DNA from: Botryococcus braunii
Lineage: Eukaryota > Chlorophyta > Trebouxiophyceae
Length of the DNA stretch: 64,000 bases
Reading direction: 5' to 3'
Assembly (NCBI GenBank): GCA_002005505.1
Contig: KV908492.1
Span: 198,914 to 262,913, forward strand
Notes under the pieces: generated by a model
What the model was told of the DNA's origin: nothing
Seen by the model: only the letters and a program-made list of their open reading frames with translations
Databases searched by the model: none
Shown: positions 1 through 64,000 of the stretch, piece by piece
Layout of the letters: the number at the start of each line of letters is the position of its first letter
Position numbering within the stretch: the stretch's first letter is position 1
Made by a program: the position numbers and the translations under genes

Positions 1-257
1 TGAACACTTCTAATTTGAGCACTCATTGAAGTATGTGCACCTCAAAATCCGGTTGCAAAGCGATACAAAAGCATTAAAGATGATGGAACGAAGCTCCGCA
101 TCAATAGTATTATATCTTCCCCATCTGCTTGTGTAGTGAAGTCAAACATCAATAAAATGTTTCAACAATGATAAATTTGGTAATCCATGTGAGGAAGGAG
201 GTAGAAGATGGAGCAAAAAACCTACGTTTTTCAAGTGGTACTTTGTCCATCACACCC

Positions 258-310
258 CTACACCCCCTCCCTCCCTCCCTCCCTCTCTCTCCCCCCTCCG
301 CTCTTGACCA
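258..310. repeat. CCCT-rich microsatellite tract of the unit
   Basis: A CCCT/CTCC-rich low-complexity stretch is present in every copy (again near 9846 and 13508). A C-homopolymer follows about 65 bp later whose length differs between copies. It produces a proline-rich short open frame that I do not regard as a gene. Confidence 0.7.
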
Positions 311-1091
311 TACCATTACCCTTTTTGATTAAACCACTCTCTTCAGCTACAAAGAATCTGCTCCCCCCCCCCCTCCCCCTGTGCGCTACGTACGACTTTC
401 TCCTTTGATGGCCGCTTTAGCTCCATTTGCATTCAATGCGTGAAGGCTGAATTGAAAAGCTAACTTAAATCACCTTCAGCTTGTCTTCTGCAACTTGCTG
501 GCACTCTTGCTTCATGTGTTGAGGCATTTCCATTTCACGGCACGTGCTTGTTTGGTTAGATCCTAATCGACCTCTTTGGCCTGCTTCAATACATGTACTA
601 CATCGTGGCTAGATACTTCTACTTGTGCTGCAATGATTGGCTTGATCCTGCATGTTTCTTATATTGTTTGGTAGTACACCTCGTTGGCACCCATGAGGTG
701 GCCTTTCTTTTAACATATCTGCAGTCTCATGCGCTATACCCTCGTCCATAAGATGTCGCCTACCGGACCAGGGTCGGTCACCACCTGAATCATCATCACT
801 TGATCTCCCCCGTGAATTGTCTAAGACCTTGTAGGGGCTGGTTTCCTTATCATGTTAATCGCGCTTGACGTTTAAGGTGTTGAAGACCCAGAGCTCTGGC
901 GTGCTATATAGCCAAGACACCACTGCAAGCGCAACGACGTATATACGAGGATCCTCAAGGTAGTACATCCCAGCCTCCACACACACATGTGTTGAGTGCT
1001 GGACTTCAATAAGTAATGTGGGTACCCTGGGGTACCCCACGTGACGCACGGGCCCCATGACTATTTTTAAACCCTAGCTCCCCTACCCTTC

Positions 1092-1792
1092 TGTAAAAGG
1101 TTATGGGCAGTGGCGTATCCTGTAAGCAAGCAGACAGGTCGTAAGTTCGTGCCTCTCCAGCTACAGTCCTTGACGACTGTCTGCTCTTTAGACACATGCA
1201 ACTGCATGGACAAGACTGGCATCCTTATGTGCCCAGTATCTTTCCAAACCAGTTCCGTTACATGTTGATCTGTCAATGAGCATCTACACACGGATAAGCT
1301 CCTGACGGCTGAAAGCAAGTACCTTCCTATACTCAATCAAGACTCCGTCCCTTAGCTGTTTGGGAGACTTGATTGTCCACTAAGATGGTTCACTTACAAA
1401 CAAGCAATCAAACATGAACACATTACCAATACACACCCTGAGTCACCGCACCTGTAAGCAAGCAGACAGGTCGTAAGTTCGTGCCTCTCCAGCTACAGTC
1501 CTTGACGACTGTCTGCTCTTTAGACACATGCAACTGCATGGACAAGACTGGCATCCTTATGTGCCCAGTATCTTTCCAAACCAGTTGCTCGACTATGCGG
1601 TGATCGCAGCTTTAATAGTCCTTTCACACTAACGCGTAATCTAAATCAGATTGTACCTTATGTTCGAAATAGACCTCATCCGAACGTGTCTTGAGGTACC
1701 TTATGTGGATAGTGGACCCGTATCCTAATAATGTACATTTGAAGATCACCTAAAGCACAAGGCATTCTATAATGTATGTTCACAACTCAACA
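1092..1792 (-). mobile_element. Family X copia LTR, copy 1
   Basis: A 701-bp LTR; in element orientation it begins TGTTGAG and ends TTTTACA. It is preceded on the internal side by a polypurine tract (AAGGGGAAG, complement of 1793-1801). The outer flank is CCTTC, the target duplication seen complete in copy 3. Inside is a 133-bp direct repeat whose second copy lies at the U5 end. The same LTR occurs at 10673, 14338, 24523, 34430, 51689 and, divergent, at 57368. Confidence 0.93.
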
Positions 1793-2538
1793 CTTCCCCT
1801 TGCCTGCATGCTTTATGTGTATCTTCTCAAACCTAGTGAATCACGATGACCAACAAACACGGGCTTAGCAAGTGGCTTGGTCATAATGTCAGCCACATTT
1901 CGAGCAGATTCTACATATAGGATATCTACCTGCCCAAGTGCCATAGCTTCCCTAGCATAGTGGAAGCTTACTGCAACATGCTTTGTGAATTTGGAATAAA
2001 GGGGGTTCCGTAAATTGGAAATGTATCCTTGGTTGTCACAGAAAATTTTGACTCTCCAAGGTGCAGCTCCAATCTCTTCCAAGAAGCCCCTAAGCCAGTT
2101 GGCTTCCTTCACAATATGGCCGGCTGCCATAAACTCGGCTTGCACAGTTGAGGTAGCAACTGAGCTCTGCTTCTTGCTTCCCCAAACCACGGCACTACCA
2201 TAGACTGATAGAACATAGCCAGTGGTGGAATACCTGTGGTCCAGGTCCCCAGCATAGTCGGCATCAACATAGCCTTCTAGCTCAGGCCCCTTTCCACCCA
2301 GAGTAAGAGCTAATTCTCTCGTATCTCTCAAGTAGTTCAGCACTCGAATGGCCTCATTCCAGTGTGAGGTAGTGGGTGTCATTCTATACCTTGACAACAC
2401 TCCAACAGCCTGAGAAATGTCAGGCCGGGTCGTATTGGCAATATATAGCAACGATCCAATCAACTCACAGTCCCGATGACCAGGTGGCAGTGGGGTACCT
2501 GCCCCATGTGACAAACCATCCGAGGACTCGGGTCTGCT
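1793..2538 (-). pseudogene. Family X copia RT/RNase H fragment, copy 1 (3' part)
   Basis: The C-terminal end of a Ty1/copia polyprotein next to its 3' LTR. Recognisable RNase H features are YVDADYAGDLDHR, the STTGYV segment, CDNQGYISNLRNPLYSKFTKH, and the closing ARNVADIMTKPLAK motif typical of copia polyproteins. The reading frame (stop at 1813) is open but runs into the gypsy LTR at 2539; the fragment resumes at 8458. Compared with the fuller X4 copy (35151-36971), everything upstream of the SMSCTPKIDAL segment is missing, so it is a dead 3' fragment. Confidence 0.9.
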
Positions 2539-2886
2539 TGTAGCGATCGGGAAGATAGGCTCGAGGATCGAGGCCTCGTATCGATCAGCGATCCGGAACA
2601 ATCCGATAGAACCGAGGCTGTACATCGGTGGTCCGAACTGGGCGTGGGTCCCCAGGCAGGTCCTGATGGTCTCGAGGCTCTGGTGCCTCGGGGTTGACAA
2701 TCCCGAGGCATAGCGGAGCTCTCGAGGGGATTTCCGGAGGGCTCGAGGCTGGAGGCCGAGCTATATAAAGGGAAATCCCTAGGCGAAGGGTCATTCCTTG
2801 CCGAACCTATAATAATATCATTAAGAGAGTGACTTCGATTGCCTATTGATTACTTAATTGTTTAATTGACTCCCGCTGGTGTTACA
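2539..2886 (+). repeat. G1 5' LTR
   Basis: 348 bp, TG...CA termini, with a TATA-like CTATATAAAG near 2760-2770 that probably positions the promoter, since it lies in the 3' half ahead of the primer-binding site. It matches the 3' LTR at 8105-8452 with no difference noticed. Confidence 0.93.
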
Positions 2887-2889
2887 GCT

Positions 2890-2903
2890 TGGTATCGGCG
2901 AGC
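2890..2903 (+). promoter_or_regulatory. G1 primer-binding site
   Basis: TGGTATCGGCGAGC lies 3 bp inside the 5' LTR. Starting with TGG, it can pair with the CCA end of a tRNA whose acceptor reads ...CUCGCCGAUACCA. It resembles but is not identical to the common initiator-Met site TGGTATCAGAGC. The same TGGTATCGGCGAG core follows the LTR of G3 and G3'. Confidence 0.7.
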
Positions 2904-2949
2904 TAGGTGCTCGTGCGATTGTTGTTTAATCCGTTAATTGTAAGTCACA

Positions 2950-5049
2950 ATGGCTGATTACGATGATATGATGGTGGACGATGGGGGACTTGGAGCCGAA
3001 GCTGGGGGGCTTGGTGGGGCTCCGGAAGTTCCGCCAGGGAACCCCGTTGGGCATGACGTAAACGCCATGCTTGGGCAGGTGGTTGGCCTGATGGCCCAGG
3101 TTGTTCAATCAAGCAACAGGACAAATGAGACCATGATGGCTCACATAGAGGCCGAAAGGGAGGCTCGGGAAGCCGACCGCCGCGAGCGTGAGGCTCGTGA
3201 AGGGCCTCGAGGTAAGACATTTTCGCCAAATGTCGGGAAAATCAAGGAGTTTTTGGGATTCTCCAGTGATATGTCTCCAAGGGAGTGGTTAAGCCACGCC
3301 AAGACGAGATTTTCGTCTCCAACCTCGGGGGTTGAGGAAGACGATCAGGTAAGGCGGGCTGCAGCTAGCCTGGCTGGTCCGGCCTTGGTCCAATGGAATA
3401 ATTCCATCAAGGGTGGAGATGTGCTTACATGGGGGATGCTTGAAAATTTCCTGTTGACCCATTACGGACGAATGGAGGATCCTGAGGTCCTTTTACAGTA
3501 GTTGGATAAGCTGACGCTTGCATCGACGCAAGGTAGCATTTCCACATATGTTTCGAAATTTGTTACCATTTTGGCCAGGCTGGGGATGGACCGTCCCAAT
3601 CGGGAGAACATCCATGCGTTTTTGAAGGGGCTGCCTACCCACATTGGGGTCCAAATGCGCCTTAAATTTGCAGGGGAGCCTGACAAGCCGTTGCAGGCTT
3701 ACATTGATGCATTGTGCCTTCTGCCTGATTATGAGGTGAAGCAGGCCCCAAAGGACACTGGTCAAGGGCCCAGTGGGGTACGTGCAGGCCAGAGGGGCCA
3801 CCACGATGGCCATCATGGGGGTGGTCGCACACGCAATCACCCCGTGAAGAATGGAAGGGTCAAGAAGTTGCCCTTCAAGCCGTCCCATGAGGGAAAAGAT
3901 AAGAGGAAGTCACTTCCTCAGTGTTGGGCATGTGGCAAGTTTGGCCACAAAAGCAATAGCCCAGATTGTCCATCAAAAAAGAAATCGCCCTCGTCATCGG
4001 TAAGTCCCCACATTACTCCCAGGAAGAGGAAACGTGTACCGTTTGATCCGTTGACAACTGCAGAGGAACCGTTGCAATCTGCCATGAAGCCTGCCAGGTT
4101 GTATGCCTGCTCAGGGTTAGACCCTGACGTGTCAGAGCCCAAGGTGGGGCGTCTGACAATGATGGTGCGGGCAGGGCTCAAAGGGCGGCAACGGCAATTG
4201 AAGTGTCTGTTTGATGGAGGTGCCACATCATGTTTTATATCGCGCCGTATAGTCCAAGAGATGGGGCTCAAATCCCATGAAATGGGGGAACGGCAGATTA
4301 AACTTCCTGATGGCAGCCTAACCAGTAGTACAGAATTTGCTTCAGTTGCATTGCAGTTTAGTCAGGTTCCAACGACGGTGGTGGTACCTTGCATTGTGGC
4401 TCCATTAGAGAGCTTAGAGGTAATTTTGGGTGACCCCTGGATGCAAGAACATGACGTGGTGATGAGCTATCCAGCTCGTACCATTACTCTGACAATTAAT
4501 GGGGACCCAGTGGTACTTACACCAGACACGTGTTCCACACCTCCTGTGGCAGTAATTAACGCGGTGCAGGCAAGAAGGGCAATTCGAAAAGGAGCCCTTG
4601 GGGTCTTGGTGCAGCCTGACCTCCTGTCCGCGGTTGGGGCAGATGATGTAATTAAGCTTGATGATCCAAATGTTGCCAATTTGTTGAAGGAATTTCATGA
4701 TGTTTTTCCTGATGAATTGCCTTCTCAATTGCCTCCTGATAGGGGAGTAACCCATGCGATTCCCATTCCAGATGGACAGGTTCCCCCTGTCAAGGCAATG
4801 TACAGGTTGTCTCCCGTGGAGCGGGAGGAAGTGACCAAAACATTGCAAGAGCTATTGGAAAAAGGGTTTATTGAACCCAGTTCTTCCAATTTTGCGAGTC
4901 CAATTCTGTTTGTGAAAAAGAAAGATGGGACTCTGAGGATGGTAATTGATTACAGGGGTGTAAACAGATTGACTCTGAAAAATAAATTTCCACTTCCACG
5001 AATTGATGATTTGCTTGATCAATTGTCTGGTGCTAACGTGTTTTCTTGA
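2950..5049 (+). pseudogene. G1 gag-protease-RT N-terminus
   Basis: Starts at the ATG at 2950, shortly after the primer-binding site. The gag (retrotransposon capsid) region spans roughly 3220-3750. A zinc knuckle [16 protein letters not shown] has a long H-C spacing (CX2CX4HX6C). An aspartic-protease motif [10 protein letters not shown] follows, where G replaces the usual S/T after the catalytic Asp. The RT begins at about 4850 ([22 protein letters not shown]). An in-frame TAG at 3499-3501 interrupts gag; the frame continues without shift, so it is either a nonsense mutation (a CAG/CAA codon is plausible) or a readthrough stop. The frame closes at 5049 because about 5 bp are missing just before the DLLSGYHQIR segment. 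Confidence 0.9.
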
Positions 5050-7591
5050 TCTGCTTTCGGGGTACCATCAGATCAGGATCACGGATGAAGATGTACCGAA
5101 GACTGCATTTCGTACGCCACAAGGCCTTTTCCAGTTTAAGGTATTGCCTTTTGGGTTGACTAATGCCCCAGCTACCTTTCAAGCTGTCATGAATAAAGTC
5201 CTCGCCCCTCTTCTTGGCAAGTGCGTGGTTGTCTATATGGACGACATTCTTGTCTTTAGTAAGAATCGAGAGGAACATGTCGAGCATTTGCGTGCAGTTT
5301 TGGCCCTTTTGAGGGAACACCAACTGTTTTGCAAGTTGAAGAAGTGCGCTTTCTTCATGCACGAGGTCGCTTTTCTGGGACACCTGGTCAGTGGGGCAGG
5401 CGTGCGGGCGGACCCCGCAAAGGTTAAGGCAGTTATGGATTGGCCTTCTCCACGAAATGTTCACGATCTTCGTTGCTTTCTGGGATTAACTAACTATTTC
5501 AGAAAGTTCATCCAAGGTTACGCCTCTATGTCACGGTGTTTGACTAATCTGTTCAAAAAGGGCGTCGCCTGGCGTTGGTCTGAGGAATGCGCAGCGAATT
5601 TCACGAGGTTGAAATCTGCGTTGGCATCCGCGTCTATACTCCGCATCCCTGATTTAAATCGGCCCTTTGAGGTAATCTGCGACGCGTCTGGTTTCGCCCT
5701 GGGCGCAGTTCTTCTTCAAGAAGGTGCCCCCGTCGCTTTTGAGTCACGTGCTATGACTCCTGCAGAGCAGAATTACCCGGTTGGCGAGCAGGAACTCCTT
5801 GCTGTTGTGCATGCACTCACTCTTTGGAGGTGTTACCTCGAAGGAGTGCATTTCCGTGTTATCACAGACCACAACCCCAATACTTTCTTGCCTACCATGC
5901 ACACCCTTTCTCGTCGTCAAGCTCGTTGGAGCGAGTTTCTTCAACGTTTTGACTTTGAGTGGCAATATCGACCGGGGCGTACTAATTGTGCTGATCCTCT
6001 CTCTCGCCGGCCTGCGCTCCTCAGTAGTATCCGCACAGCTTTGCGCTCTGCGTCTAAGGGGGGGAGGCAGCAGGAGGGGGCTCCATCTCAAGGTCCTGGC
6101 ATCTTGCAAAGTTGGAGTTGGGGCACACCCGAGTTGATTGAGAAGCTACAAGTAGTCGAGCTTCCGGATGATGACAAAACTGAAGGGTTGTTTAAAGAAA
6201 ATGGGCTGTGGTGGTTCAAAGGGAATGATGGCGTCCACCGCGCATATGTGCCACAAGGGCAAGGGATTCGGGAAGAAGTCATTGCGGCTTTCCATGACCG
6301 AGAGATTGCCGGGCACTTCGGAGTGAGAAAAACCTTGAAGGCGGTGCAACGAGGATTTTATTGGCCAAAGATGGACCAAGAGGTTCAACGGTATGTTTCC
6401 TCGTGTGACTCCTGCCAGAGGAATAAGCCTCTCGTAGGAAGGCCACAAGGTGTGCACACTCCCCTTCCCATCGCGGACACCCCTTGGGAGAGCGTTTCCA
6501 TGGATTTTGTGACTGCTTTGCCTCGTTCGAAGAAGGGACATGATGCAGTACTTGTGGTGGTGGACCGTTTTACTAAGATGGTGAAGTTCATTCCCACTAC
6601 GATAACGGTGACGGCCGAGGGTGCGGCGCGCTTGTTCTTTGATAATGTCTTTCGCACGATGGGCATGCCGAAAGAGATCATATCAGACCGTGACCCGCGT
6701 TTTACGGGTAAGTTCTTCAGGGCGCTCTGTAAACTAATGGGGACAAAGCAAAGTTTCTCGTCAGCTTTTCATCCTCAGAGTGATGGACAGACTGAGAGGA
6801 CTAACCGGGTGTTGGAAGATGCATTGCGGCACTTTGTGGCTCCCGACGGGACTGATTGGGATGAGCATTTGTCATCCATTGAGTTTGCCGTGAACAATGC
6901 TTATCAGGAATCCACACAAAACACACCCTTCTACCTCAATTATGGTAGGCATCCAAGAGTCCCCGGGCACCCAGAATTCCCTTCAAAGGTGCCTGAAGCG
7001 CAAGGATTTGAAGAACGTTATCAGCAGCTATGGAAAAGAGCCAAACAGTGCTTGCAAGCTGCGGTGGATAGGCAAAAGGCCTACGTGGATAAACACAGAG
7101 TTCCCATGTCATTTGTCGAAGGTGAACAAGTGTTATTGGCTACTAAGAATGCTCAGCCAAAGAATGTGTTGGGAAAGAAGCTCTTGCCTAAATGGATGGG
7201 TCCTTTCACGATTGTGGGGAAAGTGAATGAAGTGGCGTATCGCCTTGATCTTCCAGAGACCCTCAAATGGCATAATGTTTTCCACGTCTCTTTACTCAGG
7301 AAATACATTGATGGGGGTCGTGTGCAACCTCCCCCGCTGCCGGAGATCGTGGCGGGCGAACCTGAGTACCATGTTGAGAAGGTGTTGGCACACCGACTCG
7401 TGGGACGAAACATGGAGTTCCTGATCAAATGGAAGGGATATGCACAGGAACATAACAGCTGGGAACCAGCTGTGGCTATTTTAGAAAACTGTGAGAATTT
7501 GGTCAATGAATATTGGAGTCAGTCAGGGACTCGGCCGACAGGGTCTGCGCACGGTCGCGTACGTGGCAGGACTGGGCGCCCAACCCAGTGA
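5050..7591 (+). pseudogene. G1 RT-RNase H-integrase-chromodomain
   Basis: Continuation of the polyprotein after the frameshift, then an open frame to TGA at 7591. RT has DLLSGYHQIRI and the YMDD catalytic box (near 5234). RNase H begins with FEVICDASGFALGAVL. Integrase has the HHCC finger (HFGV... CDSC), then the catalytic triad in SMDFVTAL, SDRDPRF and QTERTNRVLED. A canonical chromodomain (YHVEKVLAHR ... FLIKWKGY ... NSWEP, about 7360-7480) ends the protein; in chromoviruses such domains are thought to direct integration to modified chromatin. Only the upstream frameshift disrupts it. Confidence 0.93.
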
Positions 7592-8104
7592 GGAGGCTGC
7601 GCGGGGCTATCCCCGGGGCCACAGGGGCACCTGAAACTCACCTGTCTGGAAGGCCTTGAGGTAACTTGACCAGTTACCCACGTTTGTTTTTAAATCCAAA
7701 TTGCTCAGAGAGACAGTTACCTAGCACTCTGAATAGACTGCAGGGATAGCCGTTGGGCCGAGAGTAACCAATCTCTCATCGATGCTGATGCAAGTGAAGT
7801 TTTGGCAAAAGGGGACGCCCTCGAGCTAATTCGACACGGTTGCTAGCATGCTACCTTTTGTATGCACACTACAGGGTAAGTACAGAATGGCTATACATGC
7901 CATTGATGGATATTTAAGGTTGTGCTAATGGTCCCCCAGGCAATGGTAAGTCCTGGAGTACAACCCCTGACCGTCCCGCGTTTGGAAGATTTTCCTGCGG
8001 GCATAATGTTGTAGAGCGAGTGTGGAGCTCTATCAGGACTGCGTTCAGTGACCAATGATTGTTTCCAGTTGCCGAGGGCGGCAACCCTCTTGGTGGGGAG
8101 GAGC
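7592..8104 (+). other. G1 3' noncoding region with polypurine tract
   Basis: About 510 bp between the pol stop and the 3' LTR with no coding signal. The purine-rich GGTGGGGAGGAG just before the LTR (near 8093-8104) is the likely plus-strand priming polypurine tract. Confidence 0.75.
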
Positions 8105-8452
8105 TGTAGCGATCGGGAAGATAGGCTCGAGGATCGAGGCCTCGTATCGATCAGCGATCCGGAACAATCCGATAGAACCGAGGCTGTACATCGGTGGTCC
8201 GAACTGGGCGTGGGTCCCCAGGCAGGTCCTGATGGTCTCGAGGCTCTGGTGCCTCGGGGTTGACAATCCCGAGGCATAGCGGAGCTCTCGAGGGGATTTC
8301 CGGAGGGCTCGAGGCTGGAGGCCGAGCTATATAAAGGGAAATCCCTAGGCGAAGGGTCATTCCTTGCCGAACCTATAATAATATCATTAAGAGAGTGACT
8401 TCGATTGCCTATTGATTACTTAATTGTTTAATTGACTCCCGCTGGTGTTACA
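8105..8452 (+). repeat. G1 3' LTR
   Basis: A 348-bp partner of the 5' LTR, followed by the target duplication CTGCT. Confidence 0.93.
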
Positions 8453-8457
8453 CTGCT

Positions 8458-8565
8458 GCTAGCCACGAAGTCCTTGGACATGGGGGTATCAACCACACGC
8501 CCATCATCAGCAACACCAAACTTTTCCACCAGAGCATCAATCTTGGGAGTGCAACTCATGGAAAT
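8458..8565 (-). pseudogene. Family X copia fragment, copy 1 (5' part)
   Basis: Continuation of the 1793-2538 fragment beyond the G1 insertion. It encodes the SMSCTPKIDALVEKFGV and DTPMSKDFVASS segments that lie between RT and RNase H in X4. The copia sequence stops at about 8565 and joins directly to unit sequence (CTCGCGCC...). That junction is shared with tandem copy 2. Confidence 0.88.
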
Positions 8566-9589
8566 CTCGCGCCTTGGGCACATGCAGGAGTGGTGAAGAC
8601 GCAAGCCATAGAGAAGGGTAGCCCAACTACAACCGGTCAGTCTTGGGTCCGCTTGCATTTACTTTTAAATTAAAAGTAAACAAAGTCTTTGTGTGGGAGT
8701 GGAGGAAACGTGCGTGGAGGAGGATGGTGGGGTACCGGATGTTGGCTCCGTTGTAGCAGATCCAGGGTTAAGTTACGAATCACGGCTTTTCAGCACTTTT
8801 CGGTTCCACATTTGGAGCTACAGTTTAGTAAGTATGCATTTTCAATGTGGTGGGCTGGCTTTATTTGAGGCTTCACTCCTTGTTAGAGGCGAGGTTGGGC
8901 AGACGGGCCCGGCAATGCTATTTGTCTGATGGGGGACCGGGCTTAAAGCATGTGGGTTCGAGCGTGCCTAAGTGAAGGAACTCAGATTTTGGGGGCCTTT
9001 GGTTGCTTGCGCAATACTACGTTCAATAGTTAAAACCAGCAAAGTTCCAGTTTGCGCAACGAAAATATACTTACTTAGGGACTATTTAACGCTTTTGGCA
9101 AAGAAGGACACTTCGTAATGAGTCTGCGGACCAGCTGCAAACCCATTGCACTTATTTATTTGGCGGAGTGAAGGGGTTTTTGCATGGATAGCCGAAGACC
9201 CGACTTTCGCTATATCCCGATTTTCGTCGGGCACACACATTCAAACGTCCAGAACGTAACGTATTAATATTTTAATTTGTTATTATTCTTAAATACCAAA
9301 AGCTTGAATCAGGTGCTGCTCTACATTGGGGATGGAAGACTCGTTTTAGGAGCGATGTCTTTGCCCAGTGTGGGCCGTTGAGCCATGCAACTTCCGATGC
9401 CGGACATTCTTTCGTATTATAAACTATTAATTTATTATTGCTCTGCAAGTGGGGTGGCAAACTTTGGCATTGAGATTTCCGTATGCCGTCGAATCGGACA
9501 TGGGGATGCTAGTTGCGTCAGGCGTCCGAAGGATTCTCATTGTATTTCTGGTCATACCCTGGTTCCGTCTTGATTTTAAGTTTTGAAAA
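8566..9589. other. Noncoding part of the tandem unit
   Basis: About 1 kb without a supportable gene. A 9-bp inverted repeat, TTACTTTTA / TAAAAGTAA with a 3-nt spacer, sits at 8659-8679 and recurs in copies 2 and 3. The rest is unique-looking sequence repeated near-identically at 12228-13251 and, in part, at 15187-15786. Confidence 0.7.
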
Positions 9590-10672
9590 CTTCTAATTTG
9601 AGCACTCATTGAAGTATGTGCACCTCAAAATCCGGTTGCAAAGCGATACAAAAGCATTAAAGATGATGGAACGAAGCTCCGCATCAATAGTATTATATCT
9701 TCCCCATCTGCTTGTGTAGTGAAGTCAAACATCAATAAAACGTTTCAACAATGATAAATTTGGTAATCCATGTGAGGAAGGAGGTAGAAGATGGAGCAAA
9801 AAACCTACGTTTTTCAAGTGGTACTTTGTCCATCACACCCCTACACCCCCTCCCTCCCTCCCTCCCTCTCTCTCCCCCCTCCGCTCTTGACCATACCATT
9901 ACCCTTTTTGATTAAACCACCCTCTTCAGCTACAAAGAATCTGCTCCCCCCCCCTCCCCCTGTGCGCTACGTACGACTTTCTCCTTTGATGGCGGCTTTA
10001 GCTCCATTTGCATTCAATGCGTGAAGGCTGAATTGAAAAGCTAACTTAAATCACCTTCAGCTTGTCTTCTGCAACTTGCTGGCACTCTTGCTTCATGTGT
10101 TGAGGCATTTCCATTTCACGGCACGTGCTTGTTTGGTTAGATCCTAATCGACCTCTTTGGCCTGCTTCAATACATGTACTACATCGTGGCTAGATACTTC
10201 TACTTGTGCTGCAATGATTGGCTTGATCCTGCATGTTTCTTATATTGTTTGGTAGTACACCTCGTTGGCACCCATGAGGTGGCCTTTCTTTTAACATATC
10301 TGCAGTCTCATGCGCTATACCCTCGTCCATAAGATGTCGCCTACTGGACCAGGGTCGGTCACCACCTGAATCATCATCACTTGATCTCCCCCGTGAATTG
10401 TCTAAGACCTTGTAGGGGCTGGTTTCCTTATCATGTTAATCGCGCTTGACGTTTAAGGTGTTGAAGACCCAGAGCTCTGGCGTGCTATATAGCCAAGACA
10501 CCACTGCAAGCGCAACGACGTATATACGAGGATCCTCAAGGTAGTACATCCCAGCCTCCACACACACATGTGTTGAGTGCTGGACTTCAATAAGTAATGT
10601 GGGTACCCTGGGGTACCCCACGTGACGCACGGGCCCCATGACTATTTTTAAACCCTAGCTCCCCTACCCTTC

Positions 10673-11373
10673 TGTAAAAGGTTATGGGCAGTGGCGTATC
10701 CTGTAAGCAAGCAGACAGGTCGTAAGTTCGTGCCTCTCCAGCTACAGTCCTTGACGACTGTCTGCTCTTTAGACACATGCAACTGCATGGACAAGACTGG
10801 CATCCTTATGTGCCCAGTATCTTTCCAAACCAGTTCCGTTACATGTTGATCTGTCAATGAGCATCTACACACGGATAAGCTCCTGACGGCTGAAAGCAAG
10901 TACCTTCCTATACTCAATCAAGACTCCGTCCCTTAGCTGTTTGGGAGACTTGATTGTCCACTAAGATGGTTCACTTACAAACAAGCAATCAAACATGAAC
11001 ACATTACCAATACACACCCTGAGTCACCGCACCTGTAAGCAAGCAGACAGGTCGTAAGTTCGTGCCTCTCCAGCTACAGTCCTTGACGACTGTCTGCTCT
11101 TTAGACACATGCAACTGCATGGACAAGACTGGCATCCTTATGTGCCCAGTATCTTTCCAAACCAGTTGCTCGACTATGCGGTGATCGCAGCTTTAATAGT
11201 CCTTTCACACTAACGCGTAATCTAAATCAGATTGTACCTTATGTTCGAAATAGACCTCATCCGAACGTGTCTTGAGGTACCTTATGTGGATAGTCAACCC
11301 GTATCCTAATAATGTACATTTGAAGATCACCTAAAGCACAAGGCATTCTATAATGTATGTTCACAACTCAACA
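10673..11373 (-). mobile_element. Family X copia LTR, copy 2
   Basis: 701 bp with the same CCTTC outer flank and internal 133-bp repeat as copy 1. The polypurine tract follows on the internal side. Confidence 0.92.
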
Positions 11374-12227
11374 CTTCCCCTTGCCTGCATGCTTTATGTG
11401 TATCTTCTCAAACCTAGTGAATCACGATGACCAACAAACACGGGCTTAGCAAGTGGCTTGGTCATAATGTCAGCCACATTTCGAGCAGATTCTACATATA
11501 GGATATCTACCTGCCCAAGTGCCATAGCTTCCCTAGCATAGTGGAAGCTTACTGCAACATGCTTTGTGAATTTGGAATAAAGGGGGTTCCGTAAATTGGA
11601 AATGTATCCTTGGTTGTCACAGAAAACTTTGACTCTCCAAGGTGCAGCTCCAATCTCTTCCAAGAAGCCCCTAAGCCAGTTGGCTTCCTTCACAATATGG
11701 CCGGCTGCCATAAACTCGGCTTGCACAGTTGAGGTAGCAACTGAGCTCTGCTTCTTGCTTCCCCAAACCACGGCACTACCATAGACTGATAGAACATAGC
11801 CAGTGGTGGAATACCTGTGGTCCAGGTCCCCAGCATAGTCGGCATCAACATAGCCTTCTAGCTCAGGCCCCTTTCCACCCAGAGTAAGAGCTAATTCTCT
11901 CGTATCTCTCAAGTAGTTCAGCACTCGAATGGCCTCATTCCAGTGTGAGGTAGTGGGTGTCATTCTATACCTTGACAACACTCCAACAGCCTGAGAAATG
12001 TCAGGCCGGGTCGTATTGGCAATATATAGCAACGATCCAATCAACTCACAGTCCCGATGACCAGGTGGCAGTGGGGTACCTGCCCCATGTGACAAACCAT
12101 CCGAGGACTCGGGTCTGCTGCTAGCCACGAAGTCCTTGGACATGGGGGTATCAACCACACGCCCATCATCAGCAACACCAAACTTTTCCACCAGAGCATC
12201 AATCTTGGGAGTGCAACTCATGGAAAT
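11374..12227 (-). pseudogene. Family X copia RT/RNase H fragment, copy 2
   Basis: The same truncated copia 3' end as in copy 1, here contiguous because G1 is absent. The stop is at 11394. The frame runs through DTPMSKDFVASS, the ELIGSLLYIANTTRPDISQAVG segment, YVDADYAGDLDHR, the CDNQG box and NVADIMTKPLA. It ends at the SMSCTPKIDAL segment, where copia joins unit sequence at about 12227, so the N-terminal RT, integrase and gag are gone. Confidence 0.9.
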
Positions 12228-13251
12228 CTCGCGCCTTGGGCACATGCAGGAGTGGTGAAGACGCAAGCCATAGAGAAGGGTAGCCCAACTACAACCGGTC
12301 AGTCTTGGGTCCGCTTGCATTTACTTTTAAATTAAAAGTAAACAAAGTCTTTGTGTGGGAGTGGAGGAAACGTGCGTGGAGGGGGATGGTGGGGTACCGG
12401 ATGTTGGCTCCGTTGTAGCAGATCCAGGGTTAAGTTACGAATCAGGGCTTTTCAGCACTTTTCGGTTCCACATTTGGAGCTACAGTTTAGTAAGTATGCA
12501 TTTTCAATGTGGTGGGCTGGCTTTATTTGAGGCTTCACTCCTTGTTAGAGGCGAGGTTGGGCAGACGGGCCCGGCAATGCTATTTGTCTGATGGGGGACC
12601 GGGCTTAAAGCATGTGGGTTCGAGCGTGCCTAAGTGAAGGAACTCAGATTTTGGGGGCCTTTGGTTGCTTGCGCAATACTACGTTCAATAGTTAAAACCA
12701 GTAAAGTTCCAGTTTGCGCAACGAAAATATACTTACTTAGGGACTATTTAACGCTTTTGGCAAAGAGGGACACTTCGTAATGAGTCTGCGGACCAGCTGC
12801 AAACCCATTGCACTTATTTATTTGGCGGAGTGAAGGGGTTTTTGCATGGATAGCCGAAGACCCGACTTTCGCTATATCCCGATTTTCGTCGGGCACACAC
12901 ATTCAAACGTCCAGAACGTAACGTATTAATATTTTAATTTGTTATTATTCTTAAATACCAAAAGCTTGAATCAAGTGCTGCTCTACATTGGGGATGGCAG
13001 ACTCGTTTTAGGAGCGATGTCTTTGCCCAGTGTGGGCCGTTGAGCCATGCAACTTCCGATGCCGGACATTCTTTCGTATTATAAACTATTAATTTATTAT
13101 TGCTCTGCAAGTGGGGTGGCAAACTTTGGCATTGAGATTTCCGTATGCCGTCGAATCGGACATGGGGATGCTAGTTGCGTCAGGCGTCCGAAGGATTCTC
13201 ATTGTATTTCTGGTCATACCCTGGTTCCGTCTTGATTTTAAGTTTTGAAAA

Positions 13252-15786
13252 CTTCTAATTTGAGCACTCATTGAAGTATGTGCACCTCAAAATCCGGTTG
13301 CAAAGCGATACAAAAGCATTAAAGATGATGGAACGAAGCTCCGCATCAATAGTATTATATCTTCCCCATCTGCTTGTGTAGTGAAGTCAAACATCAATAA
13401 AACGTTTCAACAATGATAAATTTGGTAATCCATGTGAGGAAGGAGGTAGAAGATGGAGCAAAAAACCTACGTTTTTCAAGTGGTACTTTGTCCATCACAC
13501 CCCTACACCCCCTCCCTCCCTCCCTCCCTCTCTCTCCCCCCTCCGCTCTTGACCATACCATTACCCTTTTTGATTAAACCACCCTCTTCAGCTACAAAGA
13601 ATCTGCTCCCCCCCCCCCCTCCCCCTGTGCGCTACGTACGACTTTCTCCTTTGATGGCGGCTTTAGCTCCATTTGCATTCAATGCGTGAAGGCTGAATTG
13701 AAAAGCTAACTTAAATCACCTTCAGCTTGTCTTCTGCAACTTGCTGGCACTCTTGCTTCATGTGTTGAGGCATTTCCATTTCACGGCACGTGCTTGTTTG
13801 GTTAGATCCTAATCGACCTCTTTGGCCTGCTTCAATACATGTACTACATCGTGGCTAGATACTTCTACTTGTGCTGCAATGATTGGCTTGATCCTGCATG
13901 TTTCTTATATTGTTTGGTAGTACACCTCGTTGGCACCCATGAGGTGGCCTTTCTTTTAACATATCTGCAGTCTCATGCGCTATACCCTCGTCCATAAGAT
14001 GTCGCCTACTGGACCAGGGTCGGTCACCACCTGAATCATCATCACTTGATCTCCCCCGTGAATTGTCTAAGACCTTGTAGGGGCTGGTTTCCTTATCATG
14101 TTAATCGCGCTTGACGTTTAAGGTGTTGAAGACCCAGAGCTCTGGCGTGCTATATAGCCAAGACACCACTGCAAGCGCAACGACGTATATACGAGGATCC
14201 TCAAGGTAGTACATCCCAGCCTCCACACACACATGTGTTGAGTGCTGGACTTCAATAAGTAATGTGGGTACCCTGGGGTACCCCACGTGACGCACGGGCC
14301 CCATGACTATTTTTAAACCCTAGCTCCCCTACCCTTCTGTAAAAGGTTATGGGCAGTGGCGTATCCTGTAAGCAAGCAGACAGGTCGTAAGTTCGTGCCT
14401 CTCCAGCTACAGTCCTTGACGACTGTCTGCTCTTTAGACACATGCAACTGCATGGACAAGACTGGCATCCTTATGTGCCCAGTATCTTTCCAAACCAGTT
14501 CCGTTACATGTTGATCTGTCAATGAGCATCTACACACGGATAAGCTCCTGACGGCTGAAAGCAAGTACCTTCCTATACTCAATCAAGACTCCGTCCCTTA
14601 GCTGTTTGGGAGACTTGATTGTCCACTAAGATGGTTCACTTACAAACAAGCAATCAAACATGAACACATTACCAATACACACCCTGAGTCACCGCACCTG
14701 TAAGCAAGCAGACAGGTCGTAAGTTCGTGCCTCTCCAGCTACAGTCCTTGACGACTGTCTGCTCTTTAGACACATGCAACTGCATGGACAAGACTGGCAT
14801 CCTTATGTGCCCAGTATCTTTCCAAACCAGTTGCTCGACTATGCGGTGATCGCAGCTTTAATAGTCCTTTCACACTAACGCGTAATCTAAATCAGATTGT
14901 ACCTTGTGTTCGAAATAGACCTCATCCGAACGTGTCTTGAGGTACCTCATGTGGATAGTGGACGCGTATCCTAATAATGTACATTTGAAGATCACCTAAA
15001 GCACAAGGCATTCTATAATGTATGTTCACAACTCAACACCTTCACTCCTCCAAATAAATAAGTACAATCGATTTTTCAACCGCGGATTGCACCCCTTGAA
15101 AGGCGTTGCCCGGACCTGGCAGTACCATCACGTGTAGTCCACGTGGGCTGCTTCAGTTCAAAAGCTTAGCTCGATGCCCCGAAAAATCTCGCGCCTTAGG
15201 CACATGCAGGAGTGGTGAAGACGCAAGCCATAGAGAAGGGTAGCCCAACTACAACCGGTCAGTCTTGGGTCCGCTTGCATTTACTTTTAAATTAAAAGTA
15301 TACAAAGTCTTTGTGTGGGAGTGGAGGAAACGTGCGTGGAGGGGGATGTCGGGGTACCGGATGTTGGCTCCGTTGTAGCAGTTCCAAGGTTAAGTTACGA
15401 ATCACGGCTTTTCAGCACTTTTCGGTTCCACATTTGGAGCTACAGTTTAGTAAGTATGCATTTTCAATGTGGTGGGCTGGCTTTATTTGAGGCTTCACTC
15501 CTTGTTAGAGGCGAGGTTGGGCAGACGGGCCCGGCAATGCTATTTGTTTGATGGGGGACCGGGCTTAAAGCATGTGGGTTCGAGCGTGCCTAAGTGAAGG
15601 AACTCAGATTTTGGGGGCCTTTGGTTGCTTGCGCAATACTACGTTCAATAGTTAAAACCAGCAAAGTTCCAGTTTGCGCAACGAAAATATACTTACTTAG
15701 GGACTATTTAAAGCTTTTGGCAAAGGGGGACACTTCGTAATGAGTCTGCGGACCAGCTGCAAACCCATTGCACTTATTTATTTGGC
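13252..15786. repeat. Tandem unit, copy 3 (solo-LTR version, truncated)
   Basis: The third copy matches the others up to the LTR. It lacks the copia internal fragment and keeps 148 bp of original flank (15039-15186) that is missing from copies 1 and 2. It then rejoins the unit near 15187 and diverges abruptly at about 15786, where the leader of element D begins. Confidence 0.88.
14338..15038 (-). mobile_element. Solo LTR of family X with intact CCTTC target duplication
   Basis: A 701-bp LTR flanked by CCTTC on both sides (14333-14337 and 15039-15043). It has no polypurine tract or internal sequence, the classic product of LTR-LTR recombination. It also defines the ancestral insertion site for copies 1 and 2. 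Confidence 0.94.
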
Positions 15787-17522
15787 GCAGTGTAAGGCAG
15801 TCTGGATAGATGCCCGGTACCCCTGGGACCAGCCCACAAAGTACAAAGTTGTACCGTAACTTGAATCAGTTGAGCTTTGTCTGCATGTAGGACTGGGTAT
15901 ACCCCTTTAGGAGGGGCTTGATTACATTCCGTTTGTCGCAGGAGTGGACAGCAGAAGCATCAGCACCAACCGTTTGAAGTGAAACCATACTTTAGGAAAG
16001 TTCAGTTTATAGCACATCATCGTCTGTACTGCACAGTTAGTTGTGACAATTTGATTGATTACAGCACTTGCTGTCTGTTTGTGTTGATCTTAAAAATACT
16101 ATAGACCATACTTTGCAAATCGCGATTGCTTGATTGTTTCTTTATCGAAGGTTCTGTAGCACCAAAGATCCCGACAGTTTGATACGAATCTACAGAGATA
16201 CAGCGGTATATGATCTGAGAGTCCGAAGAATTTATTGTAATAATTGTAAAAGCAGAATTAAAGTACTTTAGTGTTCTTTATCTTTGCTATTTGGGAGGTC
16301 CAAGGTTGCGCTTCAGTACCTCAATACATAGAATTGGGTATGCCCCTTTAGGAGGGGCCTGATTCCTTTCCTTTTGTTGCAGGTACCAGCAGCACACCAA
16401 CAGCATTAATTGTCAGCAGTAATACTACACATTAGGCATAAATCTGTTTACAGCATAAAACCACCTGTACTGCCAAGTTAGTTGAAGCAATATCAATACT
16501 TTGAGCAATTGATTTCTGGTTGACTGATTTTTATATTCATCCAAGAAGGTACAGAGTCCAATCGCGATTGCCTCACTGTTTCTTTAACGTCGTTCTTGCA
16601 GCGCCATTGTAACACAAATCTGTAAGAAACACATTGTAAATTGACCTGAGCGTTTCAAGAAGTGATTGCTAATATATTAGAAGAGGTATCATAGTACTTC
16701 TGGGTTACCTGCATTTTGTTACTAGTAAAGTCCAAAGTTGGGGTGCATCGCCTTTGTGCATAGAATTGGGTATACCCCTTAGGAGGGGTCTGATTACTTT
16801 CCGTTTGCCACAGGTACTAAAATCAAAGCTACAGCAACGATAATCAGCCGTGAAACAGTATTGTAGGAATAGACCAGTTTATAGCGCATCATCAATTGTA
16901 CTGCCTAGACAGTTGTAGCAATTGGGAAACCTTGAGCACTTGAAATCTGTTTGCTTGCTTGTTACAAACTATTGAGTAAGAGTAATTTACCACCGCGTTT
17001 GCCTTTTTGTTTCTTTATCGAAGTTCCTGCAGTCTCAAAGAACGCGGTAATCTGAATCATTACGGTGGGAATATTTGACGCTACGATCTGGCAACCGATA
17101 AGTGGTGAGTACTGTGCTGTTTTAACAAGAATCAGAGTATACTTGTATGTGTTGCAAATAATATTAGAAAGTTCCAAAGGAGCGGCACATCGTTAGTGGA
17201 ACCTTGAGTTACCGCATTAGAGGAAGTACCTATCATTGAACTGCTTGTAATTGAAAGTAAATAGCAAGGATAAATTGAGGAACGCCTTGTTTGGGTGAAA
17301 ATTTTGGTTTGCACCTGAGAAATTGAAGTTGTGGGTACACCCCATTAGGAGGGGTCTGACTACACCACTGTTGTTTGAGCAGGTACCCTACAGCCCTCAA
17401 CACCACACCAGCCACTACAGTCTACAGTAAGTAAAGGCAACCGCCGTATCGAAACTTCACGAGCCTCATCTCTAAGTGTGTGTTAGGCCCATCTAGGAGG
17501 TAGGACCACAGCAAACACTGAC
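15787..17522 (+). repeat. Repeated leader upstream of element D
   Basis: Diverged tandem repeats with period about 432-441 bp, then 565 bp. Each contains a GGGTAYRCCCC...AGGAGGGG hairpin core (starts 15895, 16336, 16768, 17333). A branch-site-like CTGAY and a pyrimidine tract follow, ending in CAGG near 15942, 16383, 16814 and 17383. Between them recur a TATAGCRCATCATC-type segment and a CGATTGC...TTTCTTTATCGAAG segment. No open frame is found; this is probably the element's 5' LTR/leader. Confidence 0.7.
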
Positions 17523-20500
17523 ATGGCAGATGCGCAAGCCCCTGTTCGTTTGGAATTTTTCTATGGAAGGCCCACTGAGGATCCATTTCAGTGGCTGGAA
17601 TCGTTTGAGCTGTTCATAGAGGTTAATCGGGTGGAAGGCGATCGGGTATTGAGATTTGTTAAGCATGCAATGAGGGAAGAGGCCTATACTTGGTTCTGAG
17701 CAAATCAGGATGACATATTAGATTGGGAAGATTGTAAAGAGGCCTTTCGCGAACGGTTCGGCCTTGATGAAGATACACTCATGTCCAAAGTTGATTCTTG
17801 CATGCAGCAACCCAACGAAAATGTACGAAGTTATGCTGACAGATTTAGAAAACTGATGGGATACCTGCAGAATCCATTACCAGTCAGGATGGTTACAAAA
17901 TTATTTGTGAAAGGAGTAGTCCCCAACCTTAAGGAGAGGGTACAAATGACATACCCAGGCAATGGAGCTTTGGCGGAGATTATACGGTTGGCTGCCAACT
18001 ATGAGCAGACCTTTGGACATGCCCCAATAGGAGGTATGTACCTTAATGAAAATACAGAAGTGCCGATGCGCGAGAGGACTGAGCAATGGAATCGCCGCGC
18101 CAATGACAATGTGGATCAGCGCGCAGCACGCCTGCCGCCGCAGCAGAATCAGAGAGAGAACAATAGAGATAATAGAGACAACAGAAATTGGCAGCGTCAG
18201 CGAGACTTTCCGGAGCGACGCAACCAGCAGCAAGCAGCACCGCCTGGACAAACTGCACCAATCAACCCACCAAGGGAGGCACCTGCGCTACCTCCAGCTA
18301 ATGAAATTGACACCCTCACAAAGGCGATGGAGAGATTGAGAATTCAAATTGCAGAATTGCAGAGGCCCCCGCCAGCTGCTAATTTCACTCAATTTCAAGA
18401 GGATCGGACCATGGAAGATCAGCCCCAGGCCAGAATAATGTATGATGGGTTTACAGACCCATTCCCGGTATACCCTATATATGCTACTAAGAGGCCTGCA
18501 GAAAGTCCACCCGAAGCAGACCCCGCGCCGCTACGCCGTCGTCCCAACAATCTGGAGCAAACTACAGTGGACCCAAGGAACCCACCTAGGCCTGCTGCCC
18601 CATGGCCTACGCCAGCCCAACATCAACCACATGAACCAAGAACTCCAGCCGCACCTCCGCCAGTACCTGCAAGAGGGCCAGCAGCGCGCCCTCCAGTGGA
18701 CCTAGGGGGACTGCCACCCCTACCTCATGTAGCTCGTCCCGCCGCGAATAGAAGACCAGGAACTATCGCGCCGGCCACCACGGAGCCTATTCAACAAATA
18801 AAAGGTCTGCCTATGAAGCTTAGCGTGCAATCCTATTTGAACCATATTAGTGCAGAAGAACTTCAGAGGTCCATCCAGGAGCTCCAGGAGTCACGCCGCC
18901 ATTTCCTTCAAGCCCGACAGAATAACCCACCACGACCTAGAGAGGTGGAAGCTGAAATGGTAGTGCTTTCCAGTGACACCTCAGAAGGTCTCTCAGCCAG
19001 CGACTCGCCCGAGGGGACGCCACAGCAGCCCCCTCAATTGAGCCTACAAAGGCACCTTGTAAACACTACTGTAGCTACTGTCCCTCCTATTATTAATGAC
19101 TTGGTGTTTGAGGATGGAATCATTGACACTGGTGCCACAAACACCATGATTTCACAGTCAGCCGCGCGACAATTGAACTTGATGGACCAGACTGAGCCTT
19201 CACGCCTTAGATATTCTTGTGCAGATAGTAAAATGTCCACTCCATGGGGTATTATTCGCAAGTTACCTTGGGGAGTGGAAGGTTTAGTAATTCCTATTGA
19301 CGTATTTGTTAGTGGGGCAACTTCGTACGATGTACTCTTAGGGACTGATTGGTTAACTCAAGCCCACGCTGAAATAAGCTTCGCCAAGCAAGAGATGTCT
19401 TTTCGAATAGAACCACAAATCATGGGAAGGGTTCCCATCACTGTTATGCCTGCTAGCAAGAGTAGTAATCGATACTGTGTTGCTCGCCTCCCTGAGTTAG
19501 ACCTTGGCGGTCCCGCGGGGCCTCCTGCGGGCCTGGGGGTACCAGGGGTACCCGATCTACTGGACGATAATATGAACGACGGAGATGACATACCAGGAGA
19601 ATTAGAGGAAGACATGGACCGTAATGCCGCAAGTGATGAAGAAATAGAGAGTACTGATCAATCTGAGGAAGAGTATTCGGGGGACGAGGAGGTCACCTCG
19701 TCCGAATCCGAAGTGGAGATCTTCAATGCCCTTGTTAGAGACGAGGGGGAGGAACTCATGTTTGCTGCACATTCCTACTTAACTGAGGACTGGATGTTGG
19801 AAGTTAATATTTTTAAAGAGATAGAAGTTCAGTGGGGTCCCTTTGATATTGACGCATGTTGTGATGCCCAAGGCTACAACTCTCAACTTCCTTTGTATTG
19901 GTCTAGCGAAACCGACTGCTTAATGCAAGACTGGACCCACATGAGTGTATATTGCAACCCTCCTTTTTCTTTAATTACTAGCATAGTTGAACATTGCCTT
20001 GCATGCTTCACGGCGAGTCCCTTCACCACTAGTGCCGTACTTGTTCTCCCATGGTGGCCTTCTGCCCCTTGGTTTCCAACGGTTATTGAGCAATTCGAAG
20101 TTATTAGGCAGTTCCCTCCTGGAGTACAGCTGTTCACAGCTCTTGGAGAGGGTCCAGCAGGTCCCCGGTGTCGTATTGGCCCGACTAGATGGCCTGTCAT
20201 AATTGTGCGAATACCCACTTCACTTAGAAAGGAAGATCCTGGTATGCAGAGGTTGAGAGAGATAACAAATACTGAAAAGATGAAACAGGACCCCGATCCC
20301 ATGTTAAAAATCACCACCGGGATGCGAAAATTGGGTCCTAAGAGAGAAGAAGAGATTGAGAGATTAGTACAGGAGTATAAGGATGTATTTACCCCAGGTA
20401 TACTACAAGAAAGAACCACCTTAATGCACCACCGCATAGACACTGGGGATGCGGTCCCCATTAAAACACGCCCTTATCGCTTGTCCAGTTCGGAGGATCA

Positions 20501-21781
20501 GGTGATCGAGGAAGAAGTTCACAAAATGCTAGAGGCTGGAGTGATAGTGCCTTCCAGCTCTCCTTGGTCTAGTTCGCCTGTGTTAGTAGGCAAGCCGGAT
20601 GGCTCTGTCCGGTTTTGTATTGACTACCGTCCGTTAAATGCAGTTACCAGACGGGACAATTACCCCATGCCTAGGATAGATGAGACCCTAGATTCCTTAG
20701 GTCAGGGGGTGGAATACTTGAGTAAGATTGATTGCAAGTCAGCCTTCTGGTTGATACCAGTAGCCCCAGAGGACCGTGCAAAGACCGCTTTTACCACCAA
20801 AGAAGGTTTATTCGAGTTTGTATCAATGCCGTTCGGCTTGCGTAACGCCCCAGCTACGCTTCAGAGATTTGTTAACACTCTATTGCAAGACTTAATAGGC
20901 AAGTGTTGTGTCATTTATATAGATGATTGTTTGGTATACAGCCGCACATTTGAGGACCACCTCACTCATTTGAAATTAGTGCTTGAACGCTTCCGTGCGG
21001 TGGGCTTTAGAGCCAACCCAGCCAAGTGTGAGTTATGTTGCATGAAGTGTTGTACTTAGGATACATTATTACGCCCCAAGGCATAAAGCCCAACCCTTCC
21101 AAGGTTGAGGCAGTTCTCAACGCAGCACCGCCAACGAATGTGACCGAAGTCGGGTCCTTTTTGGGACTTGCAAACTACTACAGGAGATTTCTGCACAACA
21201 TGGCCGCCATATCTGCCCCTTTGACGCGGCTTACGAAAAAGGGGACTGTTTTCAACTGGACCACTGACTGCCAAGCCGCTTTTGAAGCCATCAAGGCTAT
21301 GCTAGTGGATGCGCCGCTTCTACGATACCCCAACTTCAGCAAGAAATTCACCCTATACACTGATTAGCAGCCCGGAGCCGCCGCCGCCATTCTGGGCCAG
21401 GAGCTCGAGGATGGTGACCATGTGATCGCATACGCCAGCAAAACTTTACAAGGAGCAGAGCTCAACTACTCTCCAACGGATGGGGAGCTGCTTGCCATAG
21501 TGTGGGCCGTGAAGCTATTCCGCCCCTACCTCTATGGAGTTCAATTTACTATAGTAACAGACCACAAAGCTTTGAAGTGGTTACTCACCCCACGCAATTT
21601 GTCCGGCAAACTAGCACGATACGCCATCGAACTACAAGAATATGACTTTGACATCCAGCACCGCTCGGGGACCTTGCATGGGAATGTGGACTGCCTTTCT
21701 CGTCTACGCCTATTGCCGCCCCCTGGAGAAGACTACAGTGAAGAGCCGCCGCCGCCGCCGCTAGAAGAAGAAAAATATTGA
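17523..21781 (+). pseudogene. Element D gypsy gag-protease-methyltransferase-RT-RNase H
   Basis: A long gypsy polyprotein. From ATG 17523 the frame meets a TGA at 17697 within gag, then is open from 17700 to 21059. Gag is followed by an Arg/Asn/Gln- and Pro-rich linker with no visible zinc knuckle. The protease is IIDTGATNTM (about 19120). An acidic segment precedes a Dam-like methyltransferase domain (19790-20220). RT has the FCIDYRPLN and YIDD boxes (about 20915). A frameshift near 21031 moves to a second frame; a TAG at 21365 then lies in RNase H. The RNase H continues (DHKALKWLL, RSGTLHGNVDCLSR) to a stop at 21781. Three lesions make it a pseudogene. Confidence 0.9.
19790..20220 (+). other. 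Dam-like N6-adenine methyltransferase domain within the D polyprotein
   Basis: Counting from the codon at 17781, residues about 670-813 contain FDIDACCD (688-695), then CNPPFSLI with the NPPF box at 726-729, and a hydrophobic VLVLPWW strand. (D/N)PP(Y/F) is the catalytic motif of adenine-N6 methyltransferases, and the FD(V/I)DA-C start resembles phage/retroelement Dam-family enzymes. It lies between the protease and RT, a position ordinary gypsy elements leave as a short linker. Family assignment is by motif recognition only. Confidence 0.72.
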
Positions 21782-21788
21782 GGACCAC

Positions 21789-22512
21789 ATGCACTGCTGC
21801 TACACCATGACCCTTGACAAAGAGAACATGCCGCCCGTTGAAGACAGAATGGACTTGGACCAGCCCTACTTGCCGCCTACTCAAGACGCCACGCAACATG
21901 AAGAGATGATAGTACCACAACCTTTACGCCGACATTCGGAGACAAGGGTTGAACCCCCCACCATTTCGGGACCTGCCGCTACCTCCGGAGACTTTATCTG
22001 GCCATTCTGCCGCCCTGGTCAGCCAAGAACCTATGACTACACCGCGTACGCGTATTGACAGCCCGCCGCTTATGGAAGATGTACCGTGCCAAGTATGCAC
22101 GGGAAGAGATGATGAGGAGACCATGTTACTATGTGACCACGGATACCACATCGACTGTTTGGAGCCTGCATTGGCCCGGGTACCCAGGGGACCCTGGCTA
22201 TGCCCTTTATGTGACCAGATTGCAGATGCCGTCCCCTCTCGTGACATTGTGGACGATGAAGAAGTACTTGACTACCTAGCCGCCGACAAACGACACCGAC
22301 CTGGGACAAGCCGCAAGGATGCTAAGCGAATAGCACGCCGGGCCCAAAACTACTATTTTGCCGCCGAAGAATTCCCTTTTGAATGGAGGACCAGCAACTG
22401 GCCACCTGTACGAAAGGCCACCAGAGGATTTGGTTCACGAACCGTACCATGGTACGAGGACCGACTTGACATTGTTAAGGAGTACTACGACGACAGCACG
22501 CTTGTTTCCTAA
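21789..22512 (+). pseudogene. Element D PHD/RING-like finger and truncated integrase start
   Basis: After the RNase H stop, one frame (21789-22058) and then another (about 21949-22512) carry protein-like sequence. The second holds CQVC ... LLCDHGYHIDCL ... GPWLCPLC (22087-22215), a Cys/His zinc finger between PHD and RING types; the third pair reads C-x-H rather than CxxC. Downstream residues RIARRAQNYYF ... RTVPWYEDRLDIVKEYYDD resemble the segment just before the integrase HHCC finger. The frame then stops, so the catalytic integrase core is absent. The finger therefore seems to be an N-terminal addition to integrase, not a host gene. Confidence 0.7.
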
Positions 22513-23154
22513 AATTCTAAAGGAAAAACCTGGAAGGAATCGATACATACCGTTGGGAAGTACCATCCCAGCCAACACTAAAAGGACTAAAGGAAATGAT
22601 TAGAAAAGGAATAGTATTGCACGCATTGAAAAGGTTTAAAGTAAGTTATACCACTACCGGTAGAGTGCTGAAGGTCGCATCCTTCCTACGAAGAAAGACC
22701 ATGAATGAGAAGAAGCTTGCTTCAAAGGAGTTGAGCCAAAGCAGTATCTTGAGGGAATGTTGGAGTTTGGAATTGGATGGCATATGTAAGCGAAGAGCAA
22801 TTCAGCCCCGCGCATCTATACTCATGGACCAAGGGTCCCGGATGAACAATGGTGATGCCGCAAATGCGGTGCATTCTGAATCACCTTCTCAACGCGCAGC
22901 AATTGACAACGATACCTACAAAATACCATGCAGCAAGGACGAAGTACTAGGAGCTGTTCAAGGAACAATGAGCCAGGACCAAGCGTGCCGCATGCAGCCG
23001 ACACAATCGAAGTCGTTCTACTATCATGGATATCTTAACAAGGAATATGCAATACCTCGGCGCATCCGAGCAATAATCTGGCTGGACCAATTGAATTTGG
23101 AGGGTTTGGAAGCCCAAAGATGGAGCAACGATGTCACACCGGCTCTAGTCCCGA
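22513..23154. other. Decayed 3' part of element D, no recognisable gene
   Basis: A 202-codon open frame at 22596-23204 exists, but I recognise no domain in it and it runs into the repeat starting at 23155. Other frames contain many stops. Probably degenerate integrase/3' sequence. Confidence 0.5.
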
Positions 23155-25576
23155 GAAACTTGCTTTTATCAGACATGTACACCTTCAAGGTGGACGCAAT
23201 ATAATGCATTCGAACTCTGGTGGTGTAAAATGGGCATCCCTTGATGACCATAGGCAGTACACTTGATGCATTACATGTTGTACCATATTTAGAAATTACA
23301 TTAAGTGCAGTACATTATTATATCACGAAGATATTAGTAAGACCAACCCTTAGAGGAGGAAAGAATTCCTACATGCGTGAGTACAAGACAGAATTGAATA
23401 CCCGTACTATTTGTACCTTATGTCATAGGCATTGTACTTTATGCTCTGTAGTCCTCTCGACAAACACTCTCGAAAGTCGTTCCAAACTTTCTCTCCTTTT
23501 AGGGGGGGGAAAGGATGCCACATATGTCGTGTACTGGAGTGTGACCGTGTACATTGGTGGCCATCCAATTGATTTAACTGACAATGTGTCTATTTGGCGT
23601 AGCCACAAAAGTGATTGGTATACGACCCTCAATCGGACTTGTACAGCTTTTATTATGGCTCTTATTTGACATTTCATAAATCGTGGAAAAATGGCGCTTG
23701 TCTTTACCCTTTTGTACCTGGACTGGGGTATTTGTCCCTGATTTAGGTCCTAAGGGCAAAATTGTGTATTCCGGTGATTTCATTCGAAGCAACGGTTGGA
23801 ATTGAATGTTCGCGGAGACTTTGGTACTCGGCAGGTGCCATGCAGTTCGGAACGAGGAACTTTGACTTTTAGCCGTCCGCTGATCGATGCGTTGGCAGCG
23901 TTTTAGCCTCCCTTGATCATGTGAAGAGCATGTGTTAATACGGCTTGGGAAGCTGTACGTATTACTAGAGGGGAGAGTATATTAGGGGCACAGCCTCCTG
24001 CCCACAAGTAACAGTATAATTCGGAAAGTTGCGTGTAAAGCATAGCGCCCCAACTTCCGTGTCTGTCCGCGGCCCCCGGCGAAACAGGGATGTTGACTGT
24101 TTGACCTGTTATCTGAACTGTATTTGAGACACTTTACTTGGAGTGTTATTGTGTTTTGTGACACTACTAACTTGCCGGGTTAGGCCGGACGATCGTACGA
24201 GTATCAGTACTTGATTTGCATGGTAACACGTGAATTTGTATTAATTGTGAAAGGATATTGATATAAATGACCTGTCATAGTGATAGACCTGCGTGAACAA
24301 TAAAATAGCAAAGTAGTTTAGGCCGAGAAACTACCCTGTCCGTAAAACTTCTTCATAACACTTCGGAAACAACCTGCGCACCACTTGAAATTAACCAAGA
24401 ACTTTAAGCAACTCATATTCTTGGCACCCGTACGAAGTGAGCAATATCTGAAAAGTAAGTGAGGAGCCAGAACGACGCCGCCCGACTACCGATCCCACAC
24501 CCACGTGACACTAAAGGAAATATGTTGAGTTGTGAACATACATTATAGAATGCCTTGTGCTTTAGGTGATCTTCAAATGTACATTATTAGGATACGGGTC
24601 CACTATCCACATAAGGTACCTCAAGACACGTTCGGATGAGGTCTGTTTCGAACATAAGGTACAATCTGATCTAGATTACGCGTTAGTGTGAAAGGACTAT
24701 TAAAGCTGCGATCACCGCATAGTCGAGCATCTGGTTTGGAAAGATACTGGGCACATAAGGATGCCAGTCTTGTTCATGCAGTTGCATGTGTCTAAAGAGC
24801 AGACAGTCGTCAAGGACTGTAGCTGGAGAGGCACGAACTTACGACCTGTCTGCTTGCTTACAGGTGCGGTGACGCAGGGTGTGTATTGGTAATGTGTTCA
24901 TGTTTGATTGCTTGTTTGTAAGTGAACCATCTTAGTGTACAATCAAGTCTCCCAAACAGCTAAGGGACGGAGTCTTGATTGAGTATAGGAAGGTACTTGC
25001 TTTCAGCCGTCAGGAGCTTATCCGTGTGTAGATGCTCATTGACAGATCAACATGTAACGGAACTGGTTTGGAAAGATACTGGGCACATAAGGATGCCAGT
25101 TTTGTTCATGCAGTTGCATGTGTCTAAAGAGCAGACAGTCGTCAAGGACTGTAGCTGGAGAGGCACGAACTAACGACCTGTCTGCTTGCTTACAGGAGAC
25201 GCCACTGCCCATAACCTTTTACAAAATACAACAGGAAGAAAATCCACACCCCAGAGATCGAAACACCTTTAAGAATACTTATACTACAAAGAAAACCTCA
25301 CGATTACTAGGCACCGAATGAGTCCAGCCCCACCAGTCAGAGCCGTGCTAGCCTAACCGTGATCGAAGCCAACCTCCGGTTATCGTCCGAAAGACCGGTC
25401 GCAAGACCGTGAGTAGTCCGGTAAGTCCTTCCAAAGTGCTAGGTCCCGGGGCCTCACAAACCCGGGTGGCGATCCGACCAATCGATTCGAACCTACATTT
25501 ATAACACCGCAGCCCGTGTAATTCTCGCTAACCGAAAAAATTTTGTAGGGGTACCGTTGGGCACGGAACCCTGTAT
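23155..25576. repeat. 1.72-kb direct repeat A (possible LTR), split by a solo X LTR
   Basis: Starts GAAACTTGCTTTTATC and ends near GGAACCCTGTAT; the same sequence recurs at 25592-27319. Without the solo LTR and target duplication (24523-25228) it is about 1716 bp. It contains a G-homopolymer (near 23503), an element-like TATAAATGACC stretch, and no coding signal. It could be an LTR pair or duplicated untranslated sequence; TG/CA termini are not evident. Confidence 0.75.
24523..25223 (+). mobile_element. Solo LTR of family X with AAATA target duplication
   Basis: A complete 701-bp LTR in + orientation (TGTTGAG...TTTTACA), flanked by AAATA at 24518-24522 and 25224-25228. Its 133-bp internal repeat copies are at 24731-24863 and 25063-25195. 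Confidence 0.95.
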
Positions 25577-25591
25577 GGCGATCCGTCCAGG

Positions 25592-27319
25592 GAAACTTGC
25601 TTTTATCAGACATGTACACCTTCAAGGTGGAAGCAATCTGATGCATTCGAACTCTGGTGGTGTAAAATGGGCATCCCTTGATGACCATAGGCAGTACACT
25701 TGATGCAGTACATGTTGTACCTTATTCAGTAAATTATTTTAAGTTCAATACATTATGATATCACGAAGATATTAGTAAGACCAACCCTTAGAGGAGGAAA
25801 GAATTCCTACCTGTGTGAGTACAAGACAGAAGTGACTACCCGCACTATTTGTACCTTATGTCATAGGCATTGTACTTTATGCTCTGAAGTCCTCTCGACA
25901 AACACTCTCGAAAGTCGCGTTCCAGACTTTCTCTCCTTTTAGGGGGGGGGGGGGAAAGGATGCCACATATAACGTGTACTGGAGTGTGAGCGTGTACATT
26001 GGTGGCCATCCGATTGATTTAACTGATAATGTGTGTATTTGGCGTAGCCACAAAAGTGATTGGTATACGACCCTCAATCGGGCTTGTACAGCTTTTATTA
26101 TGGCTCTTATTTGACATTTCATAAAGTCGTGGAAAAATGGCGCTTGTCTTTACCCTTTTGTACCTGGGTTGGTGTATTTATCCCTGATTTAGGTCCTAAG
26201 GGCAAAATTGTGTATTCCGGTGATTTCATTCGAAGCAACGGTTGGAATTGAATGTTCGCGGAGACTTTGGTACTCGGTAGGTGCCATGCAGTTCGGCACG
26301 AGGAACTTTGAATTTTAGCCGTCCGCTGATCGATGTGTTGGCAGTGTTTTAGCCGCCCTTGATCATGTGAGGGCATGTGTTAATACGGCTTGGGAAGCTG
26401 TACGTATTACTGGAGGGGAGTGTATATTAGGGGCTCAGCCTCCGGCCCACAAGTAACAGTATAATTCGGAATGTTGGGTGTAAAGCATAGCGCCCCAACT
26501 CCGTGTCTGTCCGCGGCCCCCGGCGATATAGGGATGTTGATTGTTTGACCTGTTATTTGGATTGTTTCTGAAACACATCACTTGCAGTAATACAGTGCTT
26601 TTTGTGACACCACTGACTTGCCGAGTTAGGCCATTGATCGTCCCGGTGATAACCGTTAATTTGTTTGGTAACACCCAAATTCCTACTGAATGTGAAATAA
26701 TATTGTCATAATTAACTTGTCAAAGTGAAAGGAAAACGTGAGAAGAACAATACCCACGTTAGTAAGACGTTAAACACACCCCCTCCGCGGAAATACCATC
26801 CTTACCCCGAAAACAAACAGCCACCACCATAACAACCTCACCGAAGTTTCAAAACACCCATGAGCTAGGTGACCACAAAGATTCCAGGAAGATGTGAACC
26901 ACAATTTAGGAGCCAGCACCAGCCGCCCGACCACCGATCCCACACCCACGAAGAACTCCAGGAAAACACGTTGGGAAGAAAACACACAACCTCGAAAACA
27001 AAAGCCTTTTAAGAAAACCGTTCGTAAACTAATAACACTTAAACCACCAGACCCAGCACGAGTCCAGCCCCGCAGCTCGGAGCCGAACGAGCCTGAAAGC
27101 AATCGGAGCCAGCCTCCGGTTATCGTCCGAAAGACCGGTCGCAAGACCGGGAGCAGTCCAGTAAGTCCCTCCCAAGTGCTAGGTCCCGGGGCCTCACAAA
27201 CCCGGGTGGCGATCCGACCAATCGATTCAAACCTACATTTATAACCCCGCAGCCCGACTGAATCTCGCTAACTAACCGAAAAATTTTGTGGGGGTACCCT
27301 TGGGCACGGAACCCTGTAT
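25592..27319. repeat. 1.73-kb direct repeat B
   Basis: Second, uninterrupted copy of repeat A with scattered substitutions and small indels; the G-run near 25941 is longer here. It ends abruptly against the RNase H/integrase remnant at about 27322. Confidence 0.8.
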
Positions 27320-27321
27320 AG

Positions 27322-29028
27322 GATGCCACAATACTCTGGGTTTGGGAGCCAGGCAAGACTAACGTCGCGGATGCCTTGTCCAGGGTCCCAATCCTCACGG
27401 CCAGGCAGCTCCGACGCAACGTCGAGCCAGCGGAGCCCGAGCTCAGGAGTGTCAAGCCCGGGGTCACAAAGGACTCCGGCGGGAGGGCCCGCCCGAGCGG
27501 AGTCACCCAGCAGCTTGACACGTGTGAACCCTTCCTGGAGTTAGTAAAGAGGGCTTACATGGATGATGAGTGGTTGGGAAAGAGGTCGAACACAAGGAAG
27601 GTGCATTTCAGGAATGGGATATGGGAATATGGGAAGGAGGGACGAAAGTATGTCCTAGGGCATTATGAGGTGAAGGATGGGGAAGGAGTCGTGGGGAGAA
27701 ACCTAAGACAAGATATACTCAAGGCATTGCATGAACCTTTGTACGTGGGACACCCTGGTTTTGCCAAGATGTATGAACTGGTGAAACGGGAATGGTGGTG
27801 GCCGGGAATGACAGAGGACGTGCGGGAATATGTTGCCTACTGTGATTCTTGTCAAAGGGTCAAAGCTTCAAACAAGTTGCCCGCAGGCCTCCTTCACCCC
27901 TTGCAAATCCCGACTAGGAAATGGCAAAGCATTTCCATGGATTTCATAACGGGGTTGCCACGGAGTGCAAACGGGAATGATGCCATATGGATTGTGGTGG
28001 ACCAATTAAGTAAGTGTGCTCACTTTGTGCCCACCACCACAAAAGCTGACTCATATGATGTAGCAGTTTTGCTAAGGGATAAAGTCTGGAGATACCACGG
28101 ATTTCCAGAGGAACTTGTGTCGGATAGGGATCCTAAGTTTGTGAGTAAATTTATGGATATACTCCTAAATTTAACAGGCTGCAAACCTGCACGGGGTACA
28201 GCCTATCACCCACAATCTGATGGACAAACGGAACGGGTTAACAGGATTCTTGAGGACTGCCTCAAACATTATGTTTGGGATAAGCCTAAAGAATGGGAAA
28301 ACCATCTGGCTGTTGCAGAGTTTGCCTATAACAATACATGGCAAGCCTCGATCAACACCACACCGTTCCGCTTGACATATGGACAGGACCCAAACATTCC
28401 ATTTGCTATGGGACACATGGAGGGGGGTAAAGCAGATCGGGCAGATCTTTTCCTCCGGAAGATGCAAGACTCCCTTACTCTTGCACGGAAGTTTTTGGCT
28501 GCAGCTCAGGAGCGGCAGGCGGCCCAGGCGAACCGCCACCGCTGGGCTGTGATCTATAAGGAGGGGGACCTTGTTCTCCTTCGGACGAAGTTCCCAGCCG
28601 CCCCGACGTCGCAAAAGTACATAAAGCTTGTAAGGCGCCGGATTGGACCCTTCCGGGTCACTGCCGTCCATCCCAACTCTGTTGAGCTGGACGTCCCCGC
28701 CGCCCTGAAGTTTCACCCACGCATAAACGTGGAATATGTGGACCTCTACAAGGGGCCACGTAACCCAGACCGCCTCAGCATGTACAAATACCAGCCGGGA
28801 CCACGCATGGTCAAGGGCGATGACGGCACGGAGCATGCCGAGTACGTCGTGGACGGCATCCTCGGTCACCGTCCCTTGATGAAGGGGAACCGGGCCCTCC
28901 ACTTCCCGGACGGTACCCCAGCCTACCAGTACTGGGTACTGTGGTCAGGTTATGACGTCGGAGACGACTGGGAGCCCCTGTGTAACGGTCTCCTTCCAGG
29001 TACTACTAAGCCAGCATTACCTAAGTAA
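27322..29028 (+). pseudogene. 5'-truncated gypsy RNase H tail-integrase-chromodomain (G2)
   Basis: The frame opens with the last residues of RNase H (LWVWEPGKTNVADALSR) and has no start or RT, so the element is truncated at its junction with repeat B. Integrase is complete: HHCC finger (HPGFAKMYELV ... YCDSCQRVK), and catalytic residues in SMDFITGL, SDRDPKF and QTERVNRILED. The C-terminus has a chromodomain-like segment (EYVVDGILGHR ... YQYWVLWSGY ... DDWEP) before TAA at 29028. No internal stop was found over about 560 codons, suggesting fairly recent activity. Its integrase resembles that of G3. Confidence 0.9.
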
Positions 29029-29177
29029 GTCCCCCGTCACATGTGATGTCGTGACCTTACCCATCTGGCGTACCGTACAGTCCCCGAGGTCTTGTACCTC
29101 CATGTAAGGCATGGGAACCAGGGCCAAGGCTAGAGAGGGAATAGATATACATATACAGATGGATATCAATCATCTAT
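29029..29177. other. Intergenic stretch after G2
   Basis: No feature recognised; possibly G2 3' noncoding sequence. Confidence 0.4.
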
Positions 29178-30134
29178 TGTTGGCATAGCCAACTGATGTA
29201 AATGGCATCTGTGTAGATAAAACAACATGAAATAAGCAATTACTTCAACAATTACTTCAAACCTTGCTGACGGAACACGATCGTCAGTAAGGATAATGCC
29301 TGCATGCGCACCGACACCAGGACTTCAAACAAGCCTTATTGAAGGCACATAACAACAAGACGTGAGCCGTGGTCATATAGAAAGCCAACGAACTTTGACT
29401 TCAAGAGACTGGCCCTCTTAAATACCATGACAAGCTACGTAGCCGTACCCGAGTCAGCCCAAGTACGTCTACCTTGTACATGGTGTACAATACACCGGAC
29501 TTCGTGTTCGAATTTGTAAGTCCGAAAATCCGGGTCCTGATTCGGACCAGAACACTCATGTTTCTAGTCACGATCGTCGGTGCTGGCTACTAAATGGCTA
29601 ATCAAGGGGAAAGGACCGTGAATGCATACGGTCAACCTTTCGGTTACCCCTTGGGTTTGCCCACTCATATTTCTATCTCCTGGAGGTGCTAGTTGACTTC
29701 CAGAAGTGGCACAACACATTGAGGCTTATGAATTGCCAAGATCTAAGTGCTTAGTCAATTCCAGGCCTCAGCATTTCATCATAAGACTAGACAAATGATA
29801 AGGTCATACTGGAGTTCATGAGAGAACACCAAGATCAGCGTCCAAACAGCTTCTATACAAGTATTCACGCATGGAATGCCTTAGAAACTATCTGAGCACC
29901 CGCAGACACTCTTAAAGAGTACATAGACACTCTTAAAGAGTACATAGACACTCTTGAAGATTACAAATAAACAGCAGATACGTATCTCGCATTGCTCAGT
30001 AAGGACAAACCACGTGGCAGATGAGGTCGGCATGGCCTAGATACTTTGTTCAATGTTCCTTGTCCCCAAAGTCACATGACAATTTATTGGATAATGACAA
30101 TTAGGGTCTCATCTGCAATTAGATTATCACAACA
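29178..30134 (-). mobile_element. Probable LTR of copia element Z
   Basis: On the minus strand a polypurine tract (TGGGGGAG) at 30135-30143 abuts TGTTGTGATAATC, a standard 3'-LTR start. The proposed outer end is TGTTGGCATAGCC at 29178 (minus strand ...GCCAACA), giving inverted TGTTG/CAACA termini and 957 bp. The second LTR is not in the window, so the outer boundary is tentative. Confidence 0.6.
29904..29966. repeat. Three tandem 21-bp copies inside the Z LTR
   Basis: AGACACTCTTAAAGAGTACAT recurs at 29904, 29925 and 29946 (last copy degenerate). Each unit contains the palindrome ACTCTTAAAGAGT, resembling an LTR enhancer array of paired half-sites. Confidence 0.75.
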
Positions 30135-30177
30135 CTCCCCCATGACTGAAGGGGACAATATTCATGTAGACTTGTGT

Positions 30178-30551
30178 CAAGGAGCTACACGGTGGCACGG
30201 TCTTCTACGCCGTGTCGTTCCACCACCCTGCTATCCAGCCACCAGAGACTTCCCCCTTTGGGTGCGAAGCCACTCCCACCCTGTGGGTTTATGGTGGAGA
30301 AGCTCTATGATACGCAAGGCAATCAAGTAGCAACTTGACATGCATGCATTATGTCATCGGACAATGTTTCAGTACGTCTGTCAGGGAGCTACACGGTGGC
30401 ACGGTCTTCTACGCCGTGTCGTTCCACCACCCTGCTATCCAGCCACCAGAGACTTCCCCCTTTGGGTGCGAAGCCACTCCTACCCTGTGGGTTTATGGTG
30501 GAGAAGCTCTATGATACGCAAGGCAATCAAGTAGCAGCCTGACATCCATGA
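30178..30551 (-). repeat. Duplicated ~170-bp segment in the Z 3' untranslated region
   Basis: The segment at 30178-30348 is repeated at 30382-30551 (offset 204 bp) with very few differences. It lies between the RNase H stop and the polypurine tract of Z. Both copies contain short inverted repeats (GGCACGG...CCGTGTC) but no coding evidence. Confidence 0.8.
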
Positions 30552-30552
30552 A

Positions 30553-30873
30553 TTACTCCATCCCAATCCCAGCCCTCAATTTCTGGAATTGCACTTTAGG
30601 CAACGCTTTGGTGAACATGTCCGCCAGATTTGATGCAGAATCCACATAGAAGGGGCTGATTGATCCTTGCTCCACTTCCTGCCTGACTCTGTGGTATCTG
30701 ACCCCGATGTGCTTCGTGCGCGGCGAGATCGGAATGCCCTTGATGTTGGCCAGCGCTCCCGTATTGTCGGTGTAGATCCTGATTGGCGCTGGAACTCCCC
30801 CAAAATCTGACACGAGCTTGGAGATCCACAGGGCTTCATGTACTCCGCTGCACATGGAGACAAACTCTGCCAG
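30553..30873 (-). pseudogene. Copia element Z RNase H C-terminus
   Basis: 106 codons of copia RNase H: LAEFVSMCSGVHEALW, the catalytic YTDNTGALANIKG, TKHIGVRYHRVRQEVEQG, and ASNLADMFTKAL. It differs from the X and H/K families (for example NTGA instead of NQG), so it is a third copia lineage. It is broken at about 30873, where sequence switches to element Y in the opposite orientation. A longer open frame extends into Y, but that part is a shadow. Confidence 0.88.
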
Positions 30874-31631
30874 TTGGAGCACCTGCTGATGGTCAGGCCC
30901 CCTATGGCCCTTCTGCTCACAACGCTGGAGGCAGGGGGCGAGGGTCTGGACGTGGCAGGAGGCCAAAGGAGGAACTGGCGTGTCGCTTCTGCAACAGGAC
31001 GGGACATTTCTGGAGGGAGTGCCTGGATCTGAAGAGGCTGCAAGCTCTACATGGCACAATGCAAGCTGCAAGTGCGGGCCCAACTGCGTGGTGGGGCACT
31101 GGAGCTCCTCAGCAACAAGCCAGCTGGTGGGATGCTGGCCAATCCAGAGGAGGCCCTCCCGTGTCCACCTCACATGCTCCTGGATCTGTGTCCATTGTCT
31201 TCCCCTTCTTCCCAGGCTGGCATCTCCCACCACCACCTCCTCCAGGTGCTGGTGAGCCTATGTTCGTTTCGTTGAATGTGCTTACCCCTACGTCTCATGG
31301 GGCTTGCAGTACCTCGTGGCTGATAGATAGTGGTGCATCGGTGCACCTTGCAAATGATCTGTCGGTTCTACACAACCCAGTCATGCATGCCCAACCCCTC
31401 CCTCTTCATTTGGCCACTTCTGACGCCAAAGGAGGGATAGTTGCAACTGGGTCTGTGTGTTTGGTCAATGCCAGACAAGAGGTGTTTTGGCTGCATAATG
31501 TGCAGTGTGTGCCCAATCTGATTTCTGTCACAGGAGCCATTCAGGATGGAGCATCAGTCCTCACTGACAGTGCAGGTGGGTACACGACCATGAAAGGCCC
31601 AGCAGGCTGGTCGGGTCAGATAGCCAGAGAG
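30874..31631 (+). pseudogene. Element Y (family X) gag C-terminus and protease
   Basis: In + orientation: GRRPKEELACRFCNRTGHFW with a CX2CX4HX4C zinc knuckle (about 30980), a Pro-rich linker, then WLIDSGASVHLAND, the copia aspartic protease (about 31320), continuing to KGPAGWSGQIARE. It closely matches X4 (38743-39601, minus). The 5' part of gag and the LTR are missing at the Z junction. The 3' side is cut by the H LTR; Y resumes at 56776 only in the RT/RNase H region. Confidence 0.88.
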
Positions 31632-31637
31632 TTTGAT

Positions 31638-31874
31638 CTGCAAAGATCCAAAGGTGTTGTATTAATCATGAATGATGACTATACTCACAAGTATATCATC
31701 CATGTACTTAATCACTTTGACCAAGACATACATAGTCGACAGCGTCAAACTGATGAACAATTCACGTACAGCAATTGCTTCCACAGAAGTTACTCACAAC
31801 AAGTGAGAGAGAAAGAAAGCAATTCACATGAGTCCATTCAGGAGTCGGCTTAACAAGCCAAAGAGATCGAATGA
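31638..31874 (-). repeat. H 3' LTR: spliced-form leader copy (exons C+B+A fused)
   Basis: 237 nt equal to the sum of exon C (31763-31874, 112 nt), B (31701-31762, 62) and A (31638-31700, 63). The fusion points coincide exactly with the GT-AG splice junctions of the intron-containing copy at 31920-32340. It lies at the outer (U5) end of the LTR. Confidence 0.92.
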
Positions 31875-31919
31875 CTTACAAACTACTGTCGGACGAACAC
31901 ACACACTAACTAGTCTTAC

Positions 31920-32340
31920 CTGCAAAGATCCAAAGGTGTTATATTAATCATAAATGATGACTATACTCACAAGTATATCATCCTGTGAACACACTAACAC
32001 CTTTATAATGAACTAATTAGTTCATTGCATATGATGAACCTTATCTATAAGCACCCCTCAGCAGTCACATAGCTGACTTACCATGTACTCAATCAGTTTG
32101 ACCAAGACATACATAGTCGACAGCGTCAAACTGATGAACAATTCTGCACATACCCATATTAGTCTCTGATCATCAAAACGGCACTTATGGCCGTGATCAA
32201 AAACATGACCGGCAGAGCCCCGACTTACCACGTATAGCAATTGCTTCCACAGAAGTTACTCACAACAAGTGAGAGAGGAAGAAAGCAATTCACATGAGTC
32301 CATTCAGGAGTCGGCTTAACAAGCCAAAGAGTTCGAATGA
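31920..32340 (-). repeat. H 3' LTR: intron-containing leader copy
   Basis: Minus strand: exon C 32229-32340, intron 2 32144-32228 (85 nt, GTAAGTCG...TGTGCAG), exon B 32082-32143, intron 1 31983-32081 (99 nt, GTAAGTCAG...TTCACAG), exon A 31920-31982. CAG immediately precedes exon C, another 3' splice site. Exon A is followed by GTAAGA, another 5' splice site, at the start of the 45-nt spacer 31875-31919. Confidence 0.92.
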
Positions 32341-32683
32341 CTGCCTGGTGGTCCGGGTTCTCTGGCTATCTGTACTCAGATCAGCGCGTGGGAAACGCGC
32401 TGTCCAGCACTGCTACTGGCCTTTTTCACGAACATTAGGACATGCTCAGGGTTCCTATCCACAGAATTTGGACCCTTATCCTACAGTAACACATTTATTA
32501 CCTCTAGATGCATGTCTTCCAGCCACTAAAGGCTGGAAGGTATTTACAGCCATAGAATAAATATCTCTCAATGCATTAATACTCATAGATTGATCGTTCA
32601 TAGCCATTGTCAAGATGTCTTTACCTTGAGTTAACTGCTTGGTTAACTTACAGCTAATTATTACATGTGATTGTACCTTCACA

Positions 32684-32742
32684 CACGCACGCACGCACAC
32701 ACGTGCGCACGCACGCACGCACGTGCACGCACGCACGCACGT
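32684..32742. repeat. ACGC/CACG microsatellite in the H LTR
   Basis: An alternating (CACG)n-type tract near the LTR start; a shorter version lies at about 56696-56740 in the partner LTR. Purine-pyrimidine alternation could favour Z-DNA. Confidence 0.8.
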
Positions 32743-32803
32743 TAATTAACATGACATAATGAAGTACAAAACCCAACAATCTTCCCCTTGCTTCACATGT
32801 CAG

Positions 32804-34429
32804 TTAATTAAAAGCAGGTCCTGACACACCCAATTTAGCCCTATGCTTCTCTAATGCAGCAGATGCCAGTGGTTTGGTAAACATATCTGCTACATTTTCA
32901 GATGTAGCAACATAGACAGGGTCAATCTGCCCCCAAGCCACTTTCTCACGTGCATAATGATAGCTGATGCTGATATGCTTAGTGAACTTTGACACTATGT
33001 GATTTTTCAAGTGCTGTATAGCCCCTTGATTGTCACAGAATAGCTTGACAGTCTTCACTGTGACTCCAAGCTCTTCCAGCATACCACCCATCCACATTAC
33101 CTCCTTTACTGCCGCAGCAGTCGCAACAAATTCAGCTTCCACAGTAGTTGTAGACACTGAAGATTGCTTCTTGCTGCACCAAGACACTGCTGACTCGTTT
33201 AGAAGAAAAACAAACCCTGTGGTTGATTTTCTTCCATCCAAGTCACCAGCAAAATCTGCATCCACGTATCCCACCAACTCATTGTCACCAGAGTTAGTGT
33301 ACGTTATGCCCATTTCCTTAGTGCAATTTTAAGTACCTCAGTACTCTTATAGCACCATTCCAATGCGCTGTCGTAGGTTGCCCCCTGAACCGACTCATAA
33401 CCCCCACAGCCTGAGCTATGTCAGGCCTAGTTGTGGTAGCTAGGTATTGTAGTGATCCCACGAGCTCCAGATACCTGTGACCCTCTGGCGATGGTGTACC
33501 TGCTCCTACTTGCTCACCACCAGCCCCCAAGGGTGGCTCTGGATTTTGTGAAGTGACAAATTTGTGAAGTGACAAATTTGTTTAAACCCATGCGCCATTG
33601 GAGTATCAACATCCCTGCCTTGTGCAGGAAGTCCATACTCCTCCACCAGCCTCTCAATTTTTAATACGTTAGTCATCTTGAGGCTCCCAGTGGTCTCATC
33701 TTTGGTGATTTCACATCCCAGAAATGATTTAATCTCACCAAGATCATGAATAGAGAAACTACAAGTGAGCTTAGATTTGACTTGCTCAATGGTTTCCCCT
33801 TCCTTGCATACAATCAATAAGTCATCAACATAAGTCAGCAAGTAAACATGTGACTCATGGGATTCCTTGTTGACAAACAGTGATGAATCGCTTTTGCAGG
33901 CAGTAAAGCCAAACTTGCTAAGCTCTTCAACAAGGCGCTTATGCCACGCGCGTGGGGCCTGCTTCAGGCCATACAATGATTTCAGAAGCTTACATACTCT
34001 ACTCGAATCACCATTAGAGAAACAGGGGGGTTGAGTTACATAAACTTCCTCCTCTAAGGACCCATTAAGGAAGGCAGTTTTAATGTCTACCTGATGTACC
34101 TTCCATCCCTTAGCATTTGCCAGATTCAGAAGCACACGCCTGGATGAGTGTGTACTGACAGGAGCAAAAGTCTCAAAATAATCCACCCCTGGTCTTTGTT
34201 TGCATCCTTGTGCCACAAGCCTCGCCTTGAACCTGATTACATCCCCAAAACCATCAGTTTTAATTGCATAAACCCACTTCAGTGGGATCACCTTGGCATG
34301 GGAAGGCTTGTGACAGTATTCAAATGTCTCGTGAGACTCAATTGAGTCCATTTCCTCATTCATAGCCTCCTTCCAGTATACCCATTGAGGTGAATTCCTC
34401 GCCTCAAACCAATCGTTAGGGATTTTTAC
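32804..34429 (-). pseudogene. Element H RT-RNase H (C-terminal part of gag-pol)
   Basis: RT from FEARNSPQWVYWKEAMNEEM through the TFAPVSTHSSRRVL and LYGLKQAPRAWHK boxes to YLLTYVDDLLIV, then the connection and RNase H (YVDADFAGDLDGRKSTTGFV, FCDNQGAIQHLKNH, ATSENVADMFTKPL). At least one frameshift splits it: the frame 33506-34363 gives way near 33560, where the sequence AAATTTGTGAAGTGAC is locally duplicated, and another break lies near 33315. Its N-terminal half continues at 52390 beyond X4. It is closely similar to K. Confidence 0.9.
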
Positions 34430-35130
34430 TGTAAAAGGTTATGGGCAATGGCGTATCCTGTAAGCAAGCAGACAGGTCGTAAGTTCGTGCCTCTTCAGCT
34501 ACAGTCCTTGACGACTGTCTGCTCTTTAGACACATGCAACTGCATGAACAAGACTGGCATCCTTATGTGCCCAGTATCTTTCCAAACCAGTTCCGTTACA
34601 TGTTGATCTGTCAATGAGCATCTACACACGGATAAGCTCCTGACGGCTGAAAGCAAGTACCTTCCTATACTCAATCAAGACTCCGTCCCTTAGCTGTTTG
34701 GGAGACTTGATTGTCCACTAAGATGGTTCACTTACAAACAAGCAATCAAACATGAACACATTACCAATACACACCCTGCGTCACCGCACCTGTAAGCAAG
34801 CAGACAGGTCGTAAGTTCGTGCCTCTTCAGCTACAGTCCTTGACGACTGTCTGCTCTTTAGACACATGCAACTGCATGAACAAGACTGGCATCCTTATGT
34901 GCCCAGTATCTTTCCAAACCAGTTGCTCGACTATGCGGTGATCGCAGCTTTAATAGTCCTTTCACACTAACGCGTAATCTAAATCAGATTGTACCTTATG
35001 TTCGAAATAGACCTCATCCGAACGTGTCTTGAGGTACCTTATGTGGATAGTGGACCCGTATCCTAATAATGTACATTTGAAGATCACCTAAAGCACAAGG
35101 CATTCTATAATGTATGTTCACAACTCAACA
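34430..35130 (-). repeat. X4 3' LTR
   Basis: 701 bp, preceded on the coding side by the polypurine tract GCAAGGGGAAG. It has the same internal 133-bp direct repeat as other X LTRs. Confidence 0.94.
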
Positions 35131-35150
35131 CTTCCCCTTGCCTGCATGCT

Positions 35151-36971
35151 TTATGTGTATGTTCTCAAACCTAGTGAATCACGATGACCAACAAACACGG
35201 GCTTAGCAAGTGGCTTGGTCATAATGTCAGCCACATTTCGAGCAGATTCTAGATAGAGGATATCTACCTGCCCAAGTGCCATAGCTTCCCTAGCATAGTG
35301 GAAGCTTACTGCAACATGCTTTGTGAATTTGGAATAAAGGGGGTTCCGTAAATTGGAAATGCATCCTTGGTTGTCACAGAAAATTTTGACCCTCCAAGGT
35401 GCAGCTCCAATCTCTTCCAAGAAGCCCCTAAGCCAGTTGGCTTCCTTCACAATATGGCCGGCTGCCATAAACTCGGCTTGCACAGTTGAGGTAGCAACTG
35501 AGCTCTGCTTCTTGCTTCCCCAAACCACGGCACTACCATAGACTGATAGAACATAGCCAGTGGTGGAATACCTGTGGTCCAGGTCCCCAGCATAGTCGGC
35601 ATCAACATAGCCTTCTAGCTCAGGCCCCTTTCCACCCAGAGTAAGAGCTAATTCTCTCGTATCTCTCAAGTACTTCAGCACTCGAATGGCCTCATTCCAG
35701 TGTGAGGTAGTGGGTGTCATTCTATACCTTGACAACACTCCAACAGCCTGAGAAATGTCAGGCCGGGTCGTATTGGCAATATATAGCAACGATCCAATCA
35801 ACTCACAGTACCGATGACCAGGTGGCAGTGGGGTACCTGCCCCATGTGACAAACCATCCGAGGACTCGGGTCTGCTGCTAGCCACGAAGTCCTTGGACAT
35901 GGGGGTATCAACCACACGCCCATCATCAGCAACACCAAACTTTTCCACAAGAGCATCAATCTTGGGAGTGCAACTCATGGAAATAGTGCTCTGAACTCTA
36001 TTGCGTAGGACCTGACACCCCAGGAAATCATTCACCTCTCCCAAATCATGGATGGTGAAGTCCTTCTTCAACAACTCTTTCCCCCACTCAATCTCTGCAA
36101 CCAATCTGGCAACTATGAGAAGATCATCAACATAAACAAGAATAAAGGACAGGTTGCCATCAGGGGCCCTCCTGATGTATACACCCGCATCACTCTTGCA
36201 CACACTATACCCCATCACGCTCAACTTGTCGGTCAAGGTCTTGTGCCAAGCCCGTGGGGCTTGTTTTAGACCGTATAGTGCCTTCCTGAGCTTGCACACA
36301 ACCCTCGTGTTGCCATTCTCAAATCCTGGTGGTTGGGTCACATAGACCTCTTCCTCCAACTCTCCATTGAGAAAAGCCGTCTTGATATCCACTTGGTGGA
36401 TCTCAAGATTCTGTGTGGCAGCCACTGCCAGCACAGCCCTCCTTGCCCCATAGCTGCTGGTGGGTGCAAATACCTCCCCAACATCTATCCCAGGGATCTG
36501 TCTACACCCTTGGGCAACTAACCTCGCTTTAAAGCGAGTAACATTCCCATGTGCATCAATTTTAGCGGAGAATATCCAATGGACAGGAATAACTTTTTGT
36601 CCATGTGGTCTGTCCACATACTCTAGAACCTCATGGGTACCAAGGGAATCCATCTCTTCCCTCATTGCTTGTTGCCAAAAATCCCACTGAGGGGAGCATT
36701 GGGCTTCCCTCAGGTTAGATGGCACGTGAACCTTTCCCAGCTTGACATAAGGTACATTTTGTACCTTATGCTGAGACTCTGCAGTACTGTCAGCACTCCT
36801 GGGACTGTTGTCTTTTATATCCCTCTGATCCTGGTTCCCAGAATAAGGTACATTTTGTACCTTATGTTGAGATCCTGCAGTACAGCCAGAACTGCCAGAG
36901 CCCTCCCCAACTCTCTCTCTTGAACTGCCAGACTCATGCGCTCCACCATAACAATCTCTCACCTGTCTCAA
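35151..36971 (-). pseudogene. X4 RT-RNase H
   Basis: 606 codons without a stop. RT: QWDFWQQAMREEMDSLGTHE, VDIKTAFLNGELEEEVYV, ALYGLKQAPRAWHK, and FILVYVDDLLIVAR (catalytic YVDD). RNase H: YVDADYAGDLDHRYSTTGYV, FCDNQGCISNLRNPLYSK, and ARNVADIMTKPLAK. It is in a different frame from the upstream integrase frame (36968-38737). The break lies at a GA/CT microsatellite near 36990-37012, where slippage would explain the shift. This is the best-preserved RT of family X in the window and the reference for the truncated copies. Confidence 0.92.
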
Positions 36972-38737
36972 TGCAGGTGGAAGCAGCAGCTCTCTCTCTC
37001 TCTCCTGGACTCACACCTAGGTACACTACTCTGACTTTCCTGAGCTGCGCCTACTGTGTTTGGCTGCACCCCATAAGCGTGACTGGTTCCCAGCTCAACT
37101 TGGCTACGTGCTTCCCCTGCTGCTGGCACTTCTAGCCCACTACTCTTCTCGCTAACATCTTCTCCAAGCATAGCTTCCCCTGTCTCAACCTGCCTCTGCA
37201 AATCAGGGAGACCTACCAAGGGTGGCTCACTCACAAGTACCTGGCCTGAGCCAGGGTCATGCATGGGGACCCCTACTGAGTCCCTCCTAGCCTGGCGCTG
37301 TTCATAACGCTGATCCCTTGTGAGGGTGGTTCCTAGGGGAAGTCTATGTTGAGACTTCCTCTGGAACCTGACCCCCTCCTGCATCTTCTGCAGTTTGTCC
37401 AGCTGCGAGTGCGCTTCAGCACCCCCCCCCCCCCGAGCTAAATTTTGAAGATGGCCCAGCACTGACCATGACTGCTGTGAGGTCTCTGAAGTGGCAGGGG
37501 AACCATCCTGGCTGCTGGGGGCTCCAGCCACAGGTCCGACTGAGCTCCTCAGCCTTCTGTGATCCTCTGGAGAGCTGGCAGTGGTAGCAGGAGATCCAGT
37601 GGGCTTGCACTCCACCACTGGGTCATCCTGTGCTTCCCAAAAATTCACGGGAATGGCTGTTGGTGAGCTGGGGACATTGGAATTGCCTCCCCTGCCCTGC
37701 GAGGACGCTCCTGAGAGCCATTGAGAGGATCCAGGTTGCACCTTAGACATACCCACTCTCTCCCCTCCTCTCAAATGCTCAAGGAATGTAACATCCCTGC
37801 TCTCTTTCCATACACCATTGCCTACGTACACTCTATAGGCCTTGGACTGTGGGCAATACCCAGTGAACATGCCTGGAATGGTCTTTGGTCCAAATACAGA
37901 CCGCTGACCTGGGGGAATGTGAACATGTGCCACACAGCCCCATGTGCGCAAGGAAGCAACATCAGGCTTTACCCCATAGAACATCTCAGTAGGGGTTAGA
38001 GGCCTGCCTGTGGTGAGGCCCACGTTGTAAAGCAGGGTGGCAGACTCCAGTGCCTCCTTCCACAAGGAAGGGTCTGCTGCAGCGTGCACCAATAGGGTCC
38101 TTGTGCGCTCCTTCAGAGTCCGATTCATGCGCTCAGCAAGTCCATTTTGCTGAGGCGTGGATGGAGCTGATGTCTCCATTTTAGTGCCCTGTTGAGCACA
38201 AAATTCTTTGAACTGCTGATTCAGAAATTCTGTCCCTCTATAAGATCTCACACACTTCACCACTTTCTCATGAAATGTCTGCCAGTACTTCAAGAGCTCA
38301 ATGAGGGCCTTGGGAATGGCTTCTTTCGACTTCACTGCCAATGAGGCTATCAGATGGGATTTTACATCAACCACAGTAACCCAAAAACGCTCTCCCGTGA
38401 TTGCAGCTGGTGATATGGGACCCACAGTGTCCACATGCACTCTATCTAACACACTCTCTGCAGGCCTAGAGGAAGCTGGAAAGGGGGGGCGAGAATGTTT
38501 CCCTTGTATACATGACTCACACTGGGGAGAGCACTCTGAGCATGGAGCAAGGGACACATTGATCCCAGTGACCAGGTCTACGTTGTCCAACCTTGTCATA
38601 CTCTTAACCCCAGGATGCCCCAACCTTGCATGCCACAGTAGTCGATCTGTACACACGTGCCCTTTCCTGGCATGATACGAGGCAACATGAGGGCTGGACT
38701 GTGGCTGCGCATCATGCTGGCTCTTGACGGGACACAC
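36968..38737 (-). pseudogene. X4 integrase region
   Basis: 589-codon open frame. Gag-pre-integrase/HHCC finger: LLWHARLGHPGVKSM ... CSPQCESCIQGK. Catalytic core: VHVDTVGPI (D), SYRGTEFLNQ (the D-x-G-x-E-F position reads YRGTEF, so the second Asp is replaced by Tyr), and PQQNGLAERMNRTLKER (E). A long Ser/Pro/Gln-rich linker to RT includes a C/G homopolymer near 37420. The catalytic substitution and the frameshifts at both ends argue against activity. Confidence 0.9.
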
Positions 38738-38742
38738 CCATT

Positions 38743-39673
38743 CTAAAAAAAAAGCCCTCGCTCTCTGGCTATCTTACCAGACCAGCCTGCTGGGCCTTTC
38801 ATGGTAGTGTTCCCACCTGCACTGTCAGTGAGGAATGATGCTCCATCCTGAATGGCTCCTGTGACAGAAATCAGATTAGTGTGTGCAGTGGGCACACACT
38901 GCACATTATGCAGCCAAAACACCTCTTGTCTGGCATTGACCAGACACACAGACCCAGTTGCAACTATCCCTCCTTTGGCGTCAGAAGTGGCCAAATGAAG
39001 AGGGAGGGGTTGGGCATGCATGACTGGGTTGTGTAGTAAAGACAGATCATTTACAAGGTGCACCGATGCACCACTATCTATCAGCCACGAGGTACTGCAA
39101 GCCCCATGAGACGTAGGGGTAAGCACATTCAACGAAACGAACATAGGCTCACCAGCACCTGGAGGAGGTGGTGGTGGGAGATGCCAGCCTGGGAAGAAGG
39201 GGAAGAATAGTGGACACAGATCCAGGAGCATGTGAGGTTGACACGGGAGGGCCTCCTCTGGACTGGCCAGCATCCCACCAGCTGGCTTGTTGCTGAGGAG
39301 CTCCAGTGCCCCACCACGCAGCTGGGCCCGCACTTGCAGCTTGCATTGTGCCACGTAGAGCTTGCAGCCTCTTCAGTTCCAGGCACTCCCTCCAGAAATG
39401 TCCCGTCCCGTTGCAGAAGCGACACGCCAGTTCCTCCTTTGGCCTCCTGCCACGTCCAGAACCCTCGCCCCCTGCCTCCAGCGTTGTGAGCAGAAGGGCC
39501 ATAGGGGGCCTGACCATCAGCAGGTGCTCCAGCTCCCACTCCTGGTGCTGCTCCAGCGCCCGGTGCAGCTCCAGCGCCTTGGGGAGGCCCAGGGATTCCA
39601 CCCTGAGCTGGCACGGCTGCTGCAGCTGCTGCCATAACCGCTGCAGCTGATGCTGTGACTTGCACTGACTCTG
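38743..39673 (-). pseudogene. X4 gag C-terminus and protease
   Basis: Ala/Gly-rich gag tail (VQVTASAAAVMAAAAAAV), zinc knuckle CRFCNGTGHFWREC, Pro-rich linker, and protease WLIDSGASVHLVNDLS. Three frames are needed: breaks near 39470 and 39200, and a third at a nine-A run near 38745 that separates it from integrase. Gag resumes upstream at 46337 across G3. Confidence 0.88.
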
Positions 39674-40122
39674 TTTAACGAAGTGAGACGTGAACTAAGA
39701 TTTATAACAAGCTAAGCAAGGGTATCAGGCAAGGGTGACACCGAAGGTAGAAATCGAAGTTCCAATCCGTTACAAGTTCGCAGCCCTCCTCACGCAGGTC
39801 GTCCGAGTCTCCAAAGAACAATATATTATGACCAATAAAGATATTTCTAGATGCCTCCCTTGTAACAGAAAACCCAAAGACAATGATAACCACCCGAGTT
39901 CCTAGTCCACCTATGCGCGGATCCGGCTACGTCGTCCCTCTACGAGATGCTCTCGCGAGCATAACGATATGGATGACGAGAGGAGACCCACTAGGATATT
40001 ACAGTCATTTTCCTACACACAAGGACAACGAGATCTACTCGTATCCCAAAGGGCACGAAGAAACATGAACTACGCGCACATCCTACGTGAGACGCGTCGC
40101 GCTGACGCGGCATCTCACTACA
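39674..40122 (-). repeat. G3 3' LTR
   Basis: 449 bp. The U3 end carries an imperfect palindrome (GTGAGA...GCGTC/GACGC...TCTCAC) that could form a hairpin. A polypurine tract AAGGGGGGGAGTA (complement of 40123-40135) precedes it. Confidence 0.93.
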
Positions 40123-40801
40123 TACTCCCCCCCTTATTCCTGTGCGTCCCCGCGCAGAAGGCAGAGCGCAACAACAAACAGACAAGACAAACAAAGGAAC
40201 AAGACCTTCCAACATGCGGAGACTCAGACTTAGACCTACGGGCAACCCGCCTCCCGTGTTGCCAGACCCCAGCCGAATGCTGCGTATCGGGGTCCCCACC
40301 ATAATGCAATAAGAACAAGGATCAGGCATGACTAACAGAACAAAAGACAAAACACTGAGAGAAAAACGAAAGTCCACATGATGAACAGCCAAAATGAGAC
40401 ACAAGGGCAGAGCTAAAAGTCCAGATGTCCAAAAGTCCAGAGTCCAAGGGGAGTCCAATTTCCACATATAGTCCAGTATTACGCCAGTATTGCACCATAT
40501 TGATCAGGTGTGGTAGTGAAGTGAAAAGGCCATACACCTAATGTGCACAAAAATCTATCCAGGTAAGGGACCCATGGTCAACCCTACCGGGTAAGGCAGC
40601 CTTACCCTAGCCTATCCAAAGTCCATATGGCCATACAGAGAGACCCCTCCAAGGAGGGCCAACCGGTCGACGGGACCCTAAGGGTGGACCCTAGGAGTCG
40701 TGCCCTTGGGAGGCAATGGCGGGAGCCCGTGACTCTCTCTGTACTCTTCCACTTTCTTGTGGCAACAACGCGTGACCTGTGCAAGTTATTTCCAGCTATC
40801 C
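40123..40801 (-). other. G3 3' noncoding/degenerate C-terminal region
   Basis: Contains degenerate integrase C-terminal sequence near 40800-40920 (an IVDHKPLTGERGR-like stretch where a chromodomain would be expected) and about 650 bp of untranslated sequence up to the polypurine tract. It is present near-identically in G3' (49809-50487). Confidence 0.65.
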
Positions 40802-41350
40802 TCATTTGGCTCGTTCGGATCGTCCAGAGTGCGGCCGCGTTCGCCAGTGAGTGGCTTGTGATCCACAATGCCACCACACCCGGGATCCACGATACATCCA
40901 CACCCATGTCCTTAACAATTGTGCTAGAGTATAAGCATCAGCATTCATGGTTGTAGCAGCAAAATGAGCACACTTGCTAAGCCTATCCACAACAACCCAA
41001 ATCGCATCATGTCCACTTGGGGTCTTTGGGAGGTTAGTAATAAAGTCCATAGACACACTTTGCCACTTCCTTGCTGGTATTTGTAAGGGGTGAAGAAGAC
41101 CAGCAGGCAAAGTATTCCGAGCCTTGACTCGTTGACAAGAGTCACAATGAGCAACATAGGCTTTGACATCCTCATACATTCCCGGCCAATACCATTCCCT
41201 TGTTACAAGCTCGTACATGCGAGTTACTCCAGGGTGACCAACATGAGGTGGATCATGTAAAGCTTCCAAAATTCCACGTCGTAGGTTCTCCACGACAAGT
41301 TCCCCATCTTTCCTTTTCCTCAAACAATGCAGGAACATATTTCCGTCCAT
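40802..41350 (-). pseudogene. G3 integrase, internally deleted
   Basis: HHCC finger (HPGVTRMYELV ... HCDSCQRVK) and the first catalytic Asp (SMDFITNLP). After DAYTLAQLL the sequence jumps to out-of-frame C-terminal remnants, so the second Asp and Glu of the catalytic core are deleted. G3' has the same deletion, so it existed in the shared parent. Both copies must have moved using integrase supplied in trans. Confidence 0.87.
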
Positions 41351-42866
41351 TCCTCTCCCAAAAGCCTCCCTTTAGACTAACCTTCCTTCTATTCGCACGC
41401 GCTGCCAACCACGGATCGTATGTGTAAGCCTTCTCAAGTTTGCCAAGTAGGGATTCGTACCCATCGGTCTCGCGGGTAAGCTCACTCGGGCTGGCCAACC
41501 CGATTTGCTCCATCGTGCCGAGGGAGCTTGGGGTCTCGTGAGCGGGCCCCGGGAGCGTGACCTTGGGGACCTTGCGGACCCGAGCTGTGAGGGTACCCTC
41601 GACATCCCGGCTGGAGGGGGTGAGGGAGTCCGGACTGGTGCGCCGACGCTTGCGCCGGAGGGCAGCCCCGGCCACAGCAGCCCCATTGTCCCTCCCCCCA
41701 GGTCCAGGGTGTTGAGTGAAGTGACACCTGGAGAGCGGATCCGCAATGTTGGTCTTGCCCGGTTCCCATACCCATTCAATCTCAAACTCCTGCAGGCGCT
41801 CGGCCCACCGAGCCCTCCGAGGACTAAGCCCCACCTGTTGACCCAAGAAGGTGTTGCACTTGTGATCCGTCACCACCGTTACTGGCTTACCTAACAAATA
41901 ACATCTCCATTCCGTGAGAGCATACACTACAGCCAATAACTCCCGTTCCGTGGCACTGTAGTTCCTCTCGCTTGCTCCCAACTTTTTACTGAAATACGCA
42001 CAAACCTTCCCATCTTGAAATAGCACAGCTCCCACGCCGTAATCGCATGCATCGCACACTACCTTAAATGGCCGACGTACGTCCGGGAGTGTTAAGATAG
42101 GGGCACTTACCAAAGCTTCCTTTATGTTGTCAAATGCTTCCTGTTGTTCCTGTCCCCACTTCCAAGGTGCTTTTGCCCTAGAGAGAGCTGTCAATGGGGT
42201 TGCCAGGATACTGTAGTTCTGAATAAACTTTCGAAAGTAATTAGACAACCCAAGAAACCTCCTAACTTCCGTTACGTTTGTGGGCGTAGGCCACTCCTGC
42301 ACCACCTTGACTTTATCCATATCCACTTCCAACCCATTTTCCCCAATGATGTGTCCCAAGTATTTCAATTGTTTCTCAAAGAAAGAGCATTTGACAAGTT
42401 TTGCCAGGAGTTGGTGTTCGCGTAGACGGGTGAAAACTCTGTCCAACTGCAGAAGGTGCTCCTCTTCCGTTTTGCTATAAATGAGCACATCATCCAAGTA
42501 TACAACCACAAAGCCTTCCCTTAATAAGTCGTGAAAAACCTCATTCATAAGCCGTTGAAATGTCGCGGGCGCGTTGGTCAAACCAAAGGGAAGTACAAGA
42601 AATTCGTACAAGCCAAAAGGGGTCCTGAAGGCAGTTTTAGGCACGTCCTCCTTGCGAAGTCGCACTTGATGGTACCCAGACAACAAGTCCAAGCTCGAAA
42701 ACACCTTGGCTCCCTTAAGCCTATCCAACAGATCGTCAATTCTGGGGAGAGGGTACCTATCCGAGATGGTAATTTTATTCAGGGGACGGTAGTCTATTAC
42801 CATACGCAAACTTCCATCCTTCTTTCTAACAAACAAAACAGGTGATGCAAATGGTGAGCAACTTGG
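41253..42866 (-). pseudogene. G3 RT-RNase H (C-terminal segment)
   Basis: Downstream of the solo [47 protein letters not shown] (catalytic YLDD), and RNase H PFKVVCDACDYGVGAVLFQDG ... DHKCNTFL ... WEPGKTNIADPLSR. The frame ends at 41253 through a frameshift shared with G3'. The RT is joined upstream across the insertion to GLIRPS at 43342. Confidence 0.9.
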
Positions 42867-43341
42867 TGTGATGGAATGTAGGGATTTCCCGGCATTTCTG
42901 GACATTTCCCTTACCCCTAGCCTAGGCGCACATGTGGCGCACATGTCGTACGAGCAACGCGAGTACGCACGTGCCTAGCGTCTAGCCTTGGCTTCCTAGC
43001 CGTCGAATTCCATTGGATAGTTATGGACGTTACTCTCATAGTAGGATTCTAGGATATTTTCTAGATACTATTGTAGAGGTTTGGTGGACTAGTGCGCTAC
43101 CATTGGAGGAACGTGAACACACGATCACGAACCACGGGAAGGAACGGATAGAGACGTAAGCCACGGGAAGACACGCACTCAGGTAATTTGGAAGCTTAGT
43201 AGACCACAAGTAGGGAGTGGAAGCTCCGTGAGGTGGGGGTTACTTGTAATTGGAAAGAGCGTCCAACTTGTCGGCCATCCGGCCTTGTCTCTCTCTCTCT
43301 CACAACTTGGAAATTCTCCCTAACTTGTGCATTCTACGACA
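42867..43341 (-). mobile_element. Solo LTR (475 bp) inside G3 RT
   Basis: TGTGATGG...CTACGACA with a perfect CTTGG duplication (minus strand CCAAG) at 42862-42866 and 43342-43346. Removing it restores the RT reading GLIRPS-CSPFASPVLFV. It belongs to a further LTR family not otherwise seen here. It contains a CT microsatellite near 43288. Confidence 0.93.
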
Positions 43342-44588
43342 CTTGGCCTGATCAATCCCAATTTTAACAACTCATCAACCGTTTTTTCGCATTCCGCAAG
43401 CTCACTTGGAGCAAGACGGTACGCGGGCCTATTGGTGGGCCGATGTCCTTGTTCCAAATTTATTGTGTGAAACACTTCCCGCTCCGGGGGTAACCCCGGG
43501 AGTTGTTTTGCAAACAAGTCCTCATTTGCAAGTAACAAGTCTTTCAGGGCCTGTGGCTTGCCTTCCAACATGTCATTTATTTGATGAGTGAAAGTCATAC
43601 CGGTACTACTGGGGGGTTTTGTGACGACGGGGGTGTCGTCCATAGGTTTGTCGGTGTCCGCCAGGTCGGCCTCACTTGAGGCTTCCTCCCCGGTGATGTC
43701 CACCAGTTCAGCCTGCTCATTCACAAGCACAGTATACAAACAAACCTTCCAAACATCTTGACCCTTCCATCCTTTTCCATTCCTATCCTTCCTTCCTTCC
43801 TTCCTCTCTTGTGCTTGTAAACCCCAAACAAGTTTTGGCCCCACTGGTAACGATGAATTTGCGTGTTTTAGGGTGACCCACTTCCCATTATGTCTAAATT
43901 GAGCAGCCTTCACACAAAAATCAATTGAGACTCCTCTTTCTTCCATCCAGTCCTGCCCCAAAATCATGTCTACCCCATCAATCATAGCAGGGCTTACAAT
44001 GAAGTTGTGACGGGAAGTTATACCAGGCTTGAGTGTAAACGACACATCTATCGTTCCTTTCGTATCGGACACACTTCCATCAGCAAGAGTCACGGATATG
44101 CATGCGGGTTTGTATCGCACCCCTAGCCCTTGCAAAGTATCACTTTTAATAAACGAATGAGATGCCCCACTATCAAACAACACTGAAAGGATTTTCCCCT
44201 TAACATTCGCCGGAAAGGTCATAGCTAGCGGAGAGTCAGTAGTAACACTTCCCACGGTGAGTGTGGGTCTTGGGGGAACCACACAACATACAAAAGAGAA
44301 TGGGTATACACTAGTTTGACCATTCATGTCCACCGCCTGTCCCTTCCTTCCTGAACACACTTCCACAATCCTTCCTTGCATACGGTGAGCATAGAGACTC
44401 TTACTTTTCCAAGTTTTCCTTCCCACAATGAAACAACAAGTGAGGGACGGGTTGCACCTTTGTTCCCATAAAAACTTGGAAATCTCAGATTCAGCCTTCC
44501 TAACATTTGGCACCACAAGGTTCACCCCTTCCTTTCCCAAATTGGAGGCCACAAGAGAGTGCAAAACATGCAAGCAAGTGGCATCCAT
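43342..44588 (-). pseudogene. G3 protease and RT N-terminus
   Basis: The frame begins after gag in the -1 frame (shift at about 44605). The protease is VLFDSGASHSFIKSD (about 44175) with the ILGQDWMEERG flap-side segment. RT thumb-side motifs follow (LPGLPPEREVFHTINLEQG, RPAYRLAPSELAECEK, LLKLGLIRPS) before the solo LTR interrupts it. Loss of continuity with gag could be a programmed -1 frameshift or a mutation; no classical slippery heptamer is obvious. Confidence 0.88.
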
Positions 44589-44599
44589 GGCTTCAGAAT

Positions 44600-45815
44600 T
44601 TACTTTTGAGGATTATGCCCCGGCCCTTTTCCCTTCCAATGTGCTCCCCGGCCACCACGGCCCTTCCACTGCCCACCTCGAGCTTGATTAGAGGGGAAAG
44701 GAGGAGGTGGGGGCAATTGACTGTCGCGCCTGCTCTTCCTTTGCAAGTAGTCCCGCTTGCCCTGACATTGCCATTGCTCGTGACCAAAGTTTTTGCAGAA
44801 ATAACACTGGCGCTCGGAGGGGACGCTTGTCCGAGAATCTAACTTCCCACCAACGTTGTGTCCGACGGCTCCAAGCACAGGCACCTGGGTGAATCCCGGA
44901 AAGTATGCCGGCGTGCTTGTTGGAGTCCTCTTCACAACGTTGAGAACCTTCCTTCCTTCCTGTCCCCTCAGCATCCCCCCTGATTTTAAGTTGCTTTCAT
45001 ATTGCACCACATAAGTGCACAATGAGTCGAGGCTTGTGAACCTGACACCAGTTTGAGGGTTAACTGTGCAAGCAACTCTAATAGGAGCATTCAGGCCTTT
45101 GAGGAACATATATATTTTATCATTTTCGCAGATGTCATGTTCGGTTTCTACATCACTCAACAAGGAAATAAACCTTTCTATGTATCTTTCAACGCTTTCT
45201 TGCCCTTGATAAACATGGTCTAATTTCTGCCGGGCAGCCATAACCAAATCTGTAGAGTCGTATCGATTTCCCATAAAATTTTTAAAGTCTTCCCATGTTG
45301 GCTCTGTTTGACCTCCTTCCCTTTCCTTCCTTTTGAGGTATGTCCCCCACACCTTTGTAGGTCGCTCCTCCATACATTGCAGCGCGACTGCCACCCACTT
45401 GTCCCTTGACACATTTGAAATGTTCACATATGATTCCACCTTACTAGCAAAGAATTGGAAGCTTCCTCTTTTTCCTGTAAACATGGCTGGTGTAGGCACA
45501 CGCACGACGTTAGTGGTGGATGACGTCCGCTTGGATGCTCGTTCTCCCTCCAAGGCCTCAATCCGCTTCAATAACCGTAGAATTAGGGATTTAGTCTTAT
45601 TTTTCTTCAAGGGTGTCTTCAAAGGAGTGGGTTTGGGTTTCGTTTTGGGTGTGGTCGGTTTGGGCGATGGGGCCAGATGCAATTCCGTTTCGGACTCTTC
45701 CAAAAGATCATCGACTTCAATACCTTCCTTTTCCAAACCTTCCAAAATTTCTTTCTCTTTAAGGGGGAGACCGGAGTACTTTTTTTTCCTTTCCGTTTAA
45801 CCGCCATCATATCAA
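44600..45815 (-). pseudogene. G3 gag
   Basis: Lys/Pro-rich N-terminus, capsid region (TPAMFTGKRGSFQFFASKVESYV ... DSTDLVMAARQKLDHVYQGQESVERYIERFISLL), and a zinc knuckle CYFCKNFGHEQWQC, then a Gly/Arg/Lys-rich tail. The probable ATG at about 45807 is separated from the main frame (up to 45745) by a shift at an eight-base A run (nine would restore frame). The identical lesion or slippage site is in G3'. Confidence 0.9.
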
Positions 45816-45887
45816 TGGAACAATGCAATTACAACCTTCCCTACGTCTCCCTTCGGTTCGAGGCTCTAACCGCCTCGCCGATACCAA

Positions 45888-46336
45888 TTTAACGAAGTGA
45901 GACGTGAACTAAGATTTATAACAAGCTAAGCAAGGGTATCAGGCAAGGGTGACACCGAAGGTAGAAATCGAAGTTCCAATCCGTTACAAGTTCGCAGCCC
46001 TCCTCACGCAGGTCGTCCGAGTCTCCAAAGAACAATATATTATGACCAATAAAGATATTTCTAGATGCCTCCCTTGTAACAGAAAACCCAAAGACAATGA
46101 TAACCACCCGAGTTCCTAGTCCACCTATGCGCGGATCCGGCTACGTCGTCCCTCTACGAGATGCTCTCGCGAGCATAACGATATGGATGACGAGAGGAGA
46201 CCCACTAGGATATTACAGTCATTTTCCTACACACAAGGACAACGAGATCTACTCGTATCCCAAAGGGCACGAAGAAACATGAACTACGCGCACATCCTAC
46301 GTGAGACGCGTCGCGCTGACGCGGCATCTCACTACA
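45888..46336 (-). repeat. G3 5' LTR
   Basis: 449 bp. Next to it on the coding side is TTGGTATCGGCGAG (45874-45887 complement), the same primer-binding site as G1. Confidence 0.93.
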
Positions 46337-46721
46337 CTCTGCCAGCGGGATATCCTGGTACTCCAAGTTCTCAATGGCAGTGAGGATCGTCTCCAGCATG
46401 TTGTAGGGGTCTGACTTGGCGGAGGTAATTGCCCAAGCGTCGTTCTGCAAGACTGCAGGTAGCCCCTTATACATATACCTGCAGATCTGGCGGTCGCTCA
46501 GCTGATGGTTATTGGCCTCCAGGGAGGCGGCAATACTGATGACTCGGTGGCATCATTCTTGCACTGTCTCTCCCTTTACCATGCCTTGTTTGAGCCCCTT
46601 GATCCACTTCTCGTTGATTTCCCTGTCCTTCCCTCCAGTGCAGCGGTCTGCCATCCACTGAATGAAGTCAAAAGCGCTCCCCCGCTGTTTGACTTCGTCG
46701 TGCCACATGGACGGGACAGAC
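46337..46721 (-). pseudogene. X4 gag middle segment between G3 and G3'
   Basis: 385 bp of copia gag trapped between two gypsy insertions. Readable parts are SMWHDEVKQRGSAFDFIQW, NEKWIKGLKQGMVKGETVQE, and SDRQICRYMYKGLPAVLQND. It joins HFILQSV (50941) on one side and ESVQVTASAAA (39669) on the other when the insertions and target duplications are removed, proving it is host X4 sequence. Confidence 0.88.
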
Positions 46722-47170
46722 TGTAGTGAGATGCCGCGTCAGCGCGACGCGTCTCACGTAGGATGTGCGCGTAGTTCATGTTTCTTCGTGCCCTTTGGGA
46801 TACGAGTAGATCTCGTTGTCCTTGTGTGTAGGAAAATGACTGTAATATCCTAGTGGGTCTCCTCTCGTCATCCATATCGTTATGCTCGCGAGAGCATCTC
46901 GTAGAGGGACGACGTAGCCGGATCCGCGCATAGGTGGACTAGGAACTCGGGTGGTTATCATTGTCTTTGGGTTTTCTGTTACAAGGGAGGCATCTAGAAA
47001 TATCTTTATTGGTCATAATATATTGTTCTTTGGAGACTCGGACGACCTGCGTGAGGAGGGCTGCGAACTTGTAACGGATTGGAACTTCGATTTCTACCTT
47101 CGGTGTCACCCTTGCCTGATACCCTTGCTTAGCTTGTTATAAATCTTAGTTCACGTCTCACTTCGTTAAA
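46722..47170 (+). repeat. G3' 5' LTR
   Basis: 449 bp, followed by the primer-binding site TTGGTATCGGCGAG at 47171. Confidence 0.93.
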
Positions 47171-47252
47171 TTGGTATCGGCGAGGCGGTTAGAGCCTCGA
47201 ACCGAAGGGAGACGTAGGGAAGGTTGTAATTGCATTGTTCCATTGATATGAT

Positions 47253-48330
47253 GGCGGTTAAACGGAAAGGAAAAAAAAGTACTCCGGTCTCCCCCTTAAA
47301 GAGAAAGAAATTTTGGAAGGTTTGGAAAAGGAAGGTATTGAAGTCGATGATCTTTTGGAAGAGTCCGAAACGGAATTGCATCTGGCCCCATCGCCCAAAC
47401 CGACCACACCCAAAACGAAACCCAAACCCACTCCTTTGAAGACACCCTTGAAGAAAAATAAGACTAAATCCCTAATTCTACGGTTATTGAAGCGGATTGA
47501 GGCCTTGGAGGGAGAACGAGCATCCAAGCGGACGTCATCCACCACTAACGTCGTGCGTGTGCCTACACCAGCCATGTTTACAGGAAAAAGAGGAAGCTTC
47601 CAATTCTTTGCTAGTAAGGTGGAATCATATGTGAACATTTCAAATGTGTCAAGGGACAAGTGGGTGGCAGTCGCGCTGCAATGTATGGAGGAGCGACCTA
47701 CAAAGGTGTGGGGGACATACCTCAAAAGGAAGGAAAGGGAAGGAGGTCAAACAGAGCCAACATGGGAAGACTTTAAAAATTTTATGGGAAATCGATACGA
47801 CTCTACAGATTTGGTTATGGCTGCCCGGCAGAAATTAGACCATGTTTATCAAGGGCAAGAAAGCGTTGAAAGATACATAGAAAGGTTTATTTCCTTGTTG
47901 AGTGATGTAGAAACCGAACATGACATCTGCGAAAATGATAAAATATATATGTTCCTCAAAGGCCTGAATGCTCCTATTAGAGTTGCTTGCACAGTTAACC
48001 CTCAAACTGGTGTCAGGTTCACAAGCCTCGACTCATTGTGCACTTATGTGGTGCAATATGAAAGCAACTTAAAATCAGGGGGGATGCTGAGGGGACAGGA
48101 AGGAAGGAAGGTTCTCAACGTTGTGAAGAGGACTCCAACAAGCACGCCGGCATACTTTCCGGGATTCACCCAGGTGCCTGTGCTTGGAGCCGTCGGACAC
48201 AACGTTGGTGGGAAGTTAGATTCTCGGACAAGCGTCCCCTCCGAGCGCCAGTGTTATTTCTGCAAAAACTTTGGTCACGAGCAATGGCAATGTCAGGGCA
48301 AGCGGGACTACTTGCAAAGGAAGAGCAGGC
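47253..48330 (+). pseudogene. G3' gag
   Basis: Same gag as G3: ATG near 47253, shift at the A8 run near 47271, main frame from about 47280. The zinc knuckle CYFCKNFGHEQWQC lies at about 48257. Gag is cut just after LQRKSR, where an 8-bp microhomology joins it to downstream pol sequence. Confidence 0.9.
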
Positions 48331-49357
48331 TGAACTGGTGGACATCACCGGGGAGGAAGCCTCAAGTGAGGCCGACCTGGCGGACACCGACAAACCTATG
48401 GACGACACCCCCGTCGTCACAAAACCCCCCAGTAGTACCGCACCTTGGAAGTGGGGACAGGAACAACAGGAAGCATTTGACAACATAAAGGAAGCTTTGG
48501 TAAGTGCCCCTATCTTAACACTCCCGGACGTACGTCGGCCATTTAAGGTAGTGTGCGATGCATGCGATTACGGCGTGGGAGCTGTGCTATTTCAAGATGG
48601 AAAGGTTTGTGCGTATTTCAGTAAAAAGTTGGGAGCAAGCGAGAGGAACTACAGTGCCACGGAACGGGAGTTATTGGCTGTAGTGTATGCTCTCACGGAA
48701 TGGAGATGTTATTTGTTAGGTAAGCCAGTAACGGTGGTGACGGATCACAAGTGCAACACCTTCTTGGGTCAACAGGTGGGGCTTAGTCCTCGGAGGGCTC
48801 GGTGGGCCGAGCGCCTGCAGGAGTTTGAGATTGAATGGGTATGGGAACCGGGCAAGACCAACATTGCGGATCCGCTCTCCAGGTGTCACTTCACTCAACA
48901 CCCTGGACCTGGGGGGAGGGACAATGGGGCTGCTGTGGCCGGGGCTGCCCTCCGGCGCAAGCGTCGGCGCACCAGTCCGGACTCCCTCACCCCCTCCAGC
49001 CGGGATGTCGAGGGTACCCTCACAGCTCGGGTCCGCAAGGTCCCCAAGGTCACGCTCCCGGGGCCCGCTCACGAGACCCCAAGCTCCCTCGGCACGATGG
49101 AGCAAATCGGGTTGGCCAGCCCGAGTGAGCTTACCCGCGAGACCGATGGGTACGAATCCCTACTTGGCAAACTTGAGAAGGCTTACACATACGATCCGTG
49201 GTTGGCAGCGCGTGCGAATAGAAGGAAGGTTAGTCTAAAGGGAGGCTTTTGGGAGAGGAATGGACGGAAATATGTTCCTGCATTGTTTGAGGAAAAGGAA
49301 AGATGGGGAACTTGTCGTGGAGAACCTACGACGTGGAATTTTGGAAGCTTTACATGA
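48331..49357 (+). pseudogene. G3' pol remnant: linker joined to RNase H
   Basis: A segment of the protease-RT linker (EQAELVDITGEEASSEAD ... VTKPPSST) is joined directly to the start of RNase H (APWKWGQEQQEAFDNIKEAL, VVCDACDYGVGAVLF, WEPGKTNIADPLSR). Protease and RT catalytic domains are deleted, so the copy cannot replicate alone. The frame ends at 49357 with the same frameshift as G3. Confidence 0.9.
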
Positions 49358-49808
49358 TCCACCTCATGTTGGTCACCCTGGAGTAACTCGCATGTACGAG
49401 CTTGTAACAAGGGAATGGTATTGGCCGGGAATGTATGAGGATGTCAAAGCCTATGTTGCTCATTGTGACTCTTGTCAACGAGTCAAGGCTCGGAATACTT
49501 TGCCTGCTGGTCTTCTTCACCCCTTACAAATACCAGCAAGGAAGTGGCAAAGTGTGTCTATGGACTTTATTACTAACCTCCCAAAGACCCCAAGTGGACA
49601 TGATGCGATTTGGGTTGTTGTGGATAGGCTTAGCAAGTGTGCTCATTTTGCTGCTACAACCATGAATGCTGATGCTTATACTCTAGCACAATTGTTAAGG
49701 ACATGGGTGTGGATGTATCGTGGATCCCGGGTGTGGTGGCATTGTGGATCACAAGCCACTCACTGGCGAACGCGGCCGCACTCTGGACGATCCGAACGAG
49801 CCAAATGA
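49260..49808 (+). pseudogene. G3' integrase, internally deleted
   Basis: The same truncated integrase as G3: HHCC finger and SMDFITNLP present, remainder of the catalytic core absent, out-of-frame tail to 49808. Confidence 0.87.
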
Positions 49809-50487
49809 GGATAGCTGGAAATAACTTGCACAGGTCACGCGTTGTTGCCACAAGAAAGTGGAAGAGTACAGAGAGAGTCACGGGCTCCCGCCATTGCCTC
49901 CCAAGGGCACGACTCCTAGGGTCCACCCTTAGGGTCCCGTCGACCGGTTGGCCCTCCTTGGAGGGGTCTCTCTGTATGGCCATATGGACTTTGGATAGGC
50001 TAGGGTAAGGCTGCCTTACCCGGTAGGGTTGACCATGGGTCCCTTACCTGGATAGATTTTTGTGCACATTAGGTGTATGGCCTTTTCACTTCACTACCAC
50101 ACCTGATCAATATGGTGCAATACTGGCGTAATACTGGACTATATGTGGAAATTGGACTCCCCTTGGACTCTGGACTTTTGGACATCTGGACTTTTAGCTC
50201 TGCCCTTGTGTCTCATTTTGGCTGTTCATCATGTGGACTTTCGTTTTTCTCTCAGTGTTTTGTCTTTTGTTCTGTTAGTCATGCCTGATCCTTGTTCTTA
50301 TTGCATTATGGTGGGGACCCCGATACGCAGCATTCGGCTGGGGTCTGGCAACACGGGAGGCGGGTTGCCCGTAGGTCTAAGTCTGAGTCTCCGCATGTTG
50401 GAAGGTCTTGTTCCTTTGTTTGTCTTGTCTGTTTGTTGTTGCGCTCTGCCTTCTGCGCGGGGACGCACAGGAATAAGGGGGGGAGTA

Positions 50488-50936
50488 TGTAGTGAGATGC
50501 CGCGTCAGCGCGACGCGTCTCACGTAGGATGTGCGCGTAGTTCATGTTTCTTCGTGCCCTTTGGGATACGAGTAGATCTCGTTGTCCTTGTGTGTAGGAA
50601 AATGACTGTAATATCCTAGTGGGTCTCCTCTCGTCATCCATATCGTTATGCTCGCGAGAGCATCTCGTAGAGGGACGACGTAGCCGGATCCGCGCATAGG
50701 TGGACTAGGAACTCGGGTGGTTATCATTGTCTTTGGGTTTTCTGTTACAAGGGAGGCATCTAGAAATATCTTTATTGGTCATAATATATTGTTCTTTGGA
50801 GACTCGGACGACCTGCGTGAGGAGGGCTGCGAACTTGTAACGGATTGGAACTTCGATTTCTACCTTCGGTGTCACCCTTGCCTGATACCCTTGCTTAGCT
50901 TGTTATAAATCTTAGTTCACGTCTCACTTCGTTAAA
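50488..50936 (+). repeat. G3' 3' LTR
   Basis: 449 bp, preceded by the polypurine run AAGGGGGGGAGTA (50475-50487). Confidence 0.93.
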
Positions 50937-51285
50937 CAGACTGCAAAATGAAATGTTTTACTGCTGCGTTCTCTGCGGTCTTAGGCATAGCTGTCTCCAA
51001 CGCTCCCATTGCTCCTTTTTGCATTGCGCAGGACTCCAGCTCTTCACGCCAGGCCCTGAAATTAGTGCGATCAGCCTTCAGCTGCGTAGACATCTTGGGA
51101 TTGGAGGAGTTCATCGTGTATGCATACGAGCTGGCTGCAGTGCCTCCAGTGGTCTGTCCTGACTGTCCAGCTCCTGAGGAGGCCGTGCTGCCTCCTGCTG
51201 GTGTTGCCATAGTCTCTGTACTGCTGGGATTACTTTCAGAAACCTTGCTTTGGGAACGAGTTTGAGGTCTGGTCATACACTTCAC
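50937..51285 (-). pseudogene. X4 gag N-terminus
   Basis: ATG at 51285. Ser/Thr/Gly-rich N-terminus, then a copia gag start (STQLKADRTNFRAWREELES, where the W region resembles the usual N-terminal copia gag signature) to AVKHFILQSV, cut by G3'. Continues at 46721. Confidence 0.87.
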
Positions 51286-51688
51286 TTGCTCTCACAGCGT
51301 TCAGCCTGACACAGCTGGTTTAAGTATACCCTTCAAGCGTACACCACAGCACTTTCAAGTATTCCACCCTTTCGAGGTCTAGCATGTACCCTTAATATGC
51401 AAGATATGCAAAATATTCTTCAGCAATTCAATTGCCTGACCACCCGGACCTACTGACGGTCTCACGACAACGATGACGGGTGATAATCTCAGGTCACTTC
51501 ACGGAAAAAAACTTCCCAAGATATTGAAGACTCTGTCGGTAGGCCTTCTGAGTGAATATCCAGTTGTTCTTTTTTTACTTCTTCTTGCCGTCAGGCGAGT
51601 CCGTGGAAAACCCAGTACAGATGCATCCGATGATGCCATGCACTCCTGTCTGCCCTTGGCTCAGCTGGAAGGGCGTGGGCCCATAACC
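51286..51688 (-). other. X4 5' untranslated leader
   Basis: About 400 bp without coding signal between the X4 5' LTR and gag. Confidence 0.7.
51670..51688 (-). promoter_or_regulatory. X4 primer-binding site (initiator tRNA-Met half)
   Basis: Minus strand directly after the LTR reads GGTTATGGGCCCACGC. This is complementary to the anticodon arm of eukaryotic initiator tRNA-Met (...GGGCCCAUAACC), not to a tRNA 3' end. Drosophila copia and relatives prime from such a 5' half-tRNA. The LTR end itself holds GCCCATAACC, so a 10-bp hairpin with a 7-nt loop spans the LTR/primer-site junction. Confidence 0.78.
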
Positions 51689-52389
51689 TGTAAAAGGTTA
51701 TGGGCAATGGCGTATCCTGTAAGCAAGCAGACAGGTCGTAAGTTCGTGCCTCTTCAGCTACAGTCCTTGACGACTGTCTGCTCTTTAGACACATGCAACT
51801 GCATGAACAAGACTGGCATCCTTATGTGCCCAGTATCTTTCCAAACCAGTTCCGTTACATGTTGATCTGTCAATGAGCATCTACACACGGATAAGCTCCT
51901 GACGGCTGAAAGCAAGTACCTTCCTATACTCAATCAAGACTCCGTCCCTTAGCTGTTTGGGAGATTTGATTGTCCACTAAGATGGTTCACTTACAAACAA
52001 GCAATCAAACATGAACACATTACCAATACACACCCTGCGTCACCGCACCTGTAAGCAAGCAGACAGGTCGTAAGTTCGTGCCTCTTCAGCTACAGTCCTT
52101 GACGACTGTCTGCTCTTTAGACACATGCAACTGCATGAACAAGACTGGCATCCTTATGTGCCCAGTATCTTTCCAAACCAGTTGCTCGACTGTGCGGTGA
52201 TCGCAGCTTTAATAGTCCTTTCACACTAACGCGTAATCTAAATCAGATTGTACCTTATGTTCGAAATAGACCTCATCCGAACGTGTCTTGAGGTACCTTA
52301 TGTGGATAGTGGACCCGTATCCTAATAATGTACATTTGAAGATCACCTAAAGCACAAGGCATTCTAGAATGTATGTTCACAACTCAACA
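51689..52389 (-). repeat. X4 5' LTR
   Basis: 701 bp; a handful of differences from the 3' LTR. Target duplication TTTAC follows at 52390. Confidence 0.94.
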
Positions 52390-55172
52390 TTTACATTCCT
52401 AGAGGACAGGACCTCCTTCTCCTTTGCACCATTTTGGTTAGGTGATCTGACCCTTGTTGCTCCTGCTATCGCATCGTCTTTGGCAAAGTAAGATCCAGGT
52501 ATATACTTATCAGGTTGAGCAAGTGTCTCTCTAAGATCATACCTCCTCATCCCACCTCTTACCCTGTCCTGCGCCTCATCCCCACTGTCAGACTCCTGTG
52601 ATGAGCGGTCCTGATCCGAGTCACTACCGGGATCATTTTCACCATCTCCTGGCTGCTCCTGCTCATCCCCTGGGCCCATTGACTCTTCCCCTAAGACGCC
52701 TGGACCATGTGTATCCCTGTTACCACTCTCTTCCGCCTGAGCTTGTTGCCTTAGTACTTCATTGAGTCTCTGCAACACTTCTAGGTTAGCTGGTAGGATT
52801 TGGTCTTTTTCCCCTTCCAGCTTCCCTGTTCATGTCCACTGCCTCAGCAATGTCAACTGGGACAAAATCCCAGTTCTCTTCGTCTGCAGAGCTTGGCACC
52901 TGATCACAGTTTACATCACGTGGGAAATCAGGGGGCAGTTGGGTATCAGTAGAGAGAGTGTGGATACCCAATTTGTCTTCACATTTTTTGACACCTTGAT
53001 CTTATCCCCAACCAGCACTCTATATGCCTTAGATGCTGGTTCGTACCCGACAAACATTCCTGCCTCTGATCTAGGAGAAAAGGCAGACAGATCCTTGTCA
53101 GGCGTTTTGATGTATGCCAGACAGCCAAATACCCTCAAGTAATGAACAGCAGGCTTCCTGCCAAATAATAGCTCATAAGGGGTAGCGGTCTTCCCCTTAA
53201 TTGCCCTGAGGTTTAGTAACCTAACAGCAGTAGGCAGCGCTTCGGTCCACAAGCTTTGTGGAGCCTTAGCCTGTAGCAGCAACATTCTAACCTTCTCTTT
53301 CAAGGAGCGGTTAAAGCGTTCCGCCCGGCCATTTTGTTGCGGGGTATAAGGGGCAGACGTCTCGTGTCTTATCCCCTTCGAGTGAAAGAACTCACGCAAA
53401 TCTGAGTTTACAAACTCAGTCCTTCTATCAGTCCTGACAACTTTTACAGTATGGCCCGTCTGATTTTCTAAGTACAGGAGAATTGCTCTAACAGCATCAC
53501 CCACCTGAGACTTCAGGACCAATGGCCCTTGCAACACCCGCCTTTGAGAAATCATCCAGCATGGTGAGCATGTATCTCTCTCCTTCAGCACCCGGTACAG
53601 GCAGTTCACCCACAATATCCATGTGGACAATCTCTAATCGCTCTGTAGCCGTTGCCGGAGAGCGTGGGTAGCTCTCTCTAGTCTGCTTCCCCAGAACACA
53701 AACCTCACAATGTGAGTGACCATGATTGCAAGGTGATAATGACGTCTCAATGCCTTTCACCATATCTTCGGTTTGCAAGCGTTCCATGTTTTTACTGCTA
53801 GGGTGTCCTAGTCTTGCATGCCATAAGTCGTACTCTGAACACTTGTGTGCAATGCCAGCAACATGGGGCAACTTTACTGACTGACATATCACTGAGCAGA
53901 AGTATAGTCCTCTTTCTTTTGTCACTTCTACTTGAAACGATGACTTCTGACAGCAAACATGTGTGACTTCTCGTAGTGGATTTGTTGAAAAATTTAAACC
54001 ATCAACAACTCCAGCAGACACTGACATTAAATTTTCCAATGCAGTTGGAACAAATTCAACATCTCTCAATATGCATGTATTTCCCTGCTGATCCACCAAG
54101 CACACGGTCCCACATGCCTTACGCTGCGCCACGTGTTCGCCAGTGGCTAGATTTAAACCCTTTGGAATTGGATGTTATGCATCAGACGTACATCATTACA
54201 CACATGTGTGGAGGCCACAGAATCTATCACCCACTGTGAGGACAATTCACCTGAGTCAGAGGAGTATGTAGTTGCCATTCCTCCTACAATATTTTGAGGT
54301 CGCCCTCTGCCAGCCAGGATTGCAGCCCTTCTGGCGCAATCATCTTTGTACTTCTGACAATTCAGCCTGATGTGACCCTCCTCTAAGCAGAACCAGCACC
54401 CATGAAAGTTGGTAGGCACGTCATGGGGCATGCCCCTGGGTCTATTGCCATCAAACCCAGGTGCATTCTTTGGTCTAGGGGGACCAGAGGGAACAAGATT
54501 TGCAGAAGCAGAGGGAGCTTTCTCCTGATCAATGCCCAGAAACTTGGCACATGCACTGATACGAGATACAACCTCATCCTCCTCTTTCCCCACACAGGAA
54601 TCATACAAATGGGACTGACTGTGGGTAAAGGCCTTGGGAAGACAGCTAACTATACCCATGGCAAGGCGCTCCTCATCAACAGGGTGTTTGTTAGCCCTCA
54701 AACCTCTAGCCAGCTTGTACTTCATGGCCACAAATGCCATGGAAGTCTGGGCATCCTCAGTTTTACCTGAGTCAAGCAAAAAGGCCCATTTTGACATGAG
54801 CTTCTGGTTCTTTCCGCCAGTGAACTTGCCTTTCAGCCAGTCATACGCCTCCTTGGCTGAAGGCTTGTCGAGAGCTGCATCAACCCACTCATCTGGAGTT
54901 TTTTCAGTAACTAGGCTCTTAGCCAAAGCATCACCTGGTGTGTCAGGATGTTCCTCGTCCAAACACACCTTGATTTTCTTGCTACTAGCAACATTCTCTA
55001 CATCCTTCATCCATCTGAAACCATTTATGCATAACACATCAAGTGATTGGGCCAACTTCTGTGTGTTATAGACTGGGTTTAGTGGGTCTCCTGTGCTGCC
55101 TGATACAACAGCTGCAGTAACACCTGTACCAGTTGCTCCACCCGGAGCAGATGCACCAGCTGACCCACTCAT
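52390..55172 (-). pseudogene. Element H gag-protease-integrase (N-terminal part of gag-pol)
   Basis: ATG at 55172. Gag similar to K (FRWMKDVENVASSKKIKVCLDEEHPDT), zinc knuckle CWFCLEEGHIRLNC, then protease WVIDSVASTH, where V replaces G of the usual DSGAS. HHCC finger LWHARLGHPSSKN ... HCEVCVLGK, and integrase HMDIVGEL, RTDRRTEFVN, PQQNGRAERFNRSLKEK. Frame breaks occur near 54150, 53500-53600 and 52900. It ends at SSRNV, where X4 is inserted; K reads SSKNIKVPEDW at the same place, and H resumes with IPNDWFEA at 34429. Confidence 0.9.
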
Positions 55173-55653
55173 GAAGGCAATCTGTGATCAAATTCAGCAG
55201 CTAATGACTTAAGGATCTCAATTACAATTAACAAGCGATACAGCGATGTATTCAAGGGACATTCAATGCCAGAGTTTGACAGCTCTTCAACTTCTTTATG
55301 CAGTGAACCAACCCAATACCTGTGCTGTACAAAATTCAATTCCCAGAACTTTCAAGCTTAGTCAACCAACGGCTCCCTAAACGGTCGATAGGGATGCTTT
55401 ACTTCACTTCCAATGCGTACGTTTCTTTGTGTTTCTTTCCAGGCAAGTCCAATGTCACAATATCGTTCAAATAGATAACAGGCACGATCGATGGCCGATG
55501 CAACTTGCACTAACGGGACTTTCCCAACGAAATACTTTTCGCACGCGTCACAGCAGAAGCATCTTCTGCGGAGATGTTCAACGTCAAAGAGGGTGGCGTT
55601 CGCTCGCTGCGCCTCTAAGCGTCGAGACCCCATGGATGTGGGCCCAGAACCAT

Positions 55654-56775
55654 TGTGATCTGCAAAGATCCAAAGGTGTTATATTAATCATAAATGGTGA
55701 CTATACTCACAAGTATATCATCCATGTACTATCAGTTTGACCAAGACATACATAGTCCACAGCGTCAAACTGATGAACAATTCACGTACAGCAATTGCTT
55801 CCACAGAAGTTACTCACAACAAGTGAGAGAGAAAGAAAGCAATTCGCATGAGTCCATTCAGGAGTCGGCTTAACAAGCCAAAGAGATCGAATGACTTACA
55901 AACTACTGTCGGACGAACACACACACTAACTAGTCTTACCTGCAAAGATCCAAAGGTGTTATATTAATCATAAATGATGACTATACTCACAAGTATATCA
56001 TCCTGTGAACACACTAACACCTTTAGTTCATTGCATATGATGAACCTTATCTATAAGCACCCCTCAGCCGTCACATAGCTGACTTACCATGTACTTAATC
56101 AGTTTGACCAAGACATACATAGTCGACAGCGTCAAACTGATGAACAATTCTGCAACATTCACATACCCATATTAGTCTCTGATCATCAAAACGGCACTTA
56201 TGGCCGTGATCAAAAACATGACCGGCAGAGCCCCGACTTACCACGTATAGCAATTGCTTCCACAGAAGTTACTCACAACAAGTGAGAGAGAAAGAAAGCA
56301 ATTCACATGAGTCCATTCAGGAGTCGGCTTAACAAGCCAAAGAGATCGAATGACTGCCTGGTGGTCCGGGTTCTCTGGCTATCTGTACTCAGATCAGCGC
56401 GTGGGAAACGCGCTGTCCAGCACTGCTACTGGCCTTTTTCACGAACATTAGGACATGCTCAAGGTTCCTATCCACAGAATTTGGACCCTTATCCTACAGT
56501 AACACATTTATTAACTCTAGATGCATGTCTTCCAGCCACTAAAGGCTGGAAGGTATTTACAGCCATAGAATAAATATCTTTCAATGCATTAATACTCATA
56601 GATTGATCGTTCATAGCCATTGTCAAGATGTCTTTACCTTGAGTTAACTGCTTGGTTAACTTACAGCTAATGATTACATGTGATTGTACCTTCACGCATG
56701 CACGCACGCACGCACGTGCACGCACGCACGCACGCACGTTAATTAACATGACATAATGAAGTACAAAACCCAACA
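55654..56775 (-). repeat. H 5' LTR (same unspliced plus spliced arrangement)
   Basis: About 1122 bp. Spliced-form copy: exons A 55660-55722, B 55723-55782 (60 nt, 2-nt deletion), C 55783-55894; 45-nt spacer to 55939. Intron-containing copy: A 55940-56002, intron 1 56003-56087 (85 nt), B 56088-56149, intron 2 56150-56241 (92 nt), C 56242-56353. Exon lengths match the 3' LTR while intron lengths differ. Internal to it, GGTTCTGGGCCCAC (minus strand, about 55640-55653) resembles the X4 initiator-Met primer site with one mismatch. Confidence 0.88.
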
Positions 56776-57347
56776 GAATGACACCCACTACCTCACACTG
56801 GAATGAGGCCATTCGAGTGCTGAAGTACTTGAGAGATACGAGAGAATTAGCTCTTACTCTGGGTGGAAAGGGGCCTGAGCTAGAAGGCTGTGTTGATGCC
56901 GACTATGCTGGGGACCTGGACCACAGGTATTCCACCACTGGCTATGTTCTATCAGTCTATGGTAGTGCCGTGGTTTGGGGAAGCAAGAAGCAGAGCTCAG
57001 TTGCTACCTCAACTGTGCAAGCCGAGTTTATGGCAGCCGGCCATATTGTGAAGGAAGCCAACTGGCTTAGGGGCTTCTTGGAAGAGATCGGGGCTGCACC
57101 TTGGAGGGTCAAAATTTTCTGTGACAACCAAGGATGCATTTCCAATTTACGGAACCCCCTTTATTCCAAATTCACAAAGCATGTTGCAGTAAGCTTCCAC
57201 TATGCTAGCGAAGCTATGGCACTTGGGCAGGTAGATATCCTCTATGTAGAATCTGCTCGAAATGTGGCTGACATTATGACCAAGCCACTTGCTAAGCCCG
57301 TGTTTGTTGGTCATCGTGATTCACTAGGTTTGAGAAGATACACATAA
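56776..57347 (+). pseudogene. Element Y RNase H (family X)
   Basis: An open 190-codon frame from MTPTTSHWNEAIRVLKYL through DADYAGDLDHR, CDNQGCISNLRN and NVADIMTKPLAK to TAA at 57347. It is the 3' remainder of Y, whose gag/protease part ends at 31631. The intervening integrase and RT are not found anywhere beside H. Followed by the polypurine tract AAGGGGAAG. Confidence 0.9.
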
Positions 57348-57367
57348 AGCATGCAGGCAAGGGGAAG

Positions 57368-58065
57368 TGTTGAGTTCTGAACATTATTATTGAATGCCTT
57401 GTGCTTTAAGTGATCTTCAGGTGTGCACTATTAGGATATGGGTCCATTAAGAACATAAGGTACCTTAAGACACGTTAGGTTGTGGACGGTTTCGAACATA
57501 AGGTACAATCTGATCTAGATTACGCGTTAGTGTGAAAGGACTCTTAAAGCTGCAATCACCGCATAGTCGAGCAACTGGTTTGGAAAGATACTTGGCACAT
57601 AAGGATGCCAGTCTTGTTCATGCAGTTGCATGTGTCTAAAGAGCAAACAGCCGTCGAAGACTGTAGCTGGAGAGGCACGAACTTACGACCTGTCTGCTTG
57701 CTTACAGGTGCGGTGACGCAGGGTGTGTATTGGTAATGTGTTCATGTTTGATTGCTTGTTTGTAAGTGAACCATCTTTGTGTACAATCAAGTCTCCCAAA
57801 CAGCTAAGGGACGGAGTCTTGATTGAGTATAGGAAGGTACTTGCTTTCAGCCGTCAGGAGCTTACCCGTGTGTAGATGCTCATTGATAGATCAACGTGTA
57901 ACGGAACTGGTTTGGAAAGATACTGGGCACATAAGGATGCCAGTCTTGTTCATGCAGTTGCATGTGTCTAAAGAGCAGACAGCCGTCGAGGACTGTAGCT
58001 GGAGAGGCACGAACTTACGATCTGTCTGCTTGCTTACAGGTGCGGTGACGATGGGTGTGTATTGG
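57368..58065 (+). mobile_element. Element Y 3' LTR, interrupted by K
   Basis: A diverged family X LTR starting TGTTGAG. Both 133-bp repeats are present, but the second is followed by GTGCGGTGACG...GTGTGTATTGG, which in other X LTRs follows only the first. This LTR therefore has at least part of a further repeat unit. It is cut at 58065 by the K LTR; the ATTGG at 58061-58065 is the expected target duplication. Confidence 0.8.
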
Positions 58066-58073
58066 TGTGGATC

Positions 58074-58323
58074 CTGCAAGATCCAGTTTAGATTTACTAT
58101 GATAAATCACAGATAAAAAGACACACACATGTGTCATCCAGATATGTGAATACTGTCAACATCAACACCATCACAAGGTGGAAGCAGTTTAACAAGTCAG
58201 GCTGATCTTCTCTTGATCTGAAACATGCATACACGATGCTAAAACACAGACAAGAGTGAATGTAGATCAGACTGTGAGTCAGGGTTTTTGACAACAAGAC
58301 GTTTCAAAAACACTACGGAATGA
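58074..58323 (-). repeat. K LTR: spliced-form leader copy
   Basis: 250 nt equal to exon A (58074-58138, 65), B (58139-58197, 59) and C (58198-58323, 126) fused at splice junctions. By eye identical to the exons of the intron-containing copy. A 43-nt spacer (58324-58366) beginning GTAATC and ending AG on the minus strand separates them. Confidence 0.93.
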
Positions 58324-58366
58324 CTTACAACGGGTAGTATGCGACACTGGTCTATCTAACGATTAC

Positions 58367-58794
58367 CTGCAAGATCCAGTTTAGATTTACTATGATAAAT
58401 CACAGATAAAAAGACACACACATGTGTCATCCTGTGCATATTAAATCCATTAGTGTCTTGCTGGTAACCATCACACGATAACTTACTTGCATGCGAACGT
58501 GCAGCATAAACTGCTTACCAGATATGTGAATACTGTCAACATCAACACCATCACAAGGTGGAAGCAGTTTAACAAGTCTGCACATTAGCCATAACATTAT
58601 TAGTATTAAGATAAATAAACAACACTTACAGCTGTTCAACTAACGTCAGCGACGAACATAAGCCTCACCAGGCTGATCTTCTCTTGATCTGAAACATGCA
58701 TACACGATGCTAAAACACAGACAAGAGTGAATGTAGATCAGACTGTGAGTCAGGGTTTTTGACAACAAGACGTTTCAAAAACACTACGGAATGA
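58367..58794 (-). repeat. K LTR: intron-containing leader copy
   Basis: Minus strand: exon C 58669-58794, intron 2 58578-58668 (91 nt, GTGAGGC...TGTGCAG), exon B 58519-58577, intron 1 58432-58518 (87 nt, GTAAGCAG...TGCACAG), exon A 58367-58431. AAGCAG precedes exon C, a further 3' splice site. Confidence 0.93.
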
Positions 58795-59204
58795 CTGCTT
58801 GAGACTTCGTTCAGTCGCTCCTAGTATTATCAGATCAGCGCATTGAATTGCGCTGTTCTGCCCCTTTTTTACGAGTTCGTAACAAAGTTGAGATTCAGAG
58901 CCTTGGAAACTGGCCCTTATCTCAATTGAGTTTATCACGTTATTACCAATTAGGATAAACTCAATTTTAATAGCCACAAACAGCAGGAAAGACTTTCTCC
59001 ACCATGTTCTTATATGCTTTATACGTTACTACTTGTGGCCATAAAGACCACTGGCTGTTCATCAAGGATTTTCCCTTGAGTTGAGTACGTGGTCAACTAT
59101 ACAGCTAATTTATTCAGGTTAGAATTGTTATCTTTGGATTGTCCTGACAGTACACAAATTCCAACAATCTTCCCATTGTACTTTCAGGACATCCCAACAT
59201 TCAG

Positions 59205-62200
59205 TTACTGCATTCCCAACATGTTACGATGCCTTTCAAACACAGCAGATGCTAGTGGTTTTGTGAACATGTCAGCTACATTTTCAGTAGTTGGCACATA
59301 TGTAGGATCAATCTGACCCCAAACCACCTTCTCTCGTGCATGATGGTAACTCACACTGATGTGTTTAGTGTGTTTAGAGACCATGTGATTTCTCAGGTTT
59401 GACACACACCCCTGATTATCACAATACATGGTTATACATGTGATCTCTTCTCCCAACTCACAGAGCATACTTCCCACCCACATGGCTTCTTTCACTGCTG
59501 CACTCACAGCAATGTATTCAGACTCCACAGTGGATGTTGCTATGGAAGTTTGCCTCTTACTTGACCAGGATACAGCAGATCCGTTCAATAGAAACACAAA
59601 CCCAGTTGTGGATTTTCTACTGTCCAGATCACCTGCAAAATCTGCATCCACAAAGCATACCAGTTCATTTTTATTTGATCCAGTATACTTAATTCCCATG
59701 TATTTGGTGCAGTTGAGGTACCTCAGTACTCTAATTGCTCCATTCCAATGGGATGTTGTTGGTTGTCCTCTAAATCTGCTCAACATCCCCACAGCTTGAG
59801 AAATATCAGGCCTTGTAGTTGTTGACAAATACTGTAGTGAACCAATTAATTCTAAATACCTGTGACCTTCTGGTAAGGGAATTCCTGATCCAATCTGCTC
59901 ACCAGTCATCCCTTTGGGAGGTTCAGGCATTTGGGTAGGCAAGAAGGAACCTGACATGGGTGTATCAACCTCCTTCCCCTGATCAGGCAGCCCATATTCT
60001 TCCACCAATTTCTCAATTTTTAGGACATTGGTCATTTTCAGAGTATGTGAGGATTCATTTATCTTGATTTCACAACCCAAAAATGACTTTATCTCACCAA
60101 GATCGTGAATTGAGAATATACTAGTCAGCTGTTGCTTAACACACTGAATGCATTCCTCATCCTCACTCACAATCAGCAAATCATCAACATATACCAACAA
60201 GTATACGTATGACTTGAATGACTCCTTGTTAATGAAGAGCGCTGGATCACTTTGACAGGCTATAAACCCAAATTTTCCAAGCTCTTCAACCAGATACTTG
60301 TGCCATGCACGTGGTGCTTGCTTCAGACCATACAAAGATCTTAGTAGCTTGCACACAACATTAGAATCGCCATTAAAGAAACAGGGAGGTTGGGCTACAT
60401 ACACTTCCTCATCCAGTGTTCCATTTAGGAATGCTGTTTTCACATCAACTTGGTGAACTTTCCACCCATTTGACGTAGCCAAATTTAACAGCACCCTCCT
60501 AGATGTGTGTGTACTTACTGGAGCGAAGGTCTCAAAGTAGTCAACACCTGGCCTTTGCTTGCAACCTTGTGCCACCAGTCTCGCCTTAAATCTGACAATA
60601 TCACCAAAACTGTCAGTCTTTAGAGCATAGACCCATTTTAAAGGAATAATTTTGGCATCAGAGGGTCTCTCACAATATTCAAACGTTTCATGAGAATCTA
60701 TAGAATCCATCTCTTCATTCATGGCTTCTAACCAATATGGCCACTGTGGGGATTTTTTTGCCTCCCACCAGTCCTCTGGAACCTTGATATTCTTGGATGA
60801 TAATTTCACTTGCTCTTGTGCACCATTTTGATTTGGGGAAATTATTTCTGATGCATATGTGACTGGCGCTTCCCCAATGTGGTATGTACCCGGAACATAC
60901 CTGTCTGGTTCTGCCAACGTTTGCCTCAGTTCGTATCTACCCCCACCATTCCTGGCACCACCTTGCATTTCCTCAAGTGAGTCACTGGTTACAGCAGGAG
61001 GTTGATTATCTGATTCTTCACCTGAACTGTCTGATCCATGTGACACTTGATTTTGCATGTTCCCAGTCCCCACTACTCCTTCCCCTGGAGCTCCTGGACC
61101 AGATAACCCACTCGGACCACTCTCTTCCGCTGTTCCCAAGCCTCTCAGGATATCATTCATCCTGTGCATGACTTCCAAGTTAGCTGGGAGAGTTGGGGCA
61201 ACACCCCTTCCAGCTTCCCTGTTTAATTCCAGTGCACCAGTGAGGTCTACCGGTACAAAATCCCAATCATCCCCATCATCAGTGCATGGAACTTGATCAA
61301 AATTTATCTCCTGGGAGACTTCAGCAGTGAGAGAATTACTGGGAGTGAGAGCATGAATTCCTAATTTGTCTTCAAAGAATTTGACGTTCTTTGACACCTT
61401 TACCTTGTTCCCCACCTTAACTCTGTAGGCCTTTGATGCTGGCTCATATCCCACAAACATCCCAGGCTCAGATCTGGCTGAAAAGGCTGACTGATCCTTG
61501 TCTGGTATTTTGATAAACGCCAAACATCCCCACACTCTCAAGTAGTGTACTGATGGTTTCCTCCCAAACAGCAGTTCATAGGGAGTGGCTGTCTTCCCTT
61601 TTACTGCTCTGAGATTTAACAACCTAACAGCTGTTGGAAGTGCATCTGCCCACATGCTCTGTGGAGCTTTTGCCTGCAAAAGAAGCATTCTAACTTTCTC
61701 CTTCAAGGATCTGTTAAAACGTTCTGCTCTTCCATTTTGTTGAGGGGTATAAGGAGCAGACGTTTCATGTCTGATCCCTTTAGACTGAAAAAAGTCAAGC
61801 AAGTCAGCATTTACAAACTCACTTCCCCTATCAGACCTAACCACCTTTACATTGTGATTAGTCTGATTTTCCAAGTACAGGATGATTGTTTTAACAGCAC
61901 CACCCACCTGGGACTTGGAAGTCAATGCTACGGATTCACCAGCTCTAGAGTAATCATCTAGTACTGTGAGCATGTAGCGTTCACCCTCAGCTCCTGGGAT
62001 TGGTAGCTCACCAATCACATCCAAGTGCAACAGCTGAAGACGTTCAGTTGCTGATACTGGGGATCTTTGGTAGCTCTCTTTAGTCTGCTTGCCCATCACA
62101 CACACATCACACAGCGAATGACCATGTAAGCAAGGAGACAGAGATGTAGCTATTCCCTTCACCATATCTTCAGTTTGCAGTCGTTCCAGGTTTTTACTTC

Positions 62201-63605
62201 CTGGATGTCCTAAGCGTTGATGCCACAAATCATATTCAGAGCATTTGTGAGCATATCCAACACTATGTGAGAGCTGGATTTTGCAGCACAAGCAGTAAAC
62301 GAAATACAGTCCTCTTTCTTTTCTGACTTCAGAGATGAATTGTGAGGCATTACTGTACATACTGATAATCTCTCCATGTGAATTGTTTGTAAACTGAATC
62401 CCATCTGTTACTGCACTTGAGACCGACAACAAATTTTCAATTGCAGTAGGTACATATTCAACATTTTTAAGTTTACACATGTTCCCCATTTCATCTACTA
62501 AGCACACAGAACCACATGCCTTGCGTTGTGCAACATGTTCACCAGTTGCCAAATTTAGACCCTTTGGCTGTGTATACCAGTGAATGTTTTGCATTAGTCT
62601 AACATCATTGCATATGTGTGTTGAGGCTCCTGAGTCTACCACCCATCTAGAGAATGGATTACCTGAGTCAGAAGAGTCCCCCAATGCAATACCTCCAACT
62701 GGATTGGCTTGATTCTTGCGTGCTGAAATGAGGGCAGCCCTTTTTTCTTTCTCAGCTATAAGTTTTGGACACACGTTTCTGGTATGTCCATCTTCCAAGC
62801 AGTGCCAGCAGCCCCTGAAGTTGTCAGGCAGATCTTCTGGCATCCCTGGTGGCCTGGATCCTGGAGCGTTCCTGGGGCGAGGGGGACCTCTGACTGGATT
62901 GATAAGATTGACTGATGGTGAGGGGGCCTTAAATTCATCAATTCCAAGCAACCTTGAACATGCCTGAATATTGAGTGTGACCTTGTCCTCATCCTCACCA
63001 AGACAGGAAGTGTAGAGATTTGATTTGGCATGGTCAAAATGCTTGGGCAAACCCTCTACAATCCCCATTTTTAGCCTACCATCAGAGCATGGGTGATTAT
63101 TGGCTTGTAGACCTCTTGCAATCCTGAACTTCCTGGCAACATATGAATGGTACTCCTGACCCTCATCGATACGCCCATAGTCCAAGACCTTGGACCATTT
63201 CCTCATTAACTCCTCATTGTGGCCACCAGTGAACTTGCGCAGCAGCCAGTCATAGGCCTGCTTTGCGTTTGGCATGTCCAATGCCCTGTCCACCCAAACG
63301 TCAGGAATTTTCTCAGTTAGAAGACTCATAGCAAGAGAGTCTCCTGCTGTATTAGGATGCTCTTCGTCTAGACACATCTTAATACGTTTGCTATTAGCAA
63401 CATTCAGAACATCCTTTTGCCATCTAAAACCGTTTTCACAATCCAGGTCTAACGCCTGAACCAGTTTTAGATTGGTATAAACAGGGTTTGTCTGATCTAT
63501 GCTATTACCTGACTGGGCAGACTGACTAGTATTGCCAGCTGAGGGTTGATTTACTTGTGGATCAGATGGATTACCTGGGGTAGGGTTCGTAGCCAATGTT
63601 GCCAT
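59205..63605 (-). CDS. Element K copia gag-pol polyprotein, intact
   Basis: An uninterrupted 1466-aa Ty1/copia polyprotein that would make capsid and, after self-cleavage, protease, integrase and RT/RNase H for retrotransposition. Gag spans 1-265; zinc knuckle CWHCLEDGHTRNVC 266-279; protease VVDSGASTH 322-330. Integrase HHCC finger is about 462-502, and its triad D529, D592 and E628 is in LHLDVIGEL, RSDRGSEF and GRAERFNRS. An acidic/Pro linker follows. RT spans about 950-1200 with YVDD 1139-1142. RNase H spans about 1318-1450 (FVDADFAGD, YCDNQG, ENVADMFTKPL). Start chosen at the ATG at 63605, whose gag N-terminus aligns with H. All catalytic residues are present, so it may be functional. Confidence 0.95.
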   Translation of the reverse strand: MATLATNPTPGNPSDPQVNQPSAGNTSQSAQSGNSIDQTNPVYTNLKLVQALDLDCENGFRWQKDVLNVANSKRIKMCLDEEHPNTAGDSLAMSLLTEKIPDVWVDRALDMPNAKQAYDWLLRKFTGGHNEELMRKWSKVLDYGRIDEGQEYHSYVARKFRIARGLQANNHPCSDGRLKMGIVEGLPKHFDHAKSNLYTSCLGEDEDKVTLNIQACSRLLGIDEFKAPSPSVNLINPVRGPPRPRNAPGSRPPGMPEDLPDNFRGCWHCLEDGHTRNVCPKLIAEKEKRAALISARKNQANPVGGIALGDSSDSGNPFSRWVVDSGASTHICNDVRLMQNIHWYTQPKGLNLATGEHVAQRKACGSVCLVDEMGNMCKLKNVEYVPTAIENLLSVSSAVTDGIQFTNNSHGEIISMYSNASQFISEVRKERGLYFVYCLCCKIQLSHSVGYAHKCSEYDLWHQRLGHPGSKNLERLQTEDMVKGIATSLSPCLHGHSLCDVCVMGKQTKESYQRSPVSATERLQLLHLDVIGELPIPGAEGERYMLTVLDDYSRAGESVALTSKSQVGGAVKTIILYLENQTNHNVKVVRSDRGSEFVNADLLDFFQSKGIRHETSAPYTPQQNGRAERFNRSLKEKVRMLLLQAKAPQSMWADALPTAVRLLNLRAVKGKTATPYELLFGRKPSVHYLRVWGCLAFIKIPDKDQSAFSARSEPGMFVGYEPASKAYRVKVGNKVKVSKNVKFFEDKLGIHALTPSNSLTAEVSQEINFDQVPCTDDGDDWDFVPVDLTGALELNREAGRGVAPTLPANLEVMHRMNDILRGLGTAEESGPSGLSGPGAPGEGVVGTGNMQNQVSHGSDSSGEESDNQPPAVTSDSLEEMQGGARNGGGRYELRQTLAEPDRYVPGTYHIGEAPVTYASEIISPNQNGAQEQVKLSSKNIKVPEDWWEAKKSPQWPYWLEAMNEEMDSIDSHETFEYCERPSDAKIIPLKWVYALKTDSFGDIVRFKARLVAQGCKQRPGVDYFETFAPVSTHTSRRVLLNLATSNGWKVHQVDVKTAFLNGTLDEEVYVAQPPCFFNGDSNVVCKLLRSLYGLKQAPRAWHKYLVEELGKFGFIACQSDPALFINKESFKSYVYLLVYVDDLLIVSEDEECIQCVKQQLTSIFSIHDLGEIKSFLGCEIKINESSHTLKMTNVLKIEKLVEEYGLPDQGKEVDTPMSGSFLPTQMPEPPKGMTGEQIGSGIPLPEGHRYLELIGSLQYLSTTTRPDISQAVGMLSRFRGQPTTSHWNGAIRVLRYLNCTKYMGIKYTGSNKNELVCFVDADFAGDLDSRKSTTGFVFLLNGSAVSWSSKRQTSIATSTVESEYIAVSAAVKEAMWVGSMLCELGEEITCITMYCDNQGCVSNLRNHMVSKHTKHISVSYHHAREKVVWGQIDPTYVPTTENVADMFTKPLASAVFERHRNMLGMQ

Positions 63606-64000
63606 GCCTGGGAATGTAACACCTGCACCTTTGCTCTGTACCGTCTTCTAAATCATTCACAATTGAGGCGTTCGTCTCAGTGTCACGTCCCTTTTATCGG
63701 GTTCCCGTTACCCAAGGTAGACAAATTTTTTTCCTGATTGAAAATTAGAGATTTTGCACTACGAATAGTAATAGCTGGGCTGCGGCTTCTGTATCAAGGT
63801 AAATTATGCGGATCGCCACTCAAGGATCCGGCCTTGAGACCTGGGTTACCGGATTACTGGATTACTGGTTCTTACGATTGTGCGATTCGAAGGCTGGAGG
63901 TTACAATCGGAGACTGCTGCGGTTCAAGTCTCGGATGTTATAGTCGGGGATCCGTAGTCGGGGTCACCGGCTTACGGCCTATCGCAGGCCGGGCTATCGG
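63606..64000 (-). other. K 5' untranslated leader
   Basis: Noncoding sequence upstream of K gag. The 5' LTR, beginning on the plus strand with a TGTGGATCCTGCAAG-like sequence, is not reached before the window ends. Short repeated GGATTACTGG/GGTTACCGG elements occur near 63840-63865. Confidence 0.65.

Follow-up and report, generated by a model that had tools for sequence, protein, structure and literature searches.

The long terminal repeats (LTRs) of two copia families of Botryococcus braunii, K and M, carry one leader twice, first as a copy interrupted by two introns (copy U) and then as a fused copy from which both introns have been removed exactly (copy F). The architecture is spread through the genome; the two copies vary together across insertions and their divergence lies near the age of the element, and renewal of F from U at each jump is therefore well supported. 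The best explanation, which we consider quite probable, is that a Ty1/copia LTR here keeps two spliceosomal introns by having its transcription start shifted into what is formally U3.

The case from which the analysis started is a K-family LTR on the minus strand of the window, the whole 64-kb stretch of DNA that was analysed (Table 1). It runs from a U3 of 370 nt through exon A, intron 1, exon B, intron 2 and exon C into a linker, the fused A-B-C and a short tail. The original prediction had described this layout, with two GT-AG introns of 87 and 91 nt and a fused copy that was the exact sum of identical exons; both introns can be read in the sequence, and A, B and C recur letter for letter in F (252/252 identical). 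Its boundaries have shifted, from exons of 126, 59 and 65 nt, a gap of 43 nt and a fused copy of 250 nt to 128, 59, 65, 41 and 252 nt, because the shared leading AG had been assigned to the linker; likewise, the leader pair does lie inside the proposed interval, 58066..58800, but the LTR is longer. A twin of this LTR lies 17.4 kb away on the same contig (C164:274380), is 99.8% identical to it over 1103 aligned nt and is flanked by the matching 5-bp target duplication, CCAAT.

Table 1. Coordinates in the window of the LTR parts and elements discussed in the text (a slash marks an exon boundary)
Feature	Position	Strand	Remarks
K LTR, 3' LTR of a Ty1/copia element	58066..59166	-	1101 nt, TGTTGG...CACA; from LTR pair alignment
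TATA-like GATAATAC	58824..58831	-	28-35 nt upstream of copy U; putative promoter
Copy U, exon A	58669..58796	-	128 nt; first base is the putative transcription start
Intron 1	58578..58668	-	91 nt, GTGAGG..TGCAG
Copy U, exon B	58519..58577	-	59 nt
Intron 2	58432..58518	-	87 nt, GTAAGC..CACAG
Copy U, exon C	58367..58431	-	65 nt; terminal TTGCAG, then GT (CAG/GTAATC)
Linker	58326..58366	-	41 nt; start of putative intron 3
TGTAA across the linker/copy F junction	58325..58329	-	putative poly(A) signal
Copy F, A-B-C fused without introns	58074..58325	-	252 nt; ends TTGCAG/G, putative intron 3 acceptor
LTR tail GATCCACA	58066..58073	-	in the 5' LTR followed by primer-binding site TGGTTATGGGCCCACG
gag-pol open frame of the K element	59205..63647	-	Pfam; integrase before RVT_2
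M-family 5' LTR	55654..56775	-	same architecture as K; upper end approximate (BLAST match)
Parts of that M LTR	U 56355-55940, linker 55939-55897, F 55896-55660	-	tail ATCACA, then primer-binding site
M-family LTR, locus L086	31634..32778	-	same architecture; ends approximate (BLAST match); U from 32342, F from 31876
J-family LTR	34429..35133	-	135-nt exon twice, 0 mismatches; 197-nt spacer starting GT; TGTAACGG before copy 2
J-family 5' LTR	51688..52392	-	same pattern as other J LTRs; then primer-binding site GGTTATGGGCCCAC
J-family LTR split by the K insertion	57368..58065	+	second copy again followed by spacer

The K element is a member of Ty1/copia (Pseudoviridae), as seen from its domain order (Pfam rve at 535-635, RVT_2 at 987-1231, E 1.1e-62), the TG..CA ends of its LTRs and its 5-bp target duplications. 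None of the Penelope features looked for (a Penelope reverse transcriptase, GIY-YIG, absence of integrase) was found in it, since it has an integrase and RVT_2. In the search with its reverse transcriptase the two top rows were from the green alga Micractinium (45-47% identity) and the closest match by identity was a metagenome protein (P0003, 76%), with further matches in land plants, an oomycete and an arachnid; no relatives of P0003 were found in viral contigs, and Rfam at gathering thresholds gave no match. Directly after the 5' LTR stands ATGGTTATGGGCCCACG. The sequence CAATGGTTNTGGGCCCA, with at most one mismatch, has 158 matches in the genome against one for a reversed control, and the primer site may be that of initiator tRNA-Met; no tRNA gene was found in the 64-kb window. 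The element is itself inserted in a J-family LTR (57368-58066; locus L001, 2595-2931), a host LTR that seems to hold three leader copies and two spacer units.

The original prediction would have been called into question by a lack of the paired structure in other members of the family, and it survived this test. We scanned the 176-Mb assembly (989 contigs) and read 98 LTR loci, namely 40 scored K places (150 candidates), 40 scored M places (178 candidates), 13 loci from a list of exon-A pattern matches, chosen as unpaired or of another subfamily, and five from the 158 primer-site matches, outside the K and M places known by then; the exon-A list had supplied 15 picks, two of which (C477 and C721) were already scored K places. 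All nine pieces of the architecture are present at 90% coverage or more in 78 of the 98 loci, 42 of K type and 36 of M type; truncation, a contig end or rearrangement accounts for the other 20. Three loci (L008, L024 and L083) fail the 90% rule by a single piece each, and one (L065) is scored complete although its F, and only F, has about 32 additional nt between exons B and C, including a repeated GGATGACACA. The five LTRs picked solely by their primer-binding site all have the architecture (one M-type, four K-type). A product of chance or of faulty assembly, to which we assign next to no probability, is rejected by the many loci and by the target duplications, which among 16 LTR pairs are exact in 13, agree in four of five bases in one, are unmatched in one and fall in a masked stretch in one; moreover, two further LTRs in the window, of the M family, show the same order as K, with a few U-F differences.

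The K and M LTRs are 58% alike over 834 aligned columns. Introns 1 and 2 appear to be spliceosomal, judging from their GT..AG ends and branch-point-like sites. Intron 1 starts with GT in 41/42 K and 36/36 M loci and ends with AG in the same numbers (41/42 and 36/36), and for intron 2 the counts are 42/42 and 35/36 for GT and 40/42 and 33/36 for AG. A CTAA stands near the 3' end of introns 1 and 2 in 38/42 and 32/42 K loci, respectively, and in 35/36 M loci for each. Starts of exon A, with at most two mismatches, number 73 for K and 219 for M in the genome. Adjacent starts lie 417 nt (2) or 465-471 nt (28) apart in K (30 spacings among all 73 starts) and 449-463 nt apart in M (42 spacings among 100 of the 219 starts), so that none of these 72 adjacent spacings belongs to a spliced or half-spliced U; the spacing of 417 comes from a deletion spanning the end of intron 2 (L070 and L071).

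A few LTRs depart from the standard order. U3 is joined straight to F, with no unspliced copy, in L027, L059 and L088; the unspliced unit stands twice in tandem before F in L026 (C228) and L029 (C264); and three exon-A starts 460 nt apart lie at C89:211295-212237. Unspliced RNA, or strand transfer to the first A, had seemed to us to account for the double-unit and fused-only LTRs, which we dropped as proof because unequal recombination between two A copies yields both forms. With only one unit in the partner LTR of L026 (L025), recombination must be among the sources, and a recombination after insertion is the likely origin of the double unit in L026; the fused-only LTRs may stem either from recombination between A copies or from strand transfer to the first A.

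The variants of the two copies bear on how these came to be alike. Defining an informative column as one whose minor allele is present in at least two insertions, we found 76 such columns in 32 K insertions; in 52 of them every such allele occurs in both copies, and the carriers of informative alleles have them in both copies 580 times, in U only 22 times and in F only 24 times. Two loci (L018 and L019), which we read as one duplicated segment with exon A rearranged in U, were dropped from these counts and from those of mismatch along the leader, and are kept in the counts over 42 K loci. Subfamily indels are also common to U and F, as in L069 and L074, where exon A measures 129 nt in both copies. 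U is exactly equal to F in 11/42 K and 5/36 M LTRs, and the mismatch between them is even over A, B and C (1.3, 1.0 and 1.2% in K; 0.7, 0.8 and 1.0% in M), which argues that the whole of F is reset. A single capture, in which F arose from one ancestral spliced transcript and was from then on passed down as DNA, as was U, would account for the exact absence of introns; we rejected it, and hold it to be highly improbable, since the copies would then have diverged along with the families after the split of K and M. An origin of the U5-side copy in spliced RNA is thus upheld, and more strongly than it was first claimed, as what looks like a renewal at transposition and not one past event.

The divergence between U and F within LTRs averages 0.74% (16 elements), and that between the two LTRs of an element, outside the exons, averages 0.67% (16 pairs), with a slope of 0.92 and a Spearman coefficient of 0.49 (p 0.056, 16 pairs). 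The coefficient is 0.42 (p 0.13) without two awkward pairs and 0.44 (p 0.28) for M alone; it was 0.76 (p 0.0007) in a version with exon sites on both axes and 0.36 (p 0.15, 17 pairs) in one whose flanks were misaligned. Small counts make the rank test weak, and the argument lies in the equal size of the two divergences. These tests omit L076/L077 (27/492 differences, 49 gaps), which probably do not stem from a single insertion, and L061/L062, partners that are truncated. Together, co-variation and a U-F divergence that approximates element age indicate that F is remade at transposition.

An ordinary LTR could be proposed instead, with transcription starting at F, F serving as a normal R-U5 that is copied from F, and U lying passively in U3, the likeness of the two copies being kept up by occasional conversion or template switching. 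Most cycles would then need no splicing, and some observations fit such a history: F-only variants are common to several loci (M column 108; K columns 270 and 296), and the pair L054/L053 has U-F differences although its LTRs are identical outside the exons. However, inherited F-only variants are what this explanation predicts, and the K carriers with an allele in both copies far outnumber those with it in F only. U-F divergence is also close to LTR age, and the explanation gives no reason for F starting exactly where U starts or for a homogenisation confined to exons. We regard it as unlikely. Family M bears less on the choice, as it is a young burst whose columns cannot decide co-variation (28 insertions and eight informative columns, with seven carriers in both copies, seven in U only and eight in F only). 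When each copy was compared with its own partner and with the same-type copies of other insertions, the partner was closer for 55, farther for 14 and tied for 11 of the 80 K copies, and closer for 6, farther for 35 and tied for 31 of the 72 M copies. The variant in M column 108 is an A>G in the F of three loci (L031, L050 and L086). L050 and L086 share U3 sites with L093, which does not have the A>G, and may be kin, and L031 is not near them; our tentative reading is that the A>G is recurrent.

Candidate signals lie at the ends of the leader. The pentanucleotide TGTAA spans the junction of linker and F in 74/78 LTRs (39/42 K and 35/36 M), being absent from it in L021, L023, L026 and L044, and stands at the junction before U in 1/78 (1/42 K, 0/36 M); this one case is the double-unit LTR L029, where copy 1 follows a linker. 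In the chlorophytes studied, with the exception of Pyramimonas, UGUAA is the top pentanucleotide upstream of poly(A) sites, generally lies 15-20 nt upstream of cleavage and is reported to be restricted to late-branching Chlorophyta (PMC1868727); it is the major signal in Chlamydomonas (PMC4025486). That the genome is of a chlorophyte fits its 35 chlorophyll a/b-binding matches and one piece that aligns with light-harvesting chains in the PDB, of which the best row is LHCI-2 and most others are LHCII or chlorophyll a-b binding. Exon C of U is followed by a donor-like sequence (CAG/GTAATC in 39/42 K and CAG/GTAAGA in 36/36 M loci), and F, which starts exactly at the start of U, ends TTGCAG/G in the form of an acceptor. 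A branch-point-like YTRAY precedes this putative acceptor in 35/36 M but only 3/42 K loci, and the weak match in K counts somewhat against an intron there. The A+T content at -36..-25, counted without L026 and L029, is 0.70 at copy 1 versus 0.57 at copy 2 in K and 0.67 versus 0.68 in M; it separates the copies weakly in K and not in M, and the proposed promoter therefore rests on its position.

From these signals we infer the start site, the cleavage and poly(A) site, a third intron and the transfer point of a replication cycle. RNA would start at exon A of copy U, and introns 1 and 2 would be spliced, with the donor after C (CAG/GTAA) joined to TTGCAG/G at the end of F. The third intron would thus consist of the linker and the old F, about 293 nt, its removal would also take the upstream poly(A) signal, and the resulting RNA would begin A-B-C-GATCCACA-primer site. 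At the other end, the RNA would be cleaved about 15-20 nt past TGTAA, at a point between a few and about 17 nt into F, leaving a very short terminal repeat R that matches the beginning of A. Reverse-transcribed into minus-strand strong-stop DNA, the spliced leader could then transfer to the 3' R, a step modelled on standard LTR reverse transcription, and be extended through the linker and the unspliced U, giving a new LTR composed of U3, unspliced U, linker, fresh F and tail. U would keep its introns because it lies in U3, for which the unspliced 3' end of the RNA serves as template. The model gives no explanation of why the introns of the 3' U stay in the template RNA.

Deletion of direct repeats by reverse transcriptase is well known, and renewal might accordingly proceed without splicing of a third intron, from an RNA of the form A-B-C-linker-A-B-C-tail in which template switching removes one of the two repeats. 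The weak branch-point match before the K acceptor would suit such a route. It predicts, though, that A-B-C-linker-A-B-C should sometimes follow U, with exon-A starts about 290 nt apart, and none of the 72 adjacent spacings has that value; it also predicts a gradient of renewal along F, whereas the mismatch is even. The CAG/GT donor conserved after C (39/42 K, 36/36 M) counts against it as well. We accord it only a small probability and favour splicing of the third intron.

A simpler version of the arrangement is found in family J, whose seven LTRs in the window contain a single 135-nt leader exon twice, with no mismatches between the copies in five and three and four mismatches in the other two; several of these LTRs sit in long near-identical repeats and are not independent. 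Long direct repeats, 99.5% identical, occupy 1-2544, 9584-12125 and 13246-15039. GT comes after copy 1; after copy 2 comes the LTR tail, except in the LTR cut by K, where spacer follows; TGTAACGG precedes copy 2 in 7/7 and copy 1 in 0/7, and about 31 nt before copy 1 stands TATTAAA in six and TCTTAAA in the remaining one. Six J-like stretches, 70-77% identical to J, occur in the loci, and three of them have the repeat and TGTAA before copy 2, namely L082 (135/135), L058 (94%, 137 nt) and L078 (98% over the 61 nt before it is cut off); in L072 the copy is single, and L085 and L096, both of them end pieces, lack a second one. By its sequence, J appears to follow the same logic as K and M with one exon. 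The end of the J LTR, GCCCATAACC, and the adjoining primer-binding site GGTTATGGGC are complementary (e.g. 34429-34460), and this pairing could possibly form a U5 stem.

Other retroelements share the window. An open gag-pol frame at 17700-21059 (plus strand) contains a retroviral-type protease and RVT_1; between protease and reverse transcriptase, at residues 697-802, it also matches the Pfam family Dam (DNA N-6-adenine methyltransferase, PF05869; E 1.8e-12). A neighbouring element has a 449-nt repeat (39674-40122) that we read as a Gypsy LTR from the nearby RVT_1 and gag domains; at E 1e-10 it shows no internal repeat. Parts of Gypsy-type elements form inverted 2.5-kb stretches (39670-42170 and 48440-50940) that are 99.96% identical, and a tandem pair of about 204 nt with 93-96% identity lies at 30153-30555.

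We think it likely that these elements make up a class of LTR retrotransposons in which spliceosomal introns survive passage through an RNA intermediate: U3 stores the unspliced leader, R-U5 receives a fresh spliced copy in each cycle, and the old copy is removed as part of an intron that also contains the upstream poly(A) site, in at least two copia lineages of one genome (K/M with three exons, J with one). Perhaps the same strategy extends to copia elements throughout the green algae. LTR retroelements are expected to lose introns on passage through spliced RNA, and the K/M LTR suggests a way round this, in which the intron-bearing leader is placed in a region templated solely by the unspliced 3' end of the RNA and the spliced part is rebuilt in every round. 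If this is true, each insertion holds a DNA record of splicing and probably of the 5' and 3' ends of the RNA; the arrangement also points to an answer to an old difficulty, the occurrence of a poly(A) site at both RNA ends, in that the first one is spliced out.

Among known elements, Drosophila copia, also of Ty1/copia, uses an internal piece of initiator tRNA-Met as its primer, and the K primer site TGGTTATGGGCCCA looks the same; the Drosophila copia LTR is not known to have introns or a leader duplication. Among the titles and opening abstract lines of the best matches in the open-licence literature on intron-bearing LTRs we found no LTR with such a paired leader, an absence that is not proof. 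Penelope-like elements resemble K and M as retroelements with repeated ends and reported introns, but belong to another class, with pseudo-LTRs from tandem copies and GIY-YIG, and the parts of the reports consulted describe no paired unspliced and spliced leader (PMC3846280, PMC11167929). The same copying step is used in the split-intron retroviral vectors of Ismail et al. (2000), in which a donor placed between U3 and R of the 3' LTR reaches the 5' LTR by reverse transcription and the intron is active in the new copy only; these vectors are engineered, and neither a fused exon copy nor renewal in each cycle is mentioned in the portion of the source consulted (PMC3182074). The barley Ty1/copia elements BARE1 and BARE2 likewise have several start sites in the LTR and a spliced class of RNA, but removal of the BARE intron alters the coding frame, and the spliced RNA is kept from replication, in keeping with the need of retrotransposons to avoid packaging and reverse transcription of spliced RNA (PMC3735527). 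Unlike in BARE, the RNA with the spliced leader seems to be the very species that is reverse transcribed in K and M.
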